A stretch of 49,544 nt of DNA, taken from a virus. The notes beneath the pieces were generated by a model, which was not told the DNA's origin, ran no database searches, and saw only the letters and a list, made by a program, of their open reading frames with translations. The position numbers were made by a program, and so were the translations under genes. Numbering within the stretch: the stretch's first letter is position 1; every line of letters begins with the position of its first letter. Positions 1-49,544 of the stretch are shown here, piece after piece. The stretch covers positions 1 to 49,544 of IMG/VR virus record IMGVR_UViG_3300028920_000776; one strand, written 5' to 3'.

Positions 1-522
1 ATAATGCTCGACGGTATAAGAGACTCCAAAAGACTTAAGAAGAAACGGCTAGATCTTCTTGATACTGCTATCCGCGAGACCCCCGGGGTACATTTGTATA
101 TCTCTGTTCAATATGTAAACGACATTGAAAGTGTCGGAATTGATGAATCAAACGTACGTGTAATGACCGATGCGATTGAACACCTTGCAGAGCGTTTCGA
201 TGTAAACGCTTTTATAGTAGACGGCTGCCGCATTGGGAAACTCGTAACGAGACGTGTATCAACTCCCTCACTATTCGTATGTGCGTACGACAAAGCAGAA
301 ACGAAAAGTCAAGCCGTTGCCGCCGCGTCGGTAATTGCGAAGGTGTATAGGGATGGTATAATGGACGGCTTATCAAATGTTTATCCTCAATATGCGTTTG
401 ATAAAAACAAGGGATACGGCACTAAGGAGCACTACGAAGCGATAAAGCAACACGGTTTCTGTAAACAGCACCGTTTATCATTTAAGATCAAAGGCCTCGA
501 ACACCTTTATGCTCAAAACTAA
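1..522 (+). CDS. rnhB: Ribonuclease HII, 5' end cut by window edge
   Basis: Cleaves RNA in RNA-DNA hybrids and excises misincorporated ribonucleotides. Visible family signatures are the DSKRL block near the start, FIVDG (third catalytic acidic residue) and the block KSQAVAAASVIAKVYRD, whose Asp is the fourth acidic residue, followed by the typical KGYGTKEH and HRLSFKI segments. The N-terminal DEAGRG-type motif with the first two acidic residues is missing because the reading frame runs off the left edge; the ATG at position 4 is therefore internal. In a phage this enzyme would remove Okazaki primers, which fits the nearby primase and polymerase genes. The family assignment is firm; whether the whole gene is intact cannot be judged here. 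Confidence 0.93.
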   Translation: MMLDGIRDSKRLKKKRLDLLDTAIRETPGVHLYISVQYVNDIESVGIDESNVRVMTDAIEHLAERFDVNAFIVDGCRIGKLVTRRVSTPSLFVCAYDKAETKSQAVAAASVIAKVYRDGIMDGLSNVYPQYAFDKNKGYGTKEHYEAIKQHGFCKQHRLSFKIKGLEHLYAQN

Positions 523-547
523 TCCCATGATCATTTTTTAGATGTGA

Positions 548-576
548 TAAAATTTCTATCTTTATTTTTGTATAAT
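548..576 (+). promoter_or_regulatory. Class I sigma70-like promoter P1
   Basis: TAAAAT at 548-553, a 17-bp spacer and TATAAT at 571-576 preceded by TG (extended -10). It lies in the 89-bp gap before the KTSC gene and matches five other intergenic promoters of this window in layout and in the T-rich stretch after the -35 box. Confidence 0.72.
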
Positions 577-611
577 ATAATAGAAAAGCAAAAATGGAGA
601 CGGAGATTCCT

Positions 612-1073
612 ATGACTACACTGAAACGTGTAATGCACCTACAAGTGAATGATTCTTCAAATATTGCTGAGATGCATTACAGTAGCGAGGTGCAACAACT
701 TTTCGTAGTCTTTAGAAACTTCTCGGTATATCGGTACGATAACGTTCCTATTGATATAGCGGCGCGTACAATGCTTGCCGAATCAGTAGGAGCGTTTTTT
801 ATCAAACACATTCGAGATGCCTTCAACTATGAAAAGATTGTAGCCCCGGGAGGTTATATACCATCCATAGTGAATGTGTTATGTTGCAACGACGCTGTCG
901 AACAGTTGGTATTAGCTTTTGACGAAGATGTTTTAAACAAGCACCTTCGGAAGATCGCCGATGAAGAAAACGCAGCTTATCTTAAACAAAGTTTGCGAGG
1001 CCTTTCACCGTATGTACACTATCACCAAGTTGACGTGATTGATTATAGGTTTACTAAAGATTTGACAAAGTAA
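612..1073 (+). CDS. KTSC-domain protein
   Basis: 153 residues. The first half (VNDSSNIAEMHYSS, then LFVVFRNFSVYRYDNVP, then AESVGAFFIKHIRDAFNYEKI) follows the KTSC domain pattern: a serine pair, a strand, a Y-x-Y-x-x-VP turn, and a final Ser-x-Gly-x-x-F..Ir block. KTSC domains are small and often found near lysyl-tRNA synthetase or in phage proteins; their biochemical role is not established. The second half is helical and unassigned. I chose ATG 612 rather than the in-frame ATG at 594, because GGAG at 602-605 gives a 6-nt spacing to 612 and nothing suitable precedes 594. The stop codon is embedded in the left arm of an operator-like repeat. Confidence 0.75.
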   Translation: MTTLKRVMHLQVNDSSNIAEMHYSSEVQQLFVVFRNFSVYRYDNVPIDIAARTMLAESVGAFFIKHIRDAFNYEKIVAPGGYIPSIVNVLCCNDAVEQLVLAFDEDVLNKHLRKIADEENAAYLKQSLRGLSPYVHYHQVDVIDYRFTKDLTK

Positions 1074-1094
1074 ACTCCAAGTAAATTACTTTGT
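1065..1094 (+). promoter_or_regulatory. Operator-like palindrome, site A
   Basis: 30-bp element starting with ACAAAGTAA and ending with TTACTTTGT, its exact reverse complement, with an extra CCAAGTAA half-site in the centre. It overlaps the KTSC stop codon. It matches site D (35325-35354, other strand) at 28 of 30 positions. Confidence 0.75.
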
Positions 1095-1115
1095 ACATAT
1101 TAGTAAACATATAAA
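1086..1115 (+). promoter_or_regulatory. Class II promoter overlapping operator site A
   Basis: TTACTT at 1086-1091, which is the right arm of the palindrome, is followed after 18 bp by TATAAA at 1110-1115. The same geometry recurs at 11312-11341 and, on the minus strand, at 35333-35304. It would drive the small-gene cluster beginning at 1194. Confidence 0.55.
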
Positions 1116-1193
1116 ATTATTATATTTATAGTTAGACAAATTCGGAATAGGAAATTATATAATCGACTTTGTAAATTCAAAAGGTTCCAATTA

Positions 1194-1418
1194 ATGGCGA
1201 AGATTACCAAGAAAGATCTACCGGAAGACTTACTGGATGAGCTAGATGAAGCAATACAAAACGCGCGGGCACAGATACGCTCTAATATCGAAAAAGCTTG
1301 CCAGGAGCATTGGATCTGGAAAGTAGTCTTCGCCATTATGTTTACAGGTATTCTTTATTTTGGTATCAAATACTTATTAAGGTTTTGCGAATGGATAAAC
1401 TACAACCATCCGATTTGA
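1194..1418 (+). CDS. Small single-span membrane protein, unknown
   Basis: 74 residues. The first 40 are charged and helical; one clear membrane segment follows at about residues 42-65 (WKVVFAIMFTGILYFGIKYLL), then a short polar tail. AAGG at 1181-1184 lies 9 nt before the ATG. Its 3' end overlaps the start of the next gene by 28 bp, indicating translational coupling. It is the first gene after the class II promoter, which suggests early expression, and small early phage membrane proteins often alter the host envelope, but no function can be assigned from the sequence. Confidence 0.65.
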   Translation: MAKITKKDLPEDLLDELDEAIQNARAQIRSNIEKACQEHWIWKVVFAIMFTGILYFGIKYLLRFCEWINYNHPI

Positions 1419-1816
1419 AATACGGTGTTACATGCGTAAGGTGTGGTAGATGTTGCCGCAATATTTGGTTACCACTATCTCCCGGGCAGTTACAAACACG
1501 CTATGCAAACTGGCTAGCCGGCAACGGGGAACGTAATTCCGAAATACATCTTGTCTATCCGATGTTGAAAGCAACCGGGCAGAAACGTTTTCGAAAGATC
1601 AACGGCGAAAAGATTGCTCTGTTCAAGTATAAATGTGTTCATGTAAAATATATACGTGAAGAACACTTGTGGGCTTGTACAATACATGCTCACAGACCAC
1701 CAATGTGTCGTAATTACCCACACTACGGCAAAGATGTAATAACAACATATCTGCATAAGGGATGTGCCTTCCGCAATGTGGGCAAGGTGAATGAGGGTCG
1801 CCATAGGTCTGGGTGA
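1391..1816 (+). CDS. CxxCxxCC (YkgJ/UPF0153) metal-binding protein
   Basis: 141 residues. The N-terminus carries C15-x2-C18-x2-C21-C22, the hallmark of the YkgJ family of putative zinc- or iron-chelating proteins, and further cysteines follow in KYKC, WACTIH, PPMCRNYP and KGC, the spacing expected for the rest of the family cluster. Function of the family is poorly known. ATG 1391 was chosen over the longer frame from 1298, because AAGG at 1379-1382 precedes it and the upstream extension merely reads through the membrane gene in another frame. The cysteine pattern is convincing; the actual metal and role are not known. Confidence 0.78.
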   Translation: MDKLQPSDLKYGVTCVRCGRCCRNIWLPLSPGQLQTRYANWLAGNGERNSEIHLVYPMLKATGQKRFRKINGEKIALFKYKCVHVKYIREEHLWACTIHAHRPPMCRNYPHYGKDVITTYLHKGCAFRNVGKVNEGRHRSG

Positions 1817-1821
1817 AAGCA

Positions 1822-1835
1822 CAGCCGTACGGCTG
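1822..1835. repeat. 14-bp perfect palindrome after the CxxCxxCC gene
   Basis: CAGCCGTACGGCTG is self-complementary and sits in the GC-rich 70-bp gap 1817-1886. It has no T-tract after it, so it does not look like an intrinsic terminator; it may be a protein-binding site or an RNA hairpin ahead of the next ribosome site. Confidence 0.4.
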
Positions 1836-1886
1836 GTAAACGTCACGCCACGCCATGGGGCCCTCTTCGCCTTTTAAGGAGAATGT

Positions 1887-2588
1887 ATGAGTATTTTAGT
1901 TTACATGCAATTACGAAACGAAGACAGATTTGCCAAAGCCGCATTAGCGTCCGTTCAAGACATCGCAGATGACGCACTTATTGTTTTTGATAGATGCGAA
2001 GATGAAACGCGTTCTATAATTGATCGTGAATTTCCCAACTACGAAAAAATAGTAACACTTGATGATGAAGAACTGTTAAGGGTTCGTAAGTCTCTTTTAC
2101 ATGACTTCGAAAATTACGAGTGGATACTTATGGTGAACGGTGATGAAGTCTACGATGAAAATATTCGAGACTTACCTGAATACTTAGCAGCGCGTCCGAT
2201 AGAAGATGTTACACACATAGTGGGACATACCGTGCACGTACTAAATGAAGACGGAACGTTATACACACCTTTCGATAAAACACATTTAGCACGTTCCACT
2301 ACAAAGTTAATACATAATTGGGCTATCGAAGACGGTGACAGCTTCAATCCATGGTTATTTCATAATTTAAAATATAAATTCGGAAGCGCGGTGTTTTTTG
2401 ATATACGACACAATATTCCTGTAATAGGATGTTTCACAGTGTACCATATGCACTTCTTAAATAGAAGCAGTGTAGATGCAAAAGTTATACGACGTGCATC
2501 ACCGAACGAACTCAACTATCCTATGTACATTTTAAATGGACAACAACCACTATTTCTACCCTTTTTAAAGAGAGATACAGATGAATAG
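1887..2588 (+). CDS. GT2-like glycosyltransferase (GT-A fold), single domain
   Basis: 233 residues. It opens with the GT2-style strand and loop (LVYMQLRNEDRF), followed by a nucleotide-binding-like segment ALIVFDRCEDET and an acidic metal-site candidate ILMVNGDEVYDE at about residues 80-92, in the place of the DxD motif. The C-terminal half is less typical. AAGGAG at 1876-1881 precedes ATG 1887. The arrangement resembles the second and third domains of the large glycosyltransferase encoded at 41972-44293. It might sugar-modify DNA, a virion protein or a host polymer; the substrate cannot be told. A non-catalytic GT-A-fold protein is the main alternative. Confidence 0.6.
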   Translation: MSILVYMQLRNEDRFAKAALASVQDIADDALIVFDRCEDETRSIIDREFPNYEKIVTLDDEELLRVRKSLLHDFENYEWILMVNGDEVYDENIRDLPEYLAARPIEDVTHIVGHTVHVLNEDGTLYTPFDKTHLARSTTKLIHNWAIEDGDSFNPWLFHNLKYKFGSAVFFDIRHNIPVIGCFTVYHMHFLNRSSVDAKVIRRASPNELNYPMYILNGQQPLFLPFLKRDTDE

Positions 2589-2967
2589 AAACGAACGCAA
2601 AACTATTGACATTGATGACGTCGTTCAAGTTATTGATATTCCAATACCTATTATCGCAGAAGGTGAAATACTACATGCGCTATGTCCTTTTTGTGGTGAG
2701 ATAATCGCAACGTCATCGGACGAGTATAAAACCCCATCAGAAGCTTACACGCATTTAGTTGTCCTTGCAGTACCCGCATTAGAAGAACACCACAAGAAAT
2801 GTTCCGAGCCTAAAGTGAATTTACGTATAAAACATGTCAGTGTGAATTTCTCTTTCGAGGGCATACGAGATTCATTTGAAATATACGATATTTTGTTGAC
2901 AGCAAAGACCTTTTCAGATGAAAGCAGAACAAAAACGGGTGAGGATAATAGCATAAGGATGTACTAA
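2581..2967 (+). CDS. Hypothetical protein with possible zinc knuckle
   Basis: 128 residues, not recognised. It contains CPFCG at residues 35-39 and HHKKC about 40 residues later, which could bind one zinc ion. The rest is a mix of strands and charged helices. Its start overlaps the end of the preceding gene by 8 bp, and its last base is shared with the next start codon, so it belongs to a tightly coupled cluster of small early genes running from 1887 to 3865. Confidence 0.6.
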   Translation: MNRNERKTIDIDDVVQVIDIPIPIIAEGEILHALCPFCGEIIATSSDEYKTPSEAYTHLVVLAVPALEEHHKKCSEPKVNLRIKHVSVNFSFEGIRDSFEIYDILLTAKTFSDESRTKTGEDNSIRMY

Positions 2968-3260
2968 TGCACACATTTTTATTTGTAGACGTATCGCTCG
3001 ATCCCAACGGACCGGGGTTGCCTTTCACAGTAAAAGCGGCTAATATAGATAACGCATGTACGCTCGCAACTATAAGTTGTGTCAAAGGTAGGAAGTATAA
3101 AATATACTATCTACCTATGGAACCGGGTGTACTACCTATGTTAGGAATGTTCATTGCAGGGGATGCTATCGCAGAAAGCCTAACCGAATTTTGGTATAAG
3201 TTTTTGCGCGATCGCTTCGGCGAAGCAGAACTGCCACGTCCTAAAAGGGTACCCCGATGA
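2967..3260 (+). CDS. Hypothetical protein
   Basis: 97 residues, not recognised. The N-terminal half looks like beta strands (TFLFVDVSL, PFTVKAANIDNACTLATI, YKIYYLPM), the C-terminal half is helical and ends in a basic proline-rich tail (PRPKRVPR). No catalytic motif is visible. It overlaps both neighbours by a few bases, so it is almost certainly translated as part of the same small-gene operon. Confidence 0.55.
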   Translation: MHTFLFVDVSLDPNGPGLPFTVKAANIDNACTLATISCVKGRKYKIYYLPMEPGVLPMLGMFIAGDAIAESLTEFWYKFLRDRFGEAELPRPKRVPR

Positions 3261-3865
3261 TTTCGCACGCACATAAGGTTGCTCATAAACGGAAAAAACA
3301 CCCTCCGAAACATACATATAATATTGAATATAAATACTATTATTATATATACGACGATAAATATTTTGATTGCGACGATATCGGGTCTATAGAAGCTATA
3401 AAAACTTCCGAGGATCCCTTTTATGCACACTGGCGTGTATTTGCTTCATTACCGCCGGGGCACACACTAGGAATACGCATTAGTAAATACAAGGATGGTG
3501 TGTTTTTATTTGCCCATACGATATGTAAAACTAATTTGAAAGGTACACAGCCAATGAAAATTGAACACGAACACGCGAATTATAATACTTCGATTTTATA
3601 TACAGACGCGCCTAGTGAGTTCTTTCCAAACGGTGACACACGAAAGTTTCATCTTTGGGAGGTAACACATAATAAACGCGTTGGCTACATCGTAGACTTT
3701 ACAACAAAATACGACAGTACAATGATACTATCTTTATTTGGAAACCGTCTAAGAATGCGTTTAGATAAAGGGCCCAATCTTGTAGAAAGTGCTCGCGCAA
3801 CGACACTATGTTGCGCAGCGCATTTCGCGATTGTATGGGAGAACGAGAAAAATAAGTTTTTTTGA
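3257..3865 (+). CDS. Hypothetical protein with basic N-terminus
   Basis: 202 residues, not recognised. The first 20 residues are rich in His and Lys (HKVAHKRKKHPPKH), followed by a tyrosine-rich strand (IEYKYYYYIYDDKY). The rest has beta-strand character with scattered aromatic residues. Last gene of the small-gene cluster; the following 59-bp gap contains class I promoter P2. The ATGA overlap with the preceding gene supports the start. Confidence 0.55.
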   Translation: MISHAHKVAHKRKKHPPKHTYNIEYKYYYYIYDDKYFDCDDIGSIEAIKTSEDPFYAHWRVFASLPPGHTLGIRISKYKDGVFLFAHTICKTNLKGTQPMKIEHEHANYNTSILYTDAPSEFFPNGDTRKFHLWEVTHNKRVGYIVDFTTKYDSTMILSLFGNRLRMRLDKGPNLVESARATTLCCAAHFAIVWENEKNKFF

Positions 3866-3873
3866 TATTCTGC

Positions 3874-3902
3874 TTAAATTTTCTTGTTTGATATGGTATA
3901 AT
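3874..3902 (+). promoter_or_regulatory. Class I sigma70-like promoter P2
   Basis: TTAAAT at 3874-3879, 17-bp spacer, TATAAT at 3897-3902 (a second overlapping TATAAT at 3902-3907). It is directly upstream of the TTG-initiated gene at 3925, whose ribosome site AAGGAG lies at 3911-3916. Confidence 0.75.
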
Positions 3903-3924
3903 ATAATGTAAAGGAGAGACGGAT

Positions 3925-4206
3925 TTGAACAACAAAGACGACATAAAAACCTTTTTGACTGTAGCCGCGGTAGAATTCAGTGCTACCGGACAGACGACCA
4001 AGATGGAACTTCCTGTAGAAGTTCCGAACATTTTAGTACCCGTGGTCGAGAACTTAAACAGTCAAGATCCGTCGTTGGTTGCTCGCGTCTTAGGATCAGC
4101 ACTCCTGAATATTATGCGCAAAAAGCTACTTAACGGGCAGAAGCCTAAAGACGCATTAAATAATGCACGGAAGGGAGGTGAGACGAGTGCCACAAAAGAA
4201 GAGTGA
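3925..4206 (+). CDS. Small hypothetical protein, TTG start
   Basis: 93 residues, not recognised. Beginning MNNKDDIKTFLTVAAVEFSATG, it is predicted to be a mix of strands and helices with a basic C-terminal region (IMRKKLLNGQKPKDALNNARKGG). The start is TTG at 3925, supported by AAGGAG at 3911-3916 and by the absence of a nearby ATG. It is the first gene after promoter P2 and overlaps the next gene by 20 bp. That neighbour looks nucleic-acid binding, so this gene may serve in the same DNA-associated complex, but this is only context. Confidence 0.6.
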   Translation: MNNKDDIKTFLTVAAVEFSATGQTTKMELPVEVPNILVPVVENLNSQDPSLVARVLGSALLNIMRKKLLNGQKPKDALNNARKGGETSATKEE

Positions 4207-4897
4207 GATCCTGGAAACATTGAGCGATGATCTTCGAAAAGCGTACGAGGATCCTGAAGAATGCTTCGGAACTGAGTACGATCCTAACGACGAAACTTGT
4301 ACGAAGGAATGCGTCGATTCCGCGTTATGTAAAAGTATAGTCGAAGCACCTACTGACGCCGTAGAAGATCAGCCCACAGAAACGGAGCCCGCAGAAGCTC
4401 CGCAGACTGTACAAGAAGATCCGTCTCCCAAGGTAAATGAAACACCTCAACCACCAACAGAGGAGAGTAAACCCATGGCAGACGAAGAAAAGAAAGCCCC
4501 AGAGGCTCCCGCAGAGGGTGCCAAAAAGGCTACCCCCAAAGGCTTCGGTGACCGCACAGCCGCGAAAGACCAGTTCGGATTTACCGAAGGCACAAAAGGT
4601 TCCTTCATTGCGTTGAAGTTTGCAGAAGCGCCGATTTCGAAGGCCGACCTTTTGGCCGTTACGAACGAGAAGTTCGGAACCGATTCCTCAGGCCGCGTCA
4701 ATATGGTGATGTACAAGATGCGCGATCGGGGGTTCAAACTCCTGAGAGCTGGAAAGCTCTACTACGTCGATGGTGTCACACCCCAGGACAAAGTGGACGC
4801 CGCCATCGCTACGGCTGAGAAAGCTGCAGAAGCCGCAGAAGCCGCCAAAGCCGCGAAGAAGGCTAAAGAGAAGGAAGCCGCGGATAAGGAAGGCTGA
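4187..4897 (+). CDS. Cys-motif / winged-helix / Lys-Ala-rich DNA-binding-type protein
   Basis: 236 residues in three parts. Residues 24-50 hold four cysteines (C26, C38, C42, C48) in the pattern CFG..YD....C...C.....C, which recurs at the SSB C-terminus. Residues 50-100 are an acidic Pro/Glu-rich linker. The segment APISKADLLAVTNEKFG to GFKLLRAGKLYYVDG reads as a winged helix, and the tail is Ala/Lys/Glu-rich, like linker-histone tails. GTG 4187 was chosen over ATG 4163 because GGGAGG at 4173-4178 precedes it. An internal ATG at 4475 with its own AGGAG may produce a form lacking the cysteine part. Likely an abundant nucleoid or replication protein; the exact role is unknown. Confidence 0.65.
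   Translation: MPQKKSEILETLSDDLRKAYEDPEECFGTEYDPNDETCTKECVDSALCKSIVEAPTDAVEDQPTETEPAEAPQTVQEDPSPKVNETPQPPTEESKPMADEEKKAPEAPAEGAKKATPKGFGDRTAAKDQFGFTEGTKGSFIALKFAEAPISKADLLAVTNEKFGTDSSGRVNMVMYKMRDRGFKLLRAGKLYYVDGVTPQDKVDAAIATAEKAAEAAEAAKAAKKAKEKEAADKEG
4461..4477 (+). promoter_or_regulatory. Possible internal ribosome site and start in the winged-helix gene
   Basis: AGGAG at 4461-4465 is followed 9 nt later by ATG 4475, in frame with the 4187 gene. Translation from here would give a 140-residue protein made of only the winged helix and the Lys/Ala-rich tail. Confidence 0.4.
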
Positions 4898-4925
4898 ATC
4901 TGATCGACATCAGGAGTTGTACAGA

Positions 4926-4966
4926 AAACGGGTATGCGGGTGATACTGCATACCCGTTTGTTTTAA
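4926..4966 (+). terminator. Intrinsic terminator
   Basis: A perfect 12-bp stem (4926-4937 with 4948-4959, containing ACGGGTATGC) with a 10-nt loop is followed by GTTTT. It separates the P2 transcription unit from the queD gene, whose ribosome site AAGGAG begins only two bases downstream at 4968; que expression therefore needs read-through or a promoter I cannot see. Confidence 0.88.
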
Positions 4967-4979
4967 TAAGGAGTTATTC

Positions 4980-5468
4980 ATGCGTTCTATTACACGTGAG
5001 TATTCATTCGATGCCGCACATCGTCTGTACGGTTACCCCGGAAAGTGTTGTAATATTCACGGGCATACTTATAAAGTATTTGTAACCATTGAGTCTCTTT
5101 CAAATGTAGATACGCGTACAAATCCTTTTCTATTGGATTTTGGTACGCTTAAAAAAATCGTTCAACCGTTGATGGATGCATGGGATCATAAATTGATACT
5201 TTCTAAAAACGATCCTTTATGTTCTCACTTACTACAACCGTTTATCGAAGACGGCAGCGTTGTATACTTAGATTATGTACCGTCTGCTGAGAATATGGCA
5301 CGTTATCTTGCAGAGGCCGTCTTACAGAAATATCAAACGTACAAACCTGCTTCTAAACTATTCCATTGGGAAGCTTTAACTACTGATAAGGGTGTTCTAC
5401 CTGTCGCTGTAATTGTAACCGTGTATGAAACCCCGAAGAGCTACGCCACATATCGAACACCAGAATAA
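4980..5468 (+). CDS. queD: 6-carboxytetrahydropterin synthase QueD
   Basis: 162 residues. It converts dihydroneopterin triphosphate to 6-carboxy-5,6,7,8-tetrahydropterin, the second step from GTP to preQ0. Family marks are FDAAHRL (zinc ligand H14), CCNIHGHTY (catalytic Cys at 23 or 24, zinc ligands H27 and H29), LLDFGTLK, DHKLIL (D69-H70) and PSAENMARYL. The protein is longer than typical bacterial QueD (about 120) because of inserted loops in the middle and an extended C-terminus, common in phage forms. AAGGAG at 4968-4973 precedes the ATG. It is followed 11 bp later by queE; FolE2 and QueC, the other two steps, are encoded at 14455 and 13427. Confidence 0.93.
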   Translation: MRSITREYSFDAAHRLYGYPGKCCNIHGHTYKVFVTIESLSNVDTRTNPFLLDFGTLKKIVQPLMDAWDHKLILSKNDPLCSHLLQPFIEDGSVVYLDYVPSAENMARYLAEAVLQKYQTYKPASKLFHWEALTTDKGVLPVAVIVTVYETPKSYATYRTPE

Positions 5469-5479
5469 AGGTACGTACC

Positions 5480-6208
5480 ATGCAGAAACTAATAATATCC
5501 GAAATTTTCGAAAGTATACAAGGCGAAGGCAGTACAATAGGTTTTCCCGCTGTTTTTATTCGTACGTATGGCTGTAATCTCCAATGCCCTAATTGCGATA
5601 CGTCGTATTCGTATGGTGATAGCGATTACACAGAACTGACGCCTACACAAGTAGTCAATCGCGTTATGAAATCGAATACGCATGGATTAGTTATTACAGG
5701 TGGAGAGCCCACCATACAGTGGGGTTTACTGTACAAGGTATTTCGTACTTTGGTAGACAAAAGATGGCTGAGTTTGTTTATCATAGAATCTAACGGATTA
5801 ATCCCTATACAAAATACTCTACGAAGTACAATGGAATCTTTTGCCGTTCGATACGTAGTCTCCCCGAAGTTCTATAAAAAAGATTCGTACAATATGGACT
5901 CTTTAATAAAAATATTTCGTATGCATCGACAACAGGCCGAGCTCAAAATACTATTTGAAGGTCGCAGAGAAATATATGAAGCCTTGTCAATTGAAAAACG
6001 CCTTATAGAGCAAGGTACGCAGTTGCTCAATCCAATTATATTTCAACCGTTGATACCCCCCGGGATGATGTACGACGAAGAAGTTCCCGATTGGTTGGAG
6101 TCAGTATATAGTAACTATAATAAGTACCGTGCAGAATTCATAACGCCTACACGTTTCATCGTTCAACAACACAAATGGATATGGGGACAAAATAAACGTG
6201 GAGTTTAA
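5480..6208 (+). CDS. queE: 7-carboxy-7-deazaguanine synthase QueE (radical SAM)
   Basis: 242 residues. It contracts carboxytetrahydropterin to 7-carboxy-7-deazaguanine using S-adenosylmethionine and a [4Fe-4S] cluster. Seen directly: IFESIQGEGSTIGFPAVFIR at the N-terminus, cluster motif C32-x3-C36-x2-C39 (GCNLQCPNCDT), and TGGEP at 73-77. The C-terminal QQHKWIWG is also family-like. The gene sits between queD and the SbcD homologue, whose GTG start lies 11 bp inside its 3' end. Part of the preQ0 pathway that supplies the DpdA-like enzyme. Confidence 0.94.
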   Translation: MQKLIISEIFESIQGEGSTIGFPAVFIRTYGCNLQCPNCDTSYSYGDSDYTELTPTQVVNRVMKSNTHGLVITGGEPTIQWGLLYKVFRTLVDKRWLSLFIIESNGLIPIQNTLRSTMESFAVRYVVSPKFYKKDSYNMDSLIKIFRMHRQQAELKILFEGRREIYEALSIEKRLIEQGTQLLNPIIFQPLIPPGMMYDEEVPDWLESVYSNYNKYRAEFITPTRFIVQQHKWIWGQNKRGV

Positions 6209-7334
6209 ATTTGCACACATAGCAGACATACACGCACGCGAATCTAACTGGGACGAGATATCCGAATGTCTAACATGCGTACAACGTGTATGTCGAGAAC
6301 AGAAAATCCAGTTTACTATTATCGCGGGTGACTTATGGGATCATAAATTGTGGGCTCATAGCGAAAGCTTTCGTGGTACTGTAGACTGGGTTGTTCGTAT
6401 GGCAACGTACGGACCTGTGTATATACTATACGGAACACCTTCACATGACGTTCCTGGAAGTCACGAGATATTTAAACACGTTGAAGCTGCAAATCCTATA
6501 AACGTATTAAGTGAAGTCTCTACAGAACATGTATATATTAACGATGATACGCATGAGACTATGACCAAGGTCTGTGAACTAGCTGTATTACCTCACAAAA
6601 TAATTGCACCCGAAGGCGACCTCGAACAAACGATGGCTACACGTAGAGCTGCTATCGAAAAGTACGTTGGATATTTAAAGGAAGACCCTAGTAGTTACCC
6701 CCGTATTTTTATAGGGCATCTCGCAGTTGTTGGCTGTGTAATTCCGCAAGGAACTGATGGTTATGAAATAAGCCCCGTGTTACTTAAAGACTTTGACTAC
6801 GCGGCTTTAGGACATATACACCCGAAAGACCAAAAGCTACCCTCCAACATACAGTATTCAGGGTCGTTGTGGCACACTGAAACGGGTGACACATCCGAAA
6901 AAGGTTTCTACATCATCACCATGAGGGATAAAAATATTATTAAGAAAGAATTCATCAACGCGGGTAGCCACCCTGTTATAAAACTTGACGGACATTTCAC
7001 AGAGAAAGGTGTTGTATTACCTAATGCAGAAGCTGTTAGCAACGCCAAGGTACGTTTCACAGTCTATATACCCGCAAAATTTCGTGATGCATTTAATACA
7101 AAGAACGTAGAGAACGATATTCTAGCACGCGGTGCTTACTCTTGCAAGGTAGTCCCAAGAGTATTACAAGAAGATATCGAAGTCGTTGATTTCGGGTACA
7201 CACGCGACGTTAAACCGGGTGACTGGAAAGACAAGTTTGCAGCGTATTGTGAAGTTTCAGATATAGAAGTTACTGAAGACGTATCAAAAAAAGTTGACCA
7301 CCTTATTAAAGAGGTAGGAGACGAGTACCCATGA
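6198..7334 (+). CDS. sbcD: SbcD/Mre11-like metallophosphoesterase
   Basis: 378 residues. Nuclease subunit of an SbcCD (T4 gp47/gp46) type complex that processes DNA ends and hairpins during recombination-dependent replication. Metal-binding motifs are visible in order: ADIHA (D10, H12), IAGDLWDHK, GTPSHD (variant of GNHD), IFIGH and ALGHIH. The C-terminal 150 residues form the expected capping region. The start is GTG 6198, overlapping queE by 11 bp; its stop overlaps the ATG of the SbcC gene by 4 bp, so the two subunits are translationally coupled. Confidence 0.9.
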   Translation: MEFKFAHIADIHARESNWDEISECLTCVQRVCREQKIQFTIIAGDLWDHKLWAHSESFRGTVDWVVRMATYGPVYILYGTPSHDVPGSHEIFKHVEAANPINVLSEVSTEHVYINDDTHETMTKVCELAVLPHKIIAPEGDLEQTMATRRAAIEKYVGYLKEDPSSYPRIFIGHLAVVGCVIPQGTDGYEISPVLLKDFDYAALGHIHPKDQKLPSNIQYSGSLWHTETGDTSEKGFYIITMRDKNIIKKEFINAGSHPVIKLDGHFTEKGVVLPNAEAVSNAKVRFTVYIPAKFRDAFNTKNVENDILARGAYSCKVVPRVLQEDIEVVDFGYTRDVKPGDWKDKFAAYCEVSDIEVTEDVSKKVDHLIKEVGDEYP

Positions 7335-9601
7335 TATTGAGAAAGCTCCAATTAAGAGGTGCTAAAGGTATAAAATATGGCCTGGGACTGGACGAAATAG
7401 AAATCGATTTTACAAAATTTCAACCAGGCTTAGTCGCTATTACAGGACGTAACGGTTCGGGAAAGACAACTTTGTTAGAAAATCTCACACCGTTCCGATC
7501 CTTATTTTCTCGTAAAGGTAAGCTACAGGGACATTTCTTTTTACCAGATTCCCATCGTATATTAACATTTCAAATAGGCGAAGATATCTATCGTGCCGAA
7601 GTATATGTTGACGCACAAAAAGATAAAGCAGGGGCTGCCTTGTACAAAAACGATAAAGACATAGCAACGTCTCCTCGTGAATACGATGCAGAAATAGACA
7701 AACTCTTTTTAGGGAAAAGCTTGTTTGAACAGTCTCTCTTCTTCGGACAAGACACCGAACGTATCTCCGATCTACGCGCAGGCGAGGCTAAAGAGTTTAT
7801 GATAAAACTTCTACGTCTCGATATGGCGCAAGCTTTACACAAACGTGCATCACTATATACAAATGATGCTCTTAAAGCATTTGAAAGTAAAGAAAACACA
7901 CAGCGTGATCTAATGAATAAAATCGGTGCGACAGAAAACCTACAAGAAGAATTGACAAAAGCTGAAAAGGATCTTGCCACACATAAAAGAGCAGAAGAAC
8001 TTGGTAACAAAGCTTTAGAAAAAGTAAAGAAACAACTACAGTCAGAAGAAGAGCTCCAGCGTCTTGAAGTAGAGTTACAGGATAAACTCGACGAATTAGA
8101 AAACTGGCATGCAAAGAACACCGCGCGTCATGCAAAGCACTCAGATATGTTAAAACTCTATTCTAAAGAAACCCTACATGAAACACTGCGTAAGTACCAC
8201 GAGAGTTTGGATCCTGTTACAGAAGAAGCTTATAATGAATATCGTGCGTTAGAAGAATCACGTAACACTTTAAATGAAAAGAAAAATGCGTTCCTCGAAC
8301 GTATGCAAAAAGCTCAAGAGGAATATTCTGAAATTGAAACATCACGCAACGCGCATTGTAGTTCTATTGAAAAAGCAATCGACCGTATCCGTATAAGAAG
8401 AGCCCAAGCTCTCGATGCCGCATCCGTGATAGAGGAAGTACCTTGCAACGAAGAAATGGGTAAGAAGTGTCCGTTATTAACGAGTGCAAATGAAGCTCGT
8501 AATCTTATAGACCCACTATATGATGAATTGAAAAATGCGGAAGCACAGCTTCAAGAGGCACGCGCGTATAAAAAAGATGAGTCAGATAGTTTGCAGGAAC
8601 GTATCGATTTGATAAAAAATAAACTCTCTACCGTATCAGATGAACTTGAAGAGGTAACACAAAAACTATCCGACGCAGGTAACGTAGACCATCATTGGAA
8701 AGTCAAACAAAATCAACTACGTGCAATAGACGAGGTACAGCACAAGATACAAACCTGCGATGAAGTACTTGAAAAAGAAGAATCCGACTATGAGAACTTT
8801 AAAGATATAGCCCGCGATACGATGGGTAAACTACATAAGGCGAAAGAAGAAATTTCAACAAAGATGATCGAGATACACAAAACGTTTGACTTCGAAACGT
8901 TGCGTGAGAAAAAGCTTTTCTACGAAACCAACCTTCGCGAGAAGCGTTCTTTAATAGAACAAACGGCTACGCTCGTCGGACAATTGAACCAACGTATACA
9001 GGATGCTGAACAGCTAAAAGAAGATTTGAAGAATGCAAAACGTGCTACGCGCGTTGCACTTAATAATTTAGGTTCTTGGCGTACTATTGAAAAAGCTTTT
9101 GGTAAAGATGGTATACAAGCTTTTGAAATTAAGAAAGCCCTTCCAGCGATTGTAAAAATGATGAACGAACTTCTCATAGGAGAACTCGGGCAGAAGTTTT
9201 CTCTTAACTTCCGGATGAAGAGACACGGAACTAAGGGGCAATTAATAAATACGTTCGATCCTTTAATCACACGTTATGCCGATGAAGAAGTTCTTGAAGA
9301 AAACGTTCCTTTGACAAACCTAAGTAGGGGAGAACGTATTTTAGTGTTTGTTGCTATGAGCGAGGCTGTCGGAGTATACTTACGTAACTCTATAGGATTA
9401 GATTTAAAAACATCCTTTGTCGACGAAGCCGATGGGCCGCTAGATCCTTCAAACCGTTCTGACTATTTACGCACAAGAACACATGTACATGATTTATGCG
9501 GCCTGTACCACACATTTATAATATCACAGTCACCTGATATATACGAACAGATCCCGCAGAAACTCATACTCAAAAAAGGCCAAGTGGAGGTCGTTGTATG
9601 A
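7331..9601 (+). CDS. sbcC: SbcC/Rad50-like ATPase
   Basis: 756 residues, an SMC-type ATPase partner of the preceding nuclease. Walker A is GRNGSGKTT at 39-47, the ABC signature is LSRGERILVFVA near the C-terminus and Walker B is SFVDEADGPLD. Between them lie two long coiled-coil arms. At the apex, where Rad50 and SbcC carry a CxxC zinc hook, the sequence is VPCNEEMGKKCPLL, a C-x7-C arrangement, so dimerisation at the hook may differ. ATGA overlaps tie it to the genes before and after. It would act with recombination functions such as the RuvC-like resolvase. Confidence 0.92.
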   Translation: MILRKLQLRGAKGIKYGLGLDEIEIDFTKFQPGLVAITGRNGSGKTTLLENLTPFRSLFSRKGKLQGHFFLPDSHRILTFQIGEDIYRAEVYVDAQKDKAGAALYKNDKDIATSPREYDAEIDKLFLGKSLFEQSLFFGQDTERISDLRAGEAKEFMIKLLRLDMAQALHKRASLYTNDALKAFESKENTQRDLMNKIGATENLQEELTKAEKDLATHKRAEELGNKALEKVKKQLQSEEELQRLEVELQDKLDELENWHAKNTARHAKHSDMLKLYSKETLHETLRKYHESLDPVTEEAYNEYRALEESRNTLNEKKNAFLERMQKAQEEYSEIETSRNAHCSSIEKAIDRIRIRRAQALDAASVIEEVPCNEEMGKKCPLLTSANEARNLIDPLYDELKNAEAQLQEARAYKKDESDSLQERIDLIKNKLSTVSDELEEVTQKLSDAGNVDHHWKVKQNQLRAIDEVQHKIQTCDEVLEKEESDYENFKDIARDTMGKLHKAKEEISTKMIEIHKTFDFETLREKKLFYETNLREKRSLIEQTATLVGQLNQRIQDAEQLKEDLKNAKRATRVALNNLGSWRTIEKAFGKDGIQAFEIKKALPAIVKMMNELLIGELGQKFSLNFRMKRHGTKGQLINTFDPLITRYADEEVLEENVPLTNLSRGERILVFVAMSEAVGVYLRNSIGLDLKTSFVDEADGPLDPSNRSDYLRTRTHVHDLCGLYHTFIISQSPDIYEQIPQKLILKKGQVEVVV

Positions 9602-10164
9602 CGTATACTTTAACGAAGTTACCTATCGAACGTAGAGCGATTAAACACCGTATAAACGAACTGGGTGGTGAAATAGCTGGGTTTTATTCTCGCAACATCC
9701 CTAAAGTAGATGACGACGGTCTAATAATACTTACCGTTCTCAAAGGCGCAATGATATTTGCCGCGGATTTAATACGTGCTCTATACCACTATGAAATACC
9801 TCTTGAACTCGAATTCGTCGGAATAAAATCTTATCTCGGGAAGACAACGGTTTCGAACGCGCCGCTACGTCAATACGTAACGCCGGAAAGAAATTTACAC
9901 GGTAAGCACGTACTCATTGTAGAGGATATTGTAGACTCCGGTTATACACTCAAACATTTACACAACTATTTAAAATCCGAACACGTCGTGCAGTCTTTAA
10001 CAACGTGTACGTTATTAAATAAAGTATCAAGACGTACGGTCGATGTACCTATAGAGTTTACAGGTTTTTATATAGGCGACGCGTTCGCTATCGGGTATGG
10101 TTTGGACTACGACGAACGCTTTCGTGAGTTAGGCTATATCGAAGATTTCCAAGCGCGGGATTAA
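9598..10164 (+). CDS. hpt: Hypoxanthine/guanine phosphoribosyltransferase-like enzyme
   Basis: 188 residues. It transfers phosphoribose from PRPP to a purine base. The PRPP loop VLIVEDIVDSGYTL is at 105-118; LKGAMIFAADL at 48-58, FVGIKSY and the C-terminal FAIGYGLDYDERFRELGYI segment are typical of HPRT proteins. Its place at the end of the queD-queE-sbcDC operon suggests it recycles guanine, either the base released when DpdA swaps it out of DNA or base from host DNA breakdown, and so supplies GTP for FolE2. The family is firm; the physiological substrate is inferred. Confidence 0.9.
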   Translation: MTYTLTKLPIERRAIKHRINELGGEIAGFYSRNIPKVDDDGLIILTVLKGAMIFAADLIRALYHYEIPLELEFVGIKSYLGKTTVSNAPLRQYVTPERNLHGKHVLIVEDIVDSGYTLKHLHNYLKSEHVVQSLTTCTLLNKVSRRTVDVPIEFTGFYIGDAFAIGYGLDYDERFRELGYIEDFQARD

Positions 10165-10189
10165 ATTTTCATAATAATTATTGTATAAT
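10161..10189 (+). promoter_or_regulatory. Class I sigma70-like promoter P3
   Basis: TTAAAT at 10161-10166, 17-bp spacer, TATAAT at 10184-10189 with an extended TG. The -35 box overlaps the stop codon of the phosphoribosyltransferase gene. The downstream ribosome site AAGGAG is at 10211-10216. Confidence 0.78.
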
Positions 10190-10222
10190 ATATTAGAATA
10201 GGATATAAACAAGGAGAGCCAA

Positions 10223-10618
10223 ATGAAGTTATTACCAGTTGATCCCGCAAAGATTCCCGATTTACAGTCGACATCGCGTGGGCGTGTTAGCTATCCGATT
10301 CTTAAACAGTTTATGGAATCGGGATTACCTGTTGCGCTGTTAGACAGAACTGGCGTGCAGCAAAGCTTGGCGGGTTTGTATTCCTGTCTAAACTCCTACG
10401 CGAAGAACCATGACCTGCCCGTTAAGGTACTTTCGCGCAGCGGGCAGTTATATTTAGTACGTCTGGATATCGATGGTGACGGAAAGCCCAATCCTAATTG
10501 GAGAGCTGACACTGCGCGGGGTCAGTACAAAGGTACTGAAGAGGGAGATCCTGTCAGCATTGACGACGCTGTCATTGAGGAAAGATTTTCGCACGAAAAG
10601 GATAACGTTACGAAATGA
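10223..10618 (+). CDS. Hypothetical protein, possible winged helix
   Basis: 131 residues, not firmly recognised. The region LYSCLNSYAKNHDLPVKVL followed by SRSGQLYLVRLD reads as a helix and a beta-hairpin wing, resembling the layout GFKLLRAGKLYYVDG of the protein at 4187, so a small DNA-binding role is possible. The C-terminal 45 residues are charged and probably flexible. A dedicated class I promoter and AAGGAG at 10211-10216 suggest strong expression. The gene ends in an ATGA overlap with the DJ-1-like gene. Confidence 0.6.
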   Translation: MKLLPVDPAKIPDLQSTSRGRVSYPILKQFMESGLPVALLDRTGVQQSLAGLYSCLNSYAKNHDLPVKVLSRSGQLYLVRLDIDGDGKPNPNWRADTARGQYKGTEEGDPVSIDDAVIEERFSHEKDNVTK

Positions 10619-11274
10619 AAAAAGTTCTTGTTGTAGTATCTAATAGATACAACGGACATGAATTGTGGACGACATTAGGTGTTCTCAAACACGCACAAAT
10701 TCAAGCAGTTGTCGTAGCTATAAAACCTGTTATCTCAGATGAGATAACAGGTTTTAGTGTATATACTCACGATACTGTCGATGCATTTGATCTGACTAGC
10801 ATGAAAGATTTTTGCGCCCTTTTAATAGTAAGCGGCAACATGGAGGATACAGAAGCGCATTGGCGTAACGAAAAGATTAAGCGTATGGTAGAAGAAGCAA
10901 TGCATGCAGATTTCGTAATAGCTGCTATTTGTTGTAGTGTACCTACAATACGCTATGCAGCAAAAGGTAAGCATGTTTCTCCTTTTCCGCTGATTCGTTC
11001 CAAAGAGTTATTAACACAGGCCGGAGCTTTAATATCTACCTTGTCAGTGTCTGTCGATGGAAAACTTATTACAGCGGAAAATCAAATGGTTACTCAGACA
11101 TGGGCTGAATGTATCGTAAAGTGTATTCAAGGTGAAGATGCTTCATTAAATTTTAATGACGTGGGGGATATAACGGTCCGTAATCTGAGACCCCGTAAGC
11201 CAGATAAAGATTTAAAACGCATACGTGATACTTGGTCTGATAAGGATAGGGAAAAAACCAATACTAACCTTTAA
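10615..11274 (+). CDS. DJ-1/PfpI superfamily protein
   Basis: 219 residues with the flavodoxin-like fold of the DJ-1/PfpI/amidotransferase superfamily. The nucleophile elbow is AAICCSVPTIRYAAKGK, with C106 in the place of the catalytic cysteine and C107 where most members have His. DGKLITAENQMVT near 148-160 matches the usual DG-x-LITS segment. Members act as peptidases, glyoxalases/deglycases or chaperones, so the activity cannot be fixed. The C-terminal 30 residues are highly charged. The coding sequence contains a perfect 17-bp inverted repeat at 10721-10756. Being in a phage rich in purine-derivative enzymes, a role in nucleobase repair or modification is conceivable but unproven. Confidence 0.75.
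   Translation: MKKVLVVVSNRYNGHELWTTLGVLKHAQIQAVVVAIKPVISDEITGFSVYTHDTVDAFDLTSMKDFCALLIVSGNMEDTEAHWRNEKIKRMVEEAMHADFVIAAICCSVPTIRYAAKGKHVSPFPLIRSKELLTQAGALISTLSVSVDGKLITAENQMVTQTWAECIVKCIQGEDASLNFNDVGDITVRNLRPRKPDKDLKRIRDTWSDKDREKTNTNL
10721..10756. repeat. Perfect 17-bp inverted repeat inside the DJ-1 gene
   Basis: TAAAACCTGTTATCTCA at 10721-10737 is followed by GA and then its exact reverse complement at 10740-10756. It codes for part of the N-terminal domain (around IKPVISDEITGF). As RNA it folds on either strand and ends in a short U-rich run, so it could block or terminate transcription, or bind a dimeric protein. Confidence 0.85.
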
Positions 11275-11301
11275 AATATTCCCATAAAAAATCTCGATTT
11301 G

Positions 11302-11320
11302 ACAAAGTAAATTACTTTGT
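11302..11320 (+). promoter_or_regulatory. Operator-like palindrome, site B
   Basis: ACAAAGTAAATTACTTTGT is a perfect palindrome with 9-bp arms around one A. It is preceded by TTG, giving TTGACA at 11299-11304. It lies in the 137-bp gap 11275-11411 and shares its arms with sites A, C3 and D. Confidence 0.8.
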
Positions 11321-11341
11321 CACTTATATTATTAATATAAA
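11312..11341 (+). promoter_or_regulatory. Class II promoter overlapping operator site B
   Basis: TTACTT at 11312-11317 (right arm of the palindrome), 18-bp spacer, TATAAA at 11336-11341, the same arrangement as at 1086-1115. It points at the gene cluster 11412-13367, which includes the lipoprotein. Confidence 0.55.
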
Positions 11342-11411
11342 CTTATAGCTAAAATTGCGAATACCTCGAACACGTGAAACAGCACATAAGATAAAGAAGC
11401 GTCCACATCGT

Positions 11412-11525
11412 ATGATATTATTTCAACCTACGGACGATACTTTATCTGAGAACAACAAAGTTTTGTTAGGTGAGTTAGACGACAACATGGCAAGATGGTT
11501 AGGTTTTGACTGGGAGGTCTTATGA
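11412..11525 (+). CDS. Short hypothetical protein (37 residues)
   Basis: MILFQPTDDTLSENNK... ending DWEVL, not recognised. Support comes from the ATGA overlap with the next gene (11522) and from its position directly after a class II promoter. No convincing ribosome site precedes ATG 11412; the same frame is open back to TTG 11355, which would add a basic stretch of 19 residues, so the start is uncertain. Confidence 0.45.
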   Translation: MILFQPTDDTLSENNKVLLGELDDNMARWLGFDWEVL

Positions 11526-11755
11526 CTTACTATCGGCGTAACGGAAGGCAGTTTAACGAGCTTGACTGTCAAATTGCTGTTGAGAACACAAAATCAGAAC
11601 TCGATGAAGCTTTCGAAGAAGCTCTTAAAGAAGAGAACTACAACAACTGGACGTGCGTTTACGAATGTTTAGCTAAGCTTGCAGCACGCTTAGGACGCGC
11701 GAAAGCTCGTATGGCATCGTACGCAGGAAAGGCCGTAATGAAAAATGAACAGTAA
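11522..11755 (+). CDS. Small helical hypothetical protein
   Basis: 77 residues, not recognised. Predicted to be two helices: an acidic one (NTKSELDEAFEEALKEE) and a basic one at the C-terminus (LAARLGRAKARMASYAGKAVMKNE). GGGAGG at 11512-11517 lies 4 nt before the ATG. Coupled to the 37-residue ORF upstream and placed just before the lipoprotein gene; no functional clue beyond that. Confidence 0.6.
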   Translation: MTYYRRNGRQFNELDCQIAVENTKSELDEAFEEALKEENYNNWTCVYECLAKLAARLGRAKARMASYAGKAVMKNEQ

Positions 11756-11793
11756 ATATGTATACACAGATCCAACGCGTAGAAGGAGGCATC

Positions 11794-12765
11794 ATGCAAA
11801 AGTTTTTTGGGGTATGTCGATCCTTATGCATATCGATGATATGGATAACGTTACTTTTTATCGGATGCGAGGGGATAGAAGGGCCCCCCGGCCCACAAGG
11901 GCCGCAGGGTGAACAGGGTCCACCGGGTGAGTGTACATACGACGCTGAGGGCATCGAAAAAATAAACGTTCTCACGCAACGTCTTGACGGTGTTGAGGAT
12001 GACTGGGCGGGCGTCAGTGAGTATTTGGATTCACTAGAAACACGCTGTCAGCTTATGCAAGAACAGGTTGAAGAGCTATCCGAACGTCTGTACAATATAG
12101 CTTATCGACTCGACTCTATACCGCCCGATCCTCCACAAGTTGGGGGCTACGCCGACGTATTTATGAATTGGGATACCACAACGACCTACGACAACTTCAA
12201 CTTACAATTCGTTAATGAGTTTACATCTAAAATTGATTCTGCTCAATTGAACATATGGTCAGGAGGTATATTCGATTATATAGCGGTACCAGAACCCGCT
12301 GAGTGTATTCCAGAATTGGGTGCTAACCAAGATAGCATTGACTCTGATTATATTCGAATACGTTTTAACAATATGCTTCTTCCAGGACAATCATTTCAAT
12401 GTGGTCTTGGAGATATCGATGGTGATAGATCTGAAATTATTATCGATATGTGGACAGGTAGTGTTATTCGCTCCGCGTTCTTCGACTCAACCGGTTCAGT
12501 ACGTTTTTATGCGGGTACCGCGCCAAGTATAGGTGAAATCACTTTAATATGGAACCCCAACGCTGAAGAAGATCTTGCGGGATACAAGATTTATTATGGA
12601 CTGAGTTCTAGGTCATATGACACCATTTTGGATGTAAACAACGTAACGGAAGCTACTATAAAAAATCTCGTTGCTGATGTTACTTATTACTTTGCGGTTA
12701 CTGCTTATGACCTAACGGGCAACGAAAGTGGTTATTCGAACGAGGTGGAGGCTGTAATAGAATGA
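11794..12765 (+). CDS. Phage-encoded lipoprotein with collagen-like repeats and FN3 domain
   Basis: 323 residues. The N-terminus is a lipoprotein signal (hydrophobic ISMIWITLLFIG, then C25 as lipidation cysteine; lipobox LFIGC). Seven Gly-x-y triplets follow at 27-47 (GPPGPQGPQGEQGPPGE), then a coiled coil of about 60 residues, a beta-rich central region, and a C-terminal fibronectin type III domain (ITLIWNPNAEEDLAGYKIYY to YFAVTAYDLTGNESGYSNEV). ATG 11794 was preferred over 11758 because GAAGGAGG at 11782-11789 precedes it. It should be anchored in the host envelope with a trimeric stalk. A superinfection-exclusion or surface-conversion role is plausible; virion decoration is less likely given the signal. 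Confidence 0.82.
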   Translation: MQKFFGVCRSLCISMIWITLLFIGCEGIEGPPGPQGPQGEQGPPGECTYDAEGIEKINVLTQRLDGVEDDWAGVSEYLDSLETRCQLMQEQVEELSERLYNIAYRLDSIPPDPPQVGGYADVFMNWDTTTTYDNFNLQFVNEFTSKIDSAQLNIWSGGIFDYIAVPEPAECIPELGANQDSIDSDYIRIRFNNMLLPGQSFQCGLGDIDGDRSEIIIDMWTGSVIRSAFFDSTGSVRFYAGTAPSIGEITLIWNPNAEEDLAGYKIYYGLSSRSYDTILDVNNVTEATIKNLVADVTYYFAVTAYDLTGNESGYSNEVEAVIE

Positions 12766-13367
12766 AATCACGTGAAGAGTTTTTCCTTGACGCTTGGCGA
12801 TGGGCTTGTAATTTACCACCTACAGAAGACAGATGGAAAGCTATTCCAGATTTAGACACACTAGTCGAACTCCAATGGTTTGAACCCTTCGAAGAAGAAT
12901 GCCGAAAGCTAACTGCACCTTCGCGATGGGACGAAGAGTTCGTAATGCTTTGTAAAGCACGTATGATTCAGGGAGCGTTTCGTTATGGTACGATGACACA
13001 AAACGAACGCAAGGATCCTTCGGTGGCGGTGTCGTCGATACCGCCTCGGATACGTAAGTTCGCCGGGTCCGGCGATTTGACCCTTCTCTGCGACGCAGCT
13101 AATTTTTCTTTAGTTGCTTTTTACAACTGGACGAAACAAAATAAGTACGAATGTACCCCCGCATTAATGCGCGCTATACATTTCAGAGAGGCACGTGATA
13201 TAGAACGTATTGTACAAAACTTCGTCGACCAATTTAATACTACACATAATCTGATGCAGTTGTGTTGTATATTTACATTTTGTATGACGGTTTTCAAACT
13301 GTTCAAGAACGTAAAAGGTTTCGCTGTAAGAGACTCTGAGACAGAAAAAGTTACCTGGGACGGTTGA
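12762..13367 (+). CDS. Helical hypothetical protein
   Basis: 201 residues, unassigned. The segment RMIQGAFRYGTM, then PPRIRKFAGSGDLTLLCDAANFSLVAFYNW, follows a pattern (basic helix with RYG, then a helix with GN/GD-x-x-LLxDxAN) seen in small phage proteins of unknown function; a MazG-like fold is possible but the acidic EExxD metal sites are not evident. It overlaps the lipoprotein gene by an ATGA and ends the class II-promoted cluster. Cysteine-rich near the C-terminus (LMQLCCIFTFCMTVF), a hydrophobic patch that may pack in the core or touch a membrane. Confidence 0.6.
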   Translation: MKSREEFFLDAWRWACNLPPTEDRWKAIPDLDTLVELQWFEPFEEECRKLTAPSRWDEEFVMLCKARMIQGAFRYGTMTQNERKDPSVAVSSIPPRIRKFAGSGDLTLLCDAANFSLVAFYNWTKQNKYECTPALMRAIHFREARDIERIVQNFVDQFNTTHNLMQLCCIFTFCMTVFKLFKNVKGFAVRDSETEKVTWDG

Positions 13368-13397
13368 TGAAATTTTTTTATGTAAGTTTTGTATAAT
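13368..13397 (+). promoter_or_regulatory. Class I sigma70-like promoter P4
   Basis: TGAAAT at 13368-13373, followed by a T-run, 18-bp spacer and TATAAT at 13392-13397 with an extended TG. It precedes queC; the -35 match is the weakest of the six. Confidence 0.62.
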
Positions 13398-13426
13398 ATT
13401 ATGAACATTAATAAGAGGAGTATTTT

Positions 13427-14152
13427 ATGGTAACAAAACCTCGAGCAGTTGTATGCCTTAGCGGCGGAATGGATAGTGTAACTTCTCTTGCGTTCGCTAT
13501 ACGAGAATGTAATGTTGTTCTTATGCACGTCGATTACGGGCAGCTGACGGAAGATCGCGAGCGCGAGAGCTCTCGGCGTATTGCGAAATGGTATGACATT
13601 GAGGAGGTATATACTTTCAAAACCGACGTACTACAAAAAGTTGGAGCATCGTGCCTTACAGACAAAAACATCGATGTTCCAAAAGACGGTGTTGATCCTA
13701 CGACAATACCTATTTCATACGTACCTTTTCGTAATGGAAATATTCTAGCCATGGCGGCTTCGTTGGCACAGGCAGTTGACGCATCTTTTATATATACAGG
13801 CTTCGTAGAAGAAGATAGCTCGGGGTACCCCGATTGTCGTGAAATATTTGTTACAGCATTTCAAACAGCTATTACGGAAGGTACTCGCCCCGAAACCGTT
13901 ATTGAAATACGCACGCCCGTTATTCATATGACGAAAATGGAAGTTATCAAGTCCGCAATACAGTTACATGTACCTATGCATTTAACATGGTCGTGCTACG
14001 AGAATAACGATGCTGCATGTGGTGTTTGTGATAGCTGTCGCCTTCGTATAAAAGGTTTTCAAGAAATGGGCGTCATTGATCCCATCAAATACGCGGTGAA
14101 CATTGACTGGAAAGGCTGCAAACCTTTTGAACTCGAAAAAAGTAACTCCTGA
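13427..14152 (+). CDS. queC: 7-cyano-7-deazaguanine (preQ0) synthase QueC
   Basis: 241 residues, the normal length for QueC. It uses ATP and ammonia to turn 7-carboxy-7-deazaguanine into preQ0. PP-loop SGGMDS is at 12-17; zinc cysteines are C190, C198, C201 and C204 (SCYENNDAACGVCDSC). FRNGNILAMAASLA and the DSSGYPDCR block are also family-typical. There is no fused glutaminase domain, which argues against direct formation of the dG+ derivative by this protein. Driven by promoter P4 and followed by a winged-helix gene and folE2, giving the first and last steps of the pathway in one operon. Confidence 0.95.
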   Translation: MVTKPRAVVCLSGGMDSVTSLAFAIRECNVVLMHVDYGQLTEDRERESSRRIAKWYDIEEVYTFKTDVLQKVGASCLTDKNIDVPKDGVDPTTIPISYVPFRNGNILAMAASLAQAVDASFIYTGFVEEDSSGYPDCREIFVTAFQTAITEGTRPETVIEIRTPVIHMTKMEVIKSAIQLHVPMHLTWSCYENNDAACGVCDSCRLRIKGFQEMGVIDPIKYAVNIDWKGCKPFELEKSNS

Positions 14153-14474
14153 TAATGCGACGAAGACGCCTAAAATATTTAAGATAGAAGTAGGGGGAGG
14201 ATTTCGCGTTGCGCTCCCCTTGTTTGAAATATATGATAAATATGGTGTCGTTTTACCTTTAGATTATACATGTAAAACTATCTTCTTAGCATTACTATTG
14301 AACCCTTTTGTTGAAGATTCCTACCTTGAAAGCTTCTCAAAGTCTTACCCGTCTGTGATTTGTCGATTAAGAAAAATAATTACTAACGTTTACGGACACA
14401 AGATAGCCCGCGTACGTCGTTGCGGCTATCAACTAATATGGAGAGATACCCCCAATGAAAGACGTACAAGCTGA
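14103..14474 (+). CDS. OmpR-type winged-helix DNA-binding protein
   Basis: Up to 123 residues. The C-terminal part (TIFLALLLNPFVEDSYLESF, then SVICRLRKII, then HKIARVRRCGYQLIW) has the layout of the OmpR/PhoB effector domain: an LLxxLxxNP helix, a recognition helix containing RLRK, and a wing ending in R-x-GY-x-L. There is no receiver domain, so it is not a two-component regulator. The 50-bp overlap with queC and the lack of an ATG make the start uncertain (TTG 14103, or TTG 14127 with GGAAAGG upstream). It is a candidate for the regulator that binds the repeated operator sites, but no sequence evidence links them. Confidence 0.62.
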   Translation: MTGKAANLLNSKKVTPDNATKTPKIFKIEVGGGFRVALPLFEIYDKYGVVLPLDYTCKTIFLALLLNPFVEDSYLESFSKSYPSVICRLRKIITNVYGHKIARVRRCGYQLIWRDTPNERRTS

Positions 14475-15222
14475 AGAAGACCGCAGAGGAAAAACCATAC
14501 ATAAAGTAGGAGTACGTAAACTCCAGACACTAGTACAGTATTGTGAAACACAAATGTGGGCTGAAATAAGTTCGTATATTACTTTAGATAGTTTCAAACG
14601 CGGTGCACACATGTCGCGTTTTGTCGAAGTAATGAATAAAACTCCGCAACGAATCGACAAGCCTATAAGCTATCTAAAGGGCTACATGAACGACCTACTC
14701 AACGCACATAAGGTCGAAGAAGTATTTTTGAAGGTACGCACAGCTATACCTTTTGATGTACTATCGCCGCGTACACGAAATTTTTCAACACGTAAAATAC
14801 CCCTCGAGTTGGAAGGCGAAATTGTAAAAGGTACACCTAAATATTTTATACGCACAAAAATTTATGTAACATCGCTGTGCCCATGCAGTAAAGAAATATC
14901 CGATCAGGGTGCACACAACCAACGCGCCATAATAGATGTACGTATGCAAGTTACAAAGAACTTAGAAATAGCAGATATTATTCATAGGTTACGTACATTG
15001 GGTAGTGCACCAATATATCCCATTCTCAAACGTTCAGACGAACGCTACGTTACAGAACGCGCTTACGCAAATCCTAAATTCTGCGAGGATATCGCACGCG
15101 ACGTATCTCTTGAACTTGATAAGATCGAAGGAATTTCTAATTACAGTGTCGTAATCGAAAGTGAAGAAAGTATCCATGATCATAACGCTTTAGCAATTAT
15201 TGACTACTTCAAATTCGATTGA
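14455..15222 (+). CDS. folE2: GTP cyclohydrolase IB (FolE2/MptA type)
   Basis: 255 residues. It makes dihydroneopterin triphosphate from GTP, the first step towards preQ0. The family signature VTSLCPCSKEIS..GAHNQR is at 138-157 with C142, C144 and H154; RGAHMSRF at 49-56 and the C-terminal ESIHDHNA also match. It is the metal-flexible type IB enzyme, not the zinc type IA. GGAGAG at 14440-14445 precedes ATG 14455, and the gene overlaps the winged-helix gene by 20 bp. Encoding the enzyme frees the phage from host pterin supply when it draws on GTP for DNA modification. Confidence 0.95.
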   Translation: MKDVQAEEDRRGKTIHKVGVRKLQTLVQYCETQMWAEISSYITLDSFKRGAHMSRFVEVMNKTPQRIDKPISYLKGYMNDLLNAHKVEEVFLKVRTAIPFDVLSPRTRNFSTRKIPLELEGEIVKGTPKYFIRTKIYVTSLCPCSKEISDQGAHNQRAIIDVRMQVTKNLEIADIIHRLRTLGSAPIYPILKRSDERYVTERAYANPKFCEDIARDVSLELDKIEGISNYSVVIESEESIHDHNALAIIDYFKFD

Positions 15223-15247
15223 ATTTTGTACAATTTTCGTGTATAAT
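15219..15247 (+). promoter_or_regulatory. Class I sigma70-like promoter P5
   Basis: TTGAAT at 15219-15224, overlapping the folE2 stop, 17-bp spacer, TATAAT at 15242-15247 with an extended TG. It would drive the dut-to-HD gene operon up to 20720. Confidence 0.8.
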
Positions 15248-15277
15248 ATAAAGAGACTAAAATAAGGACTATGTCAA

Positions 15278-15748
15278 ATGGGTAAGATTCCACCTATAAA
15301 AGTTCCTTTACACTTTGCCTTTCCTGAAATTGACATAAAATTTACTAAGTTACACCCTGACGCTATAGCACCTACGAAAGGTTATGTAGACGACGCGGCT
15401 TTTGATTTATATACATACCAAAAGCTTATAATACCTCCACATTCGATGATGCTTGTTAAAGTAGGTATTGCTGTAGAATGTCCCCCGTATATATGTTGGA
15501 CGTTACGTTCGCGCGGGTCAATGCATACGGGAGGTGTGTGGGTATATCCTGGAATGGGTGATCCTGGATATCGAGGTGACGTTGGCGTAAATGCCTGGAA
15601 TACAACTAACCATCCGTTAATATATAGTAAAGGTGAACGTATAGGTCAGATTCAATTTATGTTTCGCCCAACTATTAATCTTATAGAAGTAGAGACTATT
15701 GAAGAAAGCTCGCGTAATACAAAAGGATTCGGATCAACCGGACGTTGA
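15278..15748 (+). CDS. dut: dUTPase
   Basis: 156 residues, trimeric dUTPase type. The five motifs are visible: DAAFDLYT, RSRGSM, a metal/substrate loop GMGDPGYRGDVGVNAWN, GERIGQIQF and the C-terminal TKGFGSTG. It removes dUTP and supplies dUMP to the ThyX enzyme encoded four kilobases downstream in the same operon. Its last 50 bp overlap the start of the polymerase gene in another frame, so the two are probably translationally coupled. Confidence 0.95.
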   Translation: MGKIPPIKVPLHFAFPEIDIKFTKLHPDAIAPTKGYVDDAAFDLYTYQKLIIPPHSMMLVKVGIAVECPPYICWTLRSRGSMHTGGVWVYPGMGDPGYRGDVGVNAWNTTNHPLIYSKGERIGQIQFMFRPTINLIEVETIEESSRNTKGFGSTGR

Positions 15749-18125
15749 TCTTTACACTCTCAAAAAGTTTTGCTCCGAATGTGAGTACAACGGTAATCTC
15801 TCACTCCCCTCAGAAATAAGTTCGTACGCAAAAGTATTTTTAGTAGGAGAGGCTCCCGCACGTGAAGAGTTCGAAAAGGAACGAAACTTCGTAGGTGACT
15901 CAGGACATTTACTTACGCGGTATCTTAGAGAGATCGGGCATCACCGACGTGACGTTCATATAGGTAATATTATACGTTGTAAAATCCCAAGTAAGCTTTC
16001 CCGTACTGATAAAGACTCTTTAATAAAACGTTTATCCGCATGCTGTGGTCGTTACATATTAGACGACATTAAACGTGCGAAACCTACTATTGTTGTTCTG
16101 ATGGGGAAGCCTGCTATACACTTTTTTATAAAAGGGAGTCCTTCAGTTACAAAAGTACGCGGGCGTATTTTCTATTCTGAGCTCGCGCAGACACACATAA
16201 TATGTACATATCATCCTGCGGCGGTTATGCGCGACTGGACTTATGAGAAGTCGATTGTCCACGATCTCGAAAAAGCTTTTGCGTTTGTAGAGAACCCAAA
16301 CATCGAGGTAAAAGAACCTACGTATAAAATTGCACGTGGCTTAGAAGATTCATTACACATATGTGAATTTCTACGCAATCAAGATGAGATCGTATTTGAC
16401 GTAGAAACAGATTCATTGGATTGGTTAGATGGTGATATTTTAAGTTTCGGTTTTTCACACAAACCTTTTTCAGGTGTGACTATACCGTTTCGTTCTATAC
16501 ATAGTACGCCTTTAAACGCAAAGGAACGTACTAAGTTAGTTAATCATGGTATTAAACCCCTTCTCGAATGCCCTAATAAGAAGATAGGACACAATATATT
16601 ATTTGATTGTCATTGGGCAAAGAACTATGATATAACTGTCAACAATGTAACGTTTGACACTATGTTAGCACATCATCTCATCGATGAAAATTTTCCTTTA
16701 GATCTCGACACCCTCGCAGATTTTTATACTGACATGGGTACTTACGCAGACGAACTCTACGCGCATTTACCTAGTAAGAAGTCAAGTTATAATGTAGTAC
16801 CTGATGAAGTACTATGGATATATGGTGCTAAAGACTGTGACGCTGAATTTCGCTTAAAAACAATTTTCGACGAGAAACTCGATAAAGAAGGCGTCCGTTG
16901 GGTTTTTGACAATATTACTGTTCCCTTAATAGACGTCATTTTAGAAATCGAAAGACGTGGAGTCTATGTCGATAGAGATGGCTTCGAAGCTGCCGCGATA
17001 GAGGCGGGTGAAGAGCTTGACCGTCTAACGGAAGAGATGCGTACACATAGTGGTATGGGCGATGATTTTAATCCTAATTCAACGAAACAGTTACAAGATA
17101 TACTTTTCAACACATTAATATTAACACCTGTACGTGAAACGAAAACAGGTTATTCGACAGATGTTAAAACACTTGAAGCTTTAGAAGGACAACACGAGTT
17201 CGTCGATTTATTACAAACGTATCGTAAGTTAGCCAAATTTAAAGGTACCTATTTAGATGGTACGCGTGATGGTAAAGAAGCTGGTCTTATAAGGAGAATA
17301 CGCGAAGACGGGCGTATCCATACATCATACAAAATTCATGGTACAGGCACCGGACGGTTATCCTCAGCAGCTCCTAACTTGCAAAATATACCCCGTGGGG
17401 CTTTAATACGCGCATTATTCAAGGCGGCGCCCGGGTGTAAGTTTGTGATTGCCGACTTTGAACGCGGTGAAATGTTTACGTCAGCACATTTGAGTCGCGA
17501 CGTACAATTACAGAGAGCCTTACGTGAAGATATTCATCGGGCTTTAGCCGCGCGTATGTATAATAAAAAACGCGAAGACGTTACTAAAGAAGAACGTGTA
17601 GCTGCTAAGACCGTAATATTTGGTATTCAGTATGGTAGAGGTCCCGACTCACTTGCGAAACAGTTGAAAATATCACGCGCGGAAGCGATTCGTTATATTG
17701 TAGCCTTCTTCGATAGCTACACACAATTAGAAGCGTGGATAAAGCGACAACATGATCATGTGAGGAGGTACGGGTTCGTTCGGAATCTCTTCGGACGCAA
17801 AAGACACCTTTACGGAATATTTTCAGTACAAAATTCTTACACCCGTGGCGAGATATTACGCCAGGCACAAAATTCTCCTGTACAGGGTAGTCTAGCTGAT
17901 GCAGGGCATCTTGCGACTATTGAGTTAGTTAAACGTTTAAAAGAAGACTTCTCCGATGTCGATATAGGCGTTGTACTACTAGTACATGATGAGATAGTAT
18001 TAGAAGTTCCCGAGGCGTATGTTGAACCTGTAAAGGCATTATTAAAAGAAGTTTTCGAAAAGCCACGTAAGGGTTTACAAATACCCGTTGAAATACTCGT
18101 AGGAGATAACTGGAGTGCAAAATGA
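15699..18125 (+). CDS. Family-A DNA polymerase with N-terminal FeS uracil-DNA glycosylase domain
   Basis: 808 residues, three modules. Residues 20-195 are a family 4-like uracil-DNA glycosylase: C25-x2-C28, GEAPAREEFEKERNFVG, NIIRC (C94), C115/C116 and YHPAAVMR (171-178), so all iron-sulfur ligands appear present. About 225-420 is a DEDDy 3'-5' exonuclease (FDVETDS, GHNILFD, YGAKDCD). The rest is a PolA polymerase: motif A ADFERGEMF (variant of DYSQIELR), motif B AAKTVIFGIQYGRG, motif C LLVHDEIVLEVP. The start is TTG 15699, 50 bp inside dut; no later start keeps the glycosylase intact. SPO1-like phage polymerases also carry a UDG-like domain. It is the replicative polymerase of this phage. 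Confidence 0.9.
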   Translation: MKKARVIQKDSDQPDVDLYTLKKFCSECEYNGNLSLPSEISSYAKVFLVGEAPAREEFEKERNFVGDSGHLLTRYLREIGHHRRDVHIGNIIRCKIPSKLSRTDKDSLIKRLSACCGRYILDDIKRAKPTIVVLMGKPAIHFFIKGSPSVTKVRGRIFYSELAQTHIICTYHPAAVMRDWTYEKSIVHDLEKAFAFVENPNIEVKEPTYKIARGLEDSLHICEFLRNQDEIVFDVETDSLDWLDGDILSFGFSHKPFSGVTIPFRSIHSTPLNAKERTKLVNHGIKPLLECPNKKIGHNILFDCHWAKNYDITVNNVTFDTMLAHHLIDENFPLDLDTLADFYTDMGTYADELYAHLPSKKSSYNVVPDEVLWIYGAKDCDAEFRLKTIFDEKLDKEGVRWVFDNITVPLIDVILEIERRGVYVDRDGFEAAAIEAGEELDRLTEEMRTHSGMGDDFNPNSTKQLQDILFNTLILTPVRETKTGYSTDVKTLEALEGQHEFVDLLQTYRKLAKFKGTYLDGTRDGKEAGLIRRIREDGRIHTSYKIHGTGTGRLSSAAPNLQNIPRGALIRALFKAAPGCKFVIADFERGEMFTSAHLSRDVQLQRALREDIHRALAARMYNKKREDVTKEERVAAKTVIFGIQYGRGPDSLAKQLKISRAEAIRYIVAFFDSYTQLEAWIKRQHDHVRRYGFVRNLFGRKRHLYGIFSVQNSYTRGEILRQAQNSPVQGSLADAGHLATIELVKRLKEDFSDVDIGVVLLVHDEIVLEVPEAYVEPVKALLKEVFEKPRKGLQIPVEILVGDNWSAK

Positions 18126-18766
18126 GCGTAAAACTTATATCTATAACAAACGATCCTGAGCTAAAAATTATGCGAGCTTCGCAAGTATGCCGCAATATAT
18201 TTGAACACGGCAGACCGGATAACCGTACTATCGTTAATTATGTACGTACACGTATGGATGTAGGTCACTGGGGGGTATTAGAACACGCATCCGCATCTGT
18301 TTTGTGGCGTGATATATCACGCGCGTGTTCTCATCAGTTAGTCAGACACCGAATAGCCTCTTATTGTCAAACATCGCAGCGTTATACAGAACCTTCCGGT
18401 GACGCGGGTTTTGTAACACCTCCGTCTATTATAACAGCAGGTAAACAGGATTTATTTGCGGCGGCACTTAAACATGTGTATTCCATATATGAAGAACTTT
18501 TAGACGTTGTACCGAAAGAAGACGCGCGTTTTATACTCCCCAATGCTACGATGACTAATATTATGATCACAATGAACTTTCGTTCATGGAGACATTTTTT
18601 CAAACTTCGTTGCGGTCAACACGCTCAGTGGGAAATCCGCCGCATGGCCGCACAAACACTTGATTTACTACAAGCGTATACACTCGCAACATTTGGTGAT
18701 TTTGTAATACATAAGCATACAGATGGATCAATTACACGTGTTGAAATTCCGGAGAACTGCGAATGA
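18122..18766 (+). CDS. thyX: Flavin-dependent thymidylate synthase ThyX
   Basis: 214 residues. It makes dTMP from dUMP using methylenetetrahydrofolate and FAD. The ThyX motif RHR-x7-S is at 75-85 (RHRIASYCQTS, followed by QRYT), and the N-terminal helix and HWGVLEHAS block match the family. It overlaps the polymerase by an ATGA, forming with dut a dUTP-to-dTMP route. This suggests the phage DNA has ordinary thymine rather than a substituted pyrimidine. Confidence 0.94.
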   Translation: MSVKLISITNDPELKIMRASQVCRNIFEHGRPDNRTIVNYVRTRMDVGHWGVLEHASASVLWRDISRACSHQLVRHRIASYCQTSQRYTEPSGDAGFVTPPSIITAGKQDLFAAALKHVYSIYEELLDVVPKEDARFILPNATMTNIMITMNFRSWRHFFKLRCGQHAQWEIRRMAAQTLDLLQAYTLATFGDFVIHKHTDGSITRVEIPENCE

Positions 18767-19308
18767 AAAACATACGTATATGTTTTGTAGGGGCACACGG
18801 AACGGGTAAAACTACCCTTGCATTTGAAGTTCATAAGTATCTGTATAGAGAACTTCACGAAAAAGATGTCGTACTCATTTCGGAAAGTTCAGATGGCGCA
18901 AAAAAAGCTTTACATTTAGAAAAGAACGATCCTTCTTACGAAGAAGCATTAATACATTATCGTGCGAAGCTTTTTTATAGAACGCCGGAGTTCATTTCAG
19001 ATCGTTCATTATTTGATCCCTTGGGCTATTCGATAGTAAAAACCGGACAACTGTCTAGTGAACTGTTACAATACGCATTGGATGTACACAAAAAGTTAAA
19101 CCCTCTACTTTTTTATGTACCTATTGCGATACCTTTGGTAGGAGAATCTCATCGTCCTGCAAATGAAAAATACCAACAACACGTTGACGATTCTATAAAA
19201 GCCGTGCTCACAGGTGCTGGAGTACAGTATCATACTATTACACGTGTAGATTTGGTGAGTCGCTTGACTTATATAATTACAGTTTTAAGGAGACACATCG
19301 ATGAGTAA
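18763..19308 (+). CDS. P-loop kinase/ATPase of the NadR/AAA_28-like type
   Basis: 181 residues. P-loop GAHGTGKTT at 10-18, a DRSLFDPLGY segment that fits the DRS/DRx substrate-lid motif of deoxynucleoside and nucleotide kinases, and a C-terminal helical region. Proteins of this shape include NadR kinases and phage nucleotide kinases. It overlaps thyX by 4 bp and the DpdA-like gene by 8 bp, so a role in nucleotide or modified-base supply is likely, though the substrate cannot be read from the sequence. Confidence 0.75.
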   Translation: MKNIRICFVGAHGTGKTTLAFEVHKYLYRELHEKDVVLISESSDGAKKALHLEKNDPSYEEALIHYRAKLFYRTPEFISDRSLFDPLGYSIVKTGQLSSELLQYALDVHKKLNPLLFYVPIAIPLVGESHRPANEKYQQHVDDSIKAVLTGAGVQYHTITRVDLVSRLTYIITVLRRHIDE

Positions 19309-20146
19309 ACATACTGTTAAGATATTTCATACCGCACCGGTTGCGTTCATGCAGGTACTTGAACAGCACCAAGACTTTTTATTTATCGAAGCGCACGCCG
19401 CTCTCGAGAATAAGAAGTACGCAGATTATCTTGTAACACACAAAACGTTGAAACCCAACGTGTACGTAATAATGGACAATTCCGCATATCTGCTGGGTGG
19501 TCCTATGTCTGAAAAAGATTTTATGCGCGCGTACGAATATTTTATACCCGACTGTATTATCGCACTAGACCATCCATATAGTAGGAAAAAAACTCTCGAT
19601 GCTACAGAAAGTTTTGTTGCGCGATATAAAAAGCAAATCGATGCAAAGATTATGGCAGTCCCTCAGGGGGAAACTTACGCTGATTATATATCGTGTTTTT
19701 GGCGGTTATGCGAAAACCCCGACGTTGATGTAATCGGTGTTAATATGTTTATGGATTGGGAACATCCAGATATGTCGAAACTAGAAAAAACCGAACGCAT
19801 ATGCAGATATCGTAATATGATACTCTGGAACGCACACGACATCGTACGTATGGCTACTGAGAATAAACGTCTTCCGAAGTCTTTACATCTACTCGGTATT
19901 ACTTCGGGGCGAGAGTTAACATTTATACGCGATAATAATTTGTTTACTGTTAAATCGTGCGATAGCTCGTCCGCGTTCATTCACGGGTACTACGGTGTTA
20001 AATACGGTCCGAAGGGGTTAAAAGCAAAAGACTGGGATCATAAACTAGACTTCTCTATTAAGGAAGTTACCGATGAACAACGTAAGAATATCTTACATAA
20101 CATAAAGATTCTCAACAGGTTGAGAGGAGCTAATGTCACACTTTAA
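19301..20146 (+). CDS. dpdA: DpdA-like DNA-guanine transglycosylase (TGT superfamily)
   Basis: 281 residues with the motif order of tRNA-guanine transglycosylases: MDNSAY at 58-63 (D59 in place of the acid of TDSGG), CIIALDHPY (D90), AVPQGE (Q122-G123, as in VQGG), HLLGITSG at 196-203 and SCDSSSAFIHG with D221 in the position of the nucleophilic aspartate. The tRNA-binding zinc site of bacterial TGT (CxCxxC) is absent, as in phage DpdA proteins that act on DNA. It should insert preQ0 into phage DNA, and all four preQ0 genes are in this window. The fold and context are strong; the DNA substrate is inferred from known phage pathways. Confidence 0.85.
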   Translation: MSKHTVKIFHTAPVAFMQVLEQHQDFLFIEAHAALENKKYADYLVTHKTLKPNVYVIMDNSAYLLGGPMSEKDFMRAYEYFIPDCIIALDHPYSRKKTLDATESFVARYKKQIDAKIMAVPQGETYADYISCFWRLCENPDVDVIGVNMFMDWEHPDMSKLEKTERICRYRNMILWNAHDIVRMATENKRLPKSLHLLGITSGRELTFIRDNNLFTVKSCDSSSAFIHGYYGVKYGPKGLKAKDWDHKLDFSIKEVTDEQRKNILHNIKILNRLRGANVTL

Positions 20147-20720
20147 AGAACGTATCCTGAATGAACTAAAACAAGTCGACAGACAGGGAATGCCTAAATT
20201 AATGAAGTACTTACAAGAGAGCGATTTCTTTACGGCGCCCGCGTCAACAAAACACCACGATAGTGAAGCAGGAGGTTTAGCCTATCACAGTTGGACGGTC
20301 TTTCGTTTATTGAAACAAAAAAACGAAGCGTATAATCTACAGCTGCACGAAGACACTGTGCGTATTACAGGGCTACTACACGATATGTGTAAAATATACT
20401 ACTACGAATTAGGAAAAAAGTGGGTCAAAAACGCGGAAACCGGTTGGAAATGGGTACAGGAAGATACGTGGTTGGTTGAAGATCAATTTCCAATAGGCCA
20501 TGGTGAAAAGTCTGTGATAGTACTGCAGCGGTACATACGTTTAACTGATCGAGAAGCTTTAATGATACGCTATCATATGGGGGCTTTTGATCCTATGATA
20601 CATTTTTACCCGTCGAAATACGCTTTTAGCGACGCTATTGAAGCATGCCCAGCAATCGTAGCTCTTGCGTCGGCCGACTGGGAATCGCGGATAGTATCAA
20701 ACCTTGATGTAGAAAGTTGA
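20133..20720 (+). CDS. HD-domain phosphohydrolase
   Basis: 195 residues. Metal-binding residues are visible: AGGLAYHSW (H52), LLHDMCK (H83-D84), FPIGHGEKSV and the distal ADWES. This pattern is common in phage and YhaM-like HD proteins that hydrolyse nucleotides or RNA. Overlap with the DpdA gene by 14 bp makes coupled expression likely. It might adjust dNTP pools (for example trimming dGTP or unwanted nucleotides), but the sequence does not reveal the substrate. Last gene of the P5 operon. Confidence 0.78.
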   Translation: MSHFKERILNELKQVDRQGMPKLMKYLQESDFFTAPASTKHHDSEAGGLAYHSWTVFRLLKQKNEAYNLQLHEDTVRITGLLHDMCKIYYYELGKKWVKNAETGWKWVQEDTWLVEDQFPIGHGEKSVIVLQRYIRLTDREALMIRYHMGAFDPMIHFYPSKYAFSDAIEACPAIVALASADWESRIVSNLDVES

Positions 20721-20728
20721 TGCATTGA

Positions 20729-20758
20729 TTAAATTTTTGGTAGTAAATACTGTATAAT
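20729..20758 (+). promoter_or_regulatory. Class I sigma70-like promoter P6
   Basis: TTAAAT at 20729-20734, 18-bp spacer, TATAAT at 20753-20758 with an extended TG. It precedes the SSB gene. Confidence 0.74.
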
Positions 20759-20808
20759 ATTATAGATATAATACATTATGTTTTTAATCATCTAACTGGA
20801 GGTTATCT

Positions 20809-21585
20809 ATGGCAGTAAACAAGTACGGTGTCGATGTTGATGAGCTTCGTGACGAGCTTAAAGATATCGAACGACGTAGTGCACGCGGGCCATATTGGAC
20901 CCCACAGGTAGGAAAGAACATCGTACGTATTCTTCCAGCATGGGCTGAAGGAAAACGTTTCTACCACAAAGTGTGGGGACATTGGGTACGCGCACAAAGC
21001 ACTTCTTACCCCTGTCTGAACAAGATGAAAGGTGAGAAGTGTCCACTCTGTGAAGAAGTCGAAAGGCTCAGAGCTACTGGTGATCGAAAACACGCGAACG
21101 CTCTTTCTGCGAGTCTGAGGTACTACTTGCAGGTTATCGATCGAAAAAATCCTGAAGCAGGTGTTCAGATATTTAATACCGGGTCAACGGTATTTAAAGG
21201 TATTGCAGCGCTGCTTAACGACGAGGATTGGGGTCCTGGGCTTCTTGACATCCAGAAGGGTTACGATATTGTCATCGAACGTACGGGTGAAGGTCTTGAT
21301 ACTGATTATCCTTCAATACGCGCCCGTAAAGATCCTTCCCCAGCAGGTGTTGGCGTAGAAAGTCTGATCGACCTCGAAAGTATCGTTGACTTTCGCACGG
21401 CTGATGAGATGCGTTCTGTACTTACAGGAGACACTTCTTCTGAGGGTACTGATAGCGCCGAGGGAGATGCTTCTGCATCAAAAGGTGGTAAGCCTGAATG
21501 TTACGGACAATATGACGCAGACGCTGAAAAGTGTAAGGACTGTGCGTCGAACTTCGATTGCGAAATCGATACACCGGCGAAATAA
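20809..21585 (+). CDS. ssb: gp32-like single-stranded DNA-binding protein
   Basis: 258 residues. The core resembles T4 gp32-type SSB: GKNIVRILPAW, then a zinc site H58, C69, C78, C81 (GHWV, YPCLNKMKGEKCPLCE) with spacing close to that of gp32, then YYLQVIDRKNPEAGVQIF and a GYDIVIERTGEG block. The end is unusual: a Ser/Gly/Asp-rich linker leads to C231, C242, C245 and C251 in the pattern CYGQYD....C..C.....C, the same motif found near the N-terminus of the protein at 4187. The strong promoter P6 and a GGAGG site support high expression, as expected for SSB. Confidence 0.86.
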   Translation: MAVNKYGVDVDELRDELKDIERRSARGPYWTPQVGKNIVRILPAWAEGKRFYHKVWGHWVRAQSTSYPCLNKMKGEKCPLCEEVERLRATGDRKHANALSASLRYYLQVIDRKNPEAGVQIFNTGSTVFKGIAALLNDEDWGPGLLDIQKGYDIVIERTGEGLDTDYPSIRARKDPSPAGVGVESLIDLESIVDFRTADEMRSVLTGDTSSEGTDSAEGDASASKGGKPECYGQYDADAEKCKDCASNFDCEIDTPAK

Positions 21586-21587
21586 GT

Positions 21588-21791
21588 ATGCTTATCGCCG
21601 CCGGTCGCGTGGCGGGTGTACTTCTGTTCTTATATGCTATATACTACGCGTTTACACACCTGTTCGGGACGCTACCGCCACCTAGAGACAGGCATATAAG
21701 GACATCCTGGGAGATTACGGTCTGGTGTATCGATATCATAAAGACTGTGATCATTGCTGCAATCGGCTTGATGTTATTCAAACTACTCTGA
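21588..21791 (+). CDS. Small two-span membrane protein
   Basis: 67 residues from ATG 21588, two bases after the SSB stop. Two hydrophobic stretches (about 4-25, GRVAGVLLFLYAIYYAFTHL, and 43-66, CIDIIKTVIIAAIGLMLFKLL) flank a short basic loop, giving a hairpin topology. The small class II holin-like shape is compatible, but the gene lies among replication genes and far from the endolysin, so another membrane role is equally possible. The ribosome site is weak, suggesting coupling to SSB translation. Confidence 0.55.
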   Translation: MLIAAGRVAGVLLFLYAIYYAFTHLFGTLPPPRDRHIRTSWEITVWCIDIIKTVIIAAIGLMLFKLL

Positions 21792-21802
21792 GGAGGTAAG
21801 TT

Positions 21803-22147
21803 TTGCTTAAAAGAGACAAAAATCCACCTTCCGAAGATCCAAAATTGGATTCAGTACAAACCCCACCGCATGAAGAAACTTCGAGTGCATCACGAGATGA
21901 TATACGTACAGTTCAAGAGATGTTGAAGCAACTGTCCCCTACGTCTGAGAACTCGATTTCGATCAGTCAGATACCCGCACATTGTGCGAAAACACTGACA
22001 GCGGCCCTGAATCTAGAATGGTTCGGAAATGTTGATGGGAGTTCTTCCGGTAACATTATTAAGGTGCGTATCGAGAGTCTTGATATGACCCTTGCGGATT
22101 TTTATGAGAAGATTCGCGGCATACTGTCGCGTAGTTCAACCCGGTAA
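21803..22147 (+). CDS. Hypothetical protein, TTG start
   Basis: 114 residues, not recognised. A disordered acidic and proline-rich N-terminus (about 30 residues) is followed by a helical region and a short strand-helix unit. TTG 21803 is supported by AGGAGG at 21791-21796 with 6-nt spacing; no ATG is near. It is the last gene before a strong intrinsic terminator, in the SSB operon, so a replication accessory role is possible. Confidence 0.58.
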   Translation: MLKRDKNPPSEDPKLDSVQTPPHEETSSASRDDIRTVQEMLKQLSPTSENSISISQIPAHCAKTLTAALNLEWFGNVDGSSSGNIIKVRIESLDMTLADFYEKIRGILSRSSTR

Positions 22148-22162
22148 CCTCCCAATGGTGAG

Positions 22163-22219
22163 AGCGTGCTGCTTCAATGGCTCCCTTGATTTGTATCAAA
22201 GGAAGCAGCACGCTTTTTT
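22163..22219 (+). terminator. Intrinsic terminator
   Basis: A 13-bp perfect stem (AGCGTGCTGCTTC at 22163-22175 with its complement at 22202-22214) encloses a 26-nt loop that itself can form a small hairpin (CTTGAT with ATCAAAG), and is followed by six T. It ends the SSB transcription unit. Confidence 0.92.
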
Positions 22220-22436
22220 AATCCAAACACTATTCATCTACAAACGAAATTACTTGGTATAAAAACAGCAGAATTATGATTTACAAAGTTATTTTTAATA
22301 ATTACTTAGCCTAATTGGAATATTTAATTTTGATATATGTTACTATTAAAAAACCTATGGACAAAGTAAATTACTTGGAATTTAATTGGTATATTAAAGG
22401 AATTTTTAACCAGTTTATATAAAGATTATTCAACCT
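22220..22436. promoter_or_regulatory. AT-rich intergenic region C with three operator-like sites
   Basis: 217 bp with no supported gene. Operator-like sites are C1 (22240-22260; TTACTT 22250-22255 then TATGAT 22275-22280), C2 (ACAAAGTTA at 22283-22291 with ATTACTTAG at 22301-22309) and C3 (22361-22390, whose first 24 bases equal those of site D). It also holds TTTTGATATAT (22328-22338) and TACTATTAAAAAACCT (22341-22356), both repeated in region D at 35221-35388. It precedes the resolvase-helicase-primase genes, so it may be a promoter cluster or replication origin. Confidence 0.6.
22361..22390 (+). promoter_or_regulatory. Operator-like site C3
   Basis: Begins ACAAAGTAAATTACTTGGAA. Its first 24 bases are identical to those of site D on the plus strand (35325-35348); the last arm is degenerate (TTAATTGGT instead of TTACTTTGT). 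Confidence 0.72.
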
Positions 22437-23030
22437 ATGAAAGTTCCTCGAAAACACAGTTCAACCGCTGCAGCGTTCTTTGGTCTAGATATAATGGTAA
22501 GAAACGCCGGCATAGTTGCTGTTGATGTAAACGGGAAGAAGATTTTTGCTGAGGTCTGGAATAGCCCTGAAAAAGGCATAAAACGTGTAAATTTTTATTT
22601 CGAGAAGTTCCTTGAATTGATCGCACAGTATCCGCATGCTTATTACGGATTGGAAGATTATGCGTGGGGTAAGGGAGGTGGAAATTCTCGATCTACTTTT
22701 ACTATAGGCGAGATCACAGGTACATACAAGCTACATTTATATAGAGCTCGATTACCTTTATTCATATTCGGTATCGGACAGATAAAGAAGTTTTTCACAG
22801 GAAAAGGTAACGCTCCAAAAGAACATATGTTTGAGAAGGGGCTTGAGTACATCGAATGGTTAGAACCCCCGAAGTTAAAAAAGGATTATGATAAAGTCTC
22901 ACACATAATAGATGCGTACGCTATTTCGTTGATGACACGCTACTACGCTTGCGGCGGTACATCGCTACTGAATACGGAGCAGATAAAATGGCTGGAGGCC
23001 CATAATGCCAGAGAGTTTGAAATTCGATGA
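22437..23030 (+). CDS. RuvC-like Holliday junction resolvase
   Basis: 197 residues with an RNase H-like fold. GLDIMVRNAGIVAVD gives the first catalytic Asp (D18), YYGLEDYAWG the Glu (E73), and SHIIDAYAISL the terminal acidic pair (D159). The K-x-F-x-TGKGNAPKEHMF segment is typical of phage RuvC-like resolvases. It should resolve branched intermediates before packaging. No clear ribosome site precedes ATG 22437; the gene overlaps the helicase gene by 26 bp. First gene after regulatory region C. Confidence 0.82.
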   Translation: MKVPRKHSSTAAAFFGLDIMVRNAGIVAVDVNGKKIFAEVWNSPEKGIKRVNFYFEKFLELIAQYPHAYYGLEDYAWGKGGGNSRSTFTIGEITGTYKLHLYRARLPLFIFGIGQIKKFFTGKGNAPKEHMFEKGLEYIEWLEPPKLKKDYDKVSHIIDAYAISLMTRYYACGGTSLLNTEQIKWLEAHNAREFEIR

Positions 23031-24270
23031 AGAATTTCAACTTGCCCTGCTGGCGCTCGTTCTTACAAACAAAGAAATAGTTGCAAAAGTAAAACACCTA
23101 AAGGATCTACCAGATGTATTTGAAGATGATTTATCTAAGGCCTGTGTTGACGTAGTATTAAAGTTCCACGCGGAATACGATAACTTACCTTCAAAACAGC
23201 AGCTATTATTTGAATTAGAAAAGCGCGGGCATGTAGACGTACAGCGTGCTATTCAAGCTGCATACAATATTAAAGTCGATAGTCCTAATTGGTACTATGA
23301 CAAGATATTCGATTTTGTATATTCACAAACATTCAAAGCGAACCTTGTCAAAGCAGCAACGGCTTTAGAACGTGGACAGCTTGAAAAGGCTGCAGGAATA
23401 GTACACACTACAAGTAAGTTATCTAAACCAACTACAAACGTAGGCATCAATCTCTTTAGTGAGATTGACTCTCCTTATACTGAATCTACGCAAAAAGTCC
23501 CTACTAATATAGAACCCATCGACACGGCTATGGACGGAGGCCTCTCGAAAGGCGAACTCGGTATGGTACTCGCTCCATCAGGCGTTGGAAAGAGTATGGC
23601 ATTATGTTTCTTTGGTATACAAGCCGTATTGAAAAACTATAAAGTAGCCCACTTCACTTACGAATTAAGCGGCGAACGTACCCGCATGCGTTACGAAGCC
23701 GGTTTTACTGCCATTCCCATAAATGAGCTTAGATTACGTTTCGATGAAAAATGTGCGAGTATGCATAGACTAGCTAAAGAAAATGATCTACAAAATAACT
23801 TGTACGTTATCGAATATCCAACAAAGTCGTGTACAGTTCCTATGATAGAAGCACATTTAGATACTCTTGCAGATATAGATTTCGTACCAGACATACTTAT
23901 AGTTGATTATGTAGACCTAATCAAATGGTCGAGACACTTAGACAAACGCGAAGGTCTCGGTGAGAATACCGAAGGGCTACGTAGAATAGCCGGTGAGCGA
24001 AAAGTACCCGTATGGACTGCGACGCAGACTAATCGCGAAGCAATGAATAGAGTTGTATTTGGTATAGAGACCGTCGCAGAAGCCTTCGAGAAAGTAATGA
24101 TTTCCGACGTAGTTCTTGCAATATGTCAAACTGAAGATGAGTATAGAGCGAATACTTGGCGGTGGTTCGTTGCGAAGAACCGTAATAATAAGAAGGGTCA
24201 AGAAATAGAAAGTGAATATGACTTCGGTATAGTTAACTTGAATCTGCATAGTGAGGTACTATCACGATGA
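23005..24270 (+). CDS. DnaB-like replicative helicase
   Basis: 421 residues. N-terminal helical domain to about 130, then a RecA-like motor: Walker A APSGVGKS at about 188-196, Walker B ILIVDYVDLI near 297-306, then ATQTNREA and a KNRNNKKG segment near the end, as in DnaB/gp41-type hexameric helicases. It unwinds the fork ahead of the UDG-polymerase and should work with the primase three genes downstream. Overlaps the resolvase at its start and the next gene by 4 bp. Confidence 0.92.
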   Translation: MPESLKFDEEFQLALLALVLTNKEIVAKVKHLKDLPDVFEDDLSKACVDVVLKFHAEYDNLPSKQQLLFELEKRGHVDVQRAIQAAYNIKVDSPNWYYDKIFDFVYSQTFKANLVKAATALERGQLEKAAGIVHTTSKLSKPTTNVGINLFSEIDSPYTESTQKVPTNIEPIDTAMDGGLSKGELGMVLAPSGVGKSMALCFFGIQAVLKNYKVAHFTYELSGERTRMRYEAGFTAIPINELRLRFDEKCASMHRLAKENDLQNNLYVIEYPTKSCTVPMIEAHLDTLADIDFVPDILIVDYVDLIKWSRHLDKREGLGENTEGLRRIAGERKVPVWTATQTNREAMNRVVFGIETVAEAFEKVMISDVVLAICQTEDEYRANTWRWFVAKNRNNKKGQEIESEYDFGIVNLNLHSEVLSR

Positions 24271-24590
24271 CACGCAACAAAGACTACTTAGGTGTATTCG
24301 ATTATAGAGATAGTATCTTTGATCCTTTGGACACTTATCGTAAAGCTATCAATCTTGTGGAACAAAAAGTCGAAAATATGCTATATGAAAAACTTGGTAT
24401 AGCTGTCATTCCTAACATGGAAGGTTTCACGCTTTTAAATGTGCCCATGGGTTTACGTAAAATAACAATTGTAGACCAAACGTTATCGTCGGTTGTCCAT
24501 ACTGATTATTATTTTAAAGACGACGAACTTATTATGACAGCAATAGTATATATAGACGAAAAGGGTAAAGTAACACTTACAGTAAAGTAA
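24267..24590 (+). CDS. Small hypothetical protein between helicase and primase
   Basis: 107 residues, not recognised. N-terminal helix with a conserved-looking acidic stretch, then a run of beta strands (GFTLLNVPMGLRKITIV, DYYFKDDELIMTAIVYIDEKGKVTLTV). Its position, overlapping helicase by 4 bp and primase by 1 bp, suggests a role in the primosome, for instance a helicase loader or adaptor, but it has no ATPase motif. Confidence 0.58.
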   Translation: MTRNKDYLGVFDYRDSIFDPLDTYRKAINLVEQKVENMLYEKLGIAVIPNMEGFTLLNVPMGLRKITIVDQTLSSVVHTDYYFKDDELIMTAIVYIDEKGKVTLTVK

Positions 24591-25459
24591 TGGCGTACTT
24601 TAATATTGAAAAATTCATCGAACGGGAAGAACCCGTTGAGAAGAGATCCAATTCACGTGAGATGTGTTTTTTATGTCCTAGGTGCGAAGATACTGTAGGT
24701 AAGTTGTATGTAAATCGTGAAACACTGAAGTTCTTTTGTCATAGATGTCAGTTTGCTGGGGGGCCTCGTAATGCTACCAAAAAATACGTACGCACAGCGC
24801 CTCCAGCCCTGCGCGAGATAAAAAGGCCCCCCAGTTATATTAGACTAATGCCCCAGTCTAAAGAACTGTATCACAATTTAATAAGAGACAAACCTGAAAT
24901 ACGTAAATTACTTCGTAATAAAAACTTCCGCTGGGAAGATTTACAGGGTTGGGAACTCGGATACTGTACCAACGGCCCGTTCACGGGCCGGCTAATTATT
25001 CCAGTTTATTTCAATTACAAGCTCGTCGCGCTGCAAGGCCGCACTCTCTTTAACGAAGACCCAAAGTATAAAAATCGTGCAAGTACGGGTGTATATACAC
25101 AAATATTTTACAACTGGGATCGCGCAAAAAAGAATGATACACTCGTAATTGTAGAAGGTCCTTTCGACGCGTGGCGCGTCGGCTTTAACGCTATTGCTAC
25201 CTTGGGCACATTCCTATCATCATACCGCGTAGGCCTCATTAATCAACTCCATCCAAAACGTGTTGTAATCATGTACGATGCTGACAAAGCAGGTCAAACA
25301 GCAATGTACAAAGCTTCCCGAAAAATATTTCCTACCATCGAAGTGCTCGGTGCAATCTTACCAAAGAAAAAGGACCCTGCTGATATGGAACGCGGGGTCC
25401 TTTTGGATTTAATCGCGGGGGCTAAAAAGATCACAATGGGACAGCTATTTCGCGATTAA
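24590..25459 (+). CDS. DNA primase (zinc ribbon and TOPRIM)
   Basis: 289 residues, shorter than cellular DnaG and lacking a helicase-binding C-terminus. Zinc ribbon with C29-x2-C32 and C50-x2-C53 (CPRC, CHRC), linker, then catalytic TOPRIM with VIVEGPFDAW near 185 and MYDADKAGQTA near 228. It makes RNA primers for lagging-strand synthesis, which RNase HII (start of window) would later remove. Last gene of the right-going block; its stop overlaps by 4 bp the stop of the first left-going gene. Confidence 0.9.
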   Translation: MAYFNIEKFIEREEPVEKRSNSREMCFLCPRCEDTVGKLYVNRETLKFFCHRCQFAGGPRNATKKYVRTAPPALREIKRPPSYIRLMPQSKELYHNLIRDKPEIRKLLRNKNFRWEDLQGWELGYCTNGPFTGRLIIPVYFNYKLVALQGRTLFNEDPKYKNRASTGVYTQIFYNWDRAKKNDTLVIVEGPFDAWRVGFNAIATLGTFLSSYRVGLINQLHPKRVVIMYDADKAGQTAMYKASRKIFPTIEVLGAILPKKKDPADMERGVLLDLIAGAKKITMGQLFRD

Positions 25460-25767
25460 TCACCTCCGGAAGTATCGTCGTCGGTTTCTTCAAGTATATG
25501 ATCGACGGCTTCCAGTAATTCATCGATCAAAGTATCATCGTAAGGAGTGTCGGACTTCTCGACGAGGTTTTTGAGTTCGTCTTCGAACTCGCGTACAGCA
25601 AATGCCACGATACGTACTGCTTTCACGACGGTCGCATTTGGTGCACCTTGATCGTACAGCAACTCCAGAAGATTGGAGATGTATCCCATAATCAAAAGGA
25701 TGATGGGATCAAGAGTTGCTCGTGTTACAGCCTTAAATTTGGCTGCAAGTGCGCTGAGATTTCCCAT
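25456..25767 (-). CDS. Hypothetical protein with acidic tail
   Basis: 103 residues from the ATG at 25767, chosen over the longer frame because AGAGAGG lies 6 nt upstream. One moderately hydrophobic helix (ATLDPIILLIMGYISNLLELLY), amphipathic helices, and an acidic tail (EETDDDTSGGD). Not recognised. Last gene of the left-going block, after the lysis-type genes; the role is unknown, though a small late or lysis-associated protein would fit its position. Confidence 0.55.
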   Translation of the reverse strand: MGNLSALAAKFKAVTRATLDPIILLIMGYISNLLELLYDQGAPNATVVKAVRIVAFAVREFEDELKNLVEKSDTPYDDTLIDELLEAVDHILEETDDDTSGGD

Positions 25768-25811
25768 AGTTTGCCTCTCTTTCGTTTGTGTCCTTTCGTT
25801 AATGCTCGTCA

Positions 25812-25934
25812 TTAACGTTTTGGACATGGTTGGCCACTACTACGACGCACGCCCGTTGAGTGCCCACTTCTACGGCGAGCACTGTCTTTATAAGGGCCTG
25901 TACCGTCACGTTTACCTCTGCTAGTTTTGCCCAT
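25812..25934 (-). CDS. Short Arg-rich protein (MGKTSRGKRDGTGPY type)
   Basis: 40 residues, missed by long-ORF methods. It begins MGKTSRGKRDGTGPYKDS and continues Arg/Ser-rich to QPCPKR. Small proteins with this RGKRDGTGPY opening are frequent in tailed phages, usually near virion or lysis genes, and have no known function. GAGG 5-6 nt before the ATG, the stop at 25812-25814, and a 14-bp overlap with the preceding gene support it. Confidence 0.7.
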   Translation of the reverse strand: MGKTSRGKRDGTGPYKDSARRRSGHSTGVRRSSGQPCPKR

Positions 25935-26244
25935 GATTACCTCTTCCATTTTGATATATTTTTGCCTTTTCTCTTAGGCATTTATCGAGGGCCGTCCCTA
26001 TTGCCCCAAGCAACGACAACCCGAAGGTTATCCAGAAGCTTTCTGCTTTAATACCCGCGACTACCGCGACAGGTATTTGCGGTACATATGCACGCAAGAA
26101 CCTAAAAAAGAGCATTTTTACACCGTATTTGGGAAGTGGTGTCTGCATAGTACCATGAACGTCTTTCGCGGTTTTTTGCACGACGTTCTGTAGCTCTTTA
26201 ATATTACGCTGTAACTCGCGCATCTGTTTATTAAGTTCTATCAT
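25921..26244 (-). CDS. Putative holin-like membrane protein
   Basis: 107 residues from ATG at 26244 (AGAGG 8 nt upstream; the longer frame from 26289 has no support). N-terminal 40 residues are a coiled-coil helix (LNKQMRELQRNIKELQNVVQ), then hydrophobic stretches IPVAVVAGI and FWITFGLSLLGAIGTAL separated by a short loop, then a basic tail (REKAKIYQNGRG). One or two spans next to the M15 peptidase gene suggest a holin, but the coiled coil is unusual and a structural role is possible. Confidence 0.55.
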   Translation of the reverse strand: MIELNKQMRELQRNIKELQNVVQKTAKDVHGTMQTPLPKYGVKMLFFRFLRAYVPQIPVAVVAGIKAESFWITFGLSLLGAIGTALDKCLREKAKIYQNGRGNHGQN

Positions 26245-26758
26245 GTATATACCTCTTTGCATTGTATAGCATATTAGGATTCTCGTCAAGTAAAAAGTAA
26301 TTACCTTTATAATGTAGCATCGCTTGGTTAGGTTTGTCAGTAAGCAAGCTAGGTAAAGCCACGTGTATAAATCTGGGGCGGTAATCGTCGGCGAGATATA
26401 AAATAACCTGATGCCAATTATATTGTAGACGTTCTACAATATACTCATACGCATTTGGAAGTCTAAATGAGTTTTGAAAGTTATTCGCGAAGACCCAATC
26501 TGCTGCTTCACCGAATATATGCTGTGATGTAGAACTACCCTTGATCGCGCTATTGAGTTCTCGTGAACGCTTTCCCGACGTAATACGCATACGTTGATTG
26601 AAATTATCCCTAACAGGCTGTAATATCATGTGTGCTAAATAAAAAAGCTTCCAACGCTCGATCTCGTCAAAGATGATTAACTTCGCTAATTCCGGGTGTG
26701 AATCCGAAACAGCGAACTCTTTTAACTTAAAATCTTTTGACAACTGTAGATTACTCAT
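26231..26758 (-). CDS. Peptidase M15-like endolysin or cell-wall carboxypeptidase
   Basis: 175 residues. Zinc peptidase signature SGKRSRELNSAIKGSSTSQHIFGEAADW gives H80 and D87, and RFIHVAL gives H131; LSKDFKLKEF at the N-terminus is the usual M15A opening. The family cleaves D-Ala-containing peptide bonds in peptidoglycan, the expected lysis enzyme. No signal peptide is seen, so release would depend on a holin, perhaps the adjacent gene. It overlaps that gene by 14 bp. Confidence 0.85.
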   Translation of the reverse strand: MSNLQLSKDFKLKEFAVSDSHPELAKLIIFDEIERWKLFYLAHMILQPVRDNFNQRMRITSGKRSRELNSAIKGSSTSQHIFGEAADWVFANNFQNSFRLPNAYEYIVERLQYNWHQVILYLADDYRPRFIHVALPSLLTDKPNQAMLHYKGNYFLLDENPNMLYNAKRYIHDRT

Positions 26759-26761
26759 AGC

Positions 26762-27163
26762 TCACCTCTCTATGGCGTATATTCTAAAACGCATTACATA
26801 CCCGTATATTTTCGCTTCCTCGTCGTATAACTGCTGCGGCGTGAGTAGCGTCGTAAACACCGCATAAATTTCGTTTGTCTCGACACGATCGCTTCCAAGT
26901 TTATCTTCTATAGCGTCAATAACTTTAGATGCTTCATCGTAATTAGAATTCGACCACGCCCATACTTGCACGTCACCAAGAAAAGTTTCGTTTACCCGGG
27001 CGAGCCGCATACCGGGCTCCATACGAAAATTAACACATGGATATTCTGGACTTGCTACAGTAGCTAGTTCAGAAGGATATACATTATTGCCGATCAAATC
27101 GCGCACAGTTTGGTCGGATAGAACGTGATATCGAATCGCATGCTGTAACTTTCTTGTATCCAT
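26762..27163 (-). CDS. Tail-completion/terminator-like protein
   Basis: 133 residues from ATG 27163 (AGGAG 8 nt upstream). The pattern fits DUF3168-like tail terminators: N-terminal helix, VYPSELATVASPEYPCVNFRM, GDVQVWAWSNSNYDEASKVIDAIEDKL, and a final strand VMRFRIYAI. Such proteins cap the tail tube and link it to the head. It lies unusually far from the other connector genes, so the assignment is moderate. Confidence 0.55.
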   Translation of the reverse strand: MDTRKLQHAIRYHVLSDQTVRDLIGNNVYPSELATVASPEYPCVNFRMEPGMRLARVNETFLGDVQVWAWSNSNYDEASKVIDAIEDKLGSDRVETNEIYAVFTTLLTPQQLYDEEAKIYGYVMRFRIYAIER

Positions 27164-27741
27164 TACATAACTCCTGTTGCTTGAGCTGCGATAACACCGA
27201 GCATGGCTGCGCCGACTCCGGCGGCTACTCCCCACCAAAACTTAGTCTTTGGCTGCGGCATGTTCTGTATATATTCTTCAATGAGATTCTCTTTGTGCGG
27301 AACTACGGTTATGCTGTTTTCAAACAGACCTACTGGGTAAAGAGAGTATGCGCGTACTTTTGAAGTTACGTCAACTAACGGTTTATCACGGGCGCTTATA
27401 AGAGACTCTGAAAACGTCTTTTGCGAGACTATAACTTCTGTCGGCGCATCGGGTAAAGTATCTATTGCTACTGGTACTTGTGCGGAGTCAGTTACTATAA
27501 AATAATCAGGCAGCCCTTTTACATCTTCTTCGAGACTTTGTAAGCGTTGTATCAATGCTTCCATGCTTATTTTCCATGTAGTGTCAGGAGGTGCGGGTTT
27601 AAACTGCGCGGCGATTTCATCTGGGATACTTTCCCAAACAGGTTTTTCGACAACGACTTTCCGTGGGCTCGCAAAGTATAATGTCGTGAATACTGCGAGT
27701 ATCACGATTAAACCTACCAATGCTATATGATACCACTTCAT
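27163..27741 (-). CDS. Membrane protein, possibly spanin-like
   Basis: 192 residues. N-terminal signal-anchor (ALVGLIVILAVFTTLYFA), a long polar region with a predicted coiled coil (ISMEALIQRLQSLEEDV), and a second hydrophobic segment near the end (WWGVAAGVGAAMLGVIAAQ). GGAGG 5 nt before the ATG. Its place before the tail terminator and endolysin makes an inner-membrane spanin possible, but C-terminal membrane anchoring is not typical of spanins. Confidence 0.55.
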   Translation of the reverse strand: MKWYHIALVGLIVILAVFTTLYFASPRKVVVEKPVWESIPDEIAAQFKPAPPDTTWKISMEALIQRLQSLEEDVKGLPDYFIVTDSAQVPVAIDTLPDAPTEVIVSQKTFSESLISARDKPLVDVTSKVRAYSLYPVGLFENSITVVPHKENLIEEYIQNMPQPKTKFWWGVAAGVGAAMLGVIAAQATGVM

Positions 27742-27750
27742 AATGGCCTC

Positions 27751-28617
27751 CTATGATACGTCTAATGGTTTATTTTCCAGCAAATATATAGATCTGAATA
27801 TCATCGGACCTACATGACCTGCGTACACATTTCCAAAGTATCTTTGTTCCCATATACGATCCCACTTCATAGCAATCCAAAAAGCATAATCATAATGAGG
27901 TTGTACCCATACAAAGCTAGCCTCCGAAAGTAATCGTCTATAATACTCAGTCGTCGCATCGAGATAATCATACTGAATACTCAGACTAAGTTCCCACCCG
28001 CGGTCATATTCTTTCAATGAACCATCTATTAATCTGTCAGATGACATTTCAGAAAGTTCCCACGTAGGTTGCATAGTATTTGGATGATAGGGAAACTCGT
28101 CGTACAAATCGTAAGTGACTTCGCGACAAGAAACATTATCTATGTAAATTGTATTTGCATAGCTACTACCATCGGTCGCGTAAATTTTAATATCAAACGC
28201 CTCTTGCGTAGATGTTGTAAAATTAAATATACCTAAAAAATGTACTTGCGTACCCGATACAACTTTAGTTTGTAAATCAAGATCTTCATCCGCTGCAGAT
28301 AGCCGTGCGCTTATATTACAAGACCCAGTAGCCGAGCGTGCATAAAATGATAACGCGAATGATTTACCTAATAATGAAGATCCATACGATATTGCATAGC
28401 GTGCATATGTTCCCTGGGTTCCTGTGTCTATAAGCTTTAAAGAATAGTCACCGTAGTACGTCTCAGAATCTTCTACGCGAGAAACACTTGCACTAGGTAC
28501 GCCTATCCATCCGTAAATATTCGATTCGAAGCCTCTATTATCTACCAGTTCGGCTCCACATATCAAATATCGTGGACGTCCGCTGCCTCCTAAAACTGTC
28601 GTCCAATTAAGACTCAT
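27751..28617 (-). CDS. Tail protein with carbohydrate-binding-type domain
   Basis: 288 residues from ATG at 28617. After a short N-terminus, residues 25-180 read as a CBM4/9-like jelly roll: GAELVDNRGFESNIYGWIG, YYGDYSLKLIDTGTQGTYARY, LGKSFALSFYARSATG and a final NTIYIDNVSCREV. The C-terminal 100 residues (LSIQYDYLDATTEYYRRLL and following) are unassigned. Such modules bind glycans, suggesting host-surface binding by the tail. It overlaps the upstream gene by 11 bp. Confidence 0.65.
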   Translation of the reverse strand: MSLNWTTVLGGSGRPRYLICGAELVDNRGFESNIYGWIGVPSASVSRVEDSETYYGDYSLKLIDTGTQGTYARYAISYGSSLLGKSFALSFYARSATGSCNISARLSAADEDLDLQTKVVSGTQVHFLGIFNFTTSTQEAFDIKIYATDGSSYANTIYIDNVSCREVTYDLYDEFPYHPNTMQPTWELSEMSSDRLIDGSLKEYDRGWELSLSIQYDYLDATTEYYRRLLSEASFVWVQPHYDYAFWIAMKWDRIWEQRYFGNVYAGHVGPMIFRSIYLLENKPLDVS

Positions 28618-30748
28618 AGCTTTCGAATCCTTTAAATTTAATAACACCCGTACTTGGTGAGAGCTCAAAACTGGTTGTTACCCATAGTCTGTTTGGGTTT
28701 ACGTTGTAATACCTATCAGGAAATTTAATACGACACACATCAAAAAGTTCTATGTGTGGTTGAAACGTCATACTTTGACTTATCGCCTTACGATTGCGAC
28801 TGAACTTTTCGAATAGTAAATCTCCAGTTAACGCAGCAAGATTAGACAACTGAATAAGTGAATTATCTATAGACAAAACCTTACGACTTTCTTTCTCAAC
28901 ACCTCGACGTACTATTGCAGAATCCTCACCGAAGCCCCAATGTACCTCTATCATGTCATAGCAATGATCCCAAGGTTCCATTACGGGCGCTGGATTTTTA
29001 TATACAACTTGATCTGTTATGTCATATGGTACAGATACAGTACCTAATTCATTCCACATAAAATAAACAGCTACAAGAGGATCCGCCCACATACCAACCG
29101 CGTCGGCTCCTCTAAATGTTACTACGATAGGTGAACTACCATAGTCGCTTATGTCTTTATGTATAGTGAGTAAAAGATAAATTTCGAAAATCTCTTCTTC
29201 CGTAGGGTCGTCGTATGTCATTGTCAACGTCGCATCATCGTCGGACAGATGTTCCAAAGAGTATACCGTTCCGAAGGCCTCGACAGATACAGTTGAAGGA
29301 TCTAATGCATAGCCTTCTCCGCTCTCCTTAAGCTTTGCATAAACATAAGGAAGATCATCTCGAGTTTCGCTATGATCGGGATCGAGTCCCCAGAAGTATG
29401 GTCTATAGTATCCAAGGCCGAAGAGTCCTCCTGTTATATATGTCCACGCTCCTGCAATGTTAGGTTCCGCGTTTAGCTCTAGACCTTTATCACTCGGGGT
29501 TCGCGCGTCAGGAGTTAATTGCAACGCGGCCGTTCCTGATGTCGGGAACGATGTAAATTCTATAATCCAGCACCTGCGGCCGTCTCGCTCGCCCAAATCT
29601 ATAGTACGCGCAGGAGAATAAAAAGGCGCTGACCCTCCAACACTTAATTTGAACGGATGTTCTTCAGAATATACACCTTCATAGCTCCGTGAAACTTGGT
29701 ACGATACAAAAAATACTACACGATAATTATTCGCAGCGGCGGTAGCTAGGTTAAGATTAGATTCAATGGACACTTCAGGATGTAAATAAGGTTTATTTGC
29801 ACAGCAATCCCATAATACGCATTTTCCCCCGCCGCCCTCACGTGATATACAAGTACAACTATTTAAGGGGTACCCTCCGTCGGGGTGTACCCCCGGAGGT
29901 GAAAACGCAACATAAACTACATTCTCTCGGTTTTTCGCTATAGCAGCACCCGGACCATCTCGCCCTATAGTAGTATAGAGTAGGCAACAATCACCCTCAT
30001 AATATGCAAAGTCCCCTTCATCTGGAAAGTACGGCTGTGTATATAACCCACTATTTTGTACATTCGACATGTGATAAAAATCTTGCGCGTTGTGCCTCTC
30101 AATAGTGCAGCCCGATCCTAACGTAGGTTCAGTATTAAATGCACACTGTCTAGTTACAGCAGTGACGTTATTCACAAATTCTATTGGAGATTCAAGTACG
30201 CACCCCTGCATATCGAGTGTACATTGTGAAGCTACCATCGATCGAGAATTAAACCCCCACGCACGTATGTTTGTAAGATTGACAGTTTCTGAACCGGACC
30301 CTTGAATTAATAAAGCAGTACCCTCACTTAGCTTGCCTATTATCTCGATGTTCTCGAGAGTGACGGTCCCCCCGCTTAAGTTATTTAGATTGAACGCATA
30401 TTCTACCTTAGAAACTGCTATGTTCCATTTGTGAAATTTCAGTATGTAAAAATTCTTTATTGTACATGGAGAAGTTACGTTGAACCCATACGAGCGTAGT
30501 GGTAAAAATATTATAGGGTAATCCCCCGTAAGTGGATCACGTCTGCCTTCAATAGTAAGGTTCTTTGTAATAGTCGCAAAATAGGCTTCTTCAGTATACG
30601 CAAATAGCGCACGATTCTTTACAATGATAGTATCACCATTCGACGCAGCACTCATAGCTGCGTTGAGTGTTGCAAATGGTTCTGTTGGGGTGCCTGGATT
30701 ACTATCATCGCCCGTAGGTATGTCATTAACGTAGTAAGTAAGTGCCAT
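28607..30748 (-). CDS. Tailspike-like protein with N-terminal beta-helix
   Basis: 713 residues. The start YYVNDIPTGDDSNPGTPTEPFATLNAAM..ASNGDTIIV is the opening of pectate-lyase-like right-handed beta-helices (DUF1565 type), followed by rungs with repeated IxNxxI patterns to about residue 225. The C-terminal 480 residues contain several beta-sandwich-like parts and no obvious catalytic site. Located directly after the hub gene, it is probably a receptor-binding or depolymerase fibre. The region 470-680 may attach it to the tail. Confidence 0.7.
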   Translation of the reverse strand: MALTYYVNDIPTGDDSNPGTPTEPFATLNAAMSAASNGDTIIVKNRALFAYTEEAYFATITKNLTIEGRRDPLTGDYPIIFLPLRSYGFNVTSPCTIKNFYILKFHKWNIAVSKVEYAFNLNNLSGGTVTLENIEIIGKLSEGTALLIQGSGSETVNLTNIRAWGFNSRSMVASQCTLDMQGCVLESPIEFVNNVTAVTRQCAFNTEPTLGSGCTIERHNAQDFYHMSNVQNSGLYTQPYFPDEGDFAYYEGDCCLLYTTIGRDGPGAAIAKNRENVVYVAFSPPGVHPDGGYPLNSCTCISREGGGGKCVLWDCCANKPYLHPEVSIESNLNLATAAANNYRVVFFVSYQVSRSYEGVYSEEHPFKLSVGGSAPFYSPARTIDLGERDGRRCWIIEFTSFPTSGTAALQLTPDARTPSDKGLELNAEPNIAGAWTYITGGLFGLGYYRPYFWGLDPDHSETRDDLPYVYAKLKESGEGYALDPSTVSVEAFGTVYSLEHLSDDDATLTMTYDDPTEEEIFEIYLLLTIHKDISDYGSSPIVVTFRGADAVGMWADPLVAVYFMWNELGTVSVPYDITDQVVYKNPAPVMEPWDHCYDMIEVHWGFGEDSAIVRRGVEKESRKVLSIDNSLIQLSNLAALTGDLLFEKFSRNRKAISQSMTFQPHIELFDVCRIKFPDRYYNVNPNRLWVTTSFELSPSTGVIKFKGFESYES

Positions 30749-30749
30749 T

Positions 30750-33700
30750 TTACATATTCAGCTTTTTAAGGATGAGTGTGTTATCTTCTTTTATGCGCGT
30801 ACGAAATGCGAACGGTGTACAAAGATCGCTAAATAATTCTCTACCGTCCCTATCACCTAATGCCGCTTGCTGTACCCTAGGATAGAACTCAGTACCTATT
30901 TGAAATACCAATCCTTTTGAAGGTCCTGTCACACCTACAATACGATCGGTAGCAGATTGCATTTCAACAATATCATATTCAGCATCATCAACGGTTCCCA
31001 TGAACTCGTGTGTAAACCCGTGTGACGCTCCTAAAGCTGAGTTAAACGTCATTTTAAGAATACGCGCACCTACATTACCGTAGCGGGTATCACAAAGTGC
31101 GCAATAGACTTGATTATCTGTAGGATGTACTACGAATGCTTTCAACTGAAAGTTAGGATTGTCTCCTATGCTAGTTGTATATAATTTTCCCATGTAAAAA
31201 ATGAAATAATGATACGACAAATCATTTCTATTAAGTAAACACCCGTGTAACTCTCCCGCAGATGATTCATATACCATTTCTATAGGTACACAATATTGTT
31301 CATCTCCCTGTATAGACGATCCAGGTTCGACTGTGCCTGTAGAAAAGTTAAATTGTATTGTGTATGGTGTGTACAAATTTTCATTACGTAGCAATGCGAT
31401 ATACGCTGTAGAAATATTTGTGCCTAAGTCATTCCACTTTATCCACCCCGTCCACAACGCAATATTATCTGGGCCGTAACATGTAGAACATAATAAATTG
31501 TCATTATCAAATGTTTTAGCCCCCGGCGACCATAGTGTTGAGTTAACAGCTGTTTGATAATCATTAAATCCACAGCTAATCACTTTATACTCAGTACCGT
31601 TCCACGTGAGCACCCTCCAACGGTCGTTTGCATCATCCCATGCGATGAACCCTCGTTGACCGAGCGACCATCTATAATGTATTTCAAACTCGTTAGCCTG
31701 CGACGACCAATTGCCAAGAAAAAACCATCCAGGTGGGGCATTCCAAAAATGCCCGAGAGTACAATCTTCCAAACCGTATTTGCCAATTTGATAATAAAAT
31801 TCCCTACGATACGAAACAGATAGTGATGATGAATCTTCTAGTAATCCACTACGTAAAGCAACAAACGCCTTTCTAAGCGTGTCACTACTTACAGAATGCA
31901 CACAGGGTATAGGAGCACAAATATTTTCGCCTGCAAACTTAGAACCTTCAGACGTCCAGTTCTTTTGTCCTATCGTAGTGTATTCGTAGTCTTGATCACC
32001 CCCCGCATCGTCTGTTATGTGGCGGCCTAAACGGTAACATACTTCGCCTGTTATGAGTGATGGCCACGAAGTGTCTACACTATTTATAAAATAGTCGTAG
32101 GCTAGCTTATTGGTTAAAGTATTGTATCTAAATAATATCGCGGCGGTTGGGCGCTCTTCGGTACCTCCATAGGGTAGATTGGGAAAACTAATATCACTAG
32201 TTACATGACGGCAGCCGGTATCGTCATAAGGTTTCCATGCGAGCCCATTTATATATAAACCACTGTGTGTAACTTGTAATCTACGGATATGCAGTTTAAA
32301 ATGGTAGAAGGGTGGTATTTCACACACCTTCTCCGCGCACCCGTTTTGTGGGATTTTCCACAACTCATCTTCGTAGCCTACGTATAAAATTTTATTGTAT
32401 GAATCCCATGCAACAGCTTCTGGAACTTTATTTTCGCCATCCAGATGCGGAAGACCTCCCCACACCGCTATACGAGGTTCGCTCCAATCAAATTTTAAAG
32501 CTTCCATAGTACGACACGCTGAAGGAAATCCAAATTCAGTAGCTGCGTATTGTGCTAATGTATGGAAATCTATTACGTTATACCAAGCACCTGCAATACC
32601 GTCTTTTTTGATAATCACAGTGTCTTCTGTATCTTCTAAGGGCAGTAGATCATGTATAACTTTAATATCTACACCGACACCGTCGTTATCATATATACGA
32701 TGAGTTCTTTTTATGCGGCGTAGATCTAAAGCACCAGAATTACGTGTTACTACTTGGAAACGTACAAGATAAACATTACGTAAATGATCTCCAATTACTA
32801 CAGACGTAGGTACCCAGTCACGTGGCATCTCCCACGTAATGTGTCCACTATTTGCACATTGATTAGTTTCGTCCTCTGTATATGTTAAGGTTTTCCAAGA
32901 ATCAATACTCTGCGCGTATTGTATCCAAATTGTGCCATCAAAATCTGAGAAGTCCATTAAATCAAACTCTGCACCGGAAAACGGAAACGGTGACGCTACG
33001 TAGAGACATTCAAATAACGTACTAAATATAGACACATAACTAGATCCATCACGGCGTACACGCTTTCCCCACGTAACTATGTCTGTTATATCTCTATAGC
33101 CCGTACCCGAATATCCGCCTTCATGTATCACAGATATGAAGGTTCTTCCCAGTGTAACAGGTTTACCATCACCCAATTGTAATGTTGGCATACCAGATTT
33201 CGATACATAGGGTTTGTGTGGATCCTCTATATAAATAAACATTTCCTGCGGTATGTCGGAATACTTACCTGAGAACTTCACTGCGATGGTATTTTGATTA
33301 TTGTCATATAAATATTCAGTCTGTTCTGTTTTTCTTGCATACCAAGTACCGTCGCTGTACCTAAAGTAATATGGAGGTCTAAATTCAATAGTTTTTAATC
33401 CAGGCTTATTTCCTGCCTGTACAGAATAAACTTCTATGCCTTCTATCTGCGTGTCGTCCCATGCAAACGATAGTGTGCGTGGACCATACGTAGGAGGGGT
33501 ATCCGCACTAGGAAACCATTTTTTAATAGATACTCCTGTTAGAAAATACAGCTGTCCTTGCGACTTACATATGTTATATGCATGATAACGCTCTAACAAT
33601 TTTTCAAAACCTAGTACGCGCACTACTACGGACTTACCTGCAGGGTTGTTTTCTATCTCGCTCGGCTCTACGAAGCCTCCTAAATACAATATACGATCAC

Positions 33701-34310
33701 CGGGTATATTACGAAAACCTGTTTTTAATAGCATCCATAGCTCGTGTGATGCGTCAATTCGATATGCATCGCCTACCTTAACACCATCTTCTTCAGGTGT
33801 TGTAGAATATGCATCGTCGGGGTCGGGGAGTACTGTAACCGTCCCAACGGAGTTGTATATTATAAAATAACGTTTCCCTACAGCCTTACCCGTCACAATT
33901 TCGATAGTACCAGTTAAAGTGTTGGAAACAAAATTTTGATTGCTGTCTTCAAGAACGTCTCTTGCTACGCGAGTGAGAGACCCTTCAAAGTATTTAGGAT
34001 ATAATAGGCCGGATTCACCCGCGGCGTAAAAAAGTTGTAGATCTTCGTTATCATATGCAATATTTACACTATCGCACTCAATACGCGAGAGAGCATCCCC
34101 CGAAACCTTCTTACGTATAGTACCAATTTTTTTGAGCCTTTCTGTCATAGATGTAAACCCGACGGTTGTTATACTAGGATCTCCTGCAACGACGTATCCA
34201 GATATTGTATGTGCGTCTAATCCCGATGCGTTTACATATCCACGTGTAATTACCTCTGGATCGGGATGTGCCGCCGTTGCATGACCAAGTATTAATTTTT
34301 CATCAGACAT
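30750..34310 (-). CDS. Large tail hub/tip protein
   Basis: 1186 residues. The N-terminal 500 residues resemble phage tail hub or distal tail proteins (beta-rich, SMTERLKKIGTIRKKVSGDALS, repeated GxxxxY turns). From about 600 to 1100 there are repeating units such as VAWDSYNKILYVGYEDELWKI and YHFFIFYMGKLYTTS that suggest a beta-propeller. No lysozyme or peptidase motif was found. Its place after the tape measure and two small genes and before the fibre is the usual site of a tail hub; the exact component is inferred. Confidence 0.62.
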   Translation of the reverse strand: MSDEKLILGHATAAHPDPEVITRGYVNASGLDAHTISGYVVAGDPSITTVGFTSMTERLKKIGTIRKKVSGDALSRIECDSVNIAYDNEDLQLFYAAGESGLLYPKYFEGSLTRVARDVLEDSNQNFVSNTLTGTIEIVTGKAVGKRYFIIYNSVGTVTVLPDPDDAYSTTPEEDGVKVGDAYRIDASHELWMLLKTGFRNIPGDRILYLGGFVEPSEIENNPAGKSVVVRVLGFEKLLERYHAYNICKSQGQLYFLTGVSIKKWFPSADTPPTYGPRTLSFAWDDTQIEGIEVYSVQAGNKPGLKTIEFRPPYYFRYSDGTWYARKTEQTEYLYDNNQNTIAVKFSGKYSDIPQEMFIYIEDPHKPYVSKSGMPTLQLGDGKPVTLGRTFISVIHEGGYSGTGYRDITDIVTWGKRVRRDGSSYVSIFSTLFECLYVASPFPFSGAEFDLMDFSDFDGTIWIQYAQSIDSWKTLTYTEDETNQCANSGHITWEMPRDWVPTSVVIGDHLRNVYLVRFQVVTRNSGALDLRRIKRTHRIYDNDGVGVDIKVIHDLLPLEDTEDTVIIKKDGIAGAWYNVIDFHTLAQYAATEFGFPSACRTMEALKFDWSEPRIAVWGGLPHLDGENKVPEAVAWDSYNKILYVGYEDELWKIPQNGCAEKVCEIPPFYHFKLHIRRLQVTHSGLYINGLAWKPYDDTGCRHVTSDISFPNLPYGGTEERPTAAILFRYNTLTNKLAYDYFINSVDTSWPSLITGEVCYRLGRHITDDAGGDQDYEYTTIGQKNWTSEGSKFAGENICAPIPCVHSVSSDTLRKAFVALRSGLLEDSSSLSVSYRREFYYQIGKYGLEDCTLGHFWNAPPGWFFLGNWSSQANEFEIHYRWSLGQRGFIAWDDANDRWRVLTWNGTEYKVISCGFNDYQTAVNSTLWSPGAKTFDNDNLLCSTCYGPDNIALWTGWIKWNDLGTNISTAYIALLRNENLYTPYTIQFNFSTGTVEPGSSIQGDEQYCVPIEMVYESSAGELHGCLLNRNDLSYHYFIFYMGKLYTTSIGDNPNFQLKAFVVHPTDNQVYCALCDTRYGNVGARILKMTFNSALGASHGFTHEFMGTVDDAEYDIVEMQSATDRIVGVTGPSKGLVFQIGTEFYPRVQQAALGDRDGRELFSDLCTPFAFRTRIKEDNTLILKKLNM

Positions 34311-34647
34311 TGCGTACTTCCATTTCGAGAATGCGCCCGTGTTTATCGAGCCAGCATATAAATAAATGTTTGCCCTGTCTAAATCCTAGTCCGCGCGCAA
34401 AAACCTTTTCTATACCTAAAGGACCTGCTACGCGCATATTCACGAAATATGCGTCTGCGTTTTCTTTAATATGGTGTTTTGCACCATTGATACTTACAGA
34501 CATATCAGTAATACGTAATTTATTCCTTTTGATAAACTCTTGTAACTGTAACCACCCCATGTAGCCGGGTTTAGGTTTCTCGTGTGGGTATTTTTCAATT
34601 ACTTCATATCCATTACTTAACGTAGCGACAAAGCGTCCTATAAACAT
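34303..34647 (-). CDS. Small tail-associated hypothetical protein
   Basis: 114 residues, not recognised. Mixed strand and helix, with aromatic and charged residues (FIGRFVATLSNGYEVIEKYPHEKPKPG, then HLFICWLDKHGRILEMEVRNV). AGAGG precedes the ATG; it overlaps the hub gene by 8 bp. In siphovirus maps a small gene here is often a tail accessory or fibre-assembly protein, but no motif confirms it. Confidence 0.52.
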   Translation of the reverse strand: MFIGRFVATLSNGYEVIEKYPHEKPKPGYMGWLQLQEFIKRNKLRITDMSVSINGAKHHIKENADAYFVNMRVAGPLGIEKVFARGLGFRQGKHLFICWLDKHGRILEMEVRNV

Positions 34648-34656
34648 ATGCGCCTC

Positions 34657-35220
34657 TTATGAATAATATTCAGTTGTTATTCTAAAGTTAATATCACTGT
34701 GAGCTCCGGTAGCAATTGCACGAACTGACAGCCCTAAATACCATGTATGTGTCAACGCAGGAGTTTGATTCGCCAAACTAAGACGTTTACTGTTTATATA
34801 ATCAAGCTCCGTCCACGCGGTGTTCGCTACCTCAAACGCAAACACCCTGACATCGCCATCTGCGGGGGAATCCGCGGTTGTCGTACCATATGCATCAAGA
34901 TATGAATTTGTCGTACCTACTGCGCCTACGCACATTCCTGTAAGTTGCAGGCATATGGTACACTCATACGCAGCTACTGCACTTACAGCCTTAGTCTCAC
35001 CATCTACAAATACTGTCGAATTTGTTAAGTACTGACAGTTTGGAAGTTCCCCGCCGTTAGTACCCCCCGGGTATGAGCGTATCCACGTACCTTCTTGACC
35101 CTGCGCGGCTCCTGCTATCACAGGTGTTGAAAAGCCTCCTCCAGGCCCAGAGAATCCTATTGAGTCGCTTGAACCCGCTGTAGCGGATAAATTTCCACCT
35201 TTTACTGACCAATCAGCCAT
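34657..35220 (-). CDS. Minor tail protein, beta-rich
   Basis: 187 residues, not recognised. Glycine- and serine-rich start (GGNLSATAGSSDSIGFSGPGGGF) with many short beta strands and few charges, like phage decoration or minor tail proteins. It is the first gene downstream of the D-site promoter on this strand, which separates it from the tape-measure group. No catalytic residues are visible. Confidence 0.52.
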   Translation of the reverse strand: MADWSVKGGNLSATAGSSDSIGFSGPGGGFSTPVIAGAAQGQEGTWIRSYPGGTNGGELPNCQYLTNSTVFVDGETKAVSAVAAYECTICLQLTGMCVGAVGTTNSYLDAYGTTTADSPADGDVRVFAFEVANTAWTELDYINSKRLSLANQTPALTHTWYLGLSVRAIATGAHSDINFRITTEYYS

Positions 35221-35303
35221 GGAATTTTCCTCATAAAATATGGTTTACAAAGTCTTTAAAGGTTTTTTATTAGTACTCTTTGTCATTTTAAGGTTTTAAT
35301 ATT

Positions 35304-35333
35304 TTGATATATTAAAATTTGAGCACAAAGTAA
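35304..35333 (-). promoter_or_regulatory. Class II promoter, minus strand, at site D
   Basis: Read on the minus strand: TTACTT (35333-35328), 18-bp spacer, TATCAA (35309-35304). Orientation matches the leftward genes 35220 to 25456. The -10 box differs by one base from the TATAAA of the other two class II promoters. Confidence 0.5.
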
Positions 35334-35354
35334 ATTACTTGGAATTTACTTTGT
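35325..35354 (-). promoter_or_regulatory. Operator-like palindrome, site D
   Basis: A 30-bp element with perfect 12-bp arms (ACAAAGTAAATT and its complement) around ACTTGG. Its minus-strand reading matches site A (1065-1094) at 28 of 30 positions. Confidence 0.82.
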
Positions 35355-35388
35355 AACACATATAAGATAAACTTGATATCTCTTAACA

Positions 35389-35760
35389 TCATGTTAATCC
35401 CACAGTAAATTGGTAATCAATATCACGTAAAATGTACCCACCTATATTATCGTCAGTCAGTTCAAGCCCATTAAGTTCTAAGTACGTATATGTACCATTA
35501 AAACTAGGAGCGCTACATATCTCAGATAACTGTGACAAAGGCATTGACTTTACAATAACCTTATCTCCCATTTGAAAGAACCTGGCTGCGTTTCCATATA
35601 CATAGCATTGCGAAACGGTAGTCCCCGCAGCTGTCAAAGATATTCCCGCTATCGATGTTATAGGTCCTGCGTACTTTGCATACAAGGAGGTACGGAATAC
35701 TGGCTGAGCACCTACCTCCTTTTTTGCTTCATTGATAAATAGTTTGCTTACTTGTTTCAT
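35389..35760 (-). CDS. Hypothetical tail protein after the tape measure
   Basis: 123 residues, not recognised. N-terminal helix (KQVSKLFINEAKKEV), then beta strands with small residues, ending ILRDIDYQFTVGLT. Its ATG overlaps the tape-measure stop by 4 bp, so it is coupled to it. Position suggests a distal tail or tail-adaptor protein, but this is context only. Its stop codon lies in a 15-nt palindrome. Confidence 0.52.
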   Translation of the reverse strand: MKQVSKLFINEAKKEVGAQPVFRTSLYAKYAGPITSIAGISLTAAGTTVSQCYVYGNAARFFQMGDKVIVKSMPLSQLSEICSAPSFNGTYTYLELNGLELTDDNIGGYILRDIDYQFTVGLT

Positions 35761-38700
35761 ACGATGTCATCATCCGTTACATTACGCAAAGTAGCTATAT
35801 GGCGTCTCTTCGCAGGTAGTACGTGTTGCTTATATACATCATCCCAGGCTTCTCTACTATCGATCATCGAAGGACCTTGTATAACAAATGTATCTTGGAA
35901 GTTATACTCTTTCTTGCCCCCCGCGCCACCCAAAGCATTTTGTGCAAGCGGGTGACTTAACGGTACAATTGCTTCAGGGCCTGCCTCGCCTACCATACCT
36001 AAGAGAGGCTTAGTAACAATTCCGCCCTCAGCAAACTCAGATACCGAAGCTATCAAAGCCGCAACAGCGGCGACAGCTACTGCGATGGCTGCTAAGTTGT
36101 ATGGAAATGGCAACCCTGATGCGCTTTTGACAGCGCCTACCTCTGCGGCGGCCGTATCAGCAGCGATCTGTGTAGTAGCTGTTGCTACGGATTGTGCCGC
36201 CATCTTTAGTTGGTTTGCAAGCCATTCGGCAAGCATTTCCGCAAGGAGCTTAATCCAAAACTTCTTCATATAGTCCCAGATAGTTGTAAAGAACTTCTGG
36301 AAGCCCTTCATATTCTCTTTTCGTTGGTCATTATACTGTTTATCAAGTTCTGAGACTTCTGCGTAATAACGCGCCGCGGATATTTTTCCTTCAACAAACT
36401 GGTCGCGTAAATCACGTTTCTGGTCTTCCATACGCAAGCGTACTAATTCCCAGTTCGTATCATCCTTTTCAAGTAAATCCTCGAACAAATCCTCGAGTGC
36501 GTTGGAGAGCTCCCTACGTATTTCAGTTGCCACATCTTTAACAATTTCTTTAAATGTACGTACTTGTGACTCGGTAATTAATTTCAGTGCATTATATACA
36601 CGTCTCCAAACATCTGTATACTTAGCCCCCGCAGCCTCGATTTCGCTTAGTAATTCTTGTAGGGCCGCTCGGCGCTGTTCGGCGGAAACATCCTCCATAT
36701 TACGTATATCTTTAAACGCACGTTCCCACGCTTTAATCATAGGTTGCAAACGTTTATACTCCGCCCACTCTTCCATAGTCATATTAGCCGCGATGCGGTC
36801 CTTAAGATCTTCAAATGTATCTACCGCGTTTTGTTTTTCTAGTTCGGGTATGAGTAGCATCTCACGCCAAACTTTTTGTGCGGCGGGTGGTAGCTTTTCT
36901 AAACGCTTTGTTATCTCGTCCGCAAGTTTTTTAAACTCAGCGCGCAGATCCTCGGTTACTTCAGGTTTTAATGTAAGAGCGTTTGCCATGACCTCTTGAA
37001 GTTCTGTCGCTTGCCGTACGAGGTCGTCTGGAAAATCCCCATACGCACCTTCAATAGAATCTTTCACGCCCTCCCATAGATCTTTAATCTTACCACTATC
37101 TATATCTAGTACGCCTTCATCAACAAGTTGACGGATCTTAATAAATGCCTCAAGTACTTCGTTTGCCTTTTTCTTTAAAAGTCCTAGAGGCTCCTCTCCA
37201 AGCTCATGTAAAGCATTAATAGCCTCCGTAGAAGTATTAGTAACCGTCTCCGCCAATGCTTCAAACTCTGCGGGTACTTCGCCGAACGCCATACGAATTT
37301 TTTCTACGACATCTTCCCAAGCCTTTTCGATGATATCTGCTGATACTTGAGATTCTTTCGGGAGCTTAGCATTTTCCTGACTCACCGTCAATAACGCCTC
37401 AGCAGCCTTGCGGGCTTCATCTTGAAGCTGAGATGGAATCTTAACATCAAGGGTACTAAGACCCTGTACCATCTCTAAAGTATATCCAGTCATCTTCTCA
37501 GTGATTTCGCGGTACTTCTCTGGTATCTGTCCGAATGCGTCCATCAACTTAGGTACGAACCCATCTATCCAGATGTCGCGAAGTTTATCAGCGGAATACC
37601 CGCCATCCTTCCAAATAGTATTGAATGCCCAATCAGCTTCTTTTGCTATGTCTTCTAAATGCTGAGGCATATCCATACCCAAGATATTAAAGGCTGCTCT
37701 TAATCGTGCAGTGGTTGCACGTGCCTTATTGAACGCATCTGTCATTTCCTTCATCTTCTTACGTACGGCATCCGATATGCTCGCAGTTTCAAGTAGCTCC
37801 TTAGACAACTCGGTAATACGGTCTTTCAGTCTACCTGATATTGTATTATTATCGTGGAGAGCTTCATACATACCTACTAACTTCGCACGATTCTCATCTG
37901 TTAAATGTGCCCCGCGGGCTATTTGCTCTAATAAATCCGACCATGATGCAGCATATTGATCATTTTTGTATTTATTCGAAGCTAAATCATTTGAAAGATC
38001 GTTCATGCGTGCCTGCATTGCAGGTGTGAACTCCGTAACTTCACGCGCTGCATCGACAATCCCAAGAAGACCCTCTTTTGTTTCTTCTGAATACACAGGA
38101 GTAACTTTTAAAGATTCCGCGAGGTCGTCAAGACCTTTCTTCACCTCGGCTGTAAGAGGCGCACCTTTCTGTAATGCTTCGATTACAGCTTTCCACCTGT
38201 CTTGCAAGTCGTCAGTAGGTTTAACCGTATTATCTATAGACTCAGTTAGGGCTTGTAACCCCGCCGACAGTGTCTTTGCGTCGGATAGCTCTGACCAATT
38301 TTCACGAAGTAACCCGACTATACGTAATAACTTCGTAATCTTATCCCCAAGCCAACTTATCCACTTCCCAACATCTTTAATACCAAAAGATCCGGCAGAG
38401 AGTACTCGTATAAAGAGATCAATACCGCGTGTGACCGCTCTAAATTTTTTCTGTAGGTAAATTAACCCGCGTATAAGTATATAAATACTAGCAGCTACGG
38501 CTCCTACTAAAAGCATCTTACCTACCAAAACCCCTGCCGCGATTCCCAAAGCGCTCAATGCAGCTACTGTGACCAGTATAGCGCCAGTTAGGCCAGCAGC
38601 GACGAGACCAATGGCCGCAAGAGACCCTGCGAATTGCGCAAATCCTGGCGCGACTTTACGCATTGCCCCCATTATTGAGTTTATTGCCTCTACAATTTTT

Positions 38701-39803
38701 CGCGCGGTTGCTAAAAACGGTAACGCGCCTTGTATACGTAGTGCATTAAAGTTCTGTTTCAATCTGTCTAGTGAAAATGACAAAGCTTTTGCTTGTTTTT
38801 CAAATGCTATTTGAGTTTCCCCGGCGGCGTTAAGCATTACATTATAATCTTTTGTGAATCCTGTCACCTGCTGGATAAGAGCATTAACACCACGAAGCGC
38901 TCTCATCTGTCTAAACATTGATCCAACTTGTTCAGGAAGTATATCGCTAAGTTTTTCCATCACTGATACAAGACCTTCTGTCTGAAGCGTGGTCAAATCT
39001 AAATTAAGACCTAACCTTGCAGCGGCTTTAATCGCATCTTCAGTGGGACGGAAAAACTGTAATAGTGTCTGGTTAATAGATGTAATCGCAACGCCTGTAT
39101 CCAGCCCTGCACGAGTCATTGTAGTAATAGCGGCCATAAGCTCTTCAAAGCTTACTCCCGCAGCTGCAGCGGTAGCGGCAGCTCTACCAATTACAGGCGT
39201 TAGTTCCGCAAACGTGGTAACACCCCGTCTGATCGTTGCAAAGAATATATCAGATATTTTAGCGGCTTGGTCGAAGGCCATATTATATGACATAAGTACT
39301 GAAATTATCGCCTTCGTTGCAGTTGCAGTAGAAGTCAGCCCTGCGCGTGCAGCACGCATTGCAACCGTTAAAACATTTATCGCATCAGACGCGGGAATGG
39401 TTGCTGACAGAATATCATACAAACCTTTTGTTGTAGCGGCGGTTGTTTCACCAAACTCGGCCGACAAATTTATGACATTCTGTGTAAATGTCTTAACCCA
39501 TTTATTTACATAAGAATATGACTCACCCGCCCTATCGCGTAACAGAGTCGCAACGTTCGCCATCTCTTTTTGTAGTTCGATAGCGGGGCCTAAACTCTTT
39601 GCTATAGCGCGTGTTCCTATCGCAAACGTCGCGAGCAGCCCAGCCCCGGCTACAGCAAGCTTGCCCATTTTAGTTTGCAGTAACTCAATCGCAGCGCCGC
39701 CAATCTTAGAAAATGTAAGCAGCGTCATCTTCGCAAGTTTGAAATTGCGAATGAAGTTCCAGATCTCAGCGACGAGCTTAACTTTTAATATACCAAGAGC
39801 CAT
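35757..39803 (-). CDS. Tape measure protein
   Basis: 1348 residues, which sets tail length and crosses the host envelope during DNA injection. N-terminal TP901-type region (TAATTKGLYDILSATIPASDAINVLTVAMRAARAG), long coiled coils, a membrane-like stretch near 395-455 (AAGLTGAILVTVAALSALG, then LLVGAVAASIYILIRGLIYL), a repeated helical middle, and the typical C-terminus GEAGPEAIVPLSHPL. Length suggests a tail of about 200 nm by the usual 0.15 nm per residue rule. It shares its first base region with the tail-chaperone frame at 39803. Confidence 0.92.
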   Translation of the reverse strand: MALGILKVKLVAEIWNFIRNFKLAKMTLLTFSKIGGAAIELLQTKMGKLAVAGAGLLATFAIGTRAIAKSLGPAIELQKEMANVATLLRDRAGESYSYVNKWVKTFTQNVINLSAEFGETTAATTKGLYDILSATIPASDAINVLTVAMRAARAGLTSTATATKAIISVLMSYNMAFDQAAKISDIFFATIRRGVTTFAELTPVIGRAAATAAAAGVSFEELMAAITTMTRAGLDTGVAITSINQTLLQFFRPTEDAIKAAARLGLNLDLTTLQTEGLVSVMEKLSDILPEQVGSMFRQMRALRGVNALIQQVTGFTKDYNVMLNAAGETQIAFEKQAKALSFSLDRLKQNFNALRIQGALPFLATARKIVEAINSIMGAMRKVAPGFAQFAGSLAAIGLVAAGLTGAILVTVAALSALGIAAGVLVGKMLLVGAVAASIYILIRGLIYLQKKFRAVTRGIDLFIRVLSAGSFGIKDVGKWISWLGDKITKLLRIVGLLRENWSELSDAKTLSAGLQALTESIDNTVKPTDDLQDRWKAVIEALQKGAPLTAEVKKGLDDLAESLKVTPVYSEETKEGLLGIVDAAREVTEFTPAMQARMNDLSNDLASNKYKNDQYAASWSDLLEQIARGAHLTDENRAKLVGMYEALHDNNTISGRLKDRITELSKELLETASISDAVRKKMKEMTDAFNKARATTARLRAAFNILGMDMPQHLEDIAKEADWAFNTIWKDGGYSADKLRDIWIDGFVPKLMDAFGQIPEKYREITEKMTGYTLEMVQGLSTLDVKIPSQLQDEARKAAEALLTVSQENAKLPKESQVSADIIEKAWEDVVEKIRMAFGEVPAEFEALAETVTNTSTEAINALHELGEEPLGLLKKKANEVLEAFIKIRQLVDEGVLDIDSGKIKDLWEGVKDSIEGAYGDFPDDLVRQATELQEVMANALTLKPEVTEDLRAEFKKLADEITKRLEKLPPAAQKVWREMLLIPELEKQNAVDTFEDLKDRIAANMTMEEWAEYKRLQPMIKAWERAFKDIRNMEDVSAEQRRAALQELLSEIEAAGAKYTDVWRRVYNALKLITESQVRTFKEIVKDVATEIRRELSNALEDLFEDLLEKDDTNWELVRLRMEDQKRDLRDQFVEGKISAARYYAEVSELDKQYNDQRKENMKGFQKFFTTIWDYMKKFWIKLLAEMLAEWLANQLKMAAQSVATATTQIAADTAAAEVGAVKSASGLPFPYNLAAIAVAVAAVAALIASVSEFAEGGIVTKPLLGMVGEAGPEAIVPLSHPLAQNALGGAGGKKEYNFQDTFVIQGPSMIDSREAWDDVYKQHVLPAKRRHIATLRNVTDDDIV

Positions 39804-40090
39804 TATTTCTCCTCAACTAAATCACGTAGACCACGCATATCAAATTCTGAGAGGTCAACACCATTGTGATCTTTAACAGGCCCTTTATGAGCTCTAGGAT
39901 CTGAGTATCTACCTTTTGGGGAGTTCTTGTTCATCGCTTCTTCTTGTATTTTTGCAGCAACTTCGCGTATGGCTGAAATCGCCGGTACTAGCTTTGCTAT
40001 AGTTCCCCGAGACATACTTAAAACTTGATCGGGGGTGTAGTGACAGTTTATTGCAAAATACGCGAGGATGATGGCAACATCGTCTGCCAC
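39803..40090 (-). CDS. Tail assembly chaperone, frameshift extension (gpT-like)
   Basis: 95 residues if started at GTG 40090, but more likely made as a -1 frameshift extension of the upstream chaperone. The frame is open from the slip site at 40099-40105 without a stop. The sequence is helical with a charged C-terminal part (SPKGRYSDPRAHKGPVKDHNG). In lambda-like phages the corresponding gpT portion binds the tape measure; here it ends exactly at the tape-measure start. Confidence 0.75.
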   Translation of the reverse strand: MADDVAIILAYFAINCHYTPDQVLSMSRGTIAKLVPAISAIREVAAKIQEEAMNKNSPKGRYSDPRAHKGPVKDHNGVDLSEFDMRGLRDLVEEK

Positions 40091-40092
40091 AT

Positions 40093-40596
40093 TTAATGGG
40101 GGTTTTTCACCTTTGCCGTCGACAGACTTGCCTGTATTTGCTGCGTACTGGCGCCTAAGTCTTTCCCCATGGGCGCGATCGACTGCGCTAGCTGTTCCAT
40201 CCTCTGACTTAAAAAAGGGATTAGCACCTTTATAATGGTGCCCAGTTCAAGACTATCACGTACGAAGTCTTCGTCTTTTCCTATGATAGTGGCAACCATT
40301 TTTGTAATCTCATCAGGTGCTAATTCGGCGACCTTCACGAGAAGTGAAAAGAGCTTTTCTCTATCGTTACCTGCCATAAGTTCTTTTACACCATCCCATG
40401 TAAGGTTGAGTTCGTCGCGTAGATTACCAAGAAGCTTACCTACGGAACGTATAACCTGGAGTTCCATACCCCAGTTAGCACGAGGTATTTGTACATCTTC
40501 GCCCGTGTTTGTTTGAATCACCTCAGGCATTGATAAAAGCTCTTCAAGACCTTGTGTTGGATCAAACATATCTGTTTTTTCTTTTGTATTACTCAT
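40093..40596 (-). CDS. Tail assembly chaperone (gpG-like)
   Basis: 167 residues from ATG 40596 (GAGGAG about 10 nt upstream; the GTG at 40605 is too close to it). Mostly helical, acidic, and located between tail tube and tape measure, the standard place of the lambda gpG homologue. Three codons before its stop lies the heptamer A AAC CCC, where a -1 shift would add the next frame to give a fusion of about 267 residues. Binds tape measure and tube subunits during assembly; not part of the virion. Confidence 0.82.
   Translation of the reverse strand: MSNTKEKTDMFDPTQGLEELLSMPEVIQTNTGEDVQIPRANWGMELQVIRSVGKLLGNLRDELNLTWDGVKELMAGNDREKLFSLLVKVAELAPDEITKMVATIIGKDEDFVRDSLELGTIIKVLIPFLSQRMEQLAQSIAPMGKDLGASTQQIQASLSTAKVKNPH
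40099..40105 (-). other. Programmed -1 frameshift heptamer
   Basis: On the minus strand the zero-frame codons read AAA AAC CCC CAT TAA. A AAC CCC is a canonical X XXY YYZ slippery sequence; after slipping, reading continues as CCA TTA AAT GTG in the downstream frame to 39803. Confidence 0.8.
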
Positions 40597-40625
40597 AGAA
40601 GTCACTCTCCTCTTGACATAGTGAA

Positions 40626-41174
40626 TTACGCCTTCTCGTATACTAGTTTGATCAGCCGCTTGTTTGCTGCAACAGCTGCTCCGGTCCAGTCCGTAGTGGA
40701 CTCGACCGCGTTGAATGACATCGGGAACTCGTGCGCACCTTCTGCAAAGGTAACTTCGAAGCCAGCTCCGGCCTCAGCTTTCCAGAGATAGACAGAGATC
40801 GTATGTCCTGCGGGAGTTACGTGCACGAAACGCAACGCGTACTGGTCGATATCCATAGATCCACCAAACTCAAACGTTTCGAGGCTCGCATCGGATGAGG
40901 TAACGCCGCCGCCGGTTGAGAGCGACAGGTTACGCACATTCCACTCCATACCCGTGACATCGAGAGTTACTGATTCCTGAATGGCAAACTTCTTTACCAC
41001 GGTTGAAGGAGATCCCTGTCTGAACTCAAGGATCTCTCGCGTGATCGCAAGTTTTGCACCTACAGTGACAGCACCTACGTCGATAGACGGTGTAGAACCT
41101 GTGGGGCCCATATACAGGATTCCAGGTCCGAACGAGAATCGGTCGGTGTCATACGAAGGAACGTTAAACGCCAT
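40626..41174 (-). CDS. Major tail tube protein
   Basis: 182 residues. Beta-rich with the tail-tube pattern: glycine-rich start, FGPGILYMGPTG, KLAITREILEFRQGSPSTVV (beta hairpin plus loop), ESVTLDVTGMEWN, and a final FPMSFNAVESTTDW. A very strong ribosome site (AAAGGAGGTGAG) precedes the ATG, as expected for the most abundant tail protein. Flanked by connector-type genes and the chaperone gene. Confidence 0.8.
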   Translation of the reverse strand: MAFNVPSYDTDRFSFGPGILYMGPTGSTPSIDVGAVTVGAKLAITREILEFRQGSPSTVVKKFAIQESVTLDVTGMEWNVRNLSLSTGGGVTSSDASLETFEFGGSMDIDQYALRFVHVTPAGHTISVYLWKAEAGAGFEVTFAEGAHEFPMSFNAVESTTDWTGAAVAANKRLIKLVYEKA

Positions 41175-41203
41175 ATGTACTCACCTCCTTTCGAAATAAA
41201 ATT

Positions 41204-41494
41204 CTACGCCGAAGGATTCTTCTCATCATTCGTCGCTTTATCAAGGTCCTTAAACTTCTCGGGGACCTTAGAAGTGTTGTTACTTTCGATGGTATTTGAT
41301 GTTGCACATCTCCGACAAAGCTCAGTTACACGAACATCCGACCCTTGAATACTCAAATACAAATCTTTGTATTTAATACGCAAGGTATCTTTTTCAGGAG
41401 ATAGTACACCTAGCAAAAATCCGCACTTACATTTCCACGGAACATCTTTTGCACCGAGCTGCAAGGAATCGTTGTGTGTATGGTCTTTCGCCAT
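41204..41494 (-). CDS. Com-like zinc-ribbon protein
   Basis: 96 residues. CKCGFLLGVLS with a second pair CRRC (VTELCRRCATSN) forms a zinc ribbon of the type seen in phage Mu Com and in small tail-region proteins. The segment RIKYKDLYLSIQGSDVRV between them also fits. Mu Com is a translational activator; here a nucleic-acid-binding or assembly role is unproven. The C-terminal 30 residues are polar and probably flexible. Confidence 0.62.
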   Translation of the reverse strand: MAKDHTHNDSLQLGAKDVPWKCKCGFLLGVLSPEKDTLRIKYKDLYLSIQGSDVRVTELCRRCATSNTIESNNTSKVPEKFKDLDKATNDEKNPSA

Positions 41495-41496
41495 TT

Positions 41497-41985
41497 TTAT
41501 GCCTCCTTATCACCAGCTTCAACTAAAGCTTTATGTGCTTCGTTAAATATCTCGTTGACGTGTTTTTTACATTGATTGTATGTACCCGTAACGAAGTCAC
41601 GTGCAACCATTTTAGATGTACCGAATATAATATAGCGCGCGTGAGGTGCCTTACTCTCGTTAACACCTACCTCGGCTTCGTGGGACTTTTCAGGATCAGA
41701 CACCGTTGTTTTTTCTATAGCACTCAACAATACACCTTCTTGAGTATGTACTAACCAATTAGGTACGTGTAGAGCTATTGGATGTGACTTTGCGTACGGC
41801 CCTCCAAGAAGACGAAGTTCTTGTATACTATGACACGTTAAACTTACATTTTCACGCATACGTTTGTATACATGATCTTGTGATTTCTTAGCCGCCTTTT
41901 TGAAGAGCTTATCAGCATTTTTCTCCGCATTACCAAACGCGATTAAGATCTCCGCCAGCCCATATACATGTTTAAGACCTTTCAT
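41497..41985 (-). CDS. HK97 gp10-like tail completion protein
   Basis: 162 residues. Helical N-terminus, then the segment HARYIIFGTSKMVARDFVTGTY, which corresponds to the conserved E-x-GT-x-x-x-x-P-F region of HK97 gp10-type proteins (here D-F replaces P-F). These join head and tail or finish the tail tube. It overlaps the glycosyltransferase gene by 14 bp and is followed directly by the zinc-ribbon gene. Confidence 0.72.
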   Translation of the reverse strand: MKGLKHVYGLAEILIAFGNAEKNADKLFKKAAKKSQDHVYKRMRENVSLTCHSIQELRLLGGPYAKSHPIALHVPNWLVHTQEGVLLSAIEKTTVSDPEKSHEAEVGVNESKAPHARYIIFGTSKMVARDFVTGTYNQCKKHVNEIFNEAHKALVEAGDKEA

Positions 41986-44293
41986 GTCTCCGTGATCCTA
42001 CTTTAATATCTTGTTCCCCTATAACACTTGTAATACTATTCAAAAGTCTATCGAGCATGTGATGTAGCGGATGATCGTTCGGAAGCAACTGTTTTGAATT
42101 TGTCAACCACGCTTGTCCTTGTCTGAGATACAAAAGTCCCAGCTCTTTATGCGCTTGATAGAAATTCGCGTTTAATGATATAGCATACTTGAGCAAACGC
42201 GTAGCCTCATTAAAGTTACCTTCATTTACATAATGAAGCGCAAGATTATATGGAGCTCGTGGGTCTTGCGGGTGCTCTTGCATCTGCATTTTATTTAAGC
42301 GTTCATACAGTGCAAGTTTTTTGTCCATGTATAAATCATCACCGAGGAACCCGTAGTGATGTAAAATAAGCTCAGTACGTAAAATACGTACTTTACCTTC
42401 ATGCATACTTACATCGAAGTTTTCATGGACACGACCTGTGTAACGCATTTCGGGGATATTACGGAAGAGCCTTATAGCTTCTGACAAAGATACCTGCCCG
42501 CCTTTTTGATGATTATATACAGGAAACATGTATCCGTCACAGTCATTATCCATCATGCGCCTAAGAGATGGAATACGCTTGTGTTCGAATTCTTCATCCC
42601 AATCCATAAGCAGAATCCACTTCTCAGTTGCTTTCTCTATGACTTCATTCTTTAATTTACTGAAATCATCGTTGAATTTCACGGGAATTATTTTTGCATT
42701 AAAACGTTCTGCGGTGCGTACAGAATCATCCGTACCTTCGTTGTCCCCGTATATAATCTCATCGACAAAGTACCCAATTTGATCGAGGAGTTCCCACAAT
42801 TTATGTCCACCATTCTTCACAGTCATTACAAGAGACAATCCATCGTCTTCGAACCATGGGTACGTAATCATCTTATCTTGAACGAGGTGCGAGTAATCTT
42901 CTTGGCCGATAAGTCCCGGCGATTTTTCTGTATCGATGGACTCATAAAACTTATACTTACGTGCGCACTTTTCACGTGAACAATATCCGTAATGCTTAAT
43001 ACGTACGTTCGTCCAACGCCCACATTCCGGGGGATGCAAGGGTATATTACCGCAGTGTAACCCAATATCCGTACCATAGTTGATACGTCTATTTGGTTCA
43101 ATTTTGTACATCCGATATCCACTCATTTTTCCAAAGGTACCATCTATCCGGAAGCGTTCCGTTCCGTTAAAAAATGTACGCCAATTAAACCCATACATTT
43201 TTACATGTGGATTAGGTGGATGCATCAAACGTTCGACGTATGCACGATCAAACTTATCTTCGAATACTTCGTCATCGTCAATAGAAATCGCCCAGTCTGC
43301 ACCGGACTCTTCCGCCATTATGACTAGCTGATTTCTATCACGACGCTCGTCAAATTCTCTGTTGGTTTTTTCGATGCGTGTAACTTTCAAAAAACGTTTT
43401 GCGATCTCTTCGGATTTGTCGTTCTCATCGGGGTTATCAATCAACACAACTATTTCGTCACAGAACGTTGAAGCCTTTTCTAAGCTTTGCGCGAAGTATT
43501 CATCAGGGCCTTTAACACGATACATACCTACAAGCTTTTTTGTACCTTCGTTTCTACTGACCCACTTATCTAGGAACTTATTGCGCGGAGAAAGTCCTCC
43601 TTCAGCCTTCGCAAATTCCGGGCGACGAAACGTTTTCGAACCGTGATGATGTACAAATGTAGAGCCGTCGATCATACCATACCAACCCTTTTCATTCGCA
43701 CGTAGTAAATAATCGTTGTCCTCATAGCCACCGGGGAAAAAACCTTCTTCGAGAAGTCCTACGTCATCGATAACGGCGCGCTTTATCATCAAACAAAAAC
43801 CTGATAAAAATCCTGCTTCATCAAGCTGTGTCAAATACTTCCTATGGAACTCTGCTGAGAATTGGTCAAGGCGCGTTAATTCATATTTTACGCCTGGTAC
43901 GTTTTGCCTTCCACCGGCGTAGTTGGTCGCTGGGCCGACTAAACCTATGCGTTTACCCGACTGCTTCGTGTATCTGCGCATCGCGGTAAACATTTGAGAC
44001 AGCCAGTTTGGTGTTACAAGGGCGTCGTTGTTCAGAAGAACAATAAATTCCCCGGTCGCATTTTTTATACCATAGTTACACGCCGCACCGAAACCTTTAT
44101 TCTCTTCCAAACGTATGTAAGTGATATTATCGTGTTTGTGTAGCAGCTCGTTAATATACCCCTCAGTACCGTCGTCACTAGCGTTGTCTACGATGATAAC
44201 TTCGAAGTCTTGTGTGTGCTCAAACACGCGCGGGAGAGATTCAGAGAGTAGTTGTAGCCCGTTTACTGTCGGAATAATAATACTGTACTTCAT
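41972..44293 (-). CDS. Three-domain GT2 glycosyltransferase with TPR tail
   Basis: 773 residues. Domain 1 (1-250) is a complete GT2 enzyme: SIIIPTVNG, VDNASDDGTEGY, ENKGFGAACNYG and VLLNNDAL near 84-92 with acceptor-loop GGYEDNDYLLR. Domain 2 (about 255-480) has ISIDDDEVFE near 336. Domain 3 (about 490-680) has VMTVKNGGHK and LMDWDEEFE near 560. TPR-like repeats (APYNLALHYVNEGNFNEATRLLKYAI) follow. It sits inside the tail operon, with strong AGGAGG before the ATG, so it probably glycosylates a virion protein made at the same time. Sugar and target are unknown. Confidence 0.82.
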   Translation of the reverse strand: MKYSIIIPTVNGLQLLSESLPRVFEHTQDFEVIIVDNASDDGTEGYINELLHKHDNITYIRLEENKGFGAACNYGIKNATGEFIVLLNNDALVTPNWLSQMFTAMRRYTKQSGKRIGLVGPATNYAGGRQNVPGVKYELTRLDQFSAEFHRKYLTQLDEAGFLSGFCLMIKRAVIDDVGLLEEGFFPGGYEDNDYLLRANEKGWYGMIDGSTFVHHHGSKTFRRPEFAKAEGGLSPRNKFLDKWVSRNEGTKKLVGMYRVKGPDEYFAQSLEKASTFCDEIVVLIDNPDENDKSEEIAKRFLKVTRIEKTNREFDERRDRNQLVIMAEESGADWAISIDDDEVFEDKFDRAYVERLMHPPNPHVKMYGFNWRTFFNGTERFRIDGTFGKMSGYRMYKIEPNRRINYGTDIGLHCGNIPLHPPECGRWTNVRIKHYGYCSREKCARKYKFYESIDTEKSPGLIGQEDYSHLVQDKMITYPWFEDDGLSLVMTVKNGGHKLWELLDQIGYFVDEIIYGDNEGTDDSVRTAERFNAKIIPVKFNDDFSKLKNEVIEKATEKWILLMDWDEEFEHKRIPSLRRMMDNDCDGYMFPVYNHQKGGQVSLSEAIRLFRNIPEMRYTGRVHENFDVSMHEGKVRILRTELILHHYGFLGDDLYMDKKLALYERLNKMQMQEHPQDPRAPYNLALHYVNEGNFNEATRLLKYAISLNANFYQAHKELGLLYLRQGQAWLTNSKQLLPNDHPLHHMLDRLLNSITSVIGEQDIKVGSRRHERS

Positions 44294-44304
44294 TTTGATC
44301 CTCC

Positions 44305-44895
44305 TTAGGATTCTAATCGTGTGACTATTGATTCATAATGATGTATTGTCGATGCCCCGTATACAGGGTGCAGGTCGGCCTCTAATTTGTAAACGATGCT
44401 TCCGTCGGTTAAATAATCACCCTTCTGCAACGCCGAGTCGGCGGCACGACACATAAGCTTAAGAGGTTGCTCTTGCACTGCTCCGACTTCATGTACGAAT
44501 GCATCGGGGTTATGTCCATAAATCCTTCCATAAATAGTACCCTGTGTACGTCTTGTATTTAGTAGTTCGCCAGATCGCAAAGCACCTTTGATTGAAAAAT
44601 TACCTCCTGTAAATCCTGCGGTTGTTATACCTGTTATAGTTTTGAATAGATACTGACTTATACGTGTGTCATCCTGTGTAAAAATAAAGTGCTCAGAAAT
44701 AACGGAATCGTTTGCATCAGTACCTGTAATTAAACAATCACCGAAGACAGAACCTCCCGAAAGTTCTAACTGCAAAACACAAGGTTCTGAAGGTTGATAC
44801 GTTACAGACACAGTTGTAGCAATAACTGTTTCTGTCACCAGATACGCACTATCTCGTGCGTACGTAATTGCACGCATCAATGAATTGAAACTCAT
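44305..44895 (-). CDS. Hypothetical structural protein
   Basis: 196 residues, not recognised. Beta-rich with alternating Thr/Gly strands (TVIATTVSVTYQPSEPCVLQLELSGGSV, ISEHFIFTQDDTRIS) and a final helical part. It starts exactly where the connector-like gene ends and precedes the glycosyltransferase gene. A head or neck decoration protein is possible from position. Confidence 0.52.
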   Translation of the reverse strand: MSFNSLMRAITYARDSAYLVTETVIATTVSVTYQPSEPCVLQLELSGGSVFGDCLITGTDANDSVISEHFIFTQDDTRISQYLFKTITGITTAGFTGGNFSIKGALRSGELLNTRRTQGTIYGRIYGHNPDAFVHEVGAVQEQPLKLMCRAADSALQKGDYLTDGSIVYKLEADLHPVYGASTIHHYESIVTRLES

Positions 44896-45461
44896 TAGAA
44901 TACCTTTTTATATTTTGTCAAGATTGCCATCGCAATATTATCAAGACCGTTCATAATAGTCTCTTCGGAAGTTTTGTACGAGTAATCACCTGCTTTTTCT
45001 TGTTCATACACAACGCCGGGTAATGAGTGTATGGTATACCCGACTTTGTAGATCAGGTATTGCAGATCCCGAGGGGCCTCCCCCTCGGCGTATCCGGCTT
45101 GATATAATAAGAGTATTGCATCTCGACCAATTTCAAAGTAGTCATCGTCGGCGCGTAGTTTAATTACACCGGTGTCATAGTCAATTATAAGATCGGAGTT
45201 TTCAATGAGAGTAGAACCGTTCGTAAGCATCAATGACCCGAGAACTACGGGATATTCTTCTGTGGTAATCTGCCAGCGCCGTGTATCAAAGTCTTCGATT
45301 GTCTGTGTTTCGTTTTTCCAATGAAGTGCAAACGTTCTTTTACACATACTATCTACACGTGCTTCAGCTAATTCCGTAATCAACGAAATATCTGCACTCG
45401 ACATAGTCTGCCCGGCTGCAGATAAGAACTGTTGGAATTGTGCGCTTGTTAAAATACTCAT
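44895..45461 (-). CDS. Head-tail connector-like protein
   Basis: 188 residues from ATG at 45461. The helical core with VVLGSLMLTNGSTLIENSDLIIDYDTGVIKLR is like the adaptor (gp6) family: an N-terminal helix bundle (QFQQFLSAAGQTMSSADISLITELAEARVDSM), a beta hairpin, and final helices (PRDLQYLIYKVGYTIHSL). It overlaps the preceding gene's stop by one base. The usual role is to close the portal and bind the tail. Confidence 0.65.
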   Translation of the reverse strand: MSILTSAQFQQFLSAAGQTMSSADISLITELAEARVDSMCKRTFALHWKNETQTIEDFDTRRWQITTEEYPVVLGSLMLTNGSTLIENSDLIIDYDTGVIKLRADDDYFEIGRDAILLLYQAGYAEGEAPRDLQYLIYKVGYTIHSLPGVVYEQEKAGDYSYKTSEETIMNGLDNIAMAILTKYKKVF

Positions 45462-48241
45462 TATTCTACTCCTAATACGGACTGTATGTTCTCGACTTTT
45501 ATTACTGAAGCTGGAGAAGACACACCATGAATTGAATGTGACCATCCCGTAGCTCCTGCTGTGCCCATTACTGAATAGCTGTAAGCCCATCCATCTGCAT
45601 CTGCATCAATACGCCCTACAGTTATGAAGTAGTGTATATCGTCTGTTTTTCCAATATATATGTTATCGGAGTTAGCGTTTGAAAAAGCAACGGTAGACCC
45701 CTCAGATAAAATAGATTCTGTTATTGTTCCAGCAGCACTAATTACATACGCTGCAAAGTTCCCCGCATTATCTGCGAAGCAATGTATAGTATCTTCTATG
45801 CAATAAACCCCTTCTGGCATCGGCGTATAATTCGCTTCTGTGTCCCATGAATCCGTAACGGAGCTTCCAATAGAACCATCTGAATCATCTGCTTCGAATG
45901 TTGCAATTACTAAATCTGTGTCTGTTATATACTCTTTATAATGAACAACGTACATATCATCACCAGCTTTAGTAAGGGCACAATACTCAGTTACATTTCC
46001 AGAGTCTACGACTAAAGAGTCCACATTTCCATCACAACTACCGTCGCTCACATCTATTTCTGTTGTTTTAACCTCCAAATCATTTCCGCTTGTTCTATAT
46101 GCTAATAGGAAATAGTCTGAACTTCCTAAACGCACAACGTCTGTCCAACCGTTTAGTTCTCCAGCTTCGAAAGTCCATGAGTCTACTTTCGCTATTGTTC
46201 CATCGGTAGCTACGCTAAAGGTTTCTAGTACGCCTAAGTTTGACGAGTTTTCATAAATTATACCATAGTAAATACCGCCAACGTGAAATACTCTTAGAAA
46301 TTGTGTTGTTGAACTTCCATTGACAAAATCCTGTATGTCTAATACACCAGTTGCTGTTATGTCGCCATCAGTAGTGTCTATCTCAATAGTTCTAACATCA
46401 AGTTCTGCGTTAACTTCTACAGATGCAATAATAAGTATATTTTCCCCCTGTCGCCAAACAGCATCCATGCCATGATATAACATATAAGTTGAAGCGTGTA
46501 CTTCCCATTCCTCTGTTAGTGCGGCTGCCATTTCTCCAGTTGTATTACATTCAAATGTGGCTAAGTTTAAATCGTTTCCACTGTCCATATATGGGACTGC
46601 ATAATAATTTCCGGTAACACCGCACCTTTCTATTCTCGCTAAATAGTTTACTTGATTTGTATTAAACTCCACTGCGTCTATCGCTTCTATAAAGTCTCCC
46701 GATGTATAAGTTATGATTTGAAGTTTTGTAGCATCGTCTGAGTCTGAATCCCATTGCACGAAGCTTCTATATTCATTTGAAGCAGGTAAACTTGTTTCTG
46801 TATTGGCTATTAAGAATATCATATCTTGATTAGATGCCCAACCGCCTCTTCCAGTTATCTCATCTATAATACTTTTTATGTTTGGTGACTCATACCAAAC
46901 ATCCCAGGACCATGACTCTGTAGGAATCCATTGAACAGAAGCAGTAGTTTTTGCACCCCACGCATCTCCATAGATTGTATGCCCCGAACTAAATTCAGCA
47001 GCATCATCTACGTCCTCTCCCCATATAGTTATGTCTAATGTACCACTGTTCGATGGTGCATTAACAACCAAAACAGCTTTGTCAAAGTTGGTTGATGCGT
47101 CAACTGGCACGGTTTGAAATCTATATCCCCAAGTATAAAAGTTAGATGTACTTGCTCCAACATTTGCTTGATAAGCATAAGTAAGATTTTGGTCATCTCC
47201 GGGATGTGGGTCGCCCCAAGTGTGTCCATCATCAGCACTTGCACCAACTTGTTCTTCTGTTATATCCGCATCCATATAAACTGGATAAACCGTAGCAGAA
47301 TGATTTAAAGCGGTTGCTGGAACACTAAACAATCCAAATATATAAGTTCCTACCCTTCTTATCTGCCAATCGACATCAATATAATGTGTGCTGTCTGCGC
47401 TATCCCATGCTCTAGGTTTTTGCATCCACCATACATTACGAAGTAATTCGTCTCTAAAATTAAATTTTTCTGAGTTGTTTAACTGTTCATCGAAGGCATC
47501 TATATTAGTAATTTCAGACAAATCAGAAGTTGTAATCCCAGAAGCAAAACCATTTCCAACCTCAGCCTGTCCATGCCATGAAAGAGCTATCACTAATACT
47601 AATTTCAACCCAGAAACTGGAATGGTAGGTGTTGGCAAGTCGGTTTTATCATCTATGACGAGTGTTTTGAAAAACTCGTCGGGCTTTAAGTTGTATCTAA
47701 AATGTATTCCGTTTCCGAACACGTCTTCCCACGTTACAGTATAGGAGTTATTGTCAATCGTTGGAGCACCGACAGCTTGAGTAGCAGATATTAACTGTTT
47801 CTGATTAGCTTCATTAACCCACATTAAAGCAAGTGGTGCCATACCAATCCATCTATTCGCACGTCTATACTGTGCAATATAACGTATTGTTTTTCCACTT
47901 ATTTCTCTCGACTGCCAGAACCTGACTTGATAACCATTAGTTTCACAAGCGGCATCCCAATTTTCAAGAGGCGTAAGACTTATTGTTAAATCAATTTCTT
48001 TATATTGTTCACTTTCAGAAAAAGGGTCTACCTTATAATGAATAGGACCGACTTGACCGATGATTCTGCGTTTTCCAGAGTCTCCTATCTTAAATTGTTT
48101 GAAACTCCTTGTTCTACCATCAACCAGTTCCACTTCGTTTTCTGCAGGTATATAAAGACCTGAACCATCTCTTTGTACGAGTGTTTGTGTAAAAGAACTA
48201 CTTATGAATAAAAGAATACATAAGAAAATTAGTCGCTTCAA
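45461..48241 (-). CDS. Secreted-type beta-propeller protein inside the structural block
   Basis: 926 residues. The N-terminus (MKRLIFLCILLFISSSFTQ) is a Sec-type signal peptide, rare for a virion gene. The second half has repeated blades (NLATFECNTTGEM, VRTIEIDTTDGDI, VKTTEIDVSDGSC, VIATFEADDSDGSI) typical of a beta-propeller; the first 400 residues are unassigned. The start is TTG with AAGGAG 6 nt upstream. Codon use differs from neighbours to the left. It may be a surface or virion protein acquired recently, or an envelope protein. Position between a fibre-like gene and a connector is odd. Confidence 0.68.
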   Translation of the reverse strand: MKRLIFLCILLFISSSFTQTLVQRDGSGLYIPAENEVELVDGRTRSFKQFKIGDSGKRRIIGQVGPIHYKVDPFSESEQYKEIDLTISLTPLENWDAACETNGYQVRFWQSREISGKTIRYIAQYRRANRWIGMAPLALMWVNEANQKQLISATQAVGAPTIDNNSYTVTWEDVFGNGIHFRYNLKPDEFFKTLVIDDKTDLPTPTIPVSGLKLVLVIALSWHGQAEVGNGFASGITTSDLSEITNIDAFDEQLNNSEKFNFRDELLRNVWWMQKPRAWDSADSTHYIDVDWQIRRVGTYIFGLFSVPATALNHSATVYPVYMDADITEEQVGASADDGHTWGDPHPGDDQNLTYAYQANVGASTSNFYTWGYRFQTVPVDASTNFDKAVLVVNAPSNSGTLDITIWGEDVDDAAEFSSGHTIYGDAWGAKTTASVQWIPTESWSWDVWYESPNIKSIIDEITGRGGWASNQDMIFLIANTETSLPASNEYRSFVQWDSDSDDATKLQIITYTSGDFIEAIDAVEFNTNQVNYLARIERCGVTGNYYAVPYMDSGNDLNLATFECNTTGEMAAALTEEWEVHASTYMLYHGMDAVWRQGENILIIASVEVNAELDVRTIEIDTTDGDITATGVLDIQDFVNGSSTTQFLRVFHVGGIYYGIIYENSSNLGVLETFSVATDGTIAKVDSWTFEAGELNGWTDVVRLGSSDYFLLAYRTSGNDLEVKTTEIDVSDGSCDGNVDSLVVDSGNVTEYCALTKAGDDMYVVHYKEYITDTDLVIATFEADDSDGSIGSSVTDSWDTEANYTPMPEGVYCIEDTIHCFADNAGNFAAYVISAAGTITESILSEGSTVAFSNANSDNIYIGKTDDIHYFITVGRIDADADGWAYSYSVMGTAGATGWSHSIHGVSSPASVIKVENIQSVLGVE

Positions 48242-48251
48242 TTTATACTCC

Positions 48252-49544
48252 TTATTCTGCTATTTTAACTGGTACTGGAGCGGGAAATATGAATATAACA
48301 TCTGCGGTTATAGCTACGCCAATTGCATAGACAAATTCTCCCGCAGTTGATGGCGCTGTCGCAGATATTATACCAGCAGTAGTACTCACAAATAGATAGT
48401 CCCCCGCTGTAAAGTCCCATCCGTCATCGTCTCTGATATAAGAACCTCCCTGTGCTACCAACGCAGATTCCCCGTCATTAACTGTTCTTGTATCCACACT
48501 TACCCACAATGCCGGACTATTTTCAACATCATCGTCTTCTGCAAGCATAAGTTCGCCATCTGTGTGCATAAACAAAACTTCTCCAAAGTCCACATCTTCA
48601 CCAACAGCTAATCTGACAGCAGTTCCGCTAAAAGTACTGTCTGCGTCGGGCGAAGCGTCTAGTTTTAACCACTTCCCAATAGTAACGCTGTCTGATAGTG
48701 TAGTTGCAAGCGTAACAGTTAGGTCTTCTGTAATAGATAAATCTTTCGCAATAGAAACATTACCGCTTGAACCTTCTACTGTAAGAGCCCCATCTACTCC
48801 AGCGGATAGTTTAATATCAATGTCTCCGTCGTCCCCGAGTTCGATATAATCCTGTGTGGTTTCATACATGGTAAGCATAATTTCATTTCCGGCCAGGATT
48901 TTTATTTGGTCGGTGTCAAACTGGATTTCCGTATCAGTATCGCTCTGGTGAGTGATATCATCTGCAACGTGAATGTCATTGGAAAAAGTAACTGCGTCGA
49001 GATTCTGGAAGTCAATTTGGTCATTTGTGTTGATTTTCATAAGACCGTTATCATTATCACTTGCAACAAAATTAATCTGACCGGAAGTTCCGCCGTTTGT
49101 GCCTATTGTTATTGTCGAAGCAAATGTTGGAGCCGTACCAAACACGAGTAATCCAGTACCAGTTTCATCATCCATAAGAGCAAGCAACTCACTAGAAGCG
49201 TCGATTTCAGTTTCCAGAAGTATATTGACATCACCCCAAACTGTTTCTACTTCGCCTTCAGTATTCCATTCCTCATCTCTTGTAATAGCCGCTTCGATAG
49301 CGATGTTAATTTCAGTATTAGGATCTTCTGTCACAGCAAAATCTGCATCGGCAAAGTCTAATGTTACTATGTCTGCATCACCTACACCAGCATCGCCCTG
49401 TTCAACAGTTGACATAGTTCCGGAAAGCGCATTTATTTGGTCTTGTATTGAGGAGGTAACACCATCAACATACAACAGTTCCGCCGCAGTTAGATCTCCT
49501 GAATCACTTATACCATCTATAATATTCAGGTCTGCAGTAGAAGC
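48252..49544 (-). CDS. Tail-fibre-like protein, 5' end cut by window edge
   Basis: The open frame continues beyond the right edge, so the TTG at 49475 is internal. The visible 431 residues begin with a phage-fibre repeat (LNIIDGISDSGDLTAAELLYVDGVTSSIQDQINAL), go through a Thr/Asp-rich beta region (TITIGTNGGTSGQINFVASDNDNG, then DITHQSDTDTEIQFDTD), and end in a compact C-terminal part. Such repeats occur in tail fibres and other trimeric phage surface proteins. It precedes the propeller gene by 10 bp. Confidence 0.7.
   Translation of the reverse strand, partial: ASTADLNIIDGISDSGDLTAAELLYVDGVTSSIQDQINALSGTMSTVEQGDAGVGDADIVTLDFADADFAVTEDPNTEINIAIEAAITRDEEWNTEGEVETVWGDVNILLETEIDASSELLALMDDETGTGLLVFGTAPTFASTITIGTNGGTSGQINFVASDNDNGLMKINTNDQIDFQNLDAVTFSNDIHVADDITHQSDTDTEIQFDTDQIKILAGNEIMLTMYETTQDYIELGDDGDIDIKLSAGVDGALTVEGSSGNVSIAKDLSITEDLTVTLATTLSDSVTIGKWLKLDASPDADSTFSGTAVRLAVGEDVDFGEVLFMHTDGELMLAEDDDVENSPALWVSVDTRTVNDGESALVAQGGSYIRDDDGWDFTAGDYLFVSTTAGIISATAPSTAGEFVYAIGVAITADVIFIFPAPVPVKIAE

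Follow-up and report, generated by a model that had tools for sequence, protein, structure and literature searches.

A predicted iron-sulfur uracil-DNA glycosylase domain of family-4 type in a phage family-A DNA polymerase

Introduction

Is the uracil-DNA glycosylase (UDG) domain at the N terminus of a phage DNA polymerase a working enzyme, a structural part of the polymerase, or a remnant? The question is raised by an open reading frame (ORF) in the 49,544-base stretch of DNA analysed here, an IMG/VR virus record (IMGVR_UViG_3300028920_000776) that we call the window. According to the original prediction, the domain may be catalytic rather than vestigial, its apparently intact iron-sulfur (FeS) version is notable, and its fusion to the polymerase next to dut and thyX points to fork-coupled surveillance for uracil.

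Domain organization of the fusion polymerase

The ORF contains the domains PF03167, PF01612 and PF00476 in the order found in SPO1-type polymerases (Table 1), which bears out the predicted fusion of a UDG to a proofreading PolA polymerase. The TTG codon at 15699 is the sole common start codon ahead of residue 135, which lies inside the UDG domain, and the in-frame stop upstream is the TAG at 15690–15692; no other common start would therefore yield the complete UDG domain. Residues D234, E236, D303, Y375 and D379 of the exonuclease domain and D586, E591, K637 and D764 of the polymerase domain, identified from conserved columns, are retained. The whole-protein model is of high confidence (pTM 0.89). 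The UDG domain would take the place of the 5'-nuclease of bacterial Pol I. The agreement of coordinates, frame, domains, key residues, and overlaps with dut and thyX is far beyond chance, and an origin from a cellular Pol I or contamination is ruled out by the virus record and its tape-measure protein. Polymerase motif A (17451–17477) reads ADFERGEMF, as against the usual DYSQxELR, and its DFERGE segment is shared with the relative L261 described below.

Table 1. Coordinates of the fusion polymerase, its domains and motifs, and the adjoining genes in the window
Feature	Position	Strand	Basis
dUTPase, 50-nt overlap with polymerase start	15278..15748	+	PF00692, 3e-19; overlap kept in L261
UDG-exonuclease-PolA fusion polymerase, 808 aa, TTG start	15699..18125	+	same start site in 72% identical relative L261
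N-terminal FeS family-4-type UDG domain, aa 25–198	15771..16292	+	PF03167 (aa 41–183), 6e-20; TIGR00758, 106–110 bits; AlphaFold/Foldseek
C25-x2-C28, predicted cluster ligands 1 and 2	15771..15782	+	conservation ranks 1 and 5 of 169 columns
Motif A GEAPAREE, G50–E57; E51 at water-activating position	15846..15869	+	role from UdgX equivalent E52
HIGNIIRC: N90 (uracil contact) and C94 (predicted cluster ligand 3)	15957..15980	+	N90 role from equivalent N91
C116, predicted cluster ligand 4	16044..16046	+	conservation rank 2 of 169
Motif B HPAAVMR, H172–R178	16212..16232	+	alignment and conserved columns
3'-5' proofreading exonuclease domain, aa 215–394	16341..16880	+	PF01612 DNA_pol_A_exo1, 3e-15
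Family-A polymerase domain, aa 430–806	16986..18116	+	PF00476 DNA_pol_A, 1e-95
ThyX, 4-nt overlap with polymerase stop	18122..18766	+	PF02511, 4e-56; TIGR02170 above cut-off; absent from L261 slot
P-loop kinase, thymidylate-kinase-like	18763..19308	+	PF13521, 3e-13; phrog_2107 thymidylate kinase, 1e-15

Residues and fold of the UDG domain

All four cysteines at the FeS-ligand positions of family 4 (C25, C28, C94 and C116) are present, as are the active-site residues E51, N90, H172 and R178, and the GEAP and HPA motifs of the original prediction occur within motifs A and B. Comparison with L261 identifies C116, and not C115, as the conserved cysteine. The active-site roles used here, taken from UdgX and family 4, are water activation by E51, uracil contacts by N90 and H172, and phosphate contact by R178; in UdgX itself, E52 activates the water and N91 contacts uracil (PMC10359453). 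Motif A of the window ends in alanine (GEAPA) in place of the final glycine of the canonical family-4 motif GE(A/G)PG (PMC10359453). GEAPA is also found in L261 and in five more relatives with active-site residues kept, and the idea that it is a sign of decay was dropped because the motif recurs where the rest of the site is intact.

The closest solved relatives of residues 1–203 in a phmmer search are Thermotoga TM0511 (2e-25), TthUDGA (1e-18) and StoUDG (4e-18), all of which belong to family 4. The AlphaFold model of the UDG domain, based on a 75-sequence alignment, has a pLDDT of 89.5. In the structural comparison with family 4 and UdgX that had been proposed as a check, Foldseek ranks the family-4 structures 1l9g and 1vk2 (E values of 4e-17 to 1e-16), 1ui1/1ui0 and 4zby above UdgX (1e-14). 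TM0511, TthUDGA and StoUDG share the fold, the four cysteines and the E/N/H/R set with the window domain; however, they are stand-alone enzymes with GE(A/G)PG, whereas the window domain is fused. Because its motif A ends in alanine and its score of 106–110 bits against NCBIfam TIGR00758 (family-4 UDG) is under the cut-off of 125.3, we term the domain family-4-type and do not file it as a family-4 enzyme. UdgX has a family-4-like fold, but a UdgX identity is ruled out by a score of 55–59 bits against a cut-off of 190 bits. The KRRIH loop with the nucleophilic histidine is absent, with no histidine in residues 95–112, and motif A lacks the glutamine of UdgX (GEAPA, not GEQPG). No second UDG is present elsewhere in the window.

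Selection on the UDG domain

The viral locus L261, found by a scan built from the window protein and its tree neighbours, is syntenic with the window and encodes a polymerase 72% identical over the whole protein. The identity is 70.5% in the UDG domain, 78% in the exonuclease and 74% in the polymerase, with dN values of 0.24, 0.15 and 0.22, respectively. Synonymous divergence is close to saturation or beyond it (pS 0.66–0.78), and the ratio for the UDG domain is about 0.15, a value whose exact size is unreliable. The UDG domain and the polymerase are under purifying selection of similar strength. In L261, GEAPAREE, the TTG start, every cysteine and all four active-site residues are unchanged; the joint conservation of start and cysteines supports translation of the N-terminal cysteines. 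Domain architecture, purifying selection, the four ligand cysteines and the E/N/H/R set can be read directly from the sequences, and the fold from the model; with ligands and active site intact, a family-4-like predicted fold and polymerase-like selection, the domain has the appearance of an active enzyme and not of a vestige, as originally proposed.

Distribution among viral polymerases

Fusions of this kind were found by tblastn in phages of Bacillus, Serratia, Pseudomonas, Brevundimonas, Streptomyces, Rhizobium, Thermus and Yersinia, and in a methanogen-associated virus; a single-protein search of viral contigs gave no matches. UDG-PolA fusions account for 67 of the 80 top-ranked loci in a viral scan with exonuclease-domain patterns; this proportion is not a frequency, since fusions score better when loci are ranked by match to the query. 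Among the 80 best cellular PolA loci, none has a UDG domain. Four cysteines are kept in 64 of the 67 fused relatives; 46 combine them with E/N/H/R(K), and 18 have at least one of E/N/H/R altered. The three exceptions are L027, in which one ligand differs, L053, which lacks the cysteines, and L048, which is cut by a contig end. When the 169 columns are ordered by conservation across the 67 fusions, the cysteines take places 1, 2, 4 and 5, with R178 (12), H172 (16), E57 (28), E51 (29) and N90 (30) further down. Judged by these alignments, the intact FeS version is the common state of viral UDG-PolA fusions and the SPO1-type polymerases are a degenerate outlier, contrary to the expectation that an intact version is unusual. 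The window enzyme represents, in well-preserved form, a known phage design that has received little study; it is not something new. Papers describing phage UDG-PolA fusions were not found in the literature searched; UDG-polymerase fusions were reportedly treated by Aravind and Koonin in 2000.

In a quick tree built from the polymerase part, nine relatives that lack E, N and H but have all four cysteines fall into one clade, while other alterations are scattered. The members of the clade are L006, L058, L059, L072, L078, L080, L093, L095 and L097, in which E is replaced by K/R, N by G/S/A, and H by S/A. The polymerase of Streptomyces phage KimJongPhill likewise has the cysteines, with E changed to K, N to G and H to A, and the culturable Brevundimonas phage StAshley has an intact domain. 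The nearest tree neighbour of the window, L034, has a decayed motif A, and motif A is altered in L022/L025 too. A separate scan with UDG patterns adds a group with catalytic residues but no cysteines, 13 of the 50 scored; the GEA and N motifs were part of its selection, and so it gives no frequencies. Fusions with E/N/H/R kept and FeS cysteines absent include L101, L104, L110, L117, L119, L161 and L166, among others. A link between catalytic loss and base-modification genes was rejected because independent tree pairs give it no support; the raw counts of ThyA-like/hydroxymethylase neighbours (13 of 21 altered against 10 of 63 intact relatives) mislead, since most catalytic losses represent one clade.

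Among phage family-A polymerases, a UDG domain that retains every cluster ligand and a full active site is widespread and maintained by selection. Since intact domains, domains with cysteines but no catalysis, and domains with catalysis but no cysteines all occur naturally, a comparison of enzymes can test what the cluster and uracil excision each do in a replicase.

Genomic context

The genes dut and thyX adjoin the polymerase gene in the window as had been pointed out, but they do not form a general unit with it: in 50 records of relatives, dUTPase is found in 2, ThyX in 13 and a ThyA-family match in 9–11, all lower bounds because the records are often fragments. L261 keeps the dut overlap, whereas its thyX slot (L261 6338–6637) holds an unrelated 99-residue ORF, and no Thy1 match occurs anywhere on the 20-kb contig. 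On this gene order, linkage to dut is supported within the small lineage of the window and L261, and linkage to thyX is not.

Genes for a DnaB-like helicase, a Toprim primase and a gp32-like (SSB-like) protein lie near the polymerase gene, and the window record has no match to a family-B polymerase; for these reasons, the fusion enzyme is probably the replicative polymerase of the phage. Neither of the two AP endonuclease families searched for is encoded in the window, so the repair of excised sites would need host enzymes.

Proposed function and alternatives

The reading that we favour, with moderate confidence, is a phage replicative PolA with an FeS family-4-type UDG domain that acts alongside the polymerase to clear uracil from phage DNA. 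The domain would hold a 4Fe-4S cluster, flip out uracil and excise it, and tethering to the polymerase may focus excision on phage DNA at about the time of copying. The adjoining dUTPase would lower uracil incorporation, with the UDG domain complementing it. The least certain elements are whether excision would take place at the moving fork or on the finished duplex, and whether ThyX would belong to a unit with the polymerase and dut. Fork-coupled uracil surveillance by the predicted UDG domain is plausible, but there is a case against excision at the fork itself: an AP site in the template would block the polymerase or miscode, and AP endonucleases of the two families are missing from the window. 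The TIGR00758 score, the altered motif A in L034 and L022/L025, and the lack of ThyX in L261 were counted against uracil removal by the fusion enzyme. So was the finding that about a quarter of the fused relatives have the cysteines but altered catalytic residues, which makes catalysis dispensable in this architecture.

The strongest competing view, given that the ligands have survived evolutionary losses of the catalytic residues, is that the FeS cluster serves as a structural scaffold and glycosylase activity, if any, is secondary. The cysteines outrank the catalytic residues in conservation, the clade of nine lacks E, N and H yet has all four cysteines, the whole-protein model is predicted with high confidence, and vaccinia UNG serves as a processivity factor (PMC10253040). 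Nevertheless, the catalytic set, none of which a scaffold needs, is kept at deep divergence in most relatives, including the window and L261, and we regard a purely structural cluster as possible but on the unlikely side. Since the ligands are the most conserved UDG columns and persist where E, N and H are lost, we also put forward, tentatively and at low probability, that the cluster may be kept for the polymerase itself, as a structural strut, a DNA-bound redox sensor or a processivity element, independently of uracil excision.

Archaeal family-B polymerases have a read-ahead pocket for template uracil. The UDG domain could similarly bind uracil in the template before the polymerase reaches it and stall the enzyme without excision, consistent with the fusion to a proofreading polymerase and the intact uracil-pocket residues; the retention of the water-activating E51, superfluous in a pocket that only binds uracil, makes such a sensor doubtful. 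A vestigial UDG kept merely through linkage to the polymerase would fit the decayed motif A of close tree neighbours and the Gly-to-Ala change in the window, but is very improbable: the conservation of all key residues over near-saturated synonymous divergence, at a dN close to that of the polymerase, is strong evidence that the domain is not a vestige.

Comparison with known systems

The family-A polymerase of Thermus phage phiLo (PDB: 9QHS) also combines an N-terminal UDG domain and PolA in one chain, although it is longer than the window protein (1175 against 808 residues). Its annotated ORF (L010 4935–8462) has the four cysteines and E/N/H/R, as in the window. The 9QHS chain comprises residues 34–1175 of that ORF and is without the CNSC pair; the absence of these two predicted ligands from the solved chain bears on the reading of the structure. 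The title of the 9QHS record mentions a modified template, and no paper on the structure was found.

The SPO1-type polymerases (phi18, SP8, Goe9/10), cited in the original prediction as carriers of a related domain, do have the domain order of the window, at about 30% identity overall. In phi18, however, the ligand cysteines are absent, motif A is degenerate and N is replaced by S, whereas the window domain is intact, and such a degenerate domain is a poor guide to this kind of fusion.

The vaccinia D4 UDG is a separate subunit of another UDG family and is not known to have an FeS cluster. Like the window domain, it is a UDG built into a replication machine (PMC10253040). The DnaE-type polymerases of some Yersinia and Salmonella strains also join a PF03167 UDG to a replicative-type polymerase, but they are C-family enzymes in which the UDG replaces the OB and C-terminal domains, whereas the window enzyme belongs to family A (PMC3919608).

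Other genes of the window and L261

The window encodes a full set of preQ0-making proteins, QueD-like (4980–5468), QueE-like (5480–6208), QueC (13427–14152) and FolE2 (14455–15222), and this gene content suggests 7-deazaguanine modification of the phage DNA. A 281-residue protein (window 19301–20146), 58% identical to its counterpart in L261 (7156–8019), has no Pfam or NCBIfam match, and its PHROG matches are all of unknown function; judged by eye, its sequence resembles a TGT/DpdA-type transglycosylase. Collagen-like repeats occur in proteins of both loci that are 48% identical, as GPPGPQGPQGEQ in the window (11758–12765) and as EQG repeats in L261 (2–964). In L261, an ORF at 8588–9004 that begins with the LAGLIDADG-like segment YTAGYFDGEGSI is absent from the equivalent place in the window and is probably a homing endonuclease insertion.

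Follow-up and report, generated by a model that had tools for sequence, protein, structure and literature searches.

Gene organization of the virion operon

The window analysed here is a stretch of viral DNA of 49,544 nucleotides (IMG/VR record IMGVR_UViG_3300028920_000776). Its head-tail operon encodes a protein with three GT2-type glycosyltransferase (GT) domains followed by C-terminal TPR-like helices, named GT3-TPR here (Table 1). The presence of GT genes inside the structural operon, by which virion glycosylation loci of tailed phages are recognised, is thus found at this locus. The ATG of GT3-TPR is preceded by a good Shine-Dalgarno sequence (AAGGAGG) and its stop overlaps the start of Neck1 by 14 nt; a scan for promoters and terminators revealed nothing exceeding chance. 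An earlier note on this DNA had placed the gene between head-tail genes. This is well founded for Neck1 and the tape measure protein, whereas the upstream connector is assigned from its position and a reading of its sequence, with no match in the Pfam and PHROGs libraries. The 196-aa protein encoded between this connector candidate and GT3-TPR has no family match, and for the putative major tail protein no relative was found among phages. The second GT that the same note had proposed near the start of the window is plausible, but its Pfam match is sub-threshold (PF13704, 20.3 bits versus a cut-off of 27.5; phrog_13126, 2.4e-6), it contains NGDE where DxDE is expected, and no relative was found in IMG/VR.

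Among the widely conserved neighbours tallied, the 196-aa protein has the highest Ser/Thr content (S+T family mean, 20.5%). None of the virion proteins contains a mucin-like stretch, and therefore the acceptor is not evident; the Ser/Thr content of the virion proteins likewise singles out no acceptor.

Table 1. Coordinates of GT3-TPR, its domains and the genes considered with it.
Feature	Position	Strand	Extent, motifs and evidence
GT3-TPR, three GT2 domains and C-terminal TPR	41972..44293	-	773 aa; ORF, Pfam, AlphaFold, fold search
GT3-TPR domain 1, GT-A	43559..44293	-	aa 1-245; PF00535 E 3.9e-32; fold; motif alignment; NND (88-90), ED (191-192), HHG
GT3-TPR domain 2, GT-A	42848..43558	-	aa 246-482; Pfam 3.1e-6; own model; fold; DERRDRN, DDDE (339-342), HYGY
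GT3-TPR domain 3, GT-A	42329..42844	-	aa 484-655; PF00535 1.5e-14; GmaR/SunS/ThuS matches; DWDE (564-567), VHE (622-624), HYGF
C-terminal TPR-like helices	42020..42328	-	aa 656-758; weak Pfam TPR; model helices; ThuS/SunS alignment
Tail completion/Neck1	41497..41985	-	phrog_5, 3.1e-9
Conserved neighbour, candidate head-closure protein	44305..44895	-	196 aa; orthologues adjoin GT3-TPR in most relatives
Putative head-tail connector	44895..45590	-	Position and sequence reading; orthologue retained in relatives
Putative major tail protein, Ig-domain family	40626..41174	-	phrog_2175, 1.8e-11; role from position
Tape measure protein	35757..39803	-	phrog_991, 4.5e-43; PF10145
Single-domain GT2-like protein (NGDE motif)	1887..2588	+	Outside virion operon; sub-threshold matches

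Domain architecture and structural relatives of GT3-TPR

Three separate stretches of GT3-TPR match Pfam Glycos_transf_2 (43760-44284, 43121-43459 and 42494-42835; E 2.4e-49 for the whole protein), and the AlphaFold model (18 aligned sequences) reaches a pLDDT of 89.6 and a pTM of 0.88. By sequence, domain 2 gives the weakest match (22.2 bits versus the Pfam cut-off of 23.3), but it adopts a GT-A fold when modelled by itself (pLDDT 92). Pfam, the model and the GT-A fold searches agree with the three GT domains that the earlier note had recognised, and structure prediction, which it had suggested as a check, returns a GT-A fold for each of them. The acidic motifs lie where they had been placed (N88-N89-D90, D339-D340-D341-E342 and D564-W565-D566-E567). 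The combination of a GT-A fold and a DxD-type metal motif, which defines GT2/GT-A enzymes, is seen in sequence, models and motif conservation. A lack of sugar-nucleotide pockets in domains 2 and 3, which had been named as a finding that would speak against the idea, is not observed so far as sequence and fold tell. The TPR part is borne out by helices at residues 653-758 of the model, a region that lies inside the structural alignment with SunS and ThuS, but it is weak by sequence, since the matches to TPR_19, TPR_16 and TPR_11 each fall under their own Pfam cut-off. Inspection of sequence and model by eye noticed no membrane segment.

Together with the C-terminal helices, domain 3 is closest in structure to ThuS (Z 21.9, 3.7 Å, 254 residues), followed by SunS (Z 21.2, 5.6 Å, 289 residues). 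Its top solved relative by sequence is GmaR (22ao, 2.4e-14), and SunS and ThuS were also matched. Because ThuS (Z 17.6) and SunS (Z 16.8) are also the best structural matches of domain 2, for which the next family reaches 14.6, domains 2 and 3 belong to the same kind. Domain 1 represents the general GT2 kind, with the fucosyltransferase WrtF and the GalNAc transferases that act on polypeptides as its nearest structures (Z about 20-21); its fold entry is VIA (Z about 20.9), and it matches the GtrB-like phrog_841. By best structural match, GT3-TPR belongs to the SunS/ThuS/GmaR-like fold group, in which a GT-A domain is combined with a C-terminal helical part. Membership in the SunS equivalog family (TIGR04195) was rejected: the protein scores 47.5 bits over aa 490-712 versus a curated cut-off of 350, so that the acceptor atom cannot be read from that family.

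The TPR part had earlier been taken as a pointer to O-GlcNAc-type enzymes, an assignment that gives way here to the SunS/ThuS/GmaR kind (GT2 with a C-terminal helical/TPR part), as indicated by both fold and sequence. O-GlcNAc transferase (GT41) is a GT-B enzyme with N-terminal TPRs, and GT3-TPR is not of this type, because its TPRs are C-terminal and all three of its domains are GT-A.

Conservation across the phage lineage

A sister contig in IMG/VR shares 12.9 kb with the window at 99.95% identity and continues beyond the window end. With its capsid protein as anchor, 63 loci were collected. GT3-TPR lies between the connector and Neck1 in 16/18 capsid-anchored loci that span the interval from capsid to Neck1, a count that contains some near-duplicates and uses a capsid profile built partly from GT-positive contigs. 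This location in the same slot across the lineage supports the virion-operon position claimed earlier. The two exceptions (L119 and L120) look like one phage, and the initial impression that L119 lacks the gene was dismissed, as its 241-kb contig holds a full 762-aa three-GT2 copy elsewhere (E 1.9e-208). The comparison with phages lacking the gene, which the earlier note had recommended, therefore found no such phage among the relatives that could be judged. Pairwise GT3-TPR distances follow those of the MCP (r 0.91), the connector (0.87) and the 196-aa neighbour (0.92). GT3-TPR is a syntenic core gene, co-inherited over the long term with virion genes, in a lineage of uncultured tailed phages that are all known from metagenomic contigs alone.

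Homologues were recovered through profile searches. In single-sequence searches, the sole match in IMG/VR is the sister contig (100%) and genome_contigs contains no GT3-TPR match; INPHARED phages contain single GT domains only, none of which covers 80% of the query. An alignment of 18 proteins, in which the homologues share about 28-73% of their residues with the window protein, showed that D339-x-D341-E342 and D564-x-D566-E567 are invariant and that N88 and D90 of the domain 1 NxD motif are nearly so. Between close pairs, dN/dS is about 0.1-0.27 in each domain; when the window is compared with its nearest relative, synonymous substitutions have reached saturation. This shows that GT3-TPR is under purifying selection, and motif invariance and low dN/dS together indicate that the pattern is not due to chance and that no domain of the window protein looks dead. 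Domain 1 is decayed in L053 (RDH replaces NND; ED and HHG are gone) and replaced in L105; both proteins retain domains 2 and 3 and the TPR part. Thus, three catalytic steps are not universal in the lineage.

Glycan cassettes and bacterial relatives

The sister contig contains a second cassette between portal and protease, consisting of a GT9-like gene, an RGP-family protein (PF03214, 1.8e-48), the related GT-like pair GT528 and GT232, and a B12-radical SAM protein. The GT9-like and GT-like labels are our own sequence readings; for the GT9-like gene and GT528, searches of Pfam, PHROGs, NCBIfam and PDB sequences gave nothing useful. This cassette is retained in relatives with an 83% identical capsid protein. 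In L123/L146, whose trimodular protein has a decayed domain 1, the interval from the connector to GT3-TPR encodes a protein with two GT2 domains (a possible substitute for the decayed one), methyltransferases, a GDP-mannose-dehydratase-like epimerase, other GTs and a UDP-glucose dehydrogenase. A separate 531-aa protein with two GT2 domains adjoins the connector in the L052/L053 phages, and L097 contains radical SAM proteins and a GT2-cytidylyltransferase fusion downstream of the connector.

Several further genes were observed. The marine relatives carry, between portal and protease, a gene that we read as PAPS-reductase-like (L013:1509-2402, L019:7449-8357) and that could belong to sulfur or sulfation chemistry. 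A caspase-domain protein (PF00656, 7e-24) is encoded in the packaging/head operon of the sister contig, in the terminase-portal interval (L009:3032-3877). Another phage has a group of three closely spaced single GT2 genes that precede terminase and portal (L055:7983-10837), possibly an unfused form of the same set.

In bacteria of the Firmicutes, GT2-TPR genes resembling domain 3 adjoin two flagellin genes in Clostridium (L057) and Thr-rich repeat proteins, one of them with the Pfam domain DUF6385, in Paenibacillus, Aneurinibacillus, Desulforamulus and Carboxydocella. A single full-length chromosomal homologue with three GT domains and TPRs (37%) was found, in Sulfidibacter corallicola (L056/L147), where it comes after vgrG, a Tox-PAAR-like gene and a gene that we read as metallopeptidase-like. 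The T6SS sheath genes of this species are located far from the homologue, and no phage structural genes are present near it.

Comparison with known glycosylation systems

The resemblance to SunS and ThuS comprises the fold of domain 3 with the C-terminal helices (Z 21-22), the fold of domain 2 (Z 17-18) and the DxD motif. Those enzymes have one GT domain each and modify small glycocin peptides, whereas the window protein has three GT domains and is encoded in a virion operon. With GmaR and other GT2-TPR flagellin glycosyltransferases, GT3-TPR shares the aligned DxDE, HE and HYG motifs of domain 3, the C-terminal TPRs and relatives encoded beside flagellin genes; the window, however, contains no flagellin and the chain carries two further GT domains. 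The chondroitin (K4CP) and heparosan (PmHS2) synthases, which are top Foldseek matches, also use several GT-A domains per chain on one glycan, but these polymerases have two domains and lack both a SunS-like domain and TPRs. GT41 and FlmG combine TPRs with a GT that acts on proteins and differ in their GT-B fold and N-terminal TPRs (so described for FlmG in PMC7591256). TPR parts bind flagellin and provide acceptor specificity in FlmG (PMC7591256) and Maf-1 (PMC13317340).

Among phages, a parallel comes from mycobacteriophages. Corndog has three GTs, along with an O-methyltransferase, in its portal-protease interval (PMC4351075), within the structural operon and in the very slot occupied by the second cassette of the sister contig. 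Glycans on mycobacteriophage capsids and tail tubes are attributed to Freeman 2023 in the citing passages of PMC12619734 and PMC11256854. In Corndog and Che8 these are separate GT genes of particular phages, in contrast to the single trimodular enzyme described here, which is syntenic lineage-wide.

Proposed function of GT3-TPR

We consider it likely that GT3-TPR is a conserved virion-protein glycosyltransferase, in which domain 3 may prime and domains 2 and 1 may extend, although high confidence extends only to the glycosylation of virion proteins. The particles of this lineage probably carry a short sugar chain that the phages assemble themselves. GT3-TPR would be a cytoplasmic, virus-encoded protein glycosyltransferase, made at the same time as the proteins of head and tail. 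The TPR-like helices at its C-terminus may grip a virion protein, while domain 3, being of the SunS/ThuS/GmaR kind, would place the first sugar on a Ser, Thr or Cys side chain. The SunS-like domain 2 and domain 1, which resembles rhamnosyl-, fucosyl- and GalNAc-transferases, could then extend this sugar to a di- or trisaccharide core. The extra GTs, methyltransferases and nucleotide-sugar enzymes of individual phages would decorate the core, yielding a phage-specific virion glycan.

Virion proteins could also be modified without a three-step chain, if only one or two of the domains catalyse transfer and the others serve to hold the acceptor or work at different sites. This explanation, which overlaps with the preferred one, is a possibility of lesser weight: it accommodates the decay or replacement of domain 1 in L053 and L105 with retention of the remaining parts, but all three motif sets are present in nearly all members, and the extra protein with two GT2 domains in the L052/L053 phages may supply the step lost with the decayed domain 1.

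Many phage GTs, for example those of the GtrB type, alter the host O-antigen. GT3-TPR could accordingly modify the host cell surface, e.g. to block superinfection, with its operon position merely setting late expression, and the phrog_841 match of domain 1 fits such a role. We regard it as improbable, since no membrane segment was noticed by eye, the protein ends in TPR helices like protein-modifying GTs, and the gene is co-inherited with virion genes (r about 0.9). Moreover, relatives should frequently differ by loss or exchange of a gene that alters the surface, yet GT3-TPR is present in every spanning contig followed up. Glycosylation of modified DNA bases appears highly improbable. Viruses are known to possess GTs that target DNA, as PMC12619734 states in citing Pyle 2024, and the 7-deazaguanine pathway is represented in the window by QueC, FolE2 and a QueE-like radical SAM protein. 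However, QueC is absent from GT3-TPR contigs of 61, 76, 92 and 117 kb (possibly fragments), which speaks against a link to 7-deazaguanine DNA; GT3-TPR lies in the virion operon, apart from the DNA-modification genes, and peptides are the substrates of the closest relatives with solved structures.

A more far-reaching version of virion-protein glycosylation, in which it is obligatory and assembly-coupled throughout the lineage, with the enzyme, as a true core gene product, placing a conserved glycan core on a connector or tail protein and being co-opted in bacteria for a T6SS spike or effector, is a speculative and rather unlikely extension. Mycobacteriophages provide known cases of glycosylated virions, and the GTs involved are genes of particular phages. 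Here, a trimodular enzyme encoded amid exchangeable glycan cassettes appears to be near-universal and co-inherited with the capsid in a wide range of uncultured phages. If the proposal is true, virion glycans would be a built-in trait of the lineage, with relevance to receptor binding as well as to the immunogenicity of phages. A single polypeptide able both to start and to lengthen a protein glycan would then be a useful enzyme.

Other genes in the window

The 7-deazaguanine set occupies positions 4980-6208, 13427-15222 and 19301-20146 and includes, in addition to QueC, FolE2 and the QueE-like protein, a gene that we read as QueD-like; the protein at 19301-20146 has no family match and is possibly TGT/DpdA-like. 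A fibre-like gene with repeats at the window end (49119-49544) is cut by a probable assembly break, and its 159-bp repeat (93% identical) has two further copies in the sister contig G001. A putative metal-chelating protein with a CxxCxxCC motif (PF03692) is encoded at 1298-1816, and a DNA polymerase A with an N-terminal uracil-DNA-glycosylase domain (PF03167, exonuclease and PF00476) at 15699-18125.
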